64,000 nucleotides of DNA from Sorghum bicolor (Eukaryota > Streptophyta > Magnoliopsida > Poales > Poaceae). The notes below the pieces were generated by a model. The model was not told where the DNA came from and searched no databases. It saw only the letters and a list, made by a program, of their open reading frames with translations. Below are positions 1 to 64,000 of the stretch, in pieces. Position 1 is the stretch's first letter, and each line of letters opens with the position of its first letter. The DNA lies in the NCBI RefSeq assembly GCF_000003195.3, contig NC_012879.2, positions 22,664,844 through 22,728,843 of the forward strand. The letters run 5' to 3'. The translations under genes were made by a program, and so were the position numbers.

Positions 1-639
1 AGACATTTTGACCTAGTGACATAAAAAAGTTGGATGTCATAATAAATGTCATAGAACTATTATAATTCCATAGTATGACAATATTCACTATGTCATGAGG
101 CCTAATTTATAAATGTCAAAAAAAATTGACATAGGTTGGGTGTCAAAAAATATTTTTAGAAATATTTAAAATACTCTTGTCCATGTTGGCATGTCTAATT
201 TCGACATGGGTTATTTTTTTCTTTTTTTGCTATTTTTCCCTATATTTTTCTCAGCCTGATCTTTTATGTACCTTAACTTTGGGTCCTACTTACAGTAAAG
301 CATCGAGATTAACAAGGCATTGTGGGTAGTCTATGTAGATTGGGTGTTTGGTTCCTTTGCTTTGCTGGTTGGTGTTGGAGTCTGTACAAGCATGCATGTT
401 TCTCCTTGCTGATGTGAAGGTGAGAGAGAGAGGCGAAGTCCAAAACAAGGTCTGAGCGACGCGTACATGGGCCAGAACAGTAGTGGTGGGCCTACATTCT
501 ACAAGGTCCAAAACAAGGCCTGCAGAACATATATCATGGGAGACCTAGGTCCCAGACGAGCCCCTCCTCCACCGAGCGCCGCCACCTCCCTGTCCCAGCT
601 CTCTAGCGCACAGCGCAGCCGTCAGAAACCCTAAACTTT

Positions 640-811
640 GGCGGCGGCGGCGGCGAGACGACGATAGCAGCGGCATCGGCAGGCGGGGGCGCGCGGGCGC
701 TGTCCCAGTGGGAGCAGGACATCCAGATGATGCTCGCAGCCAAAGTCCATCTAGGCACCAAGAACTGCGACTTCCAGATGGAGCGCAACTTGTACAAGCG
801 CCGCACGGATG
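640..811 (+). pseudogene. RPSA: captured exon 1 of 40S ribosomal protein SA (uS2)
   Basis: Read on the plus strand, 679-811 encodes the N-terminal signature of plant ribosomal protein [18 protein letters not shown], then [14 protein letters not shown], then LYKRRTDG. The frame ends at G|GTATAAGT (donor at 812), which looks like a retained splice donor. Upstream is a GC-rich, alanine/glycine-coding stretch with no in-frame ATG close by. Several residues look changed against what I remember of the family, so this is a decaying copy. Native RPSA is a component of the small ribosomal subunit. Here one exon lies alone between CACTA ends and the next exons are not recognisable, which is the Pack-CACTA style of gene capture. 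Expression is unlikely but cannot be excluded. Confidence 0.8.
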
Positions 812-819
812 GTATAAGT

Positions 820-2170
820 CCAATTCTCTCTATGACTAACCAAACATTTTACATCCGAATGGGTCTTGTGTTGGATATCTAGTTATAGATCTATTGGGGA
901 TCTTGCTATTATTAGGCCACGGTTCTAGTTCTGAATAAAATCTAATTACTTTTGCCTGCTCATTAGTTAAACGTCAATTCTGAAGAAAAATTGAAAATGA
1001 AACAATTCAACCCCTGGTCGGGTCATGAAGGAATGGAGAGGCTAGCTAGCTAGCCAAACGAATCGAAAACTTTGTGCAAAGCAGAAGTGATTCAACCAGT
1101 TAAAGTATAGGTGTCCGACTCAATACTACAAGTGCTGAGACTAGCTGCACGATGTGTGCGCACATAGGTAGTAAAATGTTTTTTTATTAAAAAAATTAAA
1201 GGTGATCCGCCACACATATATAGAACCATGAATCAAGCCATTGGCTTGCTTGGAGGCTTGGAGCTAGCTTTACCACCTAACCAATCATTGTACGACGTCT
1301 AAATATTATACACTTATTTTTAATTTCTCTTATAAATTTTGCTTATTATATTCTCTCTTTTTTTTCTATTAGAGGCTGGAACACATGCATGTTGAGGGTT
1401 CGAAGCTTAATGATCATTGACAACAGAATGATAATTTGAAGCTTAATGATAACTGTAATTTGGAAAGGGACTTGAGATATAGATGACATTTATACATTAC
1501 AGTGTGCCTATTCTAGTACATTGCAGCTCATGCAAGTGACCTCAACCATGTTTTTTTTGTGGTTCTAGCTACTCAATTTACTTTTTGGTATTGTAAATCA
1601 TACGATTTTGAACTCTAATTATGTTGTAAACTGCTTATTAGCTGATTGTTTCTATGGATCATTTAAAATTACCTTAAGCATATCAGTGAGTCCATGGTTT
1701 GCTTCCATGCTTGCAGGTCCAGGAGCAACTGAGTGGCCAATCACTATTGACTGCTCTATAGAGCAACTTGTGCCTTGGAATTAATTGTTTTTATTACACC
1801 CTGTTTGAATAAGCTTGATGGATTAATTTTCTTAATGATGATTTGGTGCTCAAACTAGAAATTTGATTTGTCCTTGCACCTGTGTTATGTGAAGTAGTGC
1901 ATAGTCTGTTACCAAGTGCTTAACTCATGTATGTGTTATGCTTGTTTCCTCTTTGTAGAATGCATCATAGAGAATTATTATACTATAACTGCATTTTTAC
2001 TATCATTTTTACTTATTTCTTGCTATGATGAAAAACTCCATTGTTTGGACAGATCTTTATACCAAACGGAAAATAAATATATTTGCACATATCTTAATTT
2101 TTCTGGTGTTATTGTTGCTAGGCTAACATGGAGGCATATCTTGCTCAACAAATAGAAGGACAAGCTCCAA
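820..2170. other. CACTA-1 interior without recognisable gene
   Basis: AT-rich sequence inside CACTA-1. I see no protein family in either strand. Short stretches such as the one following the pyrimidine tract and AG near 1716 look exon-like but too short to assign. They may be further captured fragments or remnants of the original transposon genes. Confidence 0.4.
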
Positions 2171-2173
2171 AGA

Positions 2174-2443
2174 CGCGCACTTGAGGCTGTAGCTCATGTT
2201 CTGCCGAATTCAACATTTCTTCAGAATATTGGTATGCAGCTCACAACAAAGAAGAAAAATATCAAGGTTGCTAAAATGACTGCTCGTGTGAATGATCTTT
2301 ACGGTGAACTGCAAGCTGCTCAGATGGGATCAGCTGGACTGTTGTGTTGCTGTTGTTATGAGCTGTTGTTGTTACTGTTACGCTATTGTGTTGCTGCTAT
2401 TGTGTTGCTATTGTTATGCAAATTTGAGACAATAGTTTCTTGA
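2174..2443 (+). pseudogene. C-terminal fragment of a CACTA-encoded plant transposon protein
   Basis: From 2174 the frame reads RALEAVAHVLPNSTFLQNIG, followed by a lysine-rich stretch and a heptad-like segment (ARVNDLYGELQAAQ). This resembles, from memory, the C-terminal end of the Ptta/En/Spm-type plant transposon proteins of grass CACTA elements, where a conserved FLxNxG motif precedes a coiled coil. The fragment then runs into a leucine/cysteine-rich low-complexity tail that looks non-coding. Only the last part of the gene remains. The alternative is an unrelated fragment that matches by chance. Confidence 0.4.
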
Positions 2444-2679
2444 ATTGTAGGACTATTAGAGTGAAATTATTGTGATGTCTTGCTGTGTTCGAGTAGCAGA
2501 TTTTTGAATTGTAAGACTAGTGATATGGAGATAATATTCTATGATGTATGGGCTATTTCTGTGATGTATGGGCTGTATTTGCTGAATTGTGATGTTATGA
2601 CATTTATTTTTTTGTGCCATGTCATCACCACGTCAGATTTTCATCTTACGTGGCATTTTGCCATGTGGCGAGGTCTCAA

Positions 2680-2870
2680 ATATTATGACAAATAACCAAT
2701 GCCATACCTTATGACAAAGAATATACAGATGTCACATGATCCGTTTATGACAGTGATTTTTTGACATATAGTTTTTTGTCAACTAATTGTCACAACTCTT
2801 ATGTTGTGACATTATTTTCATATGTAATGACATAAATAGAAAGTCAAAAAATCACAGGATTCTTGTAGTG
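2680..2870. repeat. CACTA-1 right subterminal repeats and terminal inverted repeat
   Basis: Repeated TATGACA / TGTCA motifs in both orientations occur about every 15-30 bp from 2680 to 2850, and the CACTA terminus lies at 2858-2870. The same motif cluster in mirror image fills 1-160, marking the left subterminal zone. Confidence 0.75.
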
Positions 2871-2873
2871 TGG

Positions 2874-4030
2874 TGAGGGGAGTAACGTAGAAAGACACAC
2901 AGGGCAGAACTAGGTGAGAGTTTGTGAGGAGCGGTGGCAGACAAGTTGGGATAACACTTGCAACCAAAGACTCGAAGATGATTGTATGTGGGTGGTGTAC
3001 CAAACAATACTAGGTGAGGTGTGGAGAACTGTAGAGTCTTGGTAGGCAAAATGTTAAGCAAACCTGTCGCTGTGGAGAGAGCCTCCACCCAATAGGAGGG
3101 AGGCATAGAAGCCTGAAAAAGCAGGGAGTGAATAACATTATTGATAGAGTGAATAATGTGTTCGGCTTTACCGTTTTTAGACGAGGTGTAAGGGCAAGAC
3201 ATGCGAAGATGGATGCCTTGCGTGAGGAAGAAGTGGCGGGTACTAGAGTTGTCAAACTCTTTCCCGTTGTCACATTGGACAGCCTTGACATGGGCACCGA
3301 ATTGGGTGGAGGCATGGGCGATGAAGTGAGTGAGCGTGCTGAAAGTGTCAGATTTAAGATGCAGAGGAAATGTCCACAAGTAGTGAGTGCAATCATCAAG
3401 AATGACCAAATAATATTTGTAACCAGAAATGCTAACAACTGGAGATGTCCATAAGTCACAATGTATGAGATCAAACTTATTAGACGCACGAGAGGTGGAC
3501 GCATGAAAGGGCAGACAAACATGACGCCCTAACTGACAAGCATGACATAAGTATGAACAATCTAAAATCTGACACGAAGTACTAGATGCAAGCTTGGATA
3601 ACGCCTCATGACCGGGGTCGAGACGTCGATGCCATAGTGGAGATGGAGCGTGAGCAACAAGGGAGTGTGCTGGTGGTAGACGTAGTGGGTACAGCGGCCC
3701 AGAGCTATTGCACCTGACGATCTCGGACCGAGAGGGAAGTGCCTTCACAGAACAGCCAGCGGGGTCAAATTCCATAGAACAATTATTGTCGATAGTAAAT
3801 TGGCGGACAGAGATGAGGTTCTTAATAAGTCATGGAGACACAAGAACATTATTAAGACGCAAATTAGGAGATAACTCTGTCGAAGCAGTGGCAGTAACTA
3901 GATGTGTAGAACCATTATCGACAACAATAGATGAAGGAATAAGATACCACAGAAAGAAAGTATGTGAAAGAGAGGAGGACTGGGATGTCATGTGTGAGGT
4001 AGCACCTGAGTTGAAGAACCACTCGTGCGA
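2874..4030 (-). pseudogene. Ty1/copia polyprotein fragment (protease, GAG-pre-integrase, integrase)
   Basis: On the minus strand the reading order is as follows. A protease active-site region at 3989-4021 reads WFFNSGATSHM, where the usual catalytic Asp is Asn. A GAG-pre-integrase segment has HRRLDPGHEALSKL and an H..C..C pattern. The integrase core has FDLIHCDLWTSP, KAVQCDNGKEFDN and SKNGKAEHIIHSINN, matching the D,D-35-E layout, and ends at RVFGCKCYPNLSA. An in-frame TGA lies at 3830-3832. The frame stops abruptly at the CACTA-1 end, so RT and RNase H are displaced to the left, outside the window or lost. The upstream gag is missing: near 4030 the sequence switches to the plus-strand G1 element. 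Confidence 0.85.
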
Positions 4031-4057
4031 TGCCGGAGGATTCAGCGTCGATGTGCT

Positions 4058-4525
4058 GAAGTTCGAGGCGAGGGCCGTCGAGTTCCATGTGAGGTTGAGA
4101 GGCTGCAGGCAGAGTTGGCCCGTGTGACTCTAGAAATGGACCAGGCAGTCCAGCAGAATAGTGTGCTGAGTCAGGATCTGCTAGCAGTGAGAGAGCAAAG
4201 GGACAGGGTGACCACAGCTCACATGAACTGTGAGCGCATGCTAGTTCATGTGCTTGGTCAGAGGAATTAAGCCTGGCACGAGGAGGACACCCTAAGGGCT
4301 CGATAGCTGGAGCTTGAGCAGCAGCTAGCTAATGCTGAGGAGTACTATGAGAACCTGCATGAGGAGATCCACCAGCTACATAACTAGCTCCATCCTTACC
4401 ACCAACCTGGAGCAGCTGAGTTAGACTCTGAGGATAAGATGGATGAGGACCCAGAGATGGAGGCAGCCGCTAGTGGAGATGAGGACGAGGAAGGTTCCGG
4501 CATGGACAGCGACCATAGCGAGTAG
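4058..4525 (+). pseudogene. coiled-coil ORF upstream of gag in chromovirus G1
   Basis: A plus-strand frame reads VERLQAELARVTLEMDQAV and continues as a heptad-rich coiled coil, then an acidic tail rich in D/E and ending at a stop at 4523-4525. Three in-frame stops (the first at 4268-4270) break it. It lies about 330 bp upstream of the G1 gag, in the same orientation and with similar decay, so I assign it to G1 as an extra ORF rather than to a host gene. Function is unknown; coiled-coil and acidic features suggest a protein-protein interaction role. The 5' end merges into the copia remnant near 4030-4060, so the start is lost. Confidence 0.55.
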
Positions 4526-4856
4526 ATGCTAGGGCTTTAGAGCTAGTCCTTCTTCTTTTGCTCTTGTTGTTGCATGACATGTGTTTGCAATCTGTTGGAT
4601 CTTGAATGTGTAAGACTTTATGTGTTGAGTTGTTTTGACGCTGAAAGTCTAGTGTATGTATGCTGGCAATTTTTATGTATGCGAACCCTGTTGGCTAAAT
4701 GTTAAGTAATCAGTTAGTGATGTTGTGTGTGGATGATGAATTATTGTGCCTCTGTTTATTGTGTGGATTTATTCTCATCAGTAAATTCAGTGTGGCACGA
4801 TTTTACATATGTCTACCGGTTGATGGCAACTCCTAACGACTGCCTATCGTTGACGC
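4526..4856 (+). other. G1 spacer between coiled-coil ORF and gag
   Basis: T/G-rich, stop-dense stretch with no recognisable coding content. It has the look of a leader or intron; a pyrimidine-poor AG lies just before the gag ATG. Confidence 0.4.
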
Positions 4857-5931
4857 ATGCAGATGGTGCAAACGCATGGCAGGGGTAACCGCAACCCCGG
4901 TGCTGGAGAAGGTTCCTCCGGAGGTGGGGCTCGTAGGAATGAGGAAAGAGCACCATCACCACCCCCACCACCACCTCCTCCGTACACTGCGGACGTGTTT
5001 TTCGCACAGTTTCTAGGGAGCAAACGAAACATGGAGCAAATGCAGCAAAACATGGAAGCTGCCCTACGCAACATCGCCAACAACATCCGCCATGGGGATA
5101 ACCAGGGCGGTCGCAAAGTGAACCAGTATAGCTCTTTCAAGGACTTCATGGACACAAAACCACCAATCTTTAAAGAGGCCGTGGAACCGCTTGAGGCGGA
5201 TGAATGGATTAACACCATGGAGCAGAAGTTCTGTCTCCTTCGGCTGACCGAAGAGCTCAAGGTAGAGTACACAGTGCATCAGTTGCATGGACCTGCTGGG
5301 ATATAGTGGTCCCATCATCGTACCACCCATCTAGAGGGGACCCCGATCACCTGGAACCGCTTCACCACTGCTTTCCAGGGAAATTATATTCCTCCGGGTG
5401 TGGTGGAGATGAAGATTGGAGAATTCATGAAGCTGTCTCAGGGAACCAAGACTGTGAAAGAATATTTGCATGCTTTTAACAATCTTGCTCGATACGCTCT
5501 GGAGTTTGTTAGCACAGATGCTAAGAAGATTGCTAGTTTCTAGAGGGGCTTAATAACGAAGATGCTAAAGACCATGGGTACAGTGACCCGTGCTACTTTC
5601 AATGCCTACATCAGTGACTGTCTAACTCAAGAGAAGAATAACAACAACTATAGTGCATCCAAGTCATGTAAGAGGGCTTTCGAATCTGGATCGTCCTAGT
5701 CTAGGGCACCAGTGGCAGGACGTCAGCAGTATCGTCCTCCTACCCCGGGTGCTAGTTTTCTACCTTCACAGAAAAGAAGCACAGGACATCCAACTCAGCA
5801 AAAGCCGTACAAGGTAGCAGTGGCTCCAGCAAAGCTAAGGACCAATCAAGCTGCGACACCTACTAAAAACACCATGACCAAGGCACCGTGCTACAACTGC
5901 CACAAGATGGGGCACTTTGCTAAAGAATGTC
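4857..5931 (+). pseudogene. G1 gag (Ty3/gypsy chromovirus, Tekay-like), 5' part
   Basis: Begins MQMVQTHGRGN with a proline-rich stretch (SPPPPPPPPYT), then the capsid-type retrotransposon gag domain (FKDFMDTKPPIF, ADEWINTMEQKF, ITWNRFTTAFQGNYIPP, VKEYLHAFNNLARYA). It ends in a CCHC zinc knuckle of pattern CX2CX4HX4C at 5889-5930. In-frame stops occur at 5303-5305, near 5541 and near 5698, so it is dead. Gag forms the virus-like particle and the knuckle binds the element RNA. Athila-1 is inserted immediately after the last Cys codon of the knuckle, with target copy ATGTC at 5927-5931. The frame resumes at 16830. Confidence 0.9.
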
Positions 5932-7257
5932 TGTTGACACTTGCTAACACCACTTGAATACTAGGTTGTCATCCTCAGCATGGAACTAGAGTGTACTATG
6001 GTATTTATACGCACACAGATAAATTTACAAGCGCACGGATACCGTTGTAGCTTTTACCCGGTTAAAGGTTTTATCGTATCCACAGGGAAACGGGAGAACC
6101 AACTACGCTCTAACTTAACCAAGACAGACAGGTGGGTGTAAAATAGGAAATGTGATAGAATTTTATAACAATAATATTAAAGGTAAAATGATAATGGGGG
6201 AATATAGAGTAGAGCAATCTAATATATGGGCGATAATAGGTGAATAGAGAGGATAACTAGGGTTTCTCCACTTCAAAGGGGTATGTCTGTCTATGGCATA
6301 CCATAAGTATAAGACAACACAAAGGATGCTTATACCTAAGGTCGAGGACTCCTACCAGTCCTAGTAATGGGAGGTGGACTACAGAGGACTACGTAGCTGT
6401 CACCTGCGCAGCCTACCACGCGATCCGGCTAATAGGGGATATCCACAAGTAATCTAGGTCTAAGCAACACGCTTAAACCTATACTACAACTCTCACCTAT
6501 AGCGTCCTATAGATTAAAGTACTCAAAAGAGTTGTGAACCAGAACATACATGGATAGTAATTGCATAATGAAATAAGAAGTAGATTACCAGAGTCATCCC
6601 GTGAGCAAGCTTGATTAGAGCTTGGTCATGGCGAAGTGAAACCAGAGGAAGAACCGATAGGCCGGCCTCTCCTCCAATCCTCCCTCGCTCTCCATCTCGC
6701 TACTATCTAGATCTACTCTAGTTTAGAGAAGAGAGGAGAGATCTCATCTCCAAACCCTAGCTTTTGCTCTGTCTATGAATAATGAATAGGGATGCAGAGG
6801 TGTCTTCTCCAAGGGCCAGGGGTCCTGCTTATATAGTCCTTCCAAATGAACGTGGGCCGTCGGATCAAACCGACCTTAATCACATGGTTTTCCTTAATCC
6901 TTTAGGTCGGTGGAGCATAATCTGCGAGGCGGAGCCTCACTGGCTGCCAGAGTAGGGCGGGCACCCTAGGGGGGAGGGCGGGCGCCCTACCCTCGGGCCC
7001 GCTCGGCCTCTCGTTCGTTCCCGTGGCTTCTGGAGTCTTCTAGATGATAGAAAATTGCCGTACACGTTAATATCTTTGTGTAAACCCGACGTGTGGGCCT
7101 TTCCTCCATGTTTCCTAATAGCCCCCTGTAGAAATAGAAAAACACCAAAACTCGTGGAATTCTGTCAGATAAAACCCTAAGTCTAGGTGTTGGTTGCATT
7201 TGGATCATTTTCTTTGTTTATTTGATGATTAAATTTGGTACTTAAGGACCGTCAACA
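5932..7257 (-). repeat. Athila-1 3' LTR
   Basis: Starts TGTTGACACTTGC and ends GACCGTCAACA in plus coordinates. It matches 12201-12762 plus 16064-16824. It contains the uninterrupted target site for CACTA-2 near 6492. A minus-strand TATA-like CTATATAAG lies at 6828-6836. Confidence 0.92.
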
Positions 7258-9480
7258 ACTCCCCCAAGCTTACCTCTTGCTCATCCCTGAGAAAGGATGG
7301 ACTCAAGAGTTTCTGCAGTGGTTTCATGCCTTAAGGGTACACATGCATTCAAACAAGATCTCATCTATAGGTTAGGGTAAACTGTTAAGATTTAAACTTA
7401 CTCATATTACCATCCACCATGGGGCTTGTAACCGTCACTTGTGTCTTGAGTAGTTAAAGGATAGAACGGTCAAGTCAAGCGCCATGTCTCTTGTTCTTGA
7501 TCAACTATAGCTCTGGAGTTTTTTTTGCAGATTTTCAAATAAAACTCAGAGATTCCTTGTATGACTCTCTCTATTCTCTCTTTTGTGGTATTTCTGGATC
7601 CTTACCAAGGCAGTGATGGTATATGCCTTCTCTCAAAGTATGTAGTATTTGTGGTATAAGGCATAGTGACATTGCCTTCTCTCTCATCCTACTCTAATAA
7701 GGCTTTGATATCTGGAGCTCATAGGTGGGAGATAAAGTATACATACTTACAGGACATTTATTGCATAGTCAAACCATGGATCCAGAAGAACAAGTCAATA
7801 AGTCAAATCAAGATGTGCATGTGTGGCGAATGAATGGTGATAATGGTGAAAATAGTGGTGAAAGTCTAATTCTACTTTTGCTCTTTTTAGGGGATCCATA
7901 CCTTGCTTGCACTTTGAAGCTTTTTGAGGAGAATGAGATGCTCTATATATTTTTTTCTTTTCTCTGAGGTGGGTATCTTGTACCCCTAATTCTACTGTCG
8001 GACACTTGTCCATTTTTACCTCTCGTCTCACTTTTTCTTTTCTATGAGGTTCCGGGCACTTGCCCCTTTTTATTTCCTCGTATTTTTCCTTTTTCTTCTA
8101 TCTTTTTTTAGAGCACTCACCCTCCTGGAATAATGTAGCAAGTGGTAGTAACCAAAATATCTCGAGCATTTATTTCACATGGAAAAACAGGAATGGGATA
8201 ATGTTTTTGGCTATTCTCTCCCGGATAGGAGTAGAATAATTTTAGGTGAATCTGGAGATGGAATTGAGTGGATGTATGCGGATGCGTACTTCCGGAGTAG
8301 AAGTAGCTTGTATGAGTGAACGTGCAAGTGAATCTCTATTTTAACCGCATGACAAGCTCCTAAGGGTCTACACAGCTTGACCACACTCAATGCTCATAAG
8401 TAGTAAAAAGTAAATGTATGGTCCATAGTCTAATAAGCATGTATATATGGCTGTGGTAGGATTTTAAACTCTCATCATACAGGAACTCATCATGCAACAT
8501 TTTAAAGATTTTCAAAGATAAAACTCTCCAGAATTCTAGCATCTCTAAGAACAGATAAACAGCAGCTCAACCTTCCCATATCGTATCCGTTAACGACTTA
8601 GACTTTAGATCAAGTACTCTTCCCATAAGTTCAGGTTTAGAGCAATCTTTAAATTATAACAGTTATGTCTAAACTTGGGAGAGAGAGCTCAAATTTGAAA
8701 ACTAGGTACTTGGTAGAGCAACTATTCATCATATCCATGTAAGAGTTTATCATTAGAGTTCAATTTGGCATAGACACTTTATTTATTTATTTAGCAAACT
8801 AAGCAAAGATATATGCACAAAATCTTTATTTGGGTTTTTATGATTATGCATCTTTTTATTATTTTAACAAAGTGTAAGTATAAACGTAGATAGAAACACT
8901 TAGCTGGATAAAATGGGGGTGCTCTCTCCCAAGCTGGATTTTGACGTAATTTCTTTTGATGCAGCTAGCAGGTGGCAGAGGTGTATTTGAATGTCGGCAG
9001 CACCCTGACAGCGATTAGGATGTCCTCCGTCTGCTAGTTTTCTTGATCCTTGAATTCTGTGGAGCTCAAATAGACAACAAAGCTTTGTGGAACTAGTTAA
9101 GTGTTAGCATAAATATCTAGCCTTTATCATGTTGAGCCTTCTCAATAAATGTTACTCTCTTTAGTAGGATCACAATCTTATTTTTATATTTTCATTTTAT
9201 AGGACAACAATATATTTATTTTATTTTTACGCCACCATAGTGAATGTACTTATGGGTTTTATGCCACGAGCATACTCACATGGGGCTTACTATTTTTAAT
9301 ATTTTTATTTTCTTTGCAAGATAGAATGATTAACTAACAAGCCATTTAAGGAAAGTAAATAATTTAAGGGAAAAGTGAATGCAGAAAGGATAAATATGGA
9401 TAACTACCGATTTTACCTTTCGGCGAGGGTTCAATGTTTTAAGTCTTCTGAACAAGACTTCTCACCGTGTTCATTCTTCA
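7258..9480 (-). other. Athila-1 3' non-coding region and polypurine tract
   Basis: No plausible protein in six frames. The region next to the 3' LTR starts ACTCCCCCAAG, giving a purine tract on the minus strand. The whole stretch is clearly homologous to 34387-36520 (Athila-2) and 50001-52090 (Athila-3), with stepwise identical short blocks such as the TTCCGGAGTAGAAG block near 8292, 35427 and 51019. Confidence 0.8.
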
Positions 9481-10524
9481 GGTGCGTCATTTGATTCATG
9501 TGTGGACCTTGACGTTTGCACCTCTTGATACGGTGTAACCCATGTTCTTCATTTGCCCGACAGTTCAAAGTGCGGCGTTGGCAGCATCCTGCTCAGTGTG
9601 TTTGTGCTCGTAGATCCAGGTCCTTCACTTGGTGGAGTCTTGGAGTTGTAAAACTCCTCCATGTTTTGCTCGAAGTGTACCTGCTTATAGAGACAAGGCA
9701 GAGATCAAGTGCATGGGCCATATTGGTGGAAAACACCAACAAAACCAAAAGTGTATTTGTTCTTCTCTAACCTTAAGCATAGTGAGCAAGACAAAGTTGA
9801 TGGAAAATAAGATCATGAGTGTAGCATTTAAAACATTTGTCAGATCAGATCGCTCAACCTAATGGAAAGATAATCTATCTATATTTATGTTTTTTATATA
9901 TATCTTACAAAGATTGAGTGTGCAATATTTTAGCTCATATGATTAGGAGTGTGGGATCACAAGGACTAAACATGTTGAATCGATTGGGTTGGTTAATCTA
10001 GAGTTGTAAATCATACATGTTTGTCTCTTTTATTCATGTGAACGCCAGAACCAAGGAGAAGCTTATAAAAGTGAAAGTTAAGTACCTTAAGATGTTACCT
10101 TACTTGAAGAGTGATGGTACAGTATCACCTTGTGGAAGCTTTCCTTTCTTAGCGGTTGTGCATCATGTTTGTGGCACCCTCCATAGATCATCTCTTATGA
10201 GCTATGTCTTCCTTGTGTAAATTGTTAAACTTCATGTGTCTCTCTCTTTGTCTCCAATGTGAGTTTATCTTAGGACTTGTGCTTGTCATTCATCCGATCT
10301 TCTTGCTCCAATCATGGAAAGGTTAGTGACAAGAATACCCAAAGGAATATTTTTACAATTATCCTTATATGCTCAATACACAAGGTAATGTCGCAAATAA
10401 TTAAAAGCTCATGTTACGATCTGATCAATGCTTATTTTAGGAAACTAAGCTTGTCCTTGGGAAACCATCAATTTATGTCGGTGAAGTGGTTTCCCCTCCG
10501 ACGCTGACCTATATCTAGACCAAC
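9481..10524 (-). other. Athila-1 internal region between gag and 3' non-coding part
   Basis: No intact reading frame. It is homologous to 37141-38641 of Athila-2 (shared CACCGTGTTCAT, GCTCAGTGTGTTTGTGCTCG and TGTCTCTTTTATTCATGTG blocks). Compared with Athila-2, the protease-coding segment is missing at 9432-9455, where a single short repeat joins the two flanks. Confidence 0.6.
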
Positions 10525-12035
10525 TCAACAAGATCTGGAATATTTATTATAGACATATGCATCGACAACCACCCTTTTAAAGTTTTTATAAATAGAAAAG
10601 AAGAGGGGGTTGGAGATCTCAAATGTGGTGATGTTGGAGAGACCAATAGATTGGGAAGATGTTGCATATGAGCATGGAGTAAACGAAGTGGCTATGAAAT
10701 AAATTCCATGCTCATTAATGTTATCTTCGTCTCCAATCTGAATGTTCGGAGTTTCTCCTAGATTGGTCTCGCCTATGTCCTCTTCTGTATTTGGATGAAT
10801 CTCATCTTCAAAGGGAGTCAAGAACTCACCATTTGAAATTGAGCCAAAGTCAGAATCCATTAAGGCTTCTTCCTTGTCCATTCATTCTACACATTCTAGC
10901 CATTTAGAACTTGTGATCAGGAAAGGGGAGGTGTTAGAATTTTCTATATGGCTTAGCTCTCCTTCTATGACATTACTTGACATGTCATGCTCATGGTCTT
11001 TATGACTCCTATGGTTTGATTGTCCTGATGGATTGCTAGGATCATCATGAGATGGAAAAGGAGAGGGATAAGAGGGGTCTCTAAGGTCAAGGATGGATTT
11101 AGAATTTGTGAACATGGAAGGGGAGCAGATAGAATCTTCTATATGGTTTAGCTCTCCTTCACTTGATATGTCATCCTCGACTTCTTCATAACAGGAACTA
11201 GGACATTCTCTAAGAGAACCATTATTGCAGGGATTTGAATTATCCCTACTTGAAGGTCTCTTATGGAACCAGAAGTCTAAACCATCAGCATCTGAAAGAT
11301 TTAAGGTCAGAATTCCTTCCTCCCATGGAGAATTTTGGGGTATTGATGGTTTAGGATCGATAGCTAAAGTTTCAGATTGAAGTGGTTGTAATTTGGCTAT
11401 CGAAACTTTCTCTTCTTGTTTAGGAACTGATTCTTTCTCTTTCTCAGGGATATAAATGCTAGGAGACTTTTCACTCATTAAATCAATCAAATTCCAAGCT
11501 TCATTAGCGGACAGGCGGTGGAACGATCCTCGAGAGGCCGCATTAAGGGTTTGCTTATTTTCCCTACTAAGGCCCTTAAAAAAGTGAATTAGAAGAACTT
11601 CTTCTGGAATAGAAAGATTTGGGCCAGTGAGAGTAAGGTCAATAAAGCGGTCCCATGTTTTGCCAAGAGATTCTTCTTCTAGTTGTCTAAAAGAAAGAAT
11701 CTCAATCCAAAGATCCATCACTTTGGAGATTGGGAAATATTTTAGACAAAAATTATTGGATAGCACCTTCCAATCTCCGTGAGCACTTCCTACGTTGAGT
11801 TTATACCAGTGTCTAGCTTTTCCTGTTAAAGAGAACGGAAAGAGCTTCCAAACTCTTCGAGGTGTGTGTATGGGTTTTCCTCACCTTCTCCTGAGAAAGG
11901 TTGTTTTTGAAGAAATTCTATGTATTTCGGGCTTATCTCAAAACTAGATGTCATGATAGGCTTTGAAGATTTTGGTGGTTCGAGATGTGTGCCCGTAGGT
12001 CTATGAAACTGATAGATAGACATGTTTGCATTCAT
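10525..12035 (-). pseudogene. Athila-1 gag remnant
   Basis: On the minus strand the start (12035) reads MNANMSIYQFHRPTGTHLEP. Next come SFEISPKYIEFLQKQPFSG, then GKARHWYKLNVGSAHGDW and FCLKYFPISKVMDLWIEI, typical of the Athila retrotransposon gag domain. A long acidic, serine-rich C-terminal part follows, ending at MDKEEALMDSDFGS and beyond. A frameshift with apparent loss of some codons separates EEFGSS (near 11840) from the PFSLTGK part, and a TGA lies just before the MDKEEA segment (near 10882). No zinc knuckle is evident. It would have formed the particle shell for RNA packaging and is now inactive. Confidence 0.8.
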
Positions 12036-12175
12036 GATAGACCAGAGATCAAAGATTAGATAAGAAGAAAGAATAGCAGAGATGAGGCAAAGGGTAAAAG
12101 GAAAATATATTATGCTTTTATATATTTTTTTTGAAAAAAAGATTAAGCTAGTTTGTAGTCAACTCAGCAACCGTC

Positions 12176-12193
12176 TCCCCGGCAACAGCGCCA
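12176..12193 (-). other. Athila-1 primer-binding site (tRNA-Asp type)
   Basis: The minus strand reads TGGCGCTGTTGCCGGGGA, seven bases inside the 5' LTR. It is the complement of the 3' end of plant tRNA-Asp(GUC) with one mismatch. The Athila-2 and Athila-3 sites match perfectly. Confidence 0.85.
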
Positions 12194-12762
12194 AAAAGCT
12201 TGTTGACACTTGCTAACACCACTTGAATACTAGGTTGCCATCCCCAGCATGACACTAGAGTGTACTATGGTATTTATACGCACACAGATAAATCCGCAAG
12301 CGCACGGATACCATTGTAGCTTTTACCCGGTTAAAGGTTTTATCCTATCCATAGGGAAACGGAAGAACCGACTACGCTCTAACTTATCCAAGACAGACAT
12401 GTTGGTGTAAAATAGGAAATGTGATAGAATTGAATAAGAACAATATTAAAGGTAAAATGATAATGGGGGAATATAGAGTAGAGCAATCTAATATATGGGC
12501 GATAATAGGAGAATAGAGAGGATAACTAGGGTTTCTCCACTTCAAAGGGGTATGTCTGTCTGTGGCGTACCATAAGTATAAAACAACACAGATGATGCTT
12601 GTACCTAAGGTCGAGGACTCCTACCAGTCCTGCTAACGGGAGGTGGACTACAGAGGACTACGTAGCAGTCACCTACACGGCCTGCCACGCTCTGGCTAAC
12701 AGGGGATATCCACAAGTAATCTAGGTCTAAGCACCACGCTTAAACCTATACTACAACTCTCA

Positions 12763-15700
12763 CACTACAAGAAATCTGCCATCTTATGACTTTTACCTCA
12801 TGACATTAGACTAAATAGTCACTACTTTGTTTAGTTTATGACTTCTTTTGTGGAGCCAACTTAGCTTAGTGACTTTGATTAATTTATGTCATAAATAAAA
12901 AATGTCTTAAGCCAGTCACGGTTCGATTCCTCAAGGTGCATTTTTCCCAAAAAACATTAAACAACAACGCGCTGCCTTCCCCTGCACTCCCCTTTCTGTG
13001 ATGAATGATTAATAGGGTCATTGATAGAAAAAAATAAGCGTTACAAATCATGGGCGTAATTTCTGACTCCGATTAAATTCCAAGCAGTGGCTTAAATTAA
13101 ATAGAGTGAACCTTAGATAAGTGTCGTACATTGATATTCATGGTTTACATTAAAAATAGTGTCGTATATTGATATCACAGTTTACCATTTAAAAAGAAAA
13201 GAATAAGAAAAGATGATAAAAAAAGAAAATAAAGAAATGAAAATGAAACAATAATGTTGACATTTCTCCTGGGCGATGTCTTCCTCATGAAGCCTCTCTC
13301 TCCGTGAGTTCTCTCTCTCCCAGACCCTTCTCTCACGCCGCCCTCCTCTCCCTGCTAACCTGCTCCCACCCGCTCTCTCCTCCAACTGGGCTGCTACCGG
13401 CGTCGCCCTCTCCAGTGCCGTCCGTGCCTCAGCCACCGCCTGACCCCAAGCACCGCTCCACCAACCCATGCCGCCGTCGCCGCCGGGCCAGCCGCACCGG
13501 GACGACTATGACTGGGCCTAGGGGTTTTGGGCGCCACGCCGCACACAGGCCGGAGCCGTCCCTCCTCTTCCTACTGAGTGGGATCCCGAGCATCATCAGA
13601 GGTCCATCTCTCCATTTGTGCTGTGTGAAATACCCAATCCCTAACTTAGCTTCTCTATTTCAATTCAGATCTGAGCAGCAATGGCCTGGATCTTGACGGC
13701 TTCTCCTGGTCAACGAGGACCCCAGATCCGTTCGGTGCTATGGTAGAGAGGCTAATCCATGGTGTACCCGTTTAGTGACAGGGCCATGGATGGTGCCGTA
13801 GTAGGCATCGTGTTTATCCAGTGCACAGCTTGAGTCATGTGCTTTTGTTTGGATTTTCTCTACTAGCTATTTCTATGGACTTATCTTTCAGCAAAGCAAT
13901 TATCTTTCAACCTGCAGGTTTATTTTTTGAGCTCCACGAGGACATGGGTTTGGAGTTATACTGCAGTAGCTCATTCAACTTTTAGGTTCAGAGAACTACT
14001 CTTATCTTTGTCTTTAGTTGTTTGGTTTGGTTCCTGCGACAGTTCATGTAGCTGTTATGTTCACCTACACAGTTAGTAATATTTGTCTCTACGATGTTAA
14101 TTCACAGTAGCAGCAACCCAGATTCATTAATGGTGGTGTATTGGTTCTTACAACTGAACAAAATATTTTAACTTTTAGTTGAATATATGCAATGTTCTAC
14201 ACTACTTGCATTACTGTTAGTTGAATATATGCAATGTAATTAAGCATTAGCATGTCACATGATTGACCTTAAATGAAAACCTACTTGCTTTTACCTTGCA
14301 GATGTATGACTTTAAATTTAATAGTATTCATAACTTAGTATACCAAAAAGGTTCAGCAAGCCAGTCATTTCTAGTCATTTGGTTCCATCTACAGAGGCAT
14401 CTACTTGTGCTAACCCTATTTATACCATGGCCTTATCTTATATATATTCATTTTAGCTTCAATGCTGATATTTGCTTATTGCTGTTTTCTGCAGACAAGA
14501 CTAAGTTGTTGCAGGCATCAAGTGATCTCCAGGCTGTGAGTTTTGTGGAACAAAGGGATGTGTTGATCATTTGCTTCTGTCTTATTGAAGTGGTTACTCT
14601 TGGTGCTGGGTTTGAGATAGTTTGGGTTCGAGATAGTTTGGTTTGAAGGTAATTTATCTTTTTGACAGTGCCAAACATATGTTGTTTTTTTGGTTGAATG
14701 GAAATACTGAGAACAACGGAACTATGCAATTTATCCCCATGCATGGTCGACTTATTATTTGAAAATTCAAATGCATAAGCTAGCAGCTTGCTGAGAACAA
14801 ACATATGATGCTTGTCTTTACAGAAAAAAACAACATTGGATTTTGTTTCTTATCTATTAATCATACCAGCTAAACGAAAAAGAATAAAAATTGTAATATT
14901 GTGATACAAAAGCCAGCCTCTAATTGATAAAGAGTGACTTATAAATTGAAGTTGGGAGACTAAAAGAGACTGCAGTCTAGAGACTTATATACTATGTCAT
15001 GTACCAATTTTCTCTGAACTTGTTGATATATACCAGCCAAGTCTGATATCATCATATTGTAACTGCAGCTGCTCCATGTGTAATTGGACACCTTGGGAAG
15101 GCATTTGAATGTGCTCTTGGCAGCAGCACTACTTTTTTGTATCGGTAGGTTTCTATTTCCCTAGCCGTTGCTTATGATATTTTTTTTATTTTATATTGAA
15201 ATCTGTTTGATGTCTTACATTAAACTTAGATTGATCCTTAGAAATTTTGTTAGCTCCATTATGTCTTAACCCTATAGAAAAACTGGACCTACATCGTGTG
15301 GGGGTAAAGAACATAAATAAATTGTGGTGTCTTGTATGCAAATAATTTTGCTAGTCTAATTTTCAGCTAGCTGTTTTCTCGGATACACAAATATAGATAC
15401 ATGTGTATTCATTTTTCTTTCTAATTTTTTCTATGTCGTCTTGATGTTACAGGTTGAGGGAGGCCTTGGAGGAAGCAAACATATAATATTTTTCTTTTGA
15501 TAAGATGGAGATGAGGCATTTTGTAGTGAATCTAGTTAGATTGTGCAAGCAAATATATTATGACTTGTGCCTGCCATTTGACCTAGCTAGATTGTATGTG
15601 TGTTATTCCTTGTGTAATGGTGACATGTCATGAATTGTGCAAGCAGACTTGGTAATGTTGGCTTTAGTGAAAACTTGAGATAACTTATCTTATATGGTTG

Positions 15701-16060
15701 ATGAGTATTGTGGGCAGCTATGGTTTACATATGTATGTGGTTGATGAATAAAGTGACCTGTTATGGATGTTTATTAGGCATGAAATCTAGTTAATATGAA
15801 ATTAAAATTATATATAATTACATGGCAAGCTTCAAAAAACTTATGACTTTAAACAGTTGTCATAAGTGTTTGTGACTTTTAAAATCAAAGTCATAATGCT
15901 ATGACTTTGCCCACTAAAAGTCATAAGTGGTCATTAAAGATAGTCATCTTTTGACATTTCATTTTTTATCAACTTGAAGTCACAAATGACAACATATGAC
16001 TTATTTTCTAGGTATTATGACTAATGTTAAATGTCAAAAGATGGTAGATTTCTTGTAGTG
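12763..16060. mobile_element. CACTA-2, complete CACTA element with TSD
   Basis: 3298 bp. The left end is CACTACAAGAAATCTGCCATC and the right end is its inverted copy (TTCTTGTAGTG ends at 16060), flanked by 3-bp TCA at 12760-12762 and 16061-16063. The empty site is preserved in the partner LTR near 6492. Subterminal repeats of the type TATGACTTT / AAAGTCATA fill about 12780-12910 and 15840-16040. No transposase is recognisable, so it is non-autonomous. Confidence 0.95.
13270..15490 (+). other. gene-like interior of CACTA-2, origin unknown
   Basis: An abrupt GC-rich block (about 13270-13600) starts near an ATG at 13304 and is proline/serine/arginine-rich. It is followed by AT-rich intron-like sequence with short segments such as GLDLDGFSWSTRTPDPFGAM (about 13690-13750) and GHLGKAFECALGSSTTFLYR next to a GTAGGT donor near 15145. 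This pattern (GC-rich 5' end, short exon-like pieces bounded by GT/AG) fits a captured host gene, but I do not recognise the gene. Confidence 0.4.
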
Positions 16061-16394
16061 TCACCTATAGCGTCCTATAGATTAAAGTACTTATAAGAGT
16101 TGTGAACCAGAACATACATGGATAGTAATTGCATAATGAAAAAGAAATAGATTACCAGAGTCATCCCATGAGCAAGCTTGATTAGAGCTTTATCATGGCG
16201 AAGTACAACCGGAGGAAGAACCGACAGGCCGGCCTCTCCTCCAATCCTCCCTCACTCTCCATCTCGCTACTATCTAGATCTACTCTAGTTTAGAGAAGAG
16301 AGGAGAGCTCTCATCTCCAAACCCTAGCTTTTGCTCTGTCTATGAATAATGAATAGGGATGCAGAGGTGTCTTCTCCAGGGGCTAGGAGGCCTG

Positions 16395-16403
16395 CTTATA
16401 TAT
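16395..16403 (-). promoter_or_regulatory. TATA-like box in Athila-1 5' LTR
   Basis: The minus strand reads ATATATAAG. The equivalent position in the other Athila LTRs also carries a TATA-type sequence (6828, 42045, 56194), which supports a shared promoter. Confidence 0.45.
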
Positions 16404-16829
16404 CCCTTACAAATGAACGTGGGCCGTCGAATCAAACCGACCTTAATTGCACGGTTTTCCTTAATCCTTTAGGTCGGTGGAGCATAATCCACGAGGCGGA
16501 GCCTGATTGGCTGCCAGAGCAGGGCGGGCGCCTTAGGGGGGAGGGCGGGCGTCGTGCCCCCGGGCCCGCTCGGCCTCCTGTTCGTTCCCATGGCTTCTGG
16601 AGTCATCTAGATGATAGAAAATTGCCACACATGTTAATATGTCTATGTAAACCCGACGTGTGGGCCTTTTCTCCATGTTTTCTGATAAACCCCTGCAGAA
16701 ATAGACAAACACCAAAACTCGTGAAATTATGTCAGATAGAACCCTAAGTCTGGTTGTTGGTTGCATTTGGATCCTTTTCTTTGTTTATTTGATGATTAAA
16801 TTTGGTACTTAAGGACCGTCAACAATGTC

Positions 16830-17257
16830 CTTACCCCAAGAAGCAGCAGACAACCTACTCAGCCCATGTGAACCACACCTCGATAGAGGAGATCCCGAAA
16901 GGAGAACCGGTAACAACTAGTATGTTCCCTGTCAACCAACATCTTGCAGTTGTTTTGTTTGATACTGGATCATCACATTCATTTATGAGCCAAGCATTTG
17001 CACAAAAGCATGATCAACTAGTTACCGAGTTGGGTTGTGGTTATCGCATCAGTTCAGCTGGGGCTGATGTGTTGACCAACAAAGCAGTAACACGGACTAC
17101 CTTGGATATCAGCGGCTGAAGGTTTTGCATAAACCTTGTGGTCATGCCAGGATTAGTTTTGGATGTTATCATCGGTATGGATAAGAGGACAGACTAGGGT
17201 GCAGTCATAGATGCAGGACAAAGAACTCTCTCCCTTAAGGATCCAAAGGGAGAGGGC
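16830..17257 (+). pseudogene. G1 gag end and aspartic protease
   Basis: Continues the G1 frame right after the second ATGTC target copy. The retropepsin motif VVLFDTGSSHSFMS has its catalytic D-T-G at 16961-16969, followed by the flap/C-terminal part with VMPGLVLDVIIGMD. In-frame stops at 17117-17119 and near 17198 break the chain. The enzyme would have cleaved the gag-pol polyprotein. Confidence 0.88.
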
Positions 17258-18760
17258 ATGCTTCAGGTCAGGTTACCCCGGCGCTTTGACTTTGCCAGTC
17301 GTTTGTGTGCCATACAAGTGGTTCTGCTAGAGCACATACCTGTGGTCTGTGAGTTTCCTGATGTTTTTCTGGAAGAGTTGCCAGGACTTCCCCCGGATAG
17401 GCAAGTAGAGTTTGCTATAGAGTTGATACTAGGTACAGCACCAATCTCTAGAAGGCCGTACCAGATGCCACCTAACGAGCTCGCTGAATTGAAAACTCAA
17501 TTGAAGGAGTTGCTGGATAAAGGTTTCATTCGGCCGAGTTTGTCTAAATGGGGTTGTCTGGCACTGTTTGTGAAGAAGAAGGATCAATCCTTGAGCATGT
17601 GCATGGACTATCGTCCGCTCAATGTTGTGACAATCAAGAATAATTATCCTCTGCCATGGATTGACATCCTGTTTGACCAGTTATCTGAAGCCAAGGTGTC
17701 CTCCAAGATAGATTTGAGGTCTGGGTATCACCAGATCAAGATCCCCCCGCAAGATATACCAAAGACTGCTTTTTCTACAAGATACGGGTTGTATGAGTAT
17801 CTTGTCATGTCATTTGGATTGACAAATGCTCCTGCATACTTTATGTATCTGATGAACTCAGTCTTTATGCTAGAGTTAGACAAGTTTGTTGTAGTGTTCA
17901 TCGATGACATTCTGGTTTATTCAGAGAATGAGCAAGGTAATGCTGAGCATCTAAGGGTCGTGCTGACACGACTGCGAGAACATCAGTTATATGCGAAGCT
18001 CAGCAAGTGTGAGTTCAGGCTTAAGAAACTTCCATTCGTGGGGCACATTCTATCAGAAGAAGGGATCACTGTGGATCCATCAAAAGTACAAGAAGTTATG
18101 GAATGGAAGGCACCAACTTCTGTCTCAGAAGTTCAAAGCTTTCTTGGTTTAGCCGGGTATTATCGTCGTTTCATCCCCGACTTTTCCAAGATTGCTAAGC
18201 CCATGACCAGTTTACTACAAAAGGATCAGAAGTTCGCCTGGACAGAGGGGTGTGAAGTAGCCTTTCGCACCTTGCGAAAGCTACTGACCACTGCTCCTAT
18301 TCTAGCACAACCGAACATCGAGAAGCCTTTTGATATGATTTGTGATGCATTGAAAAGTGGTTTGGGATGTGTGCTGATGCATGAGGGTAGAGTTATAGCT
18401 TATGCTTCACGATAGTTGAGGAAACATGAAGTCAACGATCCAACTCACGACCTTGAACTAGCAGCTGTTGTGCACGCTCTAAAGATCTGGAGGCATTATC
18501 TGCTTGGGAATAAGTGTCATATCTACACGGATCACAAAAGCCTTAAGTACATATTTACTCAATCTGAGTTGAATATGAGGCAGTAAAGGTGGTTGGAGTT
18601 AATCAAGGACTATGATCTTGAGGTCCATTACCACCCAGGCAAGGCTAACGTGGTAGCGGATGCCCTAAGTCGTAAACCACACTATCAAGTGGTCCAACCT
18701 TTGTTTTCAGATGGGTTCAACTTGATGCATCCTGAGGTTCTGTGTCACATACAGCTCGGT
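17258..18760 (+). pseudogene. G1 reverse transcriptase and RNase H
   Basis: The RT part is almost intact. It has [18 protein letters not shown], the [14 protein letters not shown] motif with the first catalytic Asp, [20 protein letters not shown], and the catalytic box FIDD at 17897-17908, then [19 protein letters not shown]. RNase H follows with [12 protein letters not shown] and, after a TAG at 18413-18415, [12 protein letters not shown] and a terminal VVADALSRK. Further stops near 18583 and 18764. This is the classic Ty3/gypsy order. The open stretch at 17258-18412 is the longest surviving G1 reading frame, but without protease and integrase continuity the polyprotein is dead. Confidence 0.92.
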
Positions 18761-18859
18761 TGTTAACTCGAGAGTCAAGTCATCGAAGGTCAGAAGACAT
18801 ATAAGGGCATTTCTCATATTAAGGAAAAGATCAAGGATGACCCCAAGACTCAGTTTTGA

Positions 18860-19735
18860 GTGGACGAGAAAGGGGTGCTTTGGTTTCAACATCGGTTGGT
18901 AGTTCCAAAGAACCGAGAGCTAAAGAATCAAATCATGGATGAAGCACATCTTTCAAAGCTTTCCATCCATCCCGGGAGTAGTAAAATGTATCAAGATCTG
19001 AAGTCTCACTTTTGGTGGACCAAAATGAAGATAGAAATAACAGCATATGTGGCTCGATGTGACACGTGTTGCCGAGTTAAAGCGATACACATGAAACCCG
19101 CATGGTTGCTGCAACCGTTGTCAGTTCCAGAATGAAAGTGGGAAGAGGTCAGTATGGACTTCATCATAGGATTGCCAACTATGCGAAAAGGGAATGACTC
19201 GATTTGGGTGATTGTGGATCAATTGACCAAATCGGCTCATTTCCTCCTAGTGAAGAACTTGTACAGACCTCCCGAGTATGCTGACTTATACATGGCTGAT
19301 ATTGAGGTCCACAGTTCACCGCTCACTTTTGTGAATGAATGCACAAGAGTTTGGGGACTAGTCTGGTGAGAAGCATAGCGTATCATCCTCAAACCTCAGG
19401 CCAAACAGAAAGACTCAATCAAGTGCTAGAAGATATGCTGAGAGCTTGTGTGTTATCTTCAAAAGGATCTTGGGAATCATGGTTAACTTTGGCTGAATTC
19501 TCTTACAATAATAGCTATCAAGAGAGTATCAAGATGGCTCCGTTCGAAGCTTTGTATGGTCGGAAGTGCAGGACTCCGTTAAACTGGGTCGAACCTGGTG
19601 AGAGGAGATACTCTGGTATCGACTTTGTGAACGATGCTGAGAAGAAAGTACAAATCATACAGCAACATATGAAGGCCGTGCAATCACGCCAAAAGAGTTA
19701 TGCCGACAAGAGGAGAAAGGCCGCTTGAGTTTAAA
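18860..19735 (+). pseudogene. G1 integrase with catalytic-site deletion
   Basis: The HHCC zinc domain is present (DEAHLSKLSIHPGSSKMY ... ARCDTCCRVK), then the core with MDFIIGLPTMRKGNDSIWV. At about 19306 the sequence jumps from the first-Asp region straight into the GPQFTAHF-type segment in another frame. Codons around the second catalytic Asp are therefore missing, and a TGA follows. The frame resumes with SLVRSIAYHPQTSGQTERLN, which contains the catalytic Glu, and PFEALYGRKCRTPLNW. Integrase would insert element cDNA; this copy cannot be active. A TGA also lies at 19133-19135, just before the core. Confidence 0.88.
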
Positions 19736-20172
19736 GTGGGTGACTATGTTTTCCTCAAGGTTACACCGATGAAGAAAGTTAAACGCTTCAGGGTTCAGAG
19801 TAAGCTTGCACCTAGGTACGTGGGGCCATATCAGATAATTGAATGGAAGGGCCCTGTGGCCTACAAAATCCATTTACCTGAAGAGTTGAGCTCCATCTTT
19901 TTCCAGTTTTTCATGTATCATAGCTAAGAAAGTGTGTGAAAGTACCTGAACAAAGGATTGAACCTCGGGGGATTAAGATAAAGGAAGATTTGGAATATAA
20001 AGAACAACCTGTGAGTATAGTAGATACCAAGGAGCGAGTGACCAAAAACAGAGTTGTCAAAACCTACAAGGTGGTGTGGAGTCATCACGATGATAGAGAC
20101 GCCACCTGGGAAATCGAGGATTACCTAAAAACAGTTTATCCAAAATTTCATAAGAAATGGTTAGTAACCTAA
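19736..20172 (+). pseudogene. G1 integrase C-terminus with chromodomain
   Basis: First part: DYVFLKVTPMKKVKRF and RYVGPYQIIEWKGPVAYKIH, the integrase C-terminal GPY/F module. Last part (from 19936): PVSIVDTKERVTKNRVVKTY, YKVVWSHHDDRDATWE and a terminal helix, matching the chromodomain seen at the end of Tekay/Del-clade integrases. Chromodomains are thought to guide integration to heterochromatin marks. A stop at about 19926 separates the two parts. The gene ends at 20172, directly upstream of the purine tract. Confidence 0.85.
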
Positions 20173-20190
20173 AATCTTGGGACGAGATTT

Positions 20191-20208
20191 CCCTAAGGGG
20201 GGAAGGGC
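20191..20208 (+). other. G1 polypurine tract
   Basis: AAGGGGGGAAGGG directly before TGTAACACCC. This is the plus-strand primer position and fixes the 3' LTR start at 20209. Confidence 0.85.
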
Positions 20209-20609
20209 TGTAACACCCTAGGTGTTAAGCATGCACTTAGCCTCATAAGTATTCTCATCAAGCATGGCATGAGCATAGCATCACATAAGCATAGTACCTT
20301 TTAAATTGTGATTTTATGTGCTTGATTTAAATGAATTAAATATAATAAATTAGTATGCTTGCTTCAAAAATGCTTATGATGACCAAAGTGGGTCGAAATG
20401 TGTTTTAGAAGATTTAAGAATATTTTTGTGAAATTTTGGGAGCTCTAGAATTTGAGAAATGGATTTAATATAAAAATCCCCAAAATAGATTTATTTAAAA
20501 ACCTAGAACTAGTTTTGAATTGCATTTCAATTTTTATTTGGAATTTGGAGTTGCAGCTTAAAGCAAAGCTGTAGAGCTATTTATTTTGATCAACTTTTGT
20601 TTTAGGGGC
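20209..20609 (+). repeat. G1 3' LTR, segment 1
   Basis: Starts TGTAACACCCTAGG after the purine tract. It is interrupted by the Tat element at the target GGGGC (20605-20609). Confidence 0.85.
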
Positions 20610-21307
20610 TGTTGATGCAAAAGCTGATCTGCGAACACAAAAGGCTAATACCCGATTTAAATGTTAAGGCTTGCCAGCCGATTTGACCTTACTATCGGCA
20701 AAGGTGATAATTCGAATACTTTGGTCCCGACAACAGCGATGCGCCCGGATGCCACGGCCAAGAGGTATTCACGCAGAACTTGAGAACACGACGAGCTTAA
20801 GTCGATGAATTCCTAAGAACTCGTAATAAAAAGGAAAAAGTATGATGAAGTCGTCGAAATAGTAGAGGCTGGAATATGAGTAAAAACTGGTGTTTGATTG
20901 ATTGATCGATATGATTTTTACAAGACTCTAGGGTCTATATTTATACCCTGTCCAAAGAGCTACAACCAGACACGACTAGAACTCGAATTCTAAATTTAAA
21001 CAGAATCCGTACACAAAATGATTTAAATAACTAAAGAAAACATAAAAACATCCTCCCGTGACAAACTGGAACACCTCCACAAGCCGATCGGTAACTTCCA
21101 AGTCCTTCCCCCGCATCATCGGCAGACTGCCTTGTTGTAGCCATCGGCACAAACACGTCATTACCTATGGACTTGGTCACGTTCAGCTATCCCTCCATCG
21201 ACAACTATCCTCATCGGTAACCCATTCTGTAGATCAAGTACTGCCGTCTTGTCCTGCTGACCTACACTCTACGGATTATGGACACATGCCCAAAAACGGT
21301 GTCAACA
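20610..21307 (-). repeat. Tat element 3' LTR
   Basis: Starts TGTTGATGCAAAAGC and ends CGGTGTCAACA in plus coordinates. Contains GCCGAT/ATCGGC motifs and the TATA-type region near 20934-20946. Confidence 0.95.
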
Positions 21308-21465
21308 ATGCCCCCCAATTTCGGAGTATGAAAGCATTAATGCTCCGAAATTCTTCGCAGTAAATGATGCCTTTCCGTAATTAATTCTCTCAATTTGGTA
21401 ACCGACAACCTTAATCCAAACAACCCTGATCTGACTCTTCCGCAGATTCCTCAAAATCCTCAACT

Positions 21466-21640
21466 TCCCAAACGGGCACCTCCACTTTAAACGCCCATCG
21501 GCAATATTACCGTTACAAGGACTTGCCGATGGACTGACTAGGACGCCCATATCTTATCCTCCCAAACGGCTATCTCCACTTCATTCGCCCATCGGCAACA
21601 TTACAGTTACAAGGCGCTGCCGATGGACCGACCAGGAGAT
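21466..21640. promoter_or_regulatory. tandem 94-bp units with inverted GCCGAT pairs
   Basis: Two related units start at 21466 and 21560. Unit 1 has CCATCGGCAA at 21495-21504 and its exact inverse TTGCCGATGG at 21523-21532. Unit 2 has CCATCGGCAA at 21589-21598 and TGCCGATGG at 21618-21626. They lie about 180-310 bp upstream of the TATA box of the PMD gene, an operator-like arrangement. Function is inferred only. Confidence 0.6.
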
Positions 21641-21801
21641 CCCGCACAGTAAAATATCTCTGGATAATGACCGCTTCCTATCAAATTGCCTGCACAATCC
21701 CTTGATTACCGTGCGAATAGTTACCATATCTACCTGAGTACCCTTGGATTTCATGGATACGGCGAAGAGATAAGTCAGATTTGCCCTTGCTCGTGTTGTC
21801 C

Positions 21802-21809
21802 TATAAATA
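21802..21809 (+). promoter_or_regulatory. TATA box of the PMD gene
   Basis: TATAAATA within CTATAAATAG, about 150 bp upstream of the ATG at 21955 and in the same orientation as the spliced gene. It supports an independent promoter. Confidence 0.65.
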
Positions 21810-21954
21810 GTTCCTTCTCGGGTACTCCTTCCTCATCACATCATTCCACAGCTCCAACTCCACTTTCCCGGTGGCGGCGCTGTTCGAGAGCTCCAAGATC
21901 TCCAACGAAGTCCCTTCTTCACCAACTCCGAAGCCCTCGGTCATCCTCTTCAAG

Positions 21955-24900
21955 ATGGCCATCAACTTCACCGTTCCTGAGGTCAGTTCTTCACTCCACC
22001 TTTTGTGCTTTTTCTCGCATCCCTATTCATCCGCAATTTATTTTACTGAACATTCTTCCCCCTTTTTTTTGTTCTTCTCTTTACCCTCAAAACCATTAGG
22101 ATCTGTCCATTAAAATTATCATCCCTACCGATCAGCCACATCTCCAATGTCTTGGTCCGTTAGGAGATCCAGATCCCACTGATCTTATTAACGCAGAAAC
22201 AAATAGAATCCCCTTTAGAGCCGAGAATTTTTCTTTGGATCTGTGGAATGATACTTTCCATTAATGGCCCAATCCCACAGTGGGATGGAAAGATTGGTTC
22301 TTGAGAGTCAGCCACTTGAATGAAGTTCAGTGGGGTGAGCGAAAACTGGACCAATGCATTAGGTTGTCTATTGACGATATGCATAGGAACGAATCACTGC
22401 TGATATCTGCATCATATTTCTGGTCAGACACGCTCAACGCCTTTGTCTTTGGCCACGGCCCTACTTCCCCACTCTTGTCGATGTGCTCATGCTTACTGGC
22501 TTAGATGTATCCATTGCCGATAGTAGTCACCTGTTTGATACTACGCCTAGTGCCAAAGTGGACACCCGCACCATCGGCAGCTGGTCTGGGTACATTCAGA
22601 AGTACCGCAGAATGGGGCCTGTCAACATAAAGGAACAAACCACCTTCCTGAACATGTGGCTGGATAAGTTCGTGTTCTGTGGTCGATCGGCAGGACCAAC
22701 CTCTGTCTACCTATCGGCAGCAGAGAGATTAGCCAACGGTGGCCGATTTCCCCTCGGCCGATATCTGCTAGGCTCCGCTTACCACCTCCTCCACCAAGTA
22801 GCCAGAAAACTCCTGCTCGGCCAGCCCATCGGCAACCTAGGAGGACCCTGGTGGTTTATCAACATGTGGCTTAACCTCCACATGCACAAGCGTCTTGAAT
22901 TCAACCTCTTCACGCAACGCTTCCCCAGGGACATAGCCGAGGATTATGAACTGGATGAAGAAGAATCGGCAACTCGCCCTCCTCTGAACTTTGGTGAGGC
23001 TGTCATTGTCTTACCTGGTACAGGTGGCAACACAGACCAGGTCAGCCGATTCTTCCAGACCTTGTATGAAGGCCTGACCAGAGAGCAACGAGCGTGGATG
23101 CCCTATGAAGATCCACATACCATGTTTCCTTTGGTTTTCCATCCATTCAATGACGCTCTCAACAAAGATCATGATGTGATGATGGCACTGATCACCCCCA
23201 GAGCTATACCAGTGAATTTCTTTGGTAGTGGGAAAGCTTCTAACCAAACTTATGAATTCTACAACCCATCGGCACTAGCCTGTCAACTAGCTTTCAGTCA
23301 GCTACCGATTGCTCTCTGTTTTGCCGATGTGATAAAACCCAGGGAAACCATCACGAGCCTTCTTAAGTGGTCCCGAATAGCCCAACTATCGCCGAATGCC
23401 GATACAGATGCAGATCTATCAGAGTGGATCCCAGCCCTCTTCATCACTCAGGCATACAAACAATGGTGGGAGGAATGGAAGGAGCATTTATTTTGCAAAT
23501 CGGCTCTTACATATCGCGGCATGATCGACCCCCAGTACAAAATCCCTGATAACACTGTAAGTACCTCTAAACCGATGTTCTAATCCTTTTATCCTTATTT
23601 TCAATGGTAACTCACCCTTTGTGTCATGTTGCAGGTTGACTACACTCCCCCATCGGTCAGCAGGAGCGGCAAGCCGATTGACGTGTTCCCATCAGGTCTG
23701 ATTTCTTCAATCGGCAACAATGCTCCCACTCTAGCTGCCATCATGCACCGAGCTGTATGACTTAAGAAAGTGACCACCAAGAGAACAAAGACATCTCCAT
23801 CGGTAGCCGCCTCCACCTTAGCACAGGCCTTCAAGGTGATTGTTAAACCTTTCCATTCATACCGATTCCACTTTTACATGTACTTGTACTCATAAATTTT
23901 TCTCCGCATCCGCAGACCAGTGCATCGGCAAGGACCAAAAGCAAAGGTGCCGATGCCCTCCAGTCCAGCCAGCAGAAGAGAAAAGGTGCCAAGAGTACCA
24001 GAGCACAAACAAAGTGCCAGAGAGTGGCAACTCCCCCTCCTCCTCCGGTATCTCCAATTCCGGTGGAATCCTCTCCTTCTTCTCTAGAAACACAGACTCA
24101 GCAAGTACCATCTCCCCCTCAACCGCAAGAAGTACCACAAACGGAAGAACCCCGACCAGAAGAGCTCCAACCAGAGGTGCCTCAGTCAGAAGATACATCG
24201 GCTGATATAGGCGAGAATACTACCGATCCAGCAGGATCAATCATAGCATCGGTAGTTTCTTCATTCCAGACAAGTATTGTCCCCCTCAAGGTAACACATT
24301 TTATAAGATTATTGCCGATGAACCCATCTCTTATGTTTTACAGTCCTTTCTGTTATTCTTTCAGCTGACATAATTCAATCGGCAGTCTCAGCCGATCAAC
24401 CTGTGATTCCATCGGCATCTTCCAGTCAAAGGCGAGAGATCGCCTTGAAGCAAGTAAGCCATCCAGTCTCCATTAGTATTACTTATCAATATATGACCAT
24501 GGAACGACTCACTTTATTTCCTTTGTAGGAACAAGACTCTCCCGACAGCCTCTTTTCCTTTGCCATCGACGTCTTTGAAGATGAAGGTGAGGAAGCAAGC
24601 TCCTCCTGAGCAGTTGGGGTTACATCGGCAGAGATCAGGGCAAGGCTGGAAGAACTGTCGGTTCTCCTTCATCAAGACACGGCCCAACTAGTTGATGACT
24701 CCGATCCGGCCAAGGCTTTATTCAAGACCCTGAGAGGCCAAATCCCCACCAATGCCGAAGAAATCCTTTTCCAAGCAGCACATCTAGAGAGTCGTCAAGT
24801 GCAATCCTAGAGGGCTGCCCAGCGCCTTGCCGATAGAGCCGCTCAGACTCACCTTTCTAAGGAAATGATGAAAGAAAAGCTCCTTACCGTTGAGAAGCAC

Positions 24901-25281
24901 AAGAACATCGGCACCTTGAAGTCCTCAGGAGACGCACTGAAGCAAAAGATTTCTGACCTATCGGCAAGAAGAGAAACTCTGTTGGCAGAACTCAAACAAG
25001 TAGAGGATGCCTTGTCTCAAGCCCGACAGGAAGAAAGCCAACTACCGGAGACAATCAAGCTTCTCGAGCAAGAACGAAACATTCTTGGCCGTAAGGCGCT
25101 GCAGATGAAAAGGAAGCTGAAGCCGGTGGAAGGCTCCGCCGATGACGATTTGAAGGACATAGAGGATGCCAACCAGATCCGTCTGCGCGCCATATCGGCG
25201 ATCCAGGCACTGCTGTACCCATCAGCTCTTCATCGGCAATACATCCTCGCGCCTCCGCTTTCCAGCTTTCATGACATTTAA
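21955..25281 (+). pseudogene. antisense spliced gene: plant mobile domain protein with coiled coil
   Basis: Six exons inferred from GT/AG borders and frame: 21955-21981, 22100-23556, 23635-23835, 23916-24290, 24365-24453, 24529-25281. Exon 1 reads MAINFTVPE. Exon 2 carries the aminotransferase-like plant mobile domain, for example VDVLMLTGLDVSIAD, RLANGGRFPLGRYLLGSAYH and GGPWWFINMWLNLHMHKRL. Exon 4 is proline/glutamate-rich. Exon 6 is a coiled coil (EMMKEKLLTVEKHKN, QVEDALSQARQEES). Disablements: TAA at 22262-22264, frameshift near 22460, TGA at 23758-23760, a TAA at the exon 5 start, TGA at 24607-24609, TAG at 24808-24810. Host PMD proteins such as MAIN/MAIL1 act in gene and TE silencing. 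What this copy does is unknown. It lies opposite to the retrotransposon genes and tail-to-tail with integrase. Confidence 0.8.
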
Positions 25282-25285
25282 TCTA

Positions 25286-25371
25286 GCCGATAGGACTGTT
25301 ATCGGCGTCTTTTGAAACATTAAGTCCAGCCCCAGACACATTTTGATCCAGCCGATAGGAGTGTTATCGGC
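25286..25371. repeat. two GCCGATA-N7-TATCGGC hairpins between PMD gene and integrase
   Basis: Perfect inverted repeats with a 7-nt spacer at 25286-25306 and 25351-25371, a 65-bp period. They fill the 100-bp gap between two converging genes (PMD stop 25281, integrase stop 25382), so a 3'-end or boundary role is possible. Confidence 0.65.
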
Positions 25372-25381
25372 ATTTAAACTT

Positions 25382-26503
25382 TTATGCATCGACCCAAATA
25401 CTTGGGTAGTACTTCTTCAGATATTTGCCATTTAATGCTCTGGGAAATTCAACTCCTTTGAGAGTTTCTAAAATATAGGCATTACCAGGAGCCGATCGAC
25501 TTATCCGATAAGGACCTTCCCAATTGGGAGACCACTTCCCAAGTTTCGAACTTTTAGTCCCGATTGGTAAGATCAATTTCCATACCAAGTCTCCATCGGC
25601 AAACTCCTTAGTCTTCACTTTCTTATCATACCATCTGGCAACTCTCTTCTTATTTTCTTCTATGCTCATTAAAGCTTTCAGCCGATGTCCCGCTAGATCA
25701 TCTAACTCATCTGTCATCAGAGTAGTATAATCATCGGCAGTCAGTTGATCCTGAAAAGATCGTCGCCTAGACCCAGTCTTAATTTCCCAAGGTAACACCG
25801 CATCATGCCCATACACCAACTGATAAGGTGAAACCTTAGTCGATCCATGACAAGCCATCCGGTATGACCACAAGGCTTCGTTCAACAACGTATGCCACCT
25901 CCTAGGATTCTCCTCAATCTTTCGCTTGATGAGCTTGATAATACCTTTGTTAGATGCCTCGGCCTGCCCATTAGCTTGTGCATAATAGGGAGAAGAATGT
26001 AACACTTTAATTCCCATACCGATTGCAAATTCATCAAATTCCCCGGACGTGAACATAGTGCCCTGATCTGTAGTAATCGTCTGAGGAATTCCAAATCGGT
26101 AAATGATGTGCTCTTTCACAAAATCAATCATATTTGCCGATGTGACTTTCTTCAAAGGGATAGCTTCAACCCATTGGGTGAAATAATCGGTGGAAACTAG
26201 AATGAACTTATGCCCTTTGCTAGATGGTGGATAAATCTGGCCGATCAAATCAATAGCCCATCCTCGGAGCGGCCAAGGCTTCATAATAGGGTTCATAGCC
26301 GATGCAGGCGCCCTTTGAATATTACCAAACTTTTGACATCCTTGACACCCTTTAAAATACTTAAAACAATCCTCAAGTATAGTTGGCCAATAATATCCAT
26401 TCCTCCTAATCATCCACTTCATCTTAAAAGCCGATTGGTGTGCTCCACATACCCCTTCATGGATTTCTCCCATCAAACTCTTAGCTTCATCATCACCTAA
26501 GCA
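25382..26503 (-). pseudogene. Tat element integrase
   Basis: The frame from 26476 is 364 residues with no internal stop. H6, H13, C44 and C47 form the zinc-binding part. The catalytic triad is D76 (WAIDLIGQI), D137 (TTDQGTMF) and E173 (NGQAEASNK), spaced as D,D-35-E, followed by the C-terminal GPYRI module and a KYYPS end. It continues in frame from the RT-RNase H frame but is separated by one TGA at about 26503-26505. That codon lies in a CGA-like context, so a single transition could have created it. All catalytic residues are intact, making this the best preserved enzyme of the element. Confidence 0.9.
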
Positions 26504-28615
26504 TCAGAGAAGAATCCCATCTATAGTTCGATAATACAATTCATCTTCGAGGAGCACATACTTGGTGGCTTGAAACCGAATCTGTCTTTCAACTTTCCTA
26601 GATGGATCCCTTAAATAGTCAATGATTTCTTTTCTCCAATCCTCGGCACCGATTGCCGATATTGCATTAATCATAGGCTGATATCCTGAGGCATGCTGAG
26701 CCAACCGATTGGCTTCTTCATTATGCAATCGAGGAATATGCTCTAATCGGAAATCTTTGAATTCCTTCAACAGTTGTATACTGCTTTCGTAATAAGTTAT
26801 GAGAACTTCACTTCGGCATTCATAACTTCTAGCCAATTGATTTATAACTAGCATAGAATCCCCGAAGACCTCAACAGCATCATCATGAACTTCTCTCAAT
26901 AACTCCAATCCCCTTATTAGAGCTTGATATTTAGCCTGATTATTCGTCGACGTGGCAACAATCGGTAGGGAAAACTCATATTTCCTTCCCCGAGGAGAAA
27001 TTAATACTATACCGATTCCTGCCCCCCGGTCACATGTGGATCCATCAAAGAAGAGCGTCCAAGGTACAATTTCCAAAGCCTCCACTGCACCGCAATGTTG
27101 AGTTACAAAATCGGCCATAATCTGTCCCTTAACTGCCTTAGCCGATTCGTAACGCAGATCCAATTCCGACAGCGCCAAAATCCATTTACCGATCCTGCCA
27201 CTCATAATCGGCATAGACAGCATATACCGGACCACATCATCTTTGAAAATAACAGTGCATTCGGCCGATAGCAAGTAGTGCCTTAACTTGATACAAGAGA
27301 AATACAGGCACAAGCATAATTTCTCAATAGCCGAATATCTGGTCTCAGCATCAATCAGCCTCCTGCTTAAGTAATAAATTACACGCTCTTTCCCTTCAAA
27401 TTCTTGAATTAAAGCCGAACCGATGACCATCCCATCGGTAGACAAATACAATCCGAAGGGCTTCCCTTGCTGAGGTGGAATTAGAACTGGAGGATTGACT
27501 AAATAATTCTTGATTTCATCCAGAGCCAACTGCTGTTCTTTCCCCCAAACAAATTCTTGATCGGCTTTTAACTTAAAAAGAGGACTAAAAGCACGAATTT
27601 TATGAGACAAATTAGATATAAATCTTCTGATAAAATTTACCTTGCCGATCAAGGACTGGAGTTCAGTCTTGTTGGTAGGGGCAACTATTTTGTTGATGGC
27701 TTCAATAGATCTTCGACTAATTTCAATCCCCCTTTGATGCACCATGAACCCAAGAAACTGCCCTACCGATACACCAAATGCACACTTATTGGAATTCTTT
27801 TTCAAACCATGCTTCCTTGTGCATTCCAACACCTTTCGTAGATCGGCAAGGTGCTTCGTGAAGTCTCCAGACTTAACCACCACATCATCAATATAAATCT
27901 CCACCAGCTTGCCGATGAACTCATGAAATATAAAATTCATGGCCCTTTGATAAGTAGCACCAGCATTCTTTAAGCCAAAGGTCATGACTATCCACTCAAA
28001 CAACCCGACATGACCAGGACATCTAAATGCGGTCTTTGGAATATCCTCTTCTGCCATGAATATTTGATTATATCCTGCATTACCATCCATAAAGCTAATA
28101 ATCCGATGCCCAGCTGCAGCGTCAACCAGCAGATCGGCAACTGGCATTGGGTAGCCATCCATCGGTGTAGCTTTGTTAAGATTCCTGAAATCAATGCAGA
28201 CTCGAAGCTTCCCGTTCTTCTTGTAAACCAGAACAACATTGGAAATCCATTCGGCATACCGACACTGCCGAATAAATTTGGCTTCAATAAGTTTAGTTAT
28301 TTCGGCTTTGATGTCACGATGAATATTAGGATTACATTGGCGAGCTGGCTGCTGATGTGGCCGAAATCCAGACTTGATAGGTAACCGATGTTCAACAATC
28401 GATCGGTCCAAACCAGGCATCTCAGTATAATCCCAAGCAAAGCAATCTTTATATTCCTTTAACAAATCAGTCAACCGCTGCTTACACTCAGGGCTTAACT
28501 TAGCACTAATAAAAGTAGGTCTAGGTTTATCACCACTACCTATATCTACTTCTACCAAATCATCGGCCGATGTGAACCCCTGGCCTAACTTTCCATCATC
28601 AGCGAACCTATCCAT
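26504..28615 (-). pseudogene. Tat element reverse transcriptase, RNase H and archaeal-type RNase H
   Basis: 703-residue open frame. RT: SFMDGNAGYNQIF with the first catalytic Asp (D177) and the box YIDD at 241-244. Connection and first RNase H follow (GLYLSTDGMVIGSALIQE near 388-405, then FKDD near 457-460). A second, archaeal-type RNase H starts at LFFDGSTCDRGAGIGIVL (D524), with E571 and D586. The expected last Asp is Asn at 636 (HNEEANRLAQ). The dual RNase H is diagnostic for the Tat/Ogre lineage. The frame overlaps the protease stop as TAATG; the shift lies in a T run, so a single-base loss probably split one polyprotein. Confidence 0.93.
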
Positions 28616-29277
28616 TAAAAACCTTCATCAGAACCGACTGCTTGGATCGGTGGAATTTCATAATCGGCATCCTTGAGAAAATCCTTCTCCCAAGCTTCTC
28701 CTAAAATGCACCTAGTCCTTTCATAGGTGTCTACTTCTGCCGATGCAATAACATATGAAGAGTCTCCCGAGACAATTTTAATCTTGTCACCTACCCACTG
28801 GACCAGGCACTGGTGCATTGTAGACGGGATGCAACAATTGGCGTGAATCCAATCTCTCCCTAGCAACAGATTATAGGCACCTTTCCCACTGATCACGAGG
28901 AAGGTCGTCGGCAAGATTTTGCTGCCGATGGTCAACTCAACACATATTGCTCCCTTGACCGGAGACATGTTTCCCTCGAAGTCTTTTAGCATCATATCGG
29001 TCTTGGTCAAATCCTGATCTCCTTTTCCAAGCTTCCGATACACTGCATACGGCATGATGTTGATAGCAACCCCACCATCAATTAAAATCTTGGTCATCGG
29101 CTGACCATCAACCCTTCCTTTGACAAACAGAGCCTTAAGATGTTGCCTTTCATCATCGGTACGCTTTTCGAAGATGGCTGTCATCGGATCTAGCGCCAAC
29201 TGAGCTATCTGGTCAGAAAACTCCAACTCATCATCGCTGGACGGTGCCAGGAATTCCATCGGCAACATAAAGACCAT
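28615..29277 (-). pseudogene. Tat element aspartic protease
   Basis: Reads FVKGRVDGQPMTKILIDGG then AINIMP. The catalytic motif is D-G-G instead of D-S/T-G, and the C-terminal part is YNLLLGRDWIHANCCIPST. It lies between gag and RT in the usual gypsy order, ends DEGF-stop, and is followed by RT in another frame. It would process the polyprotein. Confidence 0.88.
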
Positions 29278-29346
29278 GTTGACATCTGCCGATGGCCCTA
29301 CCCCTTGGGATCTGATTGTTGCTGGTCCCCAGACTGGCCAGAGTTC

Positions 29347-29919
29347 TCACCCTTGCTTAGCCCTTCTCGCCTTTCGCGCTGCAGCCTTCTTTTTCTGTGT
29401 CCTGGTCAATCCCTCTGGACACCATGGAGGAAGTTGCTGCTGCCTTAACGCTGGGCGACAATTTTCCCTCGACTCCATCCGATAGGTGTTGGCTTCCCTG
29501 CAAAATATGAACTCATTGGGAACCCGTGCATTAGCCATTTCTTCAAGTTCTTCTTGATTCCTGGGAAAATATTCAACACGATCCCCAAGCCTGTCGTGCA
29601 CACTGAGCCTGCCCCCCAGCCGATCATGAATGGATGCCCTCCCCCTAATCGGCCCATTAAATTGCCGATCATTATCATGATAGTACCGATCGGACCTGTC
29701 ATACCGGTCATAACCGTCGCACTCAGGACAATCTCTGACAGTGGGAAGTTTGATACTTTCGTCCCAACAATGAATGAAGAACGGGCAATTCCAGTGATCC
29801 CTATGCCGATTCCACTCCTGTCGGCGTCTTTCCTCTTCCCGACGATAATCCTCTTGCTGGCACCAATACCGATCTTCACGTTGCTGCCAAGTCTCCCGAG
29901 GCCTCCTGTGGGTTATCAC
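29347..29919 (-). pseudogene. Tat gag C-terminal, arginine-rich part
   Basis: Highly charged: TWQQREDRYWCQQEDYRREE, then RHRDHWNCPFFIHCWDES with DCPECDGYDRYDR, a repeated SVHDRLGGR/SVHDRLGDR segment and a lysine/arginine-rich end. It has Cys/His residues typical of the nucleic-acid-binding end of Tat gag. It is separated from the main gag frame by a stop. Confidence 0.75.
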
Positions 29920-29958
29920 AATACTAGATCGGAGAGGCTTTCCTGAGCTGGTTCCCTC

Positions 29959-31305
29959 CTAGATCAAGCCCCTTCCTTTCTCATCGGCAGTGGTGACCTG
30001 ATGCTGAGGATCCACCGATGCACTTCTTTCAGCTGCTTCTGATGTTAAGACTTTAGCTTTTCCCTTAACATCCAGCATGTTTGTTTGGAAAGGATGTTGA
30101 TCAATCTTCATCGGCTTCTGGGTCTTGGAGCTGTCAAATTTGATTCTTCCAGATTCTATAGCCGATTGCAGCTGCTGTCTGAAAACCTTGCACTCATTAG
30201 TGCTGTGAGAAGTTGCATTGTGCCACTTACAATACTTCATCTTCTTCAACTCCTCAGCCGATGGGATCACGTGATTTGGTGACAGTTTGATCTGACCTTC
30301 CTGAAGTAGAAAGTCAAATATCCTATCAGCCTTAGTGATGTCAAATGCAAACTTCTCTAGCTCCTTATGCCCAAAAGGACAAGACATCGGCTTCTTGTTT
30401 TTCACCCATTCTGCCAAGCTGATGACTGGTTCCTCATCAAAGTCCGAGCTTGCCGCTTCATCAACGAACGACACCTTTTTGTTCCATGCTCTCTTGGACT
30501 CAAAAGGCTTGATATCTTGATCAGAAATTCTCTGCACCAAATGACTTAAGCTTTCAAACTCCTGAGACGCATACTTGTCCCTGATGTGTGGCAACAAACC
30601 CTGGAAAGCCAAATCGGCTAGCTGCCGATCATCCAGAACCAGGCTATAGCATTTATTCTTGACCTCCCGTATCCTCTGCACAAAACCTTCAACCGATTCA
30701 TCATTGCGTTGCCTCGATTTGACCAGATCAGTGATCTTCTTCTCATGGACCCCAAAAAAGAAGTACTTGTGGAATTGTTTCTCCAGATCGGCCCAAGTAA
30801 TCACTGAGTTGGGAGGTAATGATATAAACCAGGTGAAAGCCGATCCAGACAATGATGACGAGAATAGACGAACCCTTAATTCGTCTCTGTTACCAGCTTC
30901 CCCGCACTGGATGATGAACCTATTGACGTGTTCCATGGTTGACGTGTCATCCTGCCCAGAAAACTTAGTAAAATCCGGTACCTTGTACCGATTTGGAAGC
31001 GGGATCAAATCATATGCGGGAGGATACGGTGTCCGATAAGAGTAAGTGTTGACTTTGGGCTTTATCCCAAATTGATCCCTCATTACTTCAGCAATCTTAT
31101 TGGCCCAATAAGCATCGGCATCTTGCCGATGAGGCGGTTGCGGATCCGGCACCTGCTGGTAGGCTTCCACGTGTCGGTGCGGCGCACGATCTGCATGAAA
31201 CATCGGATTAATCATTTGGCCCCCAACCTGTGGACCACCAAGCTGTTGCCCGCCAATCTGCTGCCCGCCGATCTGCTGACCAAGATTCACTGGCTGATTG
31301 GGCAT
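29959..31305 (-). pseudogene. Tat gag, central capsid-type domain
   Basis: 448-residue open frame: QQIGGQQ repeats at the start, then the gag domain (DFTKFSGQDDTSTMEHVNRF, LRVRLFSSSLSGSAFTWFIS, VEGFVQRIREVKNKC) and a Cys/His cluster (MKYCKWHNATSHSTNECKVF). Several stops separate it from the N-terminal part at 31605-32273, but both belong to one gene. Confidence 0.88.
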
Positions 31306-31604
31306 TCCCTGATTCTAGAACCCGGGATAGATCTGACCTTGCTGGAACCCTATAGCCTGATGACTCTGTTGGGGTGTTTGCGAAAAGACTTGCTGCCCAA
31401 GCCATCCATTATTAGCATTCATCGGCATAGGTCCTGCCGATGACTGGTAATTGGGCATCATCATCGAATTGACATACCCAGGTTGAGTCATAAACCTCTA
31501 TTGCATAACATTGAGTCTGCCGATGTGTTAGGTATCTGGAACATCAGAGCTTGAGAATTCCTAGTGTAAGGTCTTGCAGTAGTAGTTGTGGTATATTGGG
31601 GACT

Positions 31605-32273
31605 CTAATTCATCGGCATATTTGGGGGTGCCGATGCCGTAGGAGCCTTGCCTCTCAGATCATTCGCTTGAGATGTACCAGGTGTCTTGAAGTATTCCGG
31701 AGGCATACCAAAACCCCACCAGTTAGCAGGAGGAACTAGTCCTGACATTGCCGATGCCAATAGATCTGTAGTAAGCTTAATCTGCTCTGAGGTCGGTGGA
31801 TTGGTTGTCATCGGCGTAGACTGTGCATTAGTGACTCCTAACGTGCTTAGAGGAACAGGAATTTTCATAGCCGTAGTGGCTGTAGCAGCTGATGGAGCTG
31901 TGACCACTGGTGATCCTGGCTGATGATGAGAGGGGCCGACATAATCTGGTGGCAATTGTCCTTCCTTGAAAGTTCTAGCCACGGCGTTGAAAACTGTATT
32001 GGACAGCACACCAGCTTGGTTGATCAAGGCACGGTTGATAGCACTATCAACCATCTCTTGAAGTTTACCAGGATTGGCTTCAAAAGTAACCTGCCGAGGC
32101 ATCGACAGCGCATCCTTCTGGATCACTTCGCCGCTCCTGTTCATGCTGAAGGACCTCAGGCATTGCTGCTTGTAATCCTCCATGGCTTTAGCAATAGCTT
32201 GCTTTTGCTCATCCTTGAGATTGGCTTCCGTCACAGGGATGACGTTCTCCTGATCAAACTCAGAAGTCAACAT
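31605..32273 (-). pseudogene. Tat gag N-terminal part
   Basis: The start is placed at the ATG at 32271-32273 (MLTSEFDQENVIPVTEANLK). Upstream residues of the open frame would lie in the primer site and LTR. It contains QKQAIAKAMEDYKQQCLRSF and RQVTFEANPGKLQEMVDSAI, then a proline/threonine-rich linker and ANWWGFGMPPEYF. It ends in a stop, with more stops before 31305. Confidence 0.8.
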
Positions 32274-32295
32274 GTTGATCTTGATCTTGAATCTG

Positions 32296-32313
32296 GTCCC
32301 ACTGGGCGTGCCA
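32296..32313 (-). other. Tat element primer-binding site
   Basis: The minus strand reads TGGCACGCCCAGTGGGAC, seven bases inside the 5' LTR (32321). It ends in the tRNA CCA complement. I cannot name the tRNA with confidence. Confidence 0.75.
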
Positions 32314-32320
32314 AAAGATG

Positions 32321-33018
32321 TGTTGATGCAAAAGCTGATCTGCAAACACAAAAGGCTAATACCCGATTTAAACGTTAAGGCGTGCCAGCCGATTTGACCT
32401 TACTATCGGCAAAGGTGATAATTGGAATACTTTGGTCCCGACAACAGCGATGCGCTCGGATGCCACGGCCAAGAGGTATTCACGCGGAACTTGAGAATAC
32501 GCCAAGCTTAAGTCGACGAATTCCTAGGAACTCGTAATAAAAAGGAAAAAGTATGACGAAGTCGTCGAAATAGTAGATGCTGGAATATGAGTAAAAACTG
32601 GTGTTTGATTGATTGATCGATATGATTTTTACAAGACTCTAGGGTCTACATTTATACTCTGTCCAAAGAGCTACAACCAGACACGACTAGAACTCGAATT
32701 CCAAATTTAAACAGAATCCGTACACAAAACGATTTAAATAACTAAGGAAAACATAAAAACATCCTCCCGTGACAAACTGGAACACCTCCACAAGCCGATC
32801 GGTAACTTCCAAGTCCTTCCCCCGCATCATCGGCAGACTGCCTTGTTGTAGCCATCAGCACAAACACATCATTACCTATGGACTTAGTCACGTTCAGCTA
32901 TCCCTCCATCGGCAACTATCCTCATCGGCAACCCATTCTGTAGATCAAGTACTGCCGTCTTGTCCTGCTGACCTACACTCTACCGATTATGGACACGCGC
33001 CCAAAAACGGTGTCAACA
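32321..33018 (-). repeat. Tat element 5' LTR
   Basis: 698 bp, same length as the left LTR. A minus-strand TATAAATG lies near 32650-32657 and is the probable promoter of the gag-pol transcript. Confidence 0.95.
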
Positions 33019-33159
33019 GGGGCCAAGTCTGGAAAAGATTTTAGATAAGTCAAAATATGCTTGGAAAACAATTGGGAAAAAGAAATTCAAAAAAAAAGGG
33101 AAAGGTGGCAGGTGCTGCTGGGCCGACCCGCCTCCCTTTCGGCCCGCTCAGCCGCGCGA
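33019..33159 (+). repeat. G1 3' LTR, segment 2
   Basis: Continuation of the G1 LTR after the second GGGGC target copy, up to the Athila-2 target CGCGA (33155-33159). It joins a GC-rich stretch that resumes at 42454. Confidence 0.75.
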
Positions 33160-34386
33160 TGTTGATATTTGGTAACGCCATTAGAAAATGATCCGCAAGC
33201 GCACGGATATCAGTGAGCACATCACCCGGGAGGTTATCCAGAGTATCGTATTTATATTTTTACCATTGGGAGAAAGCGTGCATTTTACTAACCAAATCTA
33301 TTGGTACTACCATTTAGGCTACAAAGAATGTGACTCGATGTGATTGATGTATAGAGAAGACTACAACCGTAGTCTTGTTCTAACCTTGGTAAGGATGATC
33401 TACTGTTCTATTGGGGAGGCTCACGGAATCTAGACACCACAGAGGATGTTCGACCCGCACCTATAAACCCTACCCATCCTGCTAACGAGATGTGGGCTGC
33501 AAAGGTAACTCGGAAATGTCACGTTCCTTGCTACTACCATGGTCCAGCTAGTCAGGGGATATCTATGAGTACCCTAGCCCAAACACCACGTTTACGCTAG
33601 CAATGATTACTCTAAACTCAATCGGAAGAGATTAAAGTAAACTCATAAACCAAAGAACAATAAAACAAGAACTTACTAGAATTTAGAAGTCGAATTACTA
33701 AAGAATCCTAGGAGCAACCCTCAGGTTAGAAGAACTTGATCCCGCAGGTACAACCTCGGAGTAGACACCGATAGGCCGGGCTTCCTCCGATCTACACCTT
33801 CACTCTATCTCTCTCAATCTAGTAGAACTTAGAAGAACTAATTCTACTCTCACACTGGGTGCTAAGCCCTAAGTCTATTTAGAGGAGAGGTTATCCTTCG
33901 AGGACACCTCTCAACTCTATGATGAACTTGTTCTCCTCCAAGGGCCAGGGGGTCTGCTTATATAGTTCCCTCAAGTGAATCTGTCCCGTCGGATCAAACC
34001 GACATTGATTGAACGGTTATCCTTGATCCTTTAGGTCGGGGGAGTGTAATCTGCGAGACGGGTCCTGATTGGACTCTGGGGCAGGACGGGCGCCCTATGG
34101 GGGAGGGCGGGCGCCCTGCCCCTGGGCCCGTTCGCCTTCCCGTTCGTTCCCGTGGCTTCTGGAGTCTTCTAGATGACAGAAAATTGGACGGCACGTTAAT
34201 ATCTCTATGTAAACCCGACGTGTGGGCCTTTCTTCTGTATTTCCTGATAACCCCCTGCAGAAATAGACAAACACCAAAACTCATGGAATTCTGTCAGATA
34301 AAACCCTAAGTCTGGGTGTTGGTTGCATTTGGATCCTTTTTTTTATTTATTTGATGATTATATTTGGTACTTAAGGACCGTTAACA
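33160..34386 (-). repeat. Athila-2 3' LTR
   Basis: Starts TGTTGATATTTGG and ends GACCGTTAACA; matches 41262-42453. Carries a TATA-like CTTATATAG near 33956-33964. Confidence 0.92.
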
Positions 34387-36520
34387 ACTCCCCCAAGCCT
34401 ACCTCTTGCTCGTCCCTGAGCAAGGATGAACTCAAGAGTTTCTCTAGTGGTTTCATGCCCTAAAAGTAAGATCTCATCTCTGAGTTAGAGTAAACTATTA
34501 AGACTTAAAACTTACTCATTTTACCTTTCACCATGGGGCTTGTAACCGTCACTTGTGTCTTGAGCAGTTTAAAGATAGAACGGTCAAGTTAAGCGCCATG
34601 TCTCGTGATCTTTGATTAACTATAGCTCTGGAGTTTTTGCAGATTTTCAAATAAAACTCAGAGATTCCTTGTATGACTCTCTCAGATCTCTCTTTTCTGG
34701 TATTTCTGGATCCTTACCAAGGCAGCAATGGTATATGCCTTCTCTCAAAGTATGTGGTATTTTTGATATAAGGCATAGTGATATTGCCTTCTCTCTCACC
34801 CTACTCTAATAAGGTTTTGATATCTGGAGCTCATAGGTGGGAGACAGCTAATACATACTTACAAGACATTTATTGCATAGTCAAACCATGGATCCAGAGA
34901 AACAAGTCAATAAGTTAAATCAAGATGTGCATGTGTGGCGAATGAATGGTGTATGGTGATGATGGTGATAATGGTGAAAGCAATGGTGAAAGTCTAATTC
35001 TACGTTTGCTCTTTTGAGGGATACATACCTTTCTTGCACTTTAAATCTTTTTTTTTGAGGGGAATGTGATGCTCTATATTTTCTTTTTCTTTTTCTCTCA
35101 GGTGGGTATCTTTGTACCACTAATTCTACTGTCGGACACTTGTCCATTTTTACCTCTCGTCTCACTCTTTCTTTTCTTCGAGGTTCCGGGCACTTGCCCA
35201 TTTTTATCTCCTCGTATCCTCTTTTTTTAGAGCACTCATCTCCTTAAATAATATTTTTGGCTATATTCTCCCGGATTACACCGGATTAGTAACCAAGATA
35301 ACTCGAGCATTTATTTCACAGGGAAAAACAGAAATGTTTTTGGCTATATTCTCCCGGATTAGGAGTAGAATACTTTTGGGTGGCTCTGGAGATGGAAGTG
35401 AGTGGATATATGTAGATGCGTACTTCCGGAGTAGAAGCAGCATGTGTGAGTGAACGTGCAAGTGAATCTTGATTTTAGCAACATGACAAGCTCCTAAGGG
35501 TCTACACAGCTTGACCACACTCAACGCTCATAAGCAGTAAAATGTAAATGTGTGGCTCAAAGTCTAATAAGCATGTATATATGGCTGTGGTAGGATTTTA
35601 AACTCTCATCATGCAGGAACTCATCATGTGTTATTTTAAAGATTTTCAAAGATAAAATTCTCCAGAATTCTAGCATCTCTAGGAACGGATAAACAGCAGC
35701 TCAACCTTTCCATATTATATCTGTTAACGACTTAAACTTTAGATCAAGTACTCTTTCCACAAGTTCAGGTTTAGAGCAGGTTTAAATTATAACAGTTATG
35801 CCTAAACTTGAGAGAGAGCTCAAACTTGAAAACTAGGTACATGGCAGAGCAACTATTTATCATATCCATGTAAGAGTTTATCATAATGGTTTAGTTTGGC
35901 CTAGACTCTTTATTTATTTATTTAGCAAATTAAGCAAAGATATGTATAAACACAAAATTTCTATTTGGGTTTTCATGATTATACATCTTTTTATTATTTG
36001 AGTAAAGTATAAACACGAGTAGAAACACTTAGCTGGATAAATGGGGGTGCTCTCCCCCAAGCTGGATTTTGACGTTATTTCTTCTAATATAGCTAGCAGG
36101 TGGTGGAGGCGTATTTGAAAGTCGGCAGCACCCTGACAGCGATTAGGATGTCCTCCGTCTACTAGTCTTCTTTGATCCTTGGATTCTGTGGAGCTCAAAT
36201 ACAAAACAAAGCTTTGTAGAACTGGTTAAGTGTTAGCATAAAATCTCTTTGCCTTTATCATATTGAGCTTCCTCCTAATAAATTTTATTTAGCAGGATCA
36301 TGCACTTATTATTTATATTTTTATTGTAAGATGAAAACATATTTATTTTATGCCACCACAGTCAATATACCTATGGGTTTTTAAACCACAAGTCTATTCA
36401 CATGGGGCTTACCATTTTTAACATTTTTATTTTCTTTTCAAGATAGCATGAACCTGATTAGCTAAACAAACTATTGAAAGGAAAAGGATAACTACCATGT
36501 TTACCTCTTGGCAAGGCGTT
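34387..36520 (-). other. Athila-2 3' non-coding region and purine tract
   Basis: Begins ACTCCCCCAAG (purine tract on the minus strand). Homologous along its length to 7258-9430 and 50001-52090. No coding signal. Confidence 0.8.
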
Positions 36521-36768
36521 CAATGTTTTTTAAGTCCTCTGAACGGAACTCTCCGTTTTCTCAGTCGTCCTAGGATTCGCTGGACGGCGTAGTCGGTGGT
36601 TCCGGCGGCTATAACTATCTTCTCTTTCTACATCTGACTCGGTGCTACGGTCTCCTCAGGACGGTTCTGTTCAAGCTGTATGTCTTCAGACCTTACCACT
36701 TCTCCTTCGTAGTCTATCCATCTGTCCTTAATGATTTGCCTCCTCTAGTTTCGGTTGCGTCACCTTCT

Positions 36769-37269
36769 TCAGAGGAAAGTGCATGTGGACTTCTCTGGTT
36801 CCAATATAGATGATGGCTTTGATAGTGTTGAGGAACGGTCTTCCAAGGATGGTGGGTGGATCATACTCTTCTTCTCCCATGTCAATGACCTAAAAGTCAT
36901 CTGGTGCTGAATATATATTGGTTGTAGGGGCATGGTTCCATGCAGGAGCTGATAAGTGACTGCGGCCATTATGTTGTCGTCAGATCCGGTGTCGTAGAGT
37001 GTCTTCTGAAAAGAGTATCCATTGATTGTGCACTCGATGCTTGGAACACCAGGTTCGTCCTTCTTGATCAGGAAAGGCAACTTGAGTCGACGATCTTGAC
37101 CTCCTCCGACAAGGATCCAATGTTTTAAGTTTTCTAGACAAGACTTCTCACCGTGTTCATCCTTTAGGTGTATCATTTGATTAGGTGTGGACCTTGACAT
37201 GTGCACTTCTTGATACGGAGTCACCCATGTTCGTTGTTTGCCCAGTAGTTTGAAGTGCGGTGTTGGCAA
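36769..37269 (-). pseudogene. Athila-2 aspartic protease-like remnant (second protease domain)
   Basis: Minus-strand frame with LPFLIKKDEPGVPSIECTIN leading into LYDTGSDDNIMAAVTYQLL. The catalytic D-T-G is intact at 36985-36993, followed by GTMPLQPIYIQHQM. After that the frame breaks. In another frame the C-terminal part continues as VIDMGEEEYDPPTILGRPFL, with some codons lost. It corresponds to the second protease domain of Athila-3 (52295-52735). I see no first protease domain in Athila-2. Confidence 0.75.
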
Positions 37270-38641
37270 TATCCTGCTCAGTGTGTTTGTGCTCGTAGAT
37301 CTAGGTCCCTCTAGGACTTGTAAAACTCCTCCATGTTTTGCTTGAAGTGTACCTATTCATAGAGACAAGGCAGAGATCAAGTGCATGGGCCCTATTGGTG
37401 GAAAACACCAACAGAACCAAAAGTGTATTTGTTCTTCTCTAACCTTAAGCATAGTGAGCAAGACAAAGTTGATGGATCATGATTGTAGCATTTGTCAGAT
37501 CAGATGGCTCAACCTAATGGAAAGATAATCTATCTATATTTATGTTTTGTTTATATCTTCCAAAGATTGAATGTGCAACATATTAGCTTATATGATTAAG
37601 AGTGTGGGATCACGAAGGTAGTACTAAGAACAAAGATTAAAGGACTAAACATGTTGAATTAATTGGGTTGGTTAATTTGGAGCTACAAATCATACATGTT
37701 TGTCTCTTTTATTCATGTGTATGCCAGAACCAAGGAGAAGCTTATAGAAGTGATAGTCAAGTACCTTAAGGTGTTACCTTACTTGAAGAGTGATGGTATA
37801 GTATCACCTTGTGGAAGCTTTCCTTTATTAGCGGTTGTGCATCGTGTTTATGATGAATGAGCTATATCCTTCTTGTGCAAATTTTTAAACTTCATGTGTC
37901 TCCTTTATCTCCAATGAGTTTGTATCTCAGGACTTCCCAAGTTGATATTGAAAGTTTTCCTGCAGGGGTTAGTCCAACAAAATATCTCATATCTACTATA
38001 GCATACTATCGGCTCAAAAATCAACCTAGACACCATGTCTAATTTGATTTAGGAGGGCATTTTAACCTAAGCACCATGCTTAATTTAAAAATCCTTTGGA
38101 AGTAAGATCATCATTCCTAAACTAAGCACCATGCTTAATTAAGAGATAAATGAAACTACTCCAAACCTAGACATATACTAAAGCAGATAAAGGTAGCATG
38201 AGAGCATTTATAGAGATCTATTCAAGTGGAGATGAAGTAGTGTGACTAGTATTTAACAAATCAAGCATGTATCAAAGGTAGGGACAACCAACATAGCAAC
38301 TTGGCAAAGGATGTTTTCATGTGAAGTACTCCCCCAAGCTTGAATTTTGCAAAATTCAAGATTGGATGAATTTTAATTCAATGTTGTATGATGGTTGGTT
38401 GGACATACCTTGTGCTTGTCATTCATCTGATCTTCTTGCTCCAATCCTGGAAGGGTTAGTGACAAGAATACCCGAAGGAATATTTCGACAATTATCCTTA
38501 TATGCTCAATACACAAGGCAATGTTGCAAACAATTAGAAGTTCATGTTACGATCCGATCAATGCTTGTTTTAGGATACTAAGCTTGTCCTTGGGAAACCA
38601 TCAATTTATGTCGGCAAAGTGGTTTCCCCTCCAACGCTGAC
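37270..38641 (-). other. Athila-2 internal non-coding stretch
   Basis: No supported gene. The part to about 37900 and from 38400 onward matches 9640-10524 of Athila-1, while 37920-38390 has no counterpart there and is stop-dense. Confidence 0.55.
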
Positions 38642-39487
38642 CTATATCAAGATCAACTCAACGAGATCTGCAATATTTATTATAGACATATGCATCGACA
38701 ACCGCCCTTTTAAAGTTTTTATAAATAGAAAGGAAGAGGGGGTTGGAGATCTCAAATGCGGTGATGTTGGAGAGACCAATTGATTGGGGAGATGTTTATA
38801 TGAGTAAGGACTTGGTGAGGTATTTATGAAATAACTTCCATGCTCACTGTTGTTTCTCTCATTCTCAAACTCCAAGGATAATTCTTCATGAATGCTTAAA
38901 ATTCCTCTAGGATTGTCTCTCAAGTTTGTTTTATCCATCCATTTAATGGTGATAGCACATGGATTTTTAATGCCCTCTAGCCATTGATGTTGCTCTTCTC
39001 GATCCTCCTTGTGGTCTTGGTGACTCTTATGAATGGGATGTCTAGAGAGATTCATAGGATCATCGGGAGGTTCAAGAGAAAGAGCATAGGAGAAATTATT
39101 AGGCTCAAGGATGGGTTGGATAGCCGAATCATGGGATTGGAATGTTTGGAAATTGGCTATTGAAACTTCCTTTCCTTGTCTGGGAGATGATTCCTTCTCT
39201 ATCTCTAGGAATTTTTTATGAAGACTAGTGCAAGAAGGATGTCCACAAATGAAGACATACCTTCCTTTACTAATAGATAAAGAAAGAAAGGCTCTACCAA
39301 AGGTTATATGATTAAGACCAATGTGAAAATATCGAGAAAAAACATGGTCTTGTAGGGCTAGGTTTAAACCAGAATTTATAGAAAGATTAACAGATTCCCT
39401 AGGTGTAGTTAAAAGTTCATTATCTTCTTGATTAAAAGATAGGACCTCGGCTATAGAAAAGGGTTGGTTTTGACCTATTGCAATCAA
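38642..39487 (-). pseudogene. Athila-2 gag remnant, C-terminal part
   Basis: 281-residue frame with NLALQDHVFSRYFHIGLNH, a KEVSIANFQTFQSHDSAIQP segment and a terminal KTLKGRLSMHM. It aligns in order with the C-terminal half of Athila-1 gag (KVSIAKLQPLQSETLAIDP). The N-terminal end, MDNSNSPIIEFFAPSETSH, lies beyond the insert, ending near 41191. Much of the capsid region is missing, so it is non-functional. Confidence 0.7.
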
Positions 39488-39497
39488 CTCCGGACAC

Positions 39498-41082
39498 TGT
39501 TGACGGTGGATATACCATAGAAATCCACATACAAAACACCGTCAACATGCCTCGGTTGCAAGGGGAAACGACATGACATGAACATATTTTATCCATAACT
39601 AGTTCCACTTGTACTCTTAGCTTGTTCATGCAGGAACAACAAATTCAAGACATTATTTGACAAAGCCAACATCAGAATCATCAAGAGGAGATCGAGGGGA
39701 CAACAGGTGACACCCTGGGCCCACAGGGAGGGGGTCGCCCGACCCCTCTTTGGTGGGACCCAGGTGTGCCACCTAGTCCACCGACATAAGGGACCCCTGT
39801 GGACACTGCTGGTGGGCCCAGAGGCCCAGAAGTGGGGTCGCCCGACCCCACATCAAAGGCGGTTCCAGGGTCGGTGGCCTCCCACCGACCTTCCCCACAT
39901 GTCCCACATGTTGATTTGCCCCTGCCGTTGATCAAATGGCGGTTGTGAGGTCGGTTTGATCCAAGGGTGGAGAGAAGATGTCACGCGGATCGATGACGTG
40001 GCGATGGAGTAACCCCTACTCCATCTCCCTCTATAAAAGGCAGCCTCCATCCTTCATTTCAAGTGTGCAATTCCAAGGCCAAGTGCATTACAAGTTCCAA
40101 GCATACAAGTAGAGTAGTAGTTAGTCTAGAGTGGGAGTTAGAGTCGAGTCGAGCGAAGCTCGGGGTCTCCGGAGTCGTCTTCTGGAGAGTCTGGTATAGC
40201 TCTTGTACCTTTCTACTTTTGTAAGACTTTCCTTTTATTAATATATTATTCTTACTTTACTTTACTGAGTTCTTACTTAGTGCAAGTCTTTTAGTCTTGT
40301 TGTGCATTTACTTTAGTAATATAGTTGTCTTAGTGAAGTTAGTGACCTGTAACCACTCCTGTGTGTGCATCATCGTCCTATCTTGTATAGGAGCTCTAGC
40401 TAGCTGCAACTAGTTAGCGTTGTAGGATTAAGTGTGAGCGTGGTGCTCATACTTAAGATTACCTTTGATTACCGCTGGCTTGAACGGAAAGTAGGAGCGC
40501 ACTCCCTAGTAGGTGACAGATCGTGGGCGGCATTAGGTTCTCCTCACGTACAGGCTAGTTCTTAAAAGGTAAGGCGTCCATAAGCCCAATAGTCGCTTTC
40601 GGTAAGGGGTTAGGTGAAAAACCTTCTAAGCGTCTTACCAGCTCGGCTATCCCTCGCACACAGTTAGTAAGGCTCTAGCGTAGTTAAGACAATTATCTAT
40701 TAAAGTAAGTCACAGAAGTCAAGTTAGATACATAGGAGTCCTTTACTCACTCGTTGTCCTCCCACCTAGCTAACTCTACCATTTACCTTTAGCATAGGAC
40801 CTTGGATTCACCACTACCCTTCCTATTCGTTATTTACCACCCTTATTCACTAGTTGATACTAGATAACTCAAGGAATCTCATTCCCCTTTTTGTTAAACA
40901 CACTTAGCCGCTTTCCCTTGGGAAAATATAAATTACGATATCTTGGAATACTCCTTGGTGAAGTGCTACAGCGGTACATTCTGTGCGCTTGCGGAATTAT
41001 CCAATAGTAAATAGAGTTACCCTACCAGGGCACTTCTGGCGCCGTCGCCGATATCCGGTGGTTGCGTTAAGAAGTGTCAACA
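39498..41082 (+). mobile_element. solo-LTR-like insert in Athila-2 gag
   Basis: 1585 bp with TG...CA ends (TGTTGACGGTGG ... GTGTCAACA) and a perfect 5-bp duplication GACAC (39493-39497; 41083-41087). No internal coding region. A TATA box TATAAAA at 40032-40038 suggests plus orientation. Near its right end it has the GCGCTTGCGG block of Athila LTRs in the opposite orientation, then TGGCGCCGTCGCCG at 41037-41050, a primer-site-like sequence. It is probably the LTR of an Athila-related element left after LTR-LTR recombination. Confidence 0.75.
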
Positions 41083-41087
41083 GACAC

Positions 41088-41191
41088 AGATCATAATTAG
41101 GGGCAAAGAAAGGACTTGTTGACTCCCATGGTCTATGGCTGGTCTCTGAAGGTGCAAAAAATTCAATAATAGGTGAATTAGAGTTATCCAT
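41088..41191 (-). pseudogene. Athila-2 gag start
   Basis: Reads MDNSNSPIIEFFAPSETSHR and about 15 further residues, then is cut by the solo-LTR-like insert. It lies about 45 bp inside the primer-binding site, the expected place for a gag start. Confidence 0.65.
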
Positions 41192-41235
41192 GAAGATGAA
41201 AAAATAAAAATATAAATTTTAGCAAACCGTCTTTC

Positions 41236-41253
41236 TCCCCGGCAACGGCGCCA
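41236..41253 (-). other. Athila-2 primer-binding site (tRNA-Asp)
   Basis: The minus strand reads TGGCGCCGTTGCCGGGGA, a perfect complement of the plant tRNA-Asp(GUC) 3' end including CCA, eight bases from the LTR. Confidence 0.9.
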
Positions 41254-41261
41254 GAAATGCT

Positions 41262-42453
41262 TGTTGATATTTGGTAACGCCATCAGAAATTGATCCGCAA
41301 GCGCACGGATATCGGTGAGCACTTCACCCGAGAGGTTATCCAGAGTATCGTATTTATATTTTTACCACTGGGAGAAAGCGTGCATCTGACTAATCAAATC
41401 TATTGGTACTACCCTTTAGGCTACAAAGAATGTGACTCGATGTGATTGATGTATAGAGAAGACTACAACCGTAGTCTTGTTCTAACCTTGGTAAGGATGA
41501 TCTACTGTTCTATTGGGGAGGCTCACGGAATCTAGACACCACAGAGGATGTTCGACCCGCACCTATAAACCCTACCCATCCTGCTAACGAGATGTGGGCT
41601 GCAAAGGTATCTTGGAAATGTCACGTTCCTTGCTACTACCACGGTCCAGCTAGTCAGGGGATATCTATGAGTACCCTAGCCCAAACACCACGTTTACGCT
41701 AGCAATGATTACTCTAAACTCAACCAGAAGAGATCAAAGTAAACTCATAAACCAAAGATCAATAAAACAAGTACTTACTAGAATTTAGAAGTCGAATTAC
41801 TGAAGAATCCTAGGAGCAAGCCTTGGGTTAGAAGAACTTGATCCCGCAGTAGACACCGACAGGCCGGGCTTCCTCCGATCTACACCTCCACTCTATCTCT
41901 CTCAATCTAGTAGAACCTAGAAGAACTAATTCTACTCTCACATTGGATGCTAAGCCCTAAGTCTATTTAGAGGAGAGGTTATCCTTCGAGGGCACCTCTC
42001 CACTCTATGATGAACTTGTTCTCCTCCAGGTGCCAGGGGGTCTGCTTATATAGTCCCCTCAAGTGAATCTGGGCCGTCGGATCAAACCGACATTGATTGA
42101 ACGGTTATCCTTGATCCTTTAGGTCGGTGGAGCGTAATCCGCGAGACGGGTCCTGATTGGACTCTGGGGCAAGGCGGGCGCCCTGCCCCCAGGCCCGTTC
42201 GCCTTCCCGTTCGTTCCCATGGCTTCTGGAGTCTTCTAGATGACAGAAAATTGCGCGGCACGTTAATATCTCTATGTAAACCCGACTTGTGGGCCTTTCT
42301 TCCGTATTTCCTAATAACCCCCTGCAGAAATAGACAAACACCAAAACTCGTGGAATTCTGTCAGATAATACCCTAAGTCTGGGTGTTGGTTGCATTTGGA
42401 TTCTTTTCTTTATTTATTTGATGATTATATTTGGTACTTAAGGACCGTCAACA
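41262..42453 (-). repeat. Athila-2 5' LTR
   Basis: 1192 bp, matches 33160-34386 with small indels. TATA-like CTTATATAG at 42045-42053 (minus-strand promoter candidate). Confidence 0.92.
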
Positions 42454-45400
42454 CGCGGCCCAGCTTCTCCCCCACCTCCCCGTGCGCGGACGCGCCCGCC
42501 CTTCTCCGGGGCGCCGGCCACGTGTCGGCCGTATATTGGAGACGTGGCCGCAGCCACCCGGCTCCGACGAGCATGACCCCGTCGGGATGCCGATCCACTC
42601 CCCCAGGCGCCCCCATTCTCTCTATCGCCCCCTCCTTCACCCGCAACCGCTCCCAGTCCGCTCCACCGCGGCGCCATTGCTGGCCGACGCTCCGCCGCTC
42701 GCCGCCGGCCGTTTCAGCGGGCCATTCTCCGCGCCAATGCCACCGCTGTGTTCGCCATCGCCACGGTAAGCCTCTATGCACGCTCGACCGAGGTGATAGC
42801 CCTCCACGCAACCGCAATAGCTCACCAGAGTTCGCCCGACCTCGTCGGAGTGCTCCGCCGTACCGAAACCCTCCCTTCCTTGCCTTGTTTCGCCTGTTCT
42901 TGAGCGCGTTGGGTTCGTGACGATTTGAGCAAGCTCCGACGGTGCTACGCGAGCGCTCTGCCCGAGTGGCCTTGCCATGGCGAGCAGCACCGCCGTGCCA
43001 CCATGCACACCAGCAGGGGTGCTCTGGCCGTTCTCTGGCCAAGCCAAGGGCACCATCGGGTGCGCCTCGCTGCGGGAGCACGCTAGTGCTCACCCCGCGG
43101 CCGAGGATCTCACCGCCGGCGAGATCAGCTCGTCAAAGGTGCCCCTCCTCTCTGTTACGCTGGCTAGTGGGGTCCGGGCCCCACTGTCAGCCGGACGGGG
43201 GTTAGGCTGGGTGTACATCTGGGTGTTTCTAGCATTTTCCAGCGCGGATTTGAAAAAGGAATTTCTAAAATGATTTTTCAAAAATGTGTTAATTAGTATT
43301 TCATTCATATCTTGAGATCTATGGCTCCAAAAATGATGAAATAAAGTTTGATCTGTTCGATAATTCAAGATCTACAACCTAGTGTCCTTGCATGTCATGT
43401 TTGTACAACTTTTTTGTGTAAATATAATTATTCCATGTTTTTGCTGATATTTAGAAAATGCATAACAAATAGAATATGACTCAGATAAAGTGGTTCTTGT
43501 TTTATTAGGTTTGTATGGATGTGTAGTCTCTGGAAAAAATATGTGACACAATATTTGCTGTATAAATTAATATATGATGATTTAAATGCTTGATGGCAAT
43601 GGTTTATGATATTTAATAAACATTTGGATCATGCAATTAATCTAGAAATTTTTGTGGACGTTTCTTATGATAGTAAGTTATTTATAAAAATATGAAATAT
43701 GTAGTTTGACACTTTGGCACTAGTAGGGTATCGCTTAATTATGTTGATTAAACTTGTGAGTTTTGTGTGGGCCAGGTTACCTGTCCAAATATTATGAAAA
43801 TTTGGTGATGAGTTTTATAAATAACTAGTGACCTACTGTAATTTTTGTGGAATTTATTGAAGCACAGAAGTATATGCTGCTGTTGTAGGCCTAAAAAGTA
43901 ATTTATTAAACCCTAGTTATGCATGAGTTGAGTAGAATGAATTTGTGTTTGGTGTATCTTTGAAGCATCATGGTAGCTTGCTGGTTAATAATAACTTGTA
44001 GAAGAGAATGTAATAGATGATTTACTTTTGATACATGTTCTTGGATGATGTTGACTACCTTGTAGAAATAGTTTCCTGTTTCATCTATGCACCATGCCAT
44101 GATCATCTTGACTTAATTTGCATAAGAATTGCACCTCAGGCATCCTGCACTCCACTCATGAGCATACATGCATCATACAGGCTCGCAGGAGAACGAGGTG
44201 GGACCCGAGGAGTATGAGGAGACACAGGAGCAGGAACTTCCGAAAGGAGATCTGCAGGAGTGCCCGGACCATAGGCCTAGCACCTTCGAGAGAGGCAAGC
44301 TCCGGAGCATTCTAAGTCTCCCTACTCTCGCTAACTTAATTTGTTATATCATGGTTGTTTTTACTATGTTGCATTAAGTGATAGGAGTTGCTTGATACCG
44401 TTGATGCATATTCACTCCTTGATATCACAACCTGTTTATCTACCTTGTCCTATGTAGATAGGCTCACCTTGTCCTATGTAGATAGGCTCGGAGTCTATGC
44501 TTAGCCTGCTTAGCACGGTAGAAGTCGGGTGATTTCATGTCACTTGTGAGATATAGGTGGGTACCTGAATGTTAGTTGTCAATGCTATGGTGAAAAGTAA
44601 CCAAGTGTAGGAATGAATTTGAGACCGGGCAGGGTCTGATGGTGGTGTTGACCGTAGTGCCCCTGCCTGTGTCGATTAAGGACCGATCATTGACGGCCCT
44701 CTTGTCATGTTGAATGCATGCCCCACACTTAGCTAGAAGGATAAGTCGTTCCGACCGCGAAGCTTGAACACTATTTGGGCCGGAAATCGACCCGATGTAT
44801 GCGCTGTATTAGTGCTGGTTGAGGAGAACGTCGAGGGCGCAGCGCGCAACCTTGGTATACCATGGATACCTCGGTCGCCGGAACGGTCCTCGGGTACGGG
44901 TGGTGCCTGTCGAACCTGCGAATTGGTCCTGGATAATGTAACACAGTGACCTGTAGCTCACTTGATCAGGGGGTGTGGTTTGTGGGGAATAAACTCGCCA
45001 GCTGGTTAGAAATTGATTCGAATCGCCATCGCTCCTGGATAGTGAGCACTTGACTTGACCTTCGTCCTCGTAGTAAGGACTATGAAACACTTGGGTTATG
45101 ATAAGTGATCAACTGTGAATGCTATGATAAGGTATTATCATATCACAACAATTATTTGTAATAGTGTAGGTGCAAATCTAGATGATAGGTAATAATACCT
45201 AACTTGAGCTAAATAAAAGAAAAGGAGTATGTTAGGATATAATTCTAGATGGTTAAATGCTTTTACGCAAAAGGATTCAGCTACCCCACGATACAACCTT
45301 TATAATCCTTGAAGAGTCTTTTATTTTTAGTTTATGTCGGGTAAGTCTAGCTGAGTACATTCTCGTACTCAGAGTTCCATTCCCATGTTGTTTTGCAGAT

Positions 45401-45793
45401 GGTAAGATGTACTATGGTTATTGCATTCACTGCTTGTACCCAGCAATGGGTGATGACTAGACCAAGGGCGATGGTCACTCTACCTCTTCTTTTGCTGTTG
45501 TTAGAATGACCGAACTATGGCACTGTATTAGACTAAGTGTGTGTGCGTTACTTGGAAAACATTGTTGCTTCCGCTACTCTTGAACTTGGTTTGTAATAAC
45601 TTTATTTGAACTCCGTTGTAATCGTTGAATGTTGTGAACTAAATGTAACTATGGATGGTGATCACTGGGCTTATTACAATCTTGGCTGTATGTATGATTT
45701 GGGGTTTGAAATCCTTCGAGATTTCACGGACTACCGGGATTATATGGGCTTATGCTTGACGGTTCGACTAAGCAAATGGTCACTATTAGGCTT
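42454..45793 (+). repeat. G1 3' LTR, segment 3
   Basis: Continuation of the G1 LTR. A GC-rich stretch (42454-43200) has long open frames on both strands that I regard as compositional, then AT-rich sequence to the Athila-3 target GGCTT (45789-45793). No protein family is recognisable. Length and composition (CpG-rich block then AT-rich tail) resemble the LTR of G2, also a chromovirus. Confidence 0.65.
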
Positions 45794-46646
45794 TGTTGGG
45801 TATTCTTAACATCATTTCCAAATGTAGACTTAGTTTTCTAATTCTGATAACGGTGCCGAAAATGTCAAACCAATCCCTCATACCACTTAAGCCAAGTTGT
45901 CATCCCCAGCATGATATAAGAGACGCGGTATTGAAATATGCAATTGCTCTTGTAAATAAATAATGAATGGGATCTACAAGCGCACAGATTAATACCGATG
46001 TAGCATTTTAACCGGGAAGTATTCCAGGTATCGTTATTTATATTTTTTCCGCTGGGAAGGGATTAGCAACCATCAATATTGATTATAGAATGGAATATAA
46101 GATTGAGTATATATCATTGCATGTATAATTGAGAATATTTATCTAACTCTTTCATACAGGGATAAGTGTCACATAAAAGATATATGAAATAATGAATAGT
46201 GACAAAGATAATTAATCTGATCAGCATAACTTAGCCACATAATAAATATGATAAGCACCTCAATTAGATACTCTACAAAGTCATTAGCATGGTATTAAAA
46301 CGAACTACAAGAATATTTCCTAAGTTATTCTCAACTATATAGTCTAGCATTATCATAGTTAGTGCAAGTATACTTAGCAATCATTGCGAGACAAGACTAC
46401 GCCCATGCATAGTGATATTAGCAAGGTAAATGAGAAACATAGCAATCACTCTCCTATAATAATGTTGTTCTGCCAGTCCAATACACGAGAGGGGGATTAT
46501 ATAAGAATCAATGAAGCTGTCACTATCACAAACTACCCCGCGATCTGGCATATTGGGTACAATCGCAGATAAATACGGTATAAGCACCACGCCTACACAA
46601 TATCTATAATTTACCCATGGATCCGATGCATAAACGCTATACGATC

Positions 46647-47053
46647 TGTGAGGTATAAACCCCTATACTCTCATGGGATTATATGGGCTGCACCATCAGA
46701 GGTGGCTCGGCCCACAGAATGAAGACGTGCGGCGCACGACTAGTCGGCGTGCACCGCAAGGCTACAAGATATTGTACCAAATAGGATAGTTTACTTGTAA
46801 CTCTGTCACTTCACGATATATAAGGAGGGGTAGGGGTCCCCTAGAGGACAGGTGATACAGACACATTATTCTCTCAACACAAATCAATACAATCAGACGC
46901 AGGACATAGGTATTACGCCCACACGGCGGCCGAACCTGGATAAAAAGCTTGTCCGTGTCTTGCGTCACCATCGAGTTCGTAGTTTGCGCACCGTCTACCG
47001 ATAAACTACTACCGTGGGTATACCTCAAGGTAGACTGCCAGCTTTCGTCGACA
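46647..47053 (+). repeat. 5' LTR of the small element
   Basis: TGTGAGGTATAAACCCC ... GCTTTCGTCGACA; nearly identical to 48785-49196. Confidence 0.92.
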
Positions 47054-47072
47054 GTGGCGCGCCAGGTAGGGG

Positions 47073-47560
47073 TGTGCGTACAGCTCTCCCGACGAACAAG
47101 ATGGTCATCATCCCCGACTTCGTGGCCATGGCGGGCGACTTCACGTTCACCGTCAGCTTCAACAGCTTCTCCGCCACGACCACAGAGGAGGTGTAGATCT
47201 GATCTACGCCAACCACTTCTTCATCGACGTCGGCGGCGGCTTCAACCACGCTGGCTACGACTCCGACTACTCCAACAACGTCTCCGACCACGCCGACGCT
47301 GTGTCACCTGCTTCCCTACTACAAAGAGAGGCAGATCGACGACATCGACCTGCTCGGGCTAACGACCAAGTTGTTTGGCCTACTTGCTCTGACCACCTGT
47401 CGCAATAATAATCGCCGCGAAGAACGGCGCTACGACAACCGCGACCACCGTCATGACAACAAGTCAAAAAGCTTGAGGGCCAAACAATTTTGTCACCACC
47501 AACCAGACTTTTGTCCAAAGATAAGTACACTTCTAATATTTTATTTATTTTTGGCATAAT
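47073..47560 (+). other. leader/ORF-like remnant of the small element
   Basis: GC-rich sequence after the primer site. Two short frames, around MVIIPDFVAMAGDFTFTVSF and a Thr/Asn/Arg-rich one, lie where a gag would start. I recognise no family, and they may be a collapsed gag. Confidence 0.35.
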
Positions 47561-47940
47561 ATTTTTTATTATCCTTCAAAACAACTTTTTGGTTAGCCGA
47601 CTAGTTTTTTCTCCTACACGAGTTTTCCAGAGCCGGTACTGTCTCCGACTCCTCTCTACACGTGCATGAGATCCGCCCTCTGCGTTCCGGGTGGTCGGCA
47701 GTAGCTCTCTGGCGAGGCTGGCAATCCTACGCGTGCCTAGGTTCCGCACCTCATGCAGATTGTTGGCTAGACCAGAACTGGTACAAGCTTTAGGATGATT
47801 AACTACTCGTGCTAATTTTATAATAAAAAATCTAAAACTTATCTCAGTGCTGATTTTTTATCTAGAGTTTATTTATACATCATATACTACCTATTCTCTA
47901 TATTTATTTTTCAGGAGTTTGGCCGAGTCAACAAGCTACG

Positions 47941-48240
47941 CTCGGGGACTTGTCGACTATTCCCTACGCTGTGCTCGGGGACTGCTCCGACCATCGAGCA
48001 CATTTACGTTCCCAACCACGCTCGGGGACTTGTCGAGTAGTCTCTACGCTGTGCTCGAAGACTGTGCCGACCACCGAGCACATTTACGTTCTCAACCACG
48101 CTTGGGGACTTGTCTACCAGTCCATACGCCGTGCTCGGGGATTGTGCCGACCACCGAGCACGTTTACGTTCCCAACCATGCTCGCGGACTGGTCGACCAG
48201 TCTCTATGCCGTGCTCGGAGACTCATCAATCATCTCCCTG
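47941..48240 (+). repeat. 80-bp tandem repeat in the small element
   Basis: Unit starts at 47941, 48021, 48101 and 48181 give an exact 80-bp period. Each unit opens with a CTCGGGGACTTGTC-like phrase and contains a second GTGCTCGGGGACT and a CGAGCACATTTACGTTC. The fourth unit decays after about 50 bp. Related CTCGGGGACT phrases recur at 48364 and close to the purine tract. Confidence 0.85.
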
Positions 48241-48784
48241 CGTTGTGCTTGGGACTTGCTTCGATTACTCTCCAACCACAGCTTGGGGATTGCTTTTCTC
48301 AGTTATGGATAATTTTAATTTTTTAGACCTTGCTACAAGGCTCATACTTCGCCTTCCAGCAAGCTCGGGGACTATATCGGTACGATGCATCTGGCGATGC
48401 ATCTCAGTTTTAGAATTTCTTTGAGGACTTTTCTTTTGACCCTAGCACCACGTGCCTACATCACCTACTACCAGGCTCGGCGACTAAGTGGGCACACTTC
48501 ACCTTGCGGTGAATATGCTTGCTTTTTGAAAGGCTATACTTTTCAGAAAAGTAAAGTGGGCACACTCCACCAGGAAAGAAATCTTTTTTGATTAAGAGCA
48601 CCATGCATTCTTCGAACAACCTGCTTCTTCGATGTCAATGTTGATCAACTGTCTTTTGAGTCGGTCAAAATACCGTTGCAACTGTTTGGGCGACTTTCCT
48701 GCTTATTGAAGACGTCAAGCCTCACTGATCGAAGAAGCTCAAGACGGCATGTTACATCACAATACATGATGCTCGAGGACTAGC

Positions 48785-49196
48785 TGTGGGGGTATAAACC
48801 CCTATACCCTCATGGGCCTATCTGGGCCGCACCATCAGAGGTGGCTCGGCCCACAGGATGAAGACGTGCGGCGCACGACTGGTCGGCGTGCACCGCAAGG
48901 CTACAAGATATTGTACCAAATAGGATAGTTTACTTGTAACTCTGTCCCTTCACGATATATAAGGAGGGGCAGGGGTCCCCTAGAGGACAGGTCATACAGA
49001 CTCATTATTCTCTCAACACAAATCAATACAATCAGACGCAGGACGTAGGTATTACGCCCACACGGCGGCTGAACCTGGATAAAAAGCTTGTTCGTGTCTT
49101 GCGTCACCGTCGAGTTCGTAGTTTGCGCACCGTCTACCGATAAACTACTACCGTGGGTATACCCCAAGGTAGACTGCTGACCAGCTTTCGTCGACA
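48785..49196 (+). repeat. 3' LTR of the small element
   Basis: TGTGGGGGTATAAACCCC ... TCGTCGACA; preceded by a purine-rich stretch. Confidence 0.92.
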
Positions 49197-50000
49197 CGAT
49201 CCTAAACATGTATATAGATCCAATCTAACTAAGCCAAGTATATAACCATGATAAACTAATCCTGAATATAAACAAGTAGAGCAAAGTCATAAGCAATATA
49301 TTGAAGTAGAACAAAGTCATATTCATAATATTGAAGAACAAAGATAATTAGAGAACAATTAGAAGCACAATTAGAGAATTACCAAGAATCCTCTTGACAG
49401 ATCCGGAAACCAATCGAAGATTGACTCCTTCTAGTTCTAATCCTATGTAGCTATGCTAATCTAGATATCTAATTGATGTGGTGGCTCTAATCTTGATCAG
49501 AGGCTTCTTCTCCCTTGAGAATAATGAATTAGGGTTGAGAGGCTCTCTCCTCCAGGGGCCAGGGTGTCTGGTTTTATAGTCCTTTCAAGTGAATATGGGC
49601 CGTTGGATCAAACCGACATTGATTGAACGGTTATCCTTGATCCTTTAGGTCGGTGGAGAATAGTCTCGAAAGAGAGTCCTGATCCAACTCTGTGAGGGGG
49701 CGGGCGCCCAGGTCCACTGGGCGGGCGCCAAGTGCCTAGCCCCGTTCGGCCTCCGCTTCCTTTCCGTGGCTTCTGGAGTCTTCTAGATGTAAGATAATTG
49801 CGCGGCACGTTGATATCTCTATGTAATCCCGACGTGTGGGCCTTTCTTCCGTATTTCCTGATAACCCCCTGCAGAAATAGGCAAACACCAAAACTCGTGG
49901 AATTCTGTCAGATAAAACCCTAAGTCTGGATGTTGATTTCATTTGGATCCTTTTCTTTGTTTATTTGATAATTAAATTTGATACTTAAGGACCATCAACA

Positions 50001-52090
50001 AACTCCCCCAAGCTTACCTCTTGCTCGTCCCTGAGCAAGGATAGACTCAGTGATGGATCAGAAGTTATTGCAATGCTTTAAAAATTGATGGTACACATGC
50101 TTTTAAATGAGGTCTTATCTCTGAGTTAGAGTAAACTGTCAAGTCTTAAAACTTACTTACTTTACCTTTCACCATGGGACTTGTAACCGTCACTTCTGTC
50201 TTGAGTAGTTAAAAGATAGAACAGTCTAGTGAAGTGCCATGTCTCTTATTCTTGATTAGCTATAGCTCTGGAGTTTTTGCAGATTTTCAAATAAAACTTA
50301 GAGATTCCTTGTATGACTCTCTCAAATCTCTCTTTTGTGGTATTCCTAGATCCTTACCAAGGCAGTGATGGTATATGCCTTCTCTCAAGATATGTAGTAT
50401 TTGTGGTATAAGGCATAGTGACATTGCCTTCTCTCTCACCCTATTCTAATAAGGCTTTAATATCTGGAGCTTATAGATGGGAGATAAAGTATACATACTT
50501 ACAAGACATTTATTGTATAGTCAAACCATGGATCTAAAGAAACAAATCAATAAGTCAAATCAAGATGTGCATGTGTGGCGAATGAATGGTGTGTGGTGAT
50601 GATGGTGATAACAATGGTGAAAGTCTAATTCTACTTTTGCTCTTTGAAAGGATACATACCTTCCTTGCTATTTGAAACTTTATGAGGAGAATGAGATGCT
50701 CTTCTTCTTCTTTTTCTTTCCTCTCAGGCGGGTATCTTGTACCCCTAATTCTACTGTCGCACACTTGTCTATTTTTACCTCTCGTCTCACTTTTTCTTTC
50801 TTTTGAGGTTCCGGGCAGTTGCCCCTTTTTATTTCCTTGTTTCTCTCTTTTTTAGAGCACTTGAGATAATATAGCAAGTGGTAGTGACAAGATAACTTGA
50901 GCATTTATTTCATAGGGAAAAACAGAAATATTTTTGGCTATTCTCTCCCAGATTAGGAGTAGAATATTTTTGGATGGTTCTGGAGATGGAAATGGATGGA
51001 TATATGTGGATGATACTTCCGGAGTAGAAGTAGCATGTGTGAGTGAACGTGCAAGTGAATCTTGATTTTAACCACATGACAAGCTCCTAAGGGTCTACAC
51101 AACTTGACCACACTCAATGCTCATAAGCAGTAAAAAGTAAATGTGTGGCTCAAAGTCTTGCAAGCATGTATATATGGCTGTGGTAGGAATTTAAACTCTC
51201 GTCATACAGGAACTCAACATGCAACATTTTAAAGATTTTCAAAGATAAAATTCTCCAGAATTCTAGCATCTCTAGGAACAGATAAACAGCAGCTCAACCT
51301 TCCCATATCATATCCGTTAACGACTTAGACTTCAAATCAAGTTTTCTTCCCACAAGTTTAGGTTTAGAGCAAGCATCAAATTATAACAGTTATGTCTAAA
51401 CTTGAGAGAACTTCAAATTTTTAGAAATTAGGCAGAGCAACTATTCATCATATCCATGCTAGAGTTTTATTATTAAGATTTCGATTAGCATAACCACTTT
51501 ATTTATTTATTAAAATAAGCAAAAGATATATATATATAAGCACAAAATCTTTATTTGGTTTTCCATGTTTATGTATATTTATATTTTAATTTAGTATAAG
51601 TATAAAGATAGATAGATAGAAATACTTATCGGGATAAATGGGGTGCTTTCCCCCAAGCTGAATTTTGACGTAATTTCTTTTGATGTAGCTAGCAGGTGGC
51701 AGAGGTGTATTTGAAAGTCGGCAGTATCTTTATAGCAATTAGAATGTCCTTCGTCTGCTAGTCTTCTTGATTCTTAAATTCTGTGGAGCTCAAATAGAAA
51801 ACAAAGCTTTGTGGAACTGATTAAGTGTTAGCATAAATATCTAGCCTTTATCATGTTGAGACTCCTTAATAATTATTACTCCCTATTTTTATATTTTCAT
51901 TTTATAAAGCAGAAAAAAATATTTATTTTATTTTTATGCCACCACAGTGAATGTACTTATGGGTTTTATGCCACTCGTATACTCACATGGGGCTTACTGT
52001 TTTTTACATTTTTATTTTCTTTTTAAGATAGTATGAACATGATTAACTAAGCAAACTATATAAAATAATTGAAAGAGAAAGGATAACTAC
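50001..52090 (-). other. Athila-3 3' non-coding region and purine tract
   Basis: Begins AACTCCCCCAAG. Homologous to 7258-9430 and 34387-36500. No coding signal in six frames. Confidence 0.8.
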
Positions 52091-52294
52091 CAAGTTTATC
52101 TCTTGTCAAGGCGTTCGGTGTTTTTAAGTCCTTCGAACGGGACCCTCTATTTTCTTGTTGTCCTAGGATTCGTTGGATGGCGGAGTCGGTACTTCCGGCG
52201 GCGCCTCCTCTTCATGTATAGTTATCTTCTCTTTCCATACCTGACTCGGTGCTACGATCTCCTCTGGATAATTCTGTTTAAACTGTATGTCTTC

Positions 52295-52735
52295 TTACCT
52301 TACCACTTCTCCTTCATAGTCTGCCCATCCGTCCTTGATGATCTGCCTCCTCTGGTTGCGATTGCGTCGTTTTCTGACCTGCTTAGATTCTTCAACGATA
52401 TAGTTAGGGTCAGTAAAATAGCGGCGTACCTTTTCTAATGGGAAGTGCATATGGACTTCTCCAGTTCCAATGTAGATGATTGCTTTGACGGTGCTGAGGA
52501 ACGGTCTTCCAAGTATGATGGGTGGATCATATTCGTCTTCTCCCATGTCTATAACCTGAAAGTCTGTGTAGACAAAATGATCGTCTATTTTGACTGGGAC
52601 ATCAGTTATTGTTCCTTTGACCTCTCGAAATGTCTGATCTGCCATCTGGAGCTGAATGTATGTTGGTTTTAGGGGCATGGTTCCGAACAAGAGCCGATAG
52701 GTGACTGTGGCCATTATGTTGACGCCTCATCATGT
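52295..52735 (-). pseudogene. Athila-3 second protease-like domain
   Basis: Follows the first protease in the same frame. After CDT come two TGA codons exactly where the rest of the catalytic D-T-G-S would be, then GVNIMATVTYRLLFGTMPL, IQLQMADQTFREVKGTITDV and YDPPIILGRPFLSTVKAIIY. The body is otherwise open to the stop at 52295. Its order of motifs (ADQ, DFQVID, ILGRPFL) repeats that of the upstream protease domain, so this is a duplicated retropepsin fold with a destroyed active site. Athila-2 has the same domain with D-T-G intact. Confidence 0.8.
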
Positions 52736-53821
52736 GTCGCAAGTCGTCTTGTAGAAGTTGTATCCATTTATGGAGCAATAGATGCTTGGCATTCCTGGGT
52801 CATCCTTCTTGGTCAAAAATGGTGACTTAAGTTGATGATCTTGACCTCCAGGAACTGCAGTGACCATCTTAGCTGACTCGGTCCACACTTGCTTGTTCCA
52901 GTTCCTCCTGTTGGTCCTCTTCCTTGATTCACATCTGGAGTTATCTGGAATTTGTGTAGTCTTGTTCTTGAAGGAAAATGTCTCCTTCCTCCCTTTGATG
53001 TAGAAACTGATCTTGGCAGCACTAGCGTAGATGATAGCTCCCGAGGTGTTTAAGAATGGCCTCCCTAAGATGATGGGTGCCCTCTCATCATTACCGGTCT
53101 CTATCACCATGAAGTCTGCTGGGGCGTATAAGGTACCAACTCGGACACAAAGGTTCTTCAATATTCCTTTTGGAAAACTTATCGTCTGATCTGCAAACTG
53201 CAAACACATGGTTGTTTCTAATAAAGGATATGTAAAGAATTTTTCATAGAGTACCTTGGGTATAATGTTGACACTAGAGCCAAAGTCGCAGAGTGCTTCT
53301 GGGACTTCCACCATGCCGATGGAGATCGGGATGACGGGGCGTCCTGGATCACCTCTCTTGACCGGCAGAAGGTCAGTAGTAACTTCAGTGACGGGGTTAC
53401 TCCAGTTACCTGCATCAAACATGTCTACAAGATTTGCAGATTCTAATCCTTCCGGTTGTGATGGTATACCGGGGTTAGTAGCAGGAACAGCAGCAGCTAT
53501 TTGATTTAACTGAGATTCAATCATTTTATTAAAGCTAATTTGATTCTTGATGGCAGTAGAGAAATTATCCATTCTATTATTTATATTTTCTAGCATTTTA
53601 TCATTAGATGCCAATTTCTTAGATAGGTTATCCATTAGCTTTCCTTGATTAGACAATAACTCTCTCAAAGGTGGAAAATTATTAGTATTATTGTAAGAAT
53701 TATTACCTTGATAATTACCTGAGTAGTTAGGCCTCTGTTGATTCCAACCTTGATTTTGTTGAGGACGGTTGTAGTAGTAGTAGTTGTTGTTGTTGTTGAT
53801 GTAGTTCACATCCTCAAGCAT
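52736..53821 (-). pseudogene. Athila-3 linker and first aspartic protease
   Basis: Minus-strand frame: an Asn/Tyr homopolymer run after the knuckle region, the SNQGKLMDNLSKKLASNDKM coiled-coil linker, then the retropepsin with LCDFGSSVNIIPKVLYEKF (D-F-G in place of D-S/T-G), CLQFADQTISFPKGILKNL and RAPIILGRPFLNTSGAIIYA. It runs in frame into the second protease domain. Protease would mature gag. The D-F-G variant may reduce activity, and similar variants are common in Athila-type proteases as far as I remember. Confidence 0.85.
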
Positions 53822-54805
53822 CTCAGGGCAGTGATTGCCTGAGTGTCCAGTATCTCCTCACTCCTCACAAGTCATGTGAGAGTCGTAGATGTGCATAACT
53901 TCTTTCTTATCTCCAGCTTTATCATTAAGCTTCTTCATGAGCAGGTCCAGCTTTGCAGACAGCATGTCTACCTCCTTGAGCTGATGCATACCTCCACCTC
54001 TCTTGCGTGTCTGGGTCCTCTCTTCATTCCAGCTTTGGTTGAACGCCATCTTCTCCACAAGAGTTGTGGCTTGTGATATGGTAAGTGATAAGAATGCTCC
54101 TCCAGCTGCAGCATCCATGGTTTCTCGGGCACTGTTGCCGAGCCCATGATAAAATGTCTGCATTAGTAGCCAACTCTCCATTCCATGATGGGGTCATTCT
54201 AGGATGTAGTCTTGGAAGCGCTCCCATGCTTCTGGAACGGATTCGTCATGTTGTTGCTGAAAACTTGTAATCTTCCCACGGAGAGCATTGGTCTTGCCCA
54301 TGGGAAAGAACTTAGCCAGAAAGATCGTTGAGCAGAGTGCCCACGTAGTATTCTTTTCCTTAGTAGCGTAAAACCACTGCTTCGCTCTTCCTAACAGTGA
54401 GAATGGAAAGAGGCGAAGTAGTATAGCATCTCTGGAAACTCCTAATATGGTAAATGTGTTAAAAATCTCCAGGAAGTGTTGGAGATGAGCACTAGCATCT
54501 TTGTGTGCCTTCCCATAGAACTGGTTGGATTGCACCATATTGATAAGTCCAGGCTTGAGCTCAAAGTTGCCATCGATCTCTGCAGCAGGTCCAGTGCGGA
54601 TGTTGTCCGTAGTGGGAGCTGAGAACTCGCGGATTGATTTGTTCGCCATGGCTTCGAACTCTGAAGACAAGTTCTGGTGATCTTCTTGATTGGATGAAGC
54701 TTCTTGTTGTAGTGTTGATGATCTCTTCTTGAGCTTGGCTCTTGTTTTTCTGAATAATGCTTCGGAATTGTCAACAAAATTTCCTGGAAGATGTCTTCTA
54801 TTCAT
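53822..54805 (-). pseudogene. Athila-3 gag
   Basis: MNRRHLPGNFVDNSEALFRK start, then the gag domain: FELKPGLINMVQSNQFYG, SAHLQHFLEIFNTFTILGVS, LRLFPFSLLGRAKQWFYATK, FLAKFFPMGKTNALRGKITS and AAAGGAFLSLTISQATTLVE. A TGA near 54190 and another near 53855 interrupt it. The second falls on the second Cys of the zinc knuckle (TCEE-stop-GDTGHSGNHC). The start is chosen about 130 bp inside the primer site. Close in type to the 100-bp gag remnant at 56661-56760. Confidence 0.87.
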
Positions 54806-54938
54806 ACATTCCCCTACATAAGATAAAATAGAGAAATATCGGGGTAAAACCGTATGAGAGAATTGATAAGCTCAATCATATTAGTGATGCGAATGATGAC
54901 TCAAAATCCTATATTCATTCCTGATTGGTAATCAACCT

Positions 54939-54956
54939 TCCCCGGCAACGGCGCCA
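54939..54956 (-). other. Athila-3 primer-binding site (tRNA-Asp)
   Basis: The minus strand reads TGGCGCCGTTGCCGGGGA, a perfect complement to the plant tRNA-Asp 3' end, eight bases inside the 5' LTR. Confidence 0.9.
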
Positions 54957-54964
54957 AAAATGCT

Positions 54965-56624
54965 TGTTGGGTGTTCTTAACATCACTACCAAAAGTAGAC
55001 TTAGTTTTCTTATTCTGATAACGGTGGCAAAAATGCCAAACCTATCCTTCATACCACTTAAGCCAAGTTGTCATCCCCAGCATGATATAAGAGACGCAGT
55101 ATTGAAATATGCAATTGCTCTTCTAAATATAATGAATGGGATCTGCAAACGTACAGATTAATACCGATGTAGCATTTTAACCAGGAAGTATTCTAGGTAT
55201 CGTTATTTATATTTTTACCACCGCGAAGGGATTAGCAACCATCAATATTGATTATAGATTGGAATATGAGATTGAGTATCTATCATTGCATGTATAATTG
55301 AGAACATTTATCTAACTTTTTCATATAGGAATAAGTGTCACATAAAAGATATATGAAATAATGAATAGTGACAAAGATAATTAATCTGATCAGCATAACT
55401 TAGCCACATAATAAATATGATAAGAACCTCAATTAGATACTCTAGAAAGTCATTAGCATGGTATTAGAATGAACTACAAGAATATTTCCTAAGTTATTCT
55501 CAATTATATAGTCTACCATTATCGTAGTTAGTGCAAGTATACATAGCAATCATTGTGAGACAAGACTACGCCCATACATAGTGATATTAGCAAGGTAAAT
55601 GAGAAACATAGCAATCACTCCCCTATAATAATGTTGTTATGCCAGCCCAATACACGAGAGGGGGACTATATAAGAATCAATGAAGCTGTCACTATCACGA
55701 ACTACCCCGCTATCTGGCATATTGGGTACAATCGCAGATAAATACGGTATAAGCACCACGCCTACACAATATCTATCATTTACCCATGGATCCGATGATA
55801 AACGCTATACGATCCTAAACATGTATATAGATCCAATCTAACTAAGCCAAGTATATAACCATGATAAACTAAGAATAATATAATCTTGAATATAAACAAG
55901 TAGAGCAATGTCATAAGCAATATATTGAAGTAGAACAAAGTCATATTCTTAATACTGAAGAACAAAGATAATTAGAGAACAATTAGAAGCACAATTAGAG
56001 AATTACCAAGAATCCTCTTGACAGATCTGGAAAGCAATCGTAGATTGACTCCTTCTAGTTCTAATCCTATGTAGCTATTAATATCTTGATATCTAATTGA
56101 TGTGGTGGCTCTAATCTTGATCAGAGGCTTCTTCTCCCTTGAGAATAATGAATTAGGGTTGAGAGGCTCTCTCCTCCAGGGGCCAGGGGGTCTGGTTTTA
56201 TAGTCCCTTCAAGTGAATATGGGCCGTTGGATCAAACCGATATTGATTGAACGGTTATCCTTGATCCTTTAGGTCGGTGGAGATTAGTCCCGAAAGAGAG
56301 TCCTGATCCAACTCTGTGTGGGGGCGGGTGCCTAGGTCAACTGGGCGGGCGCCCAGTGCCTGGCCCCGTTCGGCCTCCGCTTCCTTCCCGTGGCTTCTGA
56401 AGTCTTCTAGATGTAAGATAATTGCGCGGCATGTTGATATCTCTATGTAATCCCGACGTGTGGGCCTTCCTTCCGTATTTCCTCATAACCCCCTGCAGAA
56501 ATAGACAAACACCAAAACTCGTGGAATCCTGTCAGATAAAACCCTAAGTATGGATGTTGATTTCATTTGGATCCTTTTCTTTGTTTATTTGATAATTAAA
56601 TTTGATACTTAAGGACCGTCAACA
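54965..56624 (-). repeat. Athila-3 5' LTR
   Basis: 1660 bp; retains the empty CGATC target near 55810. TATA-type CTATAAAACC on the minus strand at 56194-56203. Confidence 0.92.
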
Positions 56625-56660
56625 GGCTTAATCTCTTATAATTTGGGCGGTTCTGTTAGA
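56625..56660 (+). repeat. G1 3' LTR, segment 4 (terminal piece)
   Basis: GGCTTAATCTC through GGGCGGTTCTGTTAGA. I take TGTTAGA as the decayed LTR terminus; the next base begins Athila-type gag sequence. The boundary is a judgement because the G1 5' LTR and left target copy are not in the window. Confidence 0.5.
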
Positions 56661-56760
56661 GAATGTATCCTTGCCAACGCTCCCATGCTTCTAAAATGGT
56701 TTCTATCTTCTACTGTTGGAAATTGGTAATCTTTCCCCTTAAGGCATTTGTCTTGCCTAT
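56661..56760 (-). pseudogene. older Athila gag remnant, target of both G1 and G2
   Basis: The minus strand encodes IGKTNALRGKITNFQQ, a stop, then KIETILEAWERWQGYI, matching Athila-3 gag (MGKTNALRGKITSFQQ). It lies between the G1 LTR end and the G2 5' LTR, so it is the substrate into which both elements were inserted. Confidence 0.75.
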
Positions 56761-59325
56761 TGTAACACCCTAAAATGTGTTTTCTGGGAAATAGAGCTAA
56801 AATGATTTAAGTATGAATTTTTGTGCTCATGAGAATACAGGAAAATAATATCTTTCATTAAAATAAAATTTATCATAGAGCTTAGCAACTTGTTTCTGCA
56901 TTCATGCAGGAGAATTAATTTTATTGTGCTGAGTGATTTGACTAAAGTTCAAAAATATTTCAAAGTAATTTTAAAATGAATTGGAAAATGGCTTTAGAAT
57001 AAAAGAAAGGAAAATAGAAAAAAAACAAAACCTTTTCGCCCTCATTCTGGCCCGAAGGCCCAAACCCTCCTCTCCCCCTTCCTTTCCCCCACGGCCCGCT
57101 CCCCTCTTCGGCCCAGTACGCGCAACCGGCCCAGCCCTTGGCCTGCCCCGCGCCCTCTCCTTCACTCTTTCACTGAACAGTGGACCCCACTCGTCAGCTA
57201 ACTTCATCTCCCTCCTCTCGCCGTGTCCAGGGAGGACTCTCAAAGGAGAATATATCTCCCAATCCCAATTTTCCCGGGGGTAATCGCCTTATGCGCACAA
57301 TTCAACCCCTATAAAACCCTTGTTGAACGCGTGCGACCCCCTTCTCCTCCTGTTTCACGCCAAGGAGCCGTCTAGTCCTGCTTCGGCCTCGCGTTGGATC
57401 TCACAGAGCCCGAGGTTGAACCGCCGCCGAGAACGCCGTGGTTTGCTGTTTCTTTGCCTCTGTGAGTTTGATGCCGAGGTTTGATATGTCCTTGCGGAGC
57501 CGCAAGACCGTTCCTTACTTTTTCTTGTGCTTCCAGTGATTCGTTACACGACGCCGAAGTCCCGCTAAACTCCGATCCGCCATCCCGAGCCGCCGGTTAT
57601 CTTCAAGCTTTTCCCGAGCCTTGATCTTGCCCTAGGTGAGCTCGTGGTAACCTCCTCTACCTTCTCGTGCCCTTGGTTTCGGTTTAGTGCATTGTAGCGT
57701 TAGTTCGACAAGCTCCGGTGAGCTCTGAGCTCTCGGTCATGGCGCGCCGCCGCGGGAGGCATTGCTCTGGCCGGTGCCCTCTCCCAGGCCTAATCTTAGC
57801 CATCCATTCGAGATATAGTGGACCAGGATGGCCAATACCCTTTCGGCCTGGAGTTTTGCTAAAGAGTCCCTCAATTTGTTATATATTGAACCCGCAGTCC
57901 GTTACGTAATCCCTAAAATACGCTTTCTCACCTCGGAAAGCGTAATCCAGCCGACTGAGTTCAAAATACGTTTTCTAATATTTACAAGTTTGCCACTGAA
58001 ACTGTTTTAGCCATAAAATCTTTGTTTTAAATCCAATTCGACCCATTCAAATTGCGTTGGATTCGTTTTAATGAGCTCTACATGTTAGTAATACTGTTTT
58101 CTCAGTTTGAAACTTTTTAATTTCGTGATCCTATTTAATTAATTATTTTTCTATATAAAATCATAGAAAATTCATAACTTCTACGTTTTAGCTCCGATTT
58201 TCGTGATCTTTACATCTGTGAAATCGTAGCGATGCGTAGAATCTTTTTATAAACTTTTCATACTGTTTTTATATGATTGGTGTACTGTTCTAATTGTATA
58301 CTTGTTTGCTTTGTGTATGTTTGTTTCCGCTTGTTTGTGTGATCGATGATCGAGTTTAGACGGAAAGCAGTTTTTGGTGATCAGAGCTTTGGCAACGAGT
58401 AAGACCAGCAAGTTCAGCAAGAGCGATTGGATTAAGGCAAGTATAGCATTTGGATTTTATTTCTGTGACCATGATCCTGTGACTAGATTAATGTTAAGTA
58501 ATAAATGATAAAAATAACTTTTTAGCAACTTGATGATTTGTCTGTACGTGATCACCCGGGACAACAGTGCAACCATGAGGGCTATAATGGCTCTAGCTTT
58601 AGTTAAGTTTGAGTAACTTTTCTAGATCGTTAGCGGTTACCCGTTGTGGCGCAATTGGGGAATAGCAGACCGTGGATTCCTGCGGGTGAATCACACGGAC
58701 TGACTAATGAAACCAAGCGGCCCTAACTTGTTAGACGAACCTTTGAAAGACTTCATAGTGATCCCTGCTGACCTCCCTTGGAAGGGGGTTAAGAGATTAG
58801 CTACCTCGGGCGAAAGGGTAAATCATGACTCATGGGCAAAGATGTACAACCTTTGCAGAGTGTTAAAACTAGTATACTAGCCGAGCTCACGGTCAGGAGC
58901 GGCCTTGGGGACATCTACATTAATGGTGATGAATCTTGTGTGTTAAATATGCTCATTGTTTATTGTTTAATGCTCTACATTATTTATGTCACCTTGATCA
59001 TGAGATTGTGGGAGCTAAACAATCTAGTTGCTATACTTGTGGAGTTCGACATGGACTCACTCTTGCTATTTCCCCCAAACCTTAGGAGAAGTTTAGGCTT
59101 ATGATCAACCAGACAGTTGGATCCTGTAGAGTGGAGTTAATACCCGAAGTTGGAGTTGTCTATCCGCTGTTTGCTATTAAAGGTTATCTATTTTATACTA
59201 AGTATGTTATATACTTATGCATTGTCTTTTGATATTACCCCTTATTTGTAGCTATATGTGAGATTTGTCTTCTAAAACTCACATATGGTGCATATCTGGT
59301 TTTGTCCTTAAAATCGGGTATTACA
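56761..59325 (+). repeat. G2 5' LTR
   Basis: 2565 bp: TGTAACACCCTAAAATG ... AAATCGGGTATTACA. GC-rich block 57050-57780, TATA box TATAAAA at 57310-57316, then an AT-rich tail. Nearly collinear with 62595-64000 but with visible substitutions (several in the first 50 bases). Confidence 0.92.
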
Positions 59326-59328
59326 AAG

Positions 59329-59340
59329 TGGTATCAGAGC
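59329..59340 (+). other. G2 primer-binding site (tRNA-Met initiator)
   Basis: TGGTATCAGAGC, the classic plant initiator tRNA-Met primer site, three bases from the LTR end. Confidence 0.92.
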
Positions 59341-59518
59341 AATGCTGACTGTAGGATGCAAGCCTAGTTATAACTGGACGTTTTAGCATGCTTCTATCTT
59401 TGTTTACTTCTTGCTTTCACCTTGACCTTGATAGTTGCTTCAAGTTATGCTTACTTCTTGCCTAGTTCTTTTATAAAATCTTGTCTCTATTCTAAATCCT
59501 CCCTCTTTGTCTCTTTAG

Positions 59519-60274
59519 ATGGATCATAACGAGGAGACCTTTGACAAGAAGGAACAAAAGCACCTAGATTTGCCAACCGTAAAAGCATTCGACAGGGAGG
59601 AGCTTCTAGCCATGCAAACACAAGTAGTGAAAGGAATAACTTAGAATAAGAACTCTCAACAATGCATCTCAGGACCAGTGAGGAGACAAGTAGCAGAAGC
59701 TTGGAACAATATGAGAAATCATGGAAGCGTTGGGAGTAATACATCTGGATATCAGGATCAATGCCACTGTTGTGAGCATTACGGTCTTCCTTGTCTTCAG
59801 AATATGTCATCTAAAAAGGAAGTTAAGACAAAACCAACTTGTGTGACTAATGAGGATAAAAAGAGGAAGGCAAAAGCACTAGAGCCGACACTGGGAAGTG
59901 ATCAACACCCAAATCCCAAGATGTCGCATGTAGCTTCGAATTCTTGTCGGAAAAATTCGAACCATGGAGATAAAGAAACTTCTCAAGCTAACCCCACTGC
60001 TCTGAGGTATGCATAGATGGGTGGACAATTACTTATAGAGAATTTCAACCTCAGAGGATCAAGCAAAAAGAAATCTAACCAGGCAAAGATAAACCATCAG
60101 AGTCTGCAAGTTGATAACACACCGAACAACACTTCAGTGGAAAATAACATCACAAAGGATCCAGCTAAGAGAAGGTGTTATCACTGCCAACAAGAAGGAC
60201 ATTATATAAGCTCTTGTCCACAAAAGAAGCAACAAATGCATCATGAAAATAACCACACTAAGTCTAAGATATAG
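59519..60274 (+). pseudogene. G2 gag-like ORF with CCHC zinc knuckle
   Basis: The frame starts MDHNEETFDKKEQKHLDLPT and is continuous to 60274 except for stops near 59642-59644 and at 60014-60016. It is lysine/asparagine-rich and ends with a zinc knuckle RCYHCQQEGHYISSC (CX2CX4HX4C, 60176-60217) and a His/Lys tail. A Cys/His cluster (QCHCCEHYGLPC) lies near 59760. No capsid domain is evident, so this looks like a shortened or rewritten gag. The knuckle would bind element RNA. Confidence 0.7.
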
Positions 60275-61672
60275 GTGTTTGTGTCCCCTGGTGTAATAAA
60301 AACGCTAGTAGCGAAAGTTAAGTTTGTGTGGCTTGTGAACCATTAATGCTTAATCGCTTGTTATTATGTTTATGTTTGATTTGAATCTTTGTAATGAGTG
60401 TAATGATTTTGTGAGTTCTTTACAATTTCATTTAGTTTATAGAACTAAGGCATAAGGAGTAATGACATAAGTAGTTGGGTTTGGTTATCTCCTGTTTCCA
60501 TCCCTTGCTGATTTTGGAGCAGTCTGCCATAATGTCGGTGTATCTCAAGTTCTGATCATGCAAAGTTTATCAAATTTTTCTGGGAACAAATAGACTTCAA
60601 GATTTTCCCTGACCGCAAGAATCACCCTCATAGCTGTTATGGTTCGGAAGCTACAAAAATCACAAGATGATACAACTGTGCTGTCAAGAACCTGGACCAG
60701 TTTTGGGTTGCTTACTGTTTGAGACAAATATAACTATAGAATTTGGAAAAGTGTTCTATAGAAAAGTTGTAGACAATTTTCTAAGATTTCCAACAATATA
60801 AGCTGGAACTCATTTGGATAAGTAGAACCCGAGATATAATATTTACAATTGGATGTCTCTGTTCTGCTTCCAAAATCTGGACAGATCTGGTATTTCCCAT
60901 TTTTAGCCAAGTTAAAGACAGAATCTGGGAAAAAGTTGTATACGAAAGTTGTAGAGGATCTTCTAAGATTCTCAAATATGTAAGGATCATCTCTATATGA
61001 GTTAAGTAGCTCGAGATATAATTTCTGGAAGTTACTGCTCCTTTGCTGAGACATTATCAGGACGGATATTATGTTTGGTTGTTTTACCTAAGCTTAAAGA
61101 CAGAATCTAAGGAGGCCTTCTACAGAAAAGTTGAGGTGAATTCCATAAGTTTTATAACGATATAAGCTATAACTTTATTGGATTAACAGAATGAGAGTTA
61201 TACCTATTTTTCTATGCTGGTGTTTTTCATATCGCGGGAAAATTTCATGATACATGTTTGTTCTCTTGCACAGAAGCTCTTTGGGATGTCAAAAGTTCAC
61301 AATGTTAGTTAACTTGTCTAGAAACATGCTAGCTACCTTTATTGTGTCCCCTAGTTGATATTTCTTAAGGGGGGTAGCCTAAATAAAAGGGGTTACATGG
61401 AGAAGAATTGGATAATGTTGGATCAAGAGACTCGGTACCACGAATGTAAAAGACTATACGATGTGTGGCCTCCAAAAAGGATAGGAGAACTAGTCTCTAG
61501 TGTCCCCCAATCGATCTAATTTTAAGGGGGGTAGTATCTTGATATCACGGATGATGCATTCTAAAACTAGCTTGAAGTGATAATTGTCTTCTGAGATATT
61601 CTATGGTTATGATCATCTATCCTTGTCGTGTTACTGACGTTGGTCACTTGATGACAGGGAGTGTAGTGTCCC
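60275..61672 (+). other. G2 non-coding interior with degenerate repeats
   Basis: No supported gene. It contains three diverged copies of a roughly 180-bp unit (starting near 60758, 60934 and 61116) and two purine-tract-like TTAAGGGGGGTAG motifs (61368-61380; 61526-61538). Confidence 0.6.
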
Positions 61673-62350
61673 ATGGATTCGGAGCATAATATGACGCCTC
61701 TCATGGATAGATGGGAAGATTATGATCATCTTGCCTTTGAAGAAAGATGCTATGAGTATGACAAAGTTGAGTGTTATCAAAATAATAATATGGAAGAGCA
61801 AGTCGACAATGAATCGAATCAAAATCCACAACGACGGAAGCGAAAAAGGAAAGCTCGTAAGAAGCCTGCTCTCGGAAATAAAGTACATCGAAATTATGTC
61901 AATAGAAGACTGAACAATGTGGATAGGCATAACATTCAAGGAGCCACCAAAGTAGTGGGAGGTTATATTCAAGTGGACTCAGTGCTAGTTTTTGCTCTGT
62001 TTGAACGAAGTGCTTCGCATTCTTTCATATCCACTAATCTGGTAAAGACAATCGAACGGGTGAAGTGTCCGACGAGAAAGCCTTTGTTTGTTCAAACCCC
62101 AATGGGAGAAATACAGACAGATCAGGTTTGCTCAAATATCAATCTTGTCATAAAGAAGGAAAACTTCACTGTAAACCTTATTGTGCTAGAGTCACTCAAT
62201 ATTCCTTTGGTTCTTGGCAATGGATGGCTATGTGCACACAAAGGAGTGATCTTTGCTACCCAGTGGAAAATCTTCTTAACCGCACCATCAGGGAAAAGAA
62301 TTGAGTATCAAGGTGGTCCACTCCTACCTGAGGAGGCATATCCATGCTAA
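61673..62350 (+). CDS. G2 retropepsin-like protein with lost active site
   Basis: 225-residue open frame without stops. N-terminal acidic part, then a basic run (RRKRKRKARKKPALG) that could act as a nuclear signal. Then a retropepsin-like domain: GGYIQVDSVLVFALFERS at the active-site position (62003-62011 encodes E-R-S instead of D-T-G), SHSFISTNLVKTIERV, and the C-terminal LNIPLVLGNGWLCAHKGVI. The fold motif is preserved while the catalytic residues are gone. It ends at a TAA-type stop 240 bp before the 3' LTR. It could be plain decay, or a retained non-catalytic protein. Confidence 0.6.
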   Translation: MDSEHNMTPLMDRWEDYDHLAFEERCYEYDKVECYQNNNMEEQVDNESNQNPQRRKRKRKARKKPALGNKVHRNYVNRRLNNVDRHNIQGATKVVGGYIQVDSVLVFALFERSASHSFISTNLVKTIERVKCPTRKPLFVQTPMGEIQTDQVCSNINLVIKKENFTVNLIVLESLNIPLVLGNGWLCAHKGVIFATQWKIFLTAPSGKRIEYQGGPLLPEEAYPC

Positions 62351-62576
62351 GTTACCATGTCTTCGAGTTGTATAAGTCAAATAGTTGGTAGTCAAGTTGG
62401 ACCTTGAACAATTACGAATAATAGTCATCTTATGGAAGTTTTGTTCACAATTTGTGATGCCGAGACATGAGTGTTTGCTTTTGGAATACAAGTGGTGAAG
62501 TTGAAATAGTTATCAAGATTTTTTTCCTATCTCTCTTTTGGAATTTGTGCTCTTCCGAATCTCGAGGACGAGATTC

Positions 62577-62594
62577 ATTTTAAGGGGGTAGATT
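62577..62594 (+). other. G2 polypurine tract
   Basis: TTTTAAGGGGGTAGATT directly before TGTAACACCC at 62595. Confidence 0.85.
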
Positions 62595-64000
62595 TGTAAC
62601 ACCCTAAACTGTGTTTTTTGGGAAATTGAACTAAAATGATTTAAGTATGAATTTTTGTGCTCATGAGAATACATGAAAATAATATTTTTCATTAAAATAA
62701 AATTTACATAGAGCTTAGCAACTTGTTTGTGCATTCATGTAGGAGAATTAATTTTATTGTGCTGAGTGATTTGAGTAAAGTTCAAAAATATTTCAAAGTT
62801 ATTTTAAAATGAATTGGAAAATGGCTTTGGAAGAAAAGAAAGGAAAATAGAAAAAAACAAAACCTTTTCCCCCTCATTATGGCCCGAAGGCCCAAACCCT
62901 CCTCTCCCCCTTCCTTTCCCCCGCGGCCCGCTCCCCTCTTCGGCCCAGTACGCGCAACCGGCCCAGCTTTTGGCCTGCCCCGCGCCCTCTCCTTCTCTCT
63001 TTCACTGACCAGTGGACCCCGCTCGTCAGCTAACTTCATCTCCCTCCTCTCGCCGTGTCCAGGGAGGACTCTCAAAGGAGAATATCTCTCCCAATCCCAA
63101 TTTTCCCGGGGGTAATTGCCTTATGCGCACAATTCAACCCCTATAAAACCCTTGTTGAACGCGTGCGACCCCCTTTTCCTCCTGTTTCACGCCTAGGAGC
63201 CATCTAGTCCCGCTTCGGCCTCACATTGGATCTCGCCGAGCCCGAGGTTGAACCGCCGCCGAGAACACCGTGATTTGCTGTTTCTTTGCCTCTATGAGTT
63301 TGATGCCGAGGTTTGATATGTCCTTGCAGAGCCGCAAGACCGTTCCTTACTTTTTCTTGTGCTTCTAGTGATTCGTTACACGACGCCGAAGTCCCGCTGA
63401 ACTCCGATCTGCCATCCTGAGCCGCCTGTTATCTTCAAGCTTTTCCCGAGCCTTGATCTTGCCCTAGGTGAGCTCGTGGTAACCTCATCTACCTTCTCGT
63501 GCCCTTGGTTTCGGTTTTAGTGCATTGCAGCGTTAGTTCGACAAGCTCCGGTGAGCTCTGAGCTCTCGGTCATGGCGCGCCGCCGCGGGAGTCACTGCTC
63601 CGGCCGGTGCCCTCTCCCAGGCCTAATCTTAGCCATCCATTCGAGATCTAGTGGACCAGGATGGCCGATAGTCTTTCGGCCTGGAGTTTTGCTAAAGAGC
63701 CCCTCAATTTGTTATATATTGAACCCACAGTCCGTTACGTAATCCCTAAAATACGCTTTCTCAGCTCGGAAAGCGTAATCCAGCCGACTGAGTTCAAAAT
63801 ACGTTTTCTAATATTTACAAGTTTGCCACTGAAACTGTTTTAGCTATAAAATCTTTGTTTTAAATCCAATTCGACCCATTAAAATTGCGTTGGATTCGTT
63901 TTAATGAGCTCTACATGTTAGTAACATTGTTTTCTCAATTTGAAACTTTTTAATTTCGTGATCCTATTTACTTAATTATTTTTCTATATAAAATCTTAGA
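62595..64000 (+). repeat. G2 3' LTR (truncated by window end)
   Basis: First 1406 bp of the LTR, collinear with 56761-58165. The shared short frames near 57718 and 63551 are LTR sequence, not genes. Confidence 0.92.

Follow-up and report, generated by a model that had tools for sequence, protein, structure and literature searches.

The window, by which we mean the whole 64,000-nucleotide stretch of DNA analysed here, contains a complete LTR retrotransposon insertion at 20610–33018, with two LTRs, TG...CA ends and the target-site repeat GGGGC on either side (20605–20609 and 33019–33023). Gag-pol lies on the minus strand and, in its sense, the 5' LTR occupies 32321–33018 and the 3' LTR 20610–21307. 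The two LTRs, of 698 bp each, are 96.3% identical (26 differences); at a substitution rate typical of grasses, this divergence suggests that the element inserted roughly 1–2 million years ago. The minus strand encodes gag (29347–31314, with an in-frame stop in this copy; Retrotrans_gag, E 2.1e-12, within 29959–31314), an aspartic protease with a weak match at 28615–29346 (22.7 bits, under the cut-off of 28.2), reverse transcriptase with two RNase H domains (26504–28624) and integrase with H2C2 and rve domains (25382–26503). Both RNase H domains, RT_RNaseH and RVT_3, follow the reverse transcriptase within one ORF, and an extra antisense ORF, the plus-strand gene at 21955–25281 with a plant mobile domain (PMD), lies between pol and the 3' LTR. 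Both are features of the Tat clade, and judged by these two alone the layout is that of the Tat group of Ty3/gypsy elements. The window copy is dead, as stops and frame changes interrupt both gag-pol and the PMD gene. Its best-scoring gag relative among those with a named host comes from Panicum miliaceum.

Predicted exons of the PMD gene, with limits set by eye, are 21955–21981, 22100–23556, 23635–23835, 23916–24290, 24365–24453 and 24529–25281. Upstream, a non-coding spacer (21308–21950) forms its probable promoter side, with TATAAATA at 21802–21809 as a putative TATA box. The gene had been read as a PMD gene from the letters alone, and this reading is borne out by homologs and by a match to PF10536 (E 3.6e-8, 33.4 bits) that falls just below the curated cut-off of 34.9 in a copy broken, relative to its homologs, by in-frame stops and one frame change. 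PF10536 is present in many of the 120 homologs listed (227 in all). Among the Pfam matches of nine ORFs, the antisense gene had no other domain reaching its cut-off. Its product combines the PMD with basic and proline-rich linkers and a C-terminal, coiled-coil-like part of long predicted helices (24811–25281), where coiled-coil Pfam matches are weak and every one is under its cut-off; predicted from the single sequence, these helices have a mean pLDDT of 82.6 and a pTM of 0.37. The predicted model of the PMD itself is useless (pLDDT 32.5) and its alignment against solved structures gave no match, so that DNA binding by the PMD is without structural support. PMD clades A1 and A2 are described as occurring in Gypsy elements only, and it has already been suggested in print that PMDs captured by MULEs serve anti-silencing (PMC5418596). 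In addition, genes with reduced expression in main and mail1 mutants are reported to have promoters enriched in a DNA motif (PMC7156037).

Dispersed over this element, from 20677 to 32929, are 97 exact copies of the hexamer GCCGAT or its reverse complement ATCGGC (97 in 12.4 kb; 48 on one strand and 49 on the other), compared to 4.7±2.0 expected from a first-order Markov model. The earlier note, which had arrived by hand at about 97 copies against about 6 expected and at a handful in the other 51 kb, was accurate on both counts: the first-order expectation is about 5, and the remaining 51.6 kb of the window contain 8 copies, with 11.6 expected. The same note's preset test, a comparison with shuffled sequence and with other hexamers, placed GCCGAT far above both, as the commonest hexamer of the element with a first-order z of 39.7; the top hexamer z elsewhere in the window, taken over five further blocks of 12.4 kb that overlap in part, was 9.2. 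The expectation rises to 10.6 at order 2 and to 49.5±7.3 at order 3 (maximum 68 among 100 simulations), a model that itself already holds most of the word, and at order 4 the count is not an outlier because the pentamers of GCCGAT are themselves enriched. The motif prefers the flanks Y-T-GCCGAT-G-R. A second form, ACCGAT, occurs in 34 copies (9.4-fold), and further one-mismatch words are also enriched, for example GCCAAT at 5.2-fold, while GCCGAC shows no enrichment (3 copies, 0.66-fold).

The motif takes no account of the kind of sequence in which it sits. Its density is 7.83/kb in coding DNA, 7.78/kb in non-coding DNA and 7.88/kb in the LTRs, with 5 exact sites in the 3' LTR, 6 in the 5' LTR and 4 in the spacer, shared equally between the two copies of a nearly duplicated 94-bp stretch at 21466–21637. 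When synonymous codons were shuffled separately within the eight reading frames, with protein and codon use unchanged, the 65 in-frame motifs observed fell to 13.6±3.2 (maximum 24 in 1000), and motifs are present in all three codon phases. We conclude that the saturation is independent of protein sequence and codon use. With one LTR excluded, the distances separating the 91 sites agree with a random distribution (KS P 0.68). Tandem Repeats Finder reports few repeats in the element, one of 94 bp present in 1.8 copies and a short one of 15 bp. The presence of the word in LTRs, genes and spacers alike, and the exclusion of both codon bias and tandem repetition as its cause, thus stand as originally claimed.

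Other copies of the family were searched for in the same genome (709 Mb, 846 contigs), scoring 40 of 4728 first-look candidates with the LTR query and 63 of 23245 with the RT query. Thirty loci were fetched per query, together with 8 PMD-region pieces, giving 68, and 65 were analysed after removing three that came from the window copy; these 65 are not fully independent, because some are parts or paired LTRs of one insertion. Alignments comprised 28 LTR, 17 spacer, 13 PMD, 35 INT-RT-PR and 14 gag/leader sequences, with 30101–30819 left out. All 29 of the 29 RT-region pieces carry 34–44 motifs per 5.1 kb. At 98 positions, half of the copies or more carry the exact word; the window copy keeps 79 of these and has lost 19. 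In the comparison that the earlier note had asked for, copies retain the motif better than its surroundings: divergence lies below that of the site's own flanks at 85 of the 98 shared sites (Wilcoxon 4e-15), and amounts to 0.046 over the extended motif of 10 bases compared to 0.093 in the twenty flanking bases (ratio 0.50). This extends to four-fold degenerate third positions, which are 0.907 identical within motifs (n=41) and 0.837 elsewhere (n=472; P 0.02). The motif is intact in 0.87 (LTR), 0.88 (3' internal) and 0.77 (5' internal) of copies at 5, 6 and 11 sites, respectively, and other hexamers in 0.55, 0.46 and 0.60, a comparison that leans somewhat towards motifs as it counts only sites intact in the window copy. 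Unpaired rank tests that set motif columns against the other bases gave no significant difference for LTR (P 0.55), spacer (0.06), leader (0.74) or RT-INT-PR (0.40); mean conservation of motif columns was above the context-matched expectation in all four alike. What carries the claim of conservation is therefore the contrast between each site and the flanks next to it, rather than the column tests.

The distribution of variants at motif bases separates selection from mutation. Variants shared by at least two copies, read as mostly transmitted, number 88 compared to 180.9 expected from columns of matching methylation context, while singletons, mostly changes after insertion, number 146 compared to 164.7 (Fisher test of the shared versus singleton deficit against outside columns, 5.6e-5). 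The ratio for shared variants is 0.54 in LTR, 0.24 in spacer, 0.24 in PMD, 0.67 in INT-RT-PR and 0.21 in gag/leader; singletons are also low in the spacer (0.55) and PMD (0.65), regions with few aligned copies. As slower mutation would cut both classes equally, the halving of shared variants with near-normal singletons indicates selection during propagation. The saturation is a family trait, selected at the DNA level. In the window copy, motif sites differ between the two LTRs at 3 of 7, as expected of a silenced copy in which LTR motifs are no longer spared. A mutational or compositional artefact that writes the word throughout the element is, on these data, highly improbable. The enrichment of several one-mismatch words, ACCGAT and GCCAAT among them, would agree with it, but most of the substitutions that copies show at motif sites are C>T and G>A, so that these neighbour words look like decay, and the artefact is contradicted by the synonymous shuffles, by the CpG content outside motifs (0.61 in the element, 0.63 in the rest of the window) and by transmitted variation being halved while singletons are near normal.

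The word is also kept in more distant PMD genes. The PMD protein P0026, taken from public records and sharing 63% identity with that of the window, led to PMD exons in the same genome (90 scored of 5593 candidates), of which two were fetched, with 69–70% DNA identity to the window exon. GCCGAT is the commonest hexamer in both, with 7 motifs in 1413 bp (0.47 expected) and 11 in 1263 bp (0.33 expected). Of these, 4 and 4 lie at window positions, from 13 and 11 comparable sites, and 3 and 7 lie at new ones. Three control pieces of 6 kb, each a single one, are not saturated. L069, a Retand-like piece with a Transposase_28 gene and RT and no PMD within it, has 4 motifs, in line with the earlier expectation for a Tat element lacking the PMD gene, of which this is the one piece sampled; its own enriched hexamers stem largely from a tandem array. 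L070 and L071, where a PMD lies beside a MULE transposase, have 2 and 0 motifs and are not saturated by any word (top z 8.2 and 6.6), so a PMD by itself does not imply saturation. Taken together, the conservation within the family, the deficit of shared variants, the sister exons and the controls make a recognition site at the DNA level the most likely function of the motif. None of the three outcomes that the earlier note had named as refuting its reading was observed, and the pattern it described proved stronger than it had claimed. A host silencing factor that binds the sites as a liability to the element would draw on the role in silencing of the host PMD proteins MAIN and MAIL1 (PMC5418596, PMC7156037). 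Such sites should, however, be lost, yet they are preserved in transmitted lineages and in diverged PMD exons, and we regard this explanation as very improbable.

Neighbouring motifs tend to face each other. In the window copy, with one LTR excluded (91 sites), pairs less than 100 bp apart comprise 52 in opposite and 18 in the same orientation, a bias reached by 0 of 20000 permutations. It is smaller at family-shared sites (57:34, P 0.007), and the 18 family sites absent from the window copy have 12 opposite and 18 same-orientation neighbours. Opposite orientation within 100 bp would suit a dimeric binder or stems in RNA, if more weakly at the level of the family. We considered in this light a role of the word in RNA or single-stranded DNA, where opposite neighbours would pair as short stems and serve as dispersed packaging or structure signals. 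Arms do pair with a mean predicted probability of 0.82–0.89 in short segments, and real segments, compared with sequences in which the remaining bases are shuffled, rank at 0.65 and 0.67 for the two strands, or at 0.57 and 0.64 (±0.05) once flanks are also resampled. But the family-level bias is reduced, the flanks of inverted pairs match no more than random (49/136, 44.2 expected, P 0.22), and stems need complementary arms and not one fixed word, all of which makes a role in RNA improbable.

A sequence-specific DNA-binding protein would need just such a word, one that is fixed, lies on both strands of coding and non-coding DNA alike and is selected as the element spreads, and the question becomes who reads it. 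A host activator, insulator or chromatin protein exploited by the element is one candidate. The R-CCGA core of the motif resembles AP2/ERF-type sites, of which GCCGAC is the DREB-type variant. It is that variant, however, that shows no enrichment in the element, the rest of the window is slightly poor in the motif, and some 100 sites over 12 kb far exceed the need of a borrowed enhancer; we consider a host reader quite unlikely. Alternatively, the element may encode the reader, the PMD product or another protein, for a purpose other than countering silencing, such as activation of transcription, coating and protection of cDNA, or guiding of integration relative to sister copies. The evidence for selected DNA-level sites would serve this explanation equally, sites are found in both LTRs, and regulatory roles have been proposed for the antisense proteins of related Retand elements (PMC11963269). 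Activation alone, though, needs no sites in gene bodies, and the LTRs are no denser in motifs than these; we see such a purpose as fairly unlikely.

We suggest instead that the family keeps its approximately 100 GCCGAT words as likely binding sites of its own antisense PMD protein, which would coat the copies and oppose their silencing, a reading to which we give a little less than an even chance. The element's own extra gene would be the natural candidate for a reader, putatively a DNA-binding protein and perhaps dimeric through its C-terminal helices. Dense sites across the element body would allow one sequence-specific protein to distinguish the family from all other DNA and, once bound, it might keep chromatin open over the full length of the element, so that methylation could not spread. 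Anti-silencing as the effect of the sites is the best single explanation, and still a proposal. That an element-encoded system of this kind can exist is shown by the VANC proteins (PMC5735166).

The earlier note had likened the motif to the VANDAL/VANC system, and the likeness holds in part. As in VANDAL21/VANC21 of Arabidopsis, a short motif is packed into one transposable element family and rare in others (PMC5735166); here it is dense in family copies and rare elsewhere, namely in the rest of the window and in the three 6-kb controls. For VANDAL, motif density is thought to confer specificity and the reader is element-encoded, as we propose for the Tat element (PMC5735166). The likeness ends at architecture and arrangement. 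VANDAL is a DNA transposon with VANC, in place of which we find LTRs, gag-pol and PMD. VANDAL21 motifs are described as sharing one orientation, lying for the most part outside coding DNA and frequently forming tandem repeats (PMC5735166), unlike the equal coding and non-coding densities, the 48:49 strand split and the lack of tandem arrays seen here. Motifs differ between VANC21 and VANC6 targets, and VANC21 binding was demonstrated by ChIP-seq and EMSA (PMC5735166), whereas here diverged PMD exons keep one word and the PMD product is a candidate reader.

In its fullest form, the proposal is that of a self-recognition code, with one GCCGAT per ~130 bp written into all sequence layers, from LTRs, introns and spacers to the codons of gag, of pol and of the antisense gene, read by the PMD protein and keeping copies unsilenced. 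We advance this tentatively, as rather less likely than its negation. To our knowledge, it would be the first retrotransposon system of its kind. If true, a retrotransposon would have evolved, independently of VANC, its own means of sequence-specific anti-silencing. Such systems would then have arisen also in retrotransposons, which form the bulk of many plant genomes, and selection would be seen to place a binding code of ~8 sites per kb inside protein-coding sequence. A fixed word selected across a PMD-bearing family is, in addition, a concrete candidate ligand that makes the function of the PMD domain directly testable.

Retand-lineage Tat elements likewise carry gag-pol on one strand and, between pol and the 3' LTR, a gene in antisense, the product of which has a proposed DNA-binding and regulatory role, as does the one considered here, although its domain is Transposase_28 and not PMD (PMC11963269). 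The Retand-like control L069 has a 70-bp tandem array in place of GCCGAT saturation. PMD-bearing Ogre/Tat elements, too, belong to Ty3/gypsy and have the domain in an additional ORF; a PMD is reported for 57% of Ogre elements, and the cited passages on these elements and on the PMD-A clades mention no dispersed motif (PMC6317226, PMC5418596). Our literature search, mostly without subscription papers, found no dispersed hexamer described in such an element, and scans of viral_contigs and genome_contigs yielded no related DNA confirmed by tblastn.

Protein relatives gave a mixed picture. Residues coded by motifs are better conserved than others of the same type in the PMD (0.874 versus 0.722, P 0.0004; the 120 homologs listed out of 227) and likewise in the linker exon (0.80 versus 0.59, P 0.001; 8 residues, 48 homologs), and no better conserved in gag (0.770 versus 0.736, P 0.24; 80 homologs with at least 60% identity). 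Dipeptides that motifs would encode at new protein positions were set aside as a lead. Raw counts in the PMD spoke for the motif (e.g. 124 to 31). When each column was counted a single time, however, the forward dipeptides were about as frequent as the reversed ones (PMD 16:16, 21:12 and 11:16; gag 19:24, 13:14 and 12:11), so that proteins offer no evidence for new motif positions. An intron motif at 24314 was also dropped as an island of conservation, its count being biased by alignment ends. Read by eye, proline followed by M or I is retained at this place in 15 of the 24 relatives in which the frame continues beyond the junction.

Within the Tat-type element, the only duplication observed that resembles those of the VANC system was a 94-bp near-duplicate (window 21466-21637; 1.8 copies, 83% matches), each copy of which carries one inverted pair of the GCCGAT/ATCGGC motif and which adjoins the probable promoter of the plant mobile domain (PMD) gene. 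A PMD gene also lies next to the MULE transposase in two Mu-like elements (control pieces L070 and L071).

The Retand-like element in control piece L069 contains a 70-bp tandem array of 4.7 copies (L069:3690-4016). Outside this array the hexamer CGACCA is still in excess, with 14 copies observed against 2.9 expected, and it may perhaps represent a weaker dispersed word of this Retand-like family.

To the left of the Tat element lie an additional gypsy-type reverse transcriptase on the plus strand (window 17198-18415), ~2 kb away, and a distant integrase-like fragment on the minus strand (window 3068-3433) sharing 27.6% identity with the element's integrase. To the right, in window 33019-45427, there are 16 copies of GGCGCC where 1.9 would be expected, and its z of 9.2 (first-order Markov model) is the highest of any hexamer among the other window blocks.
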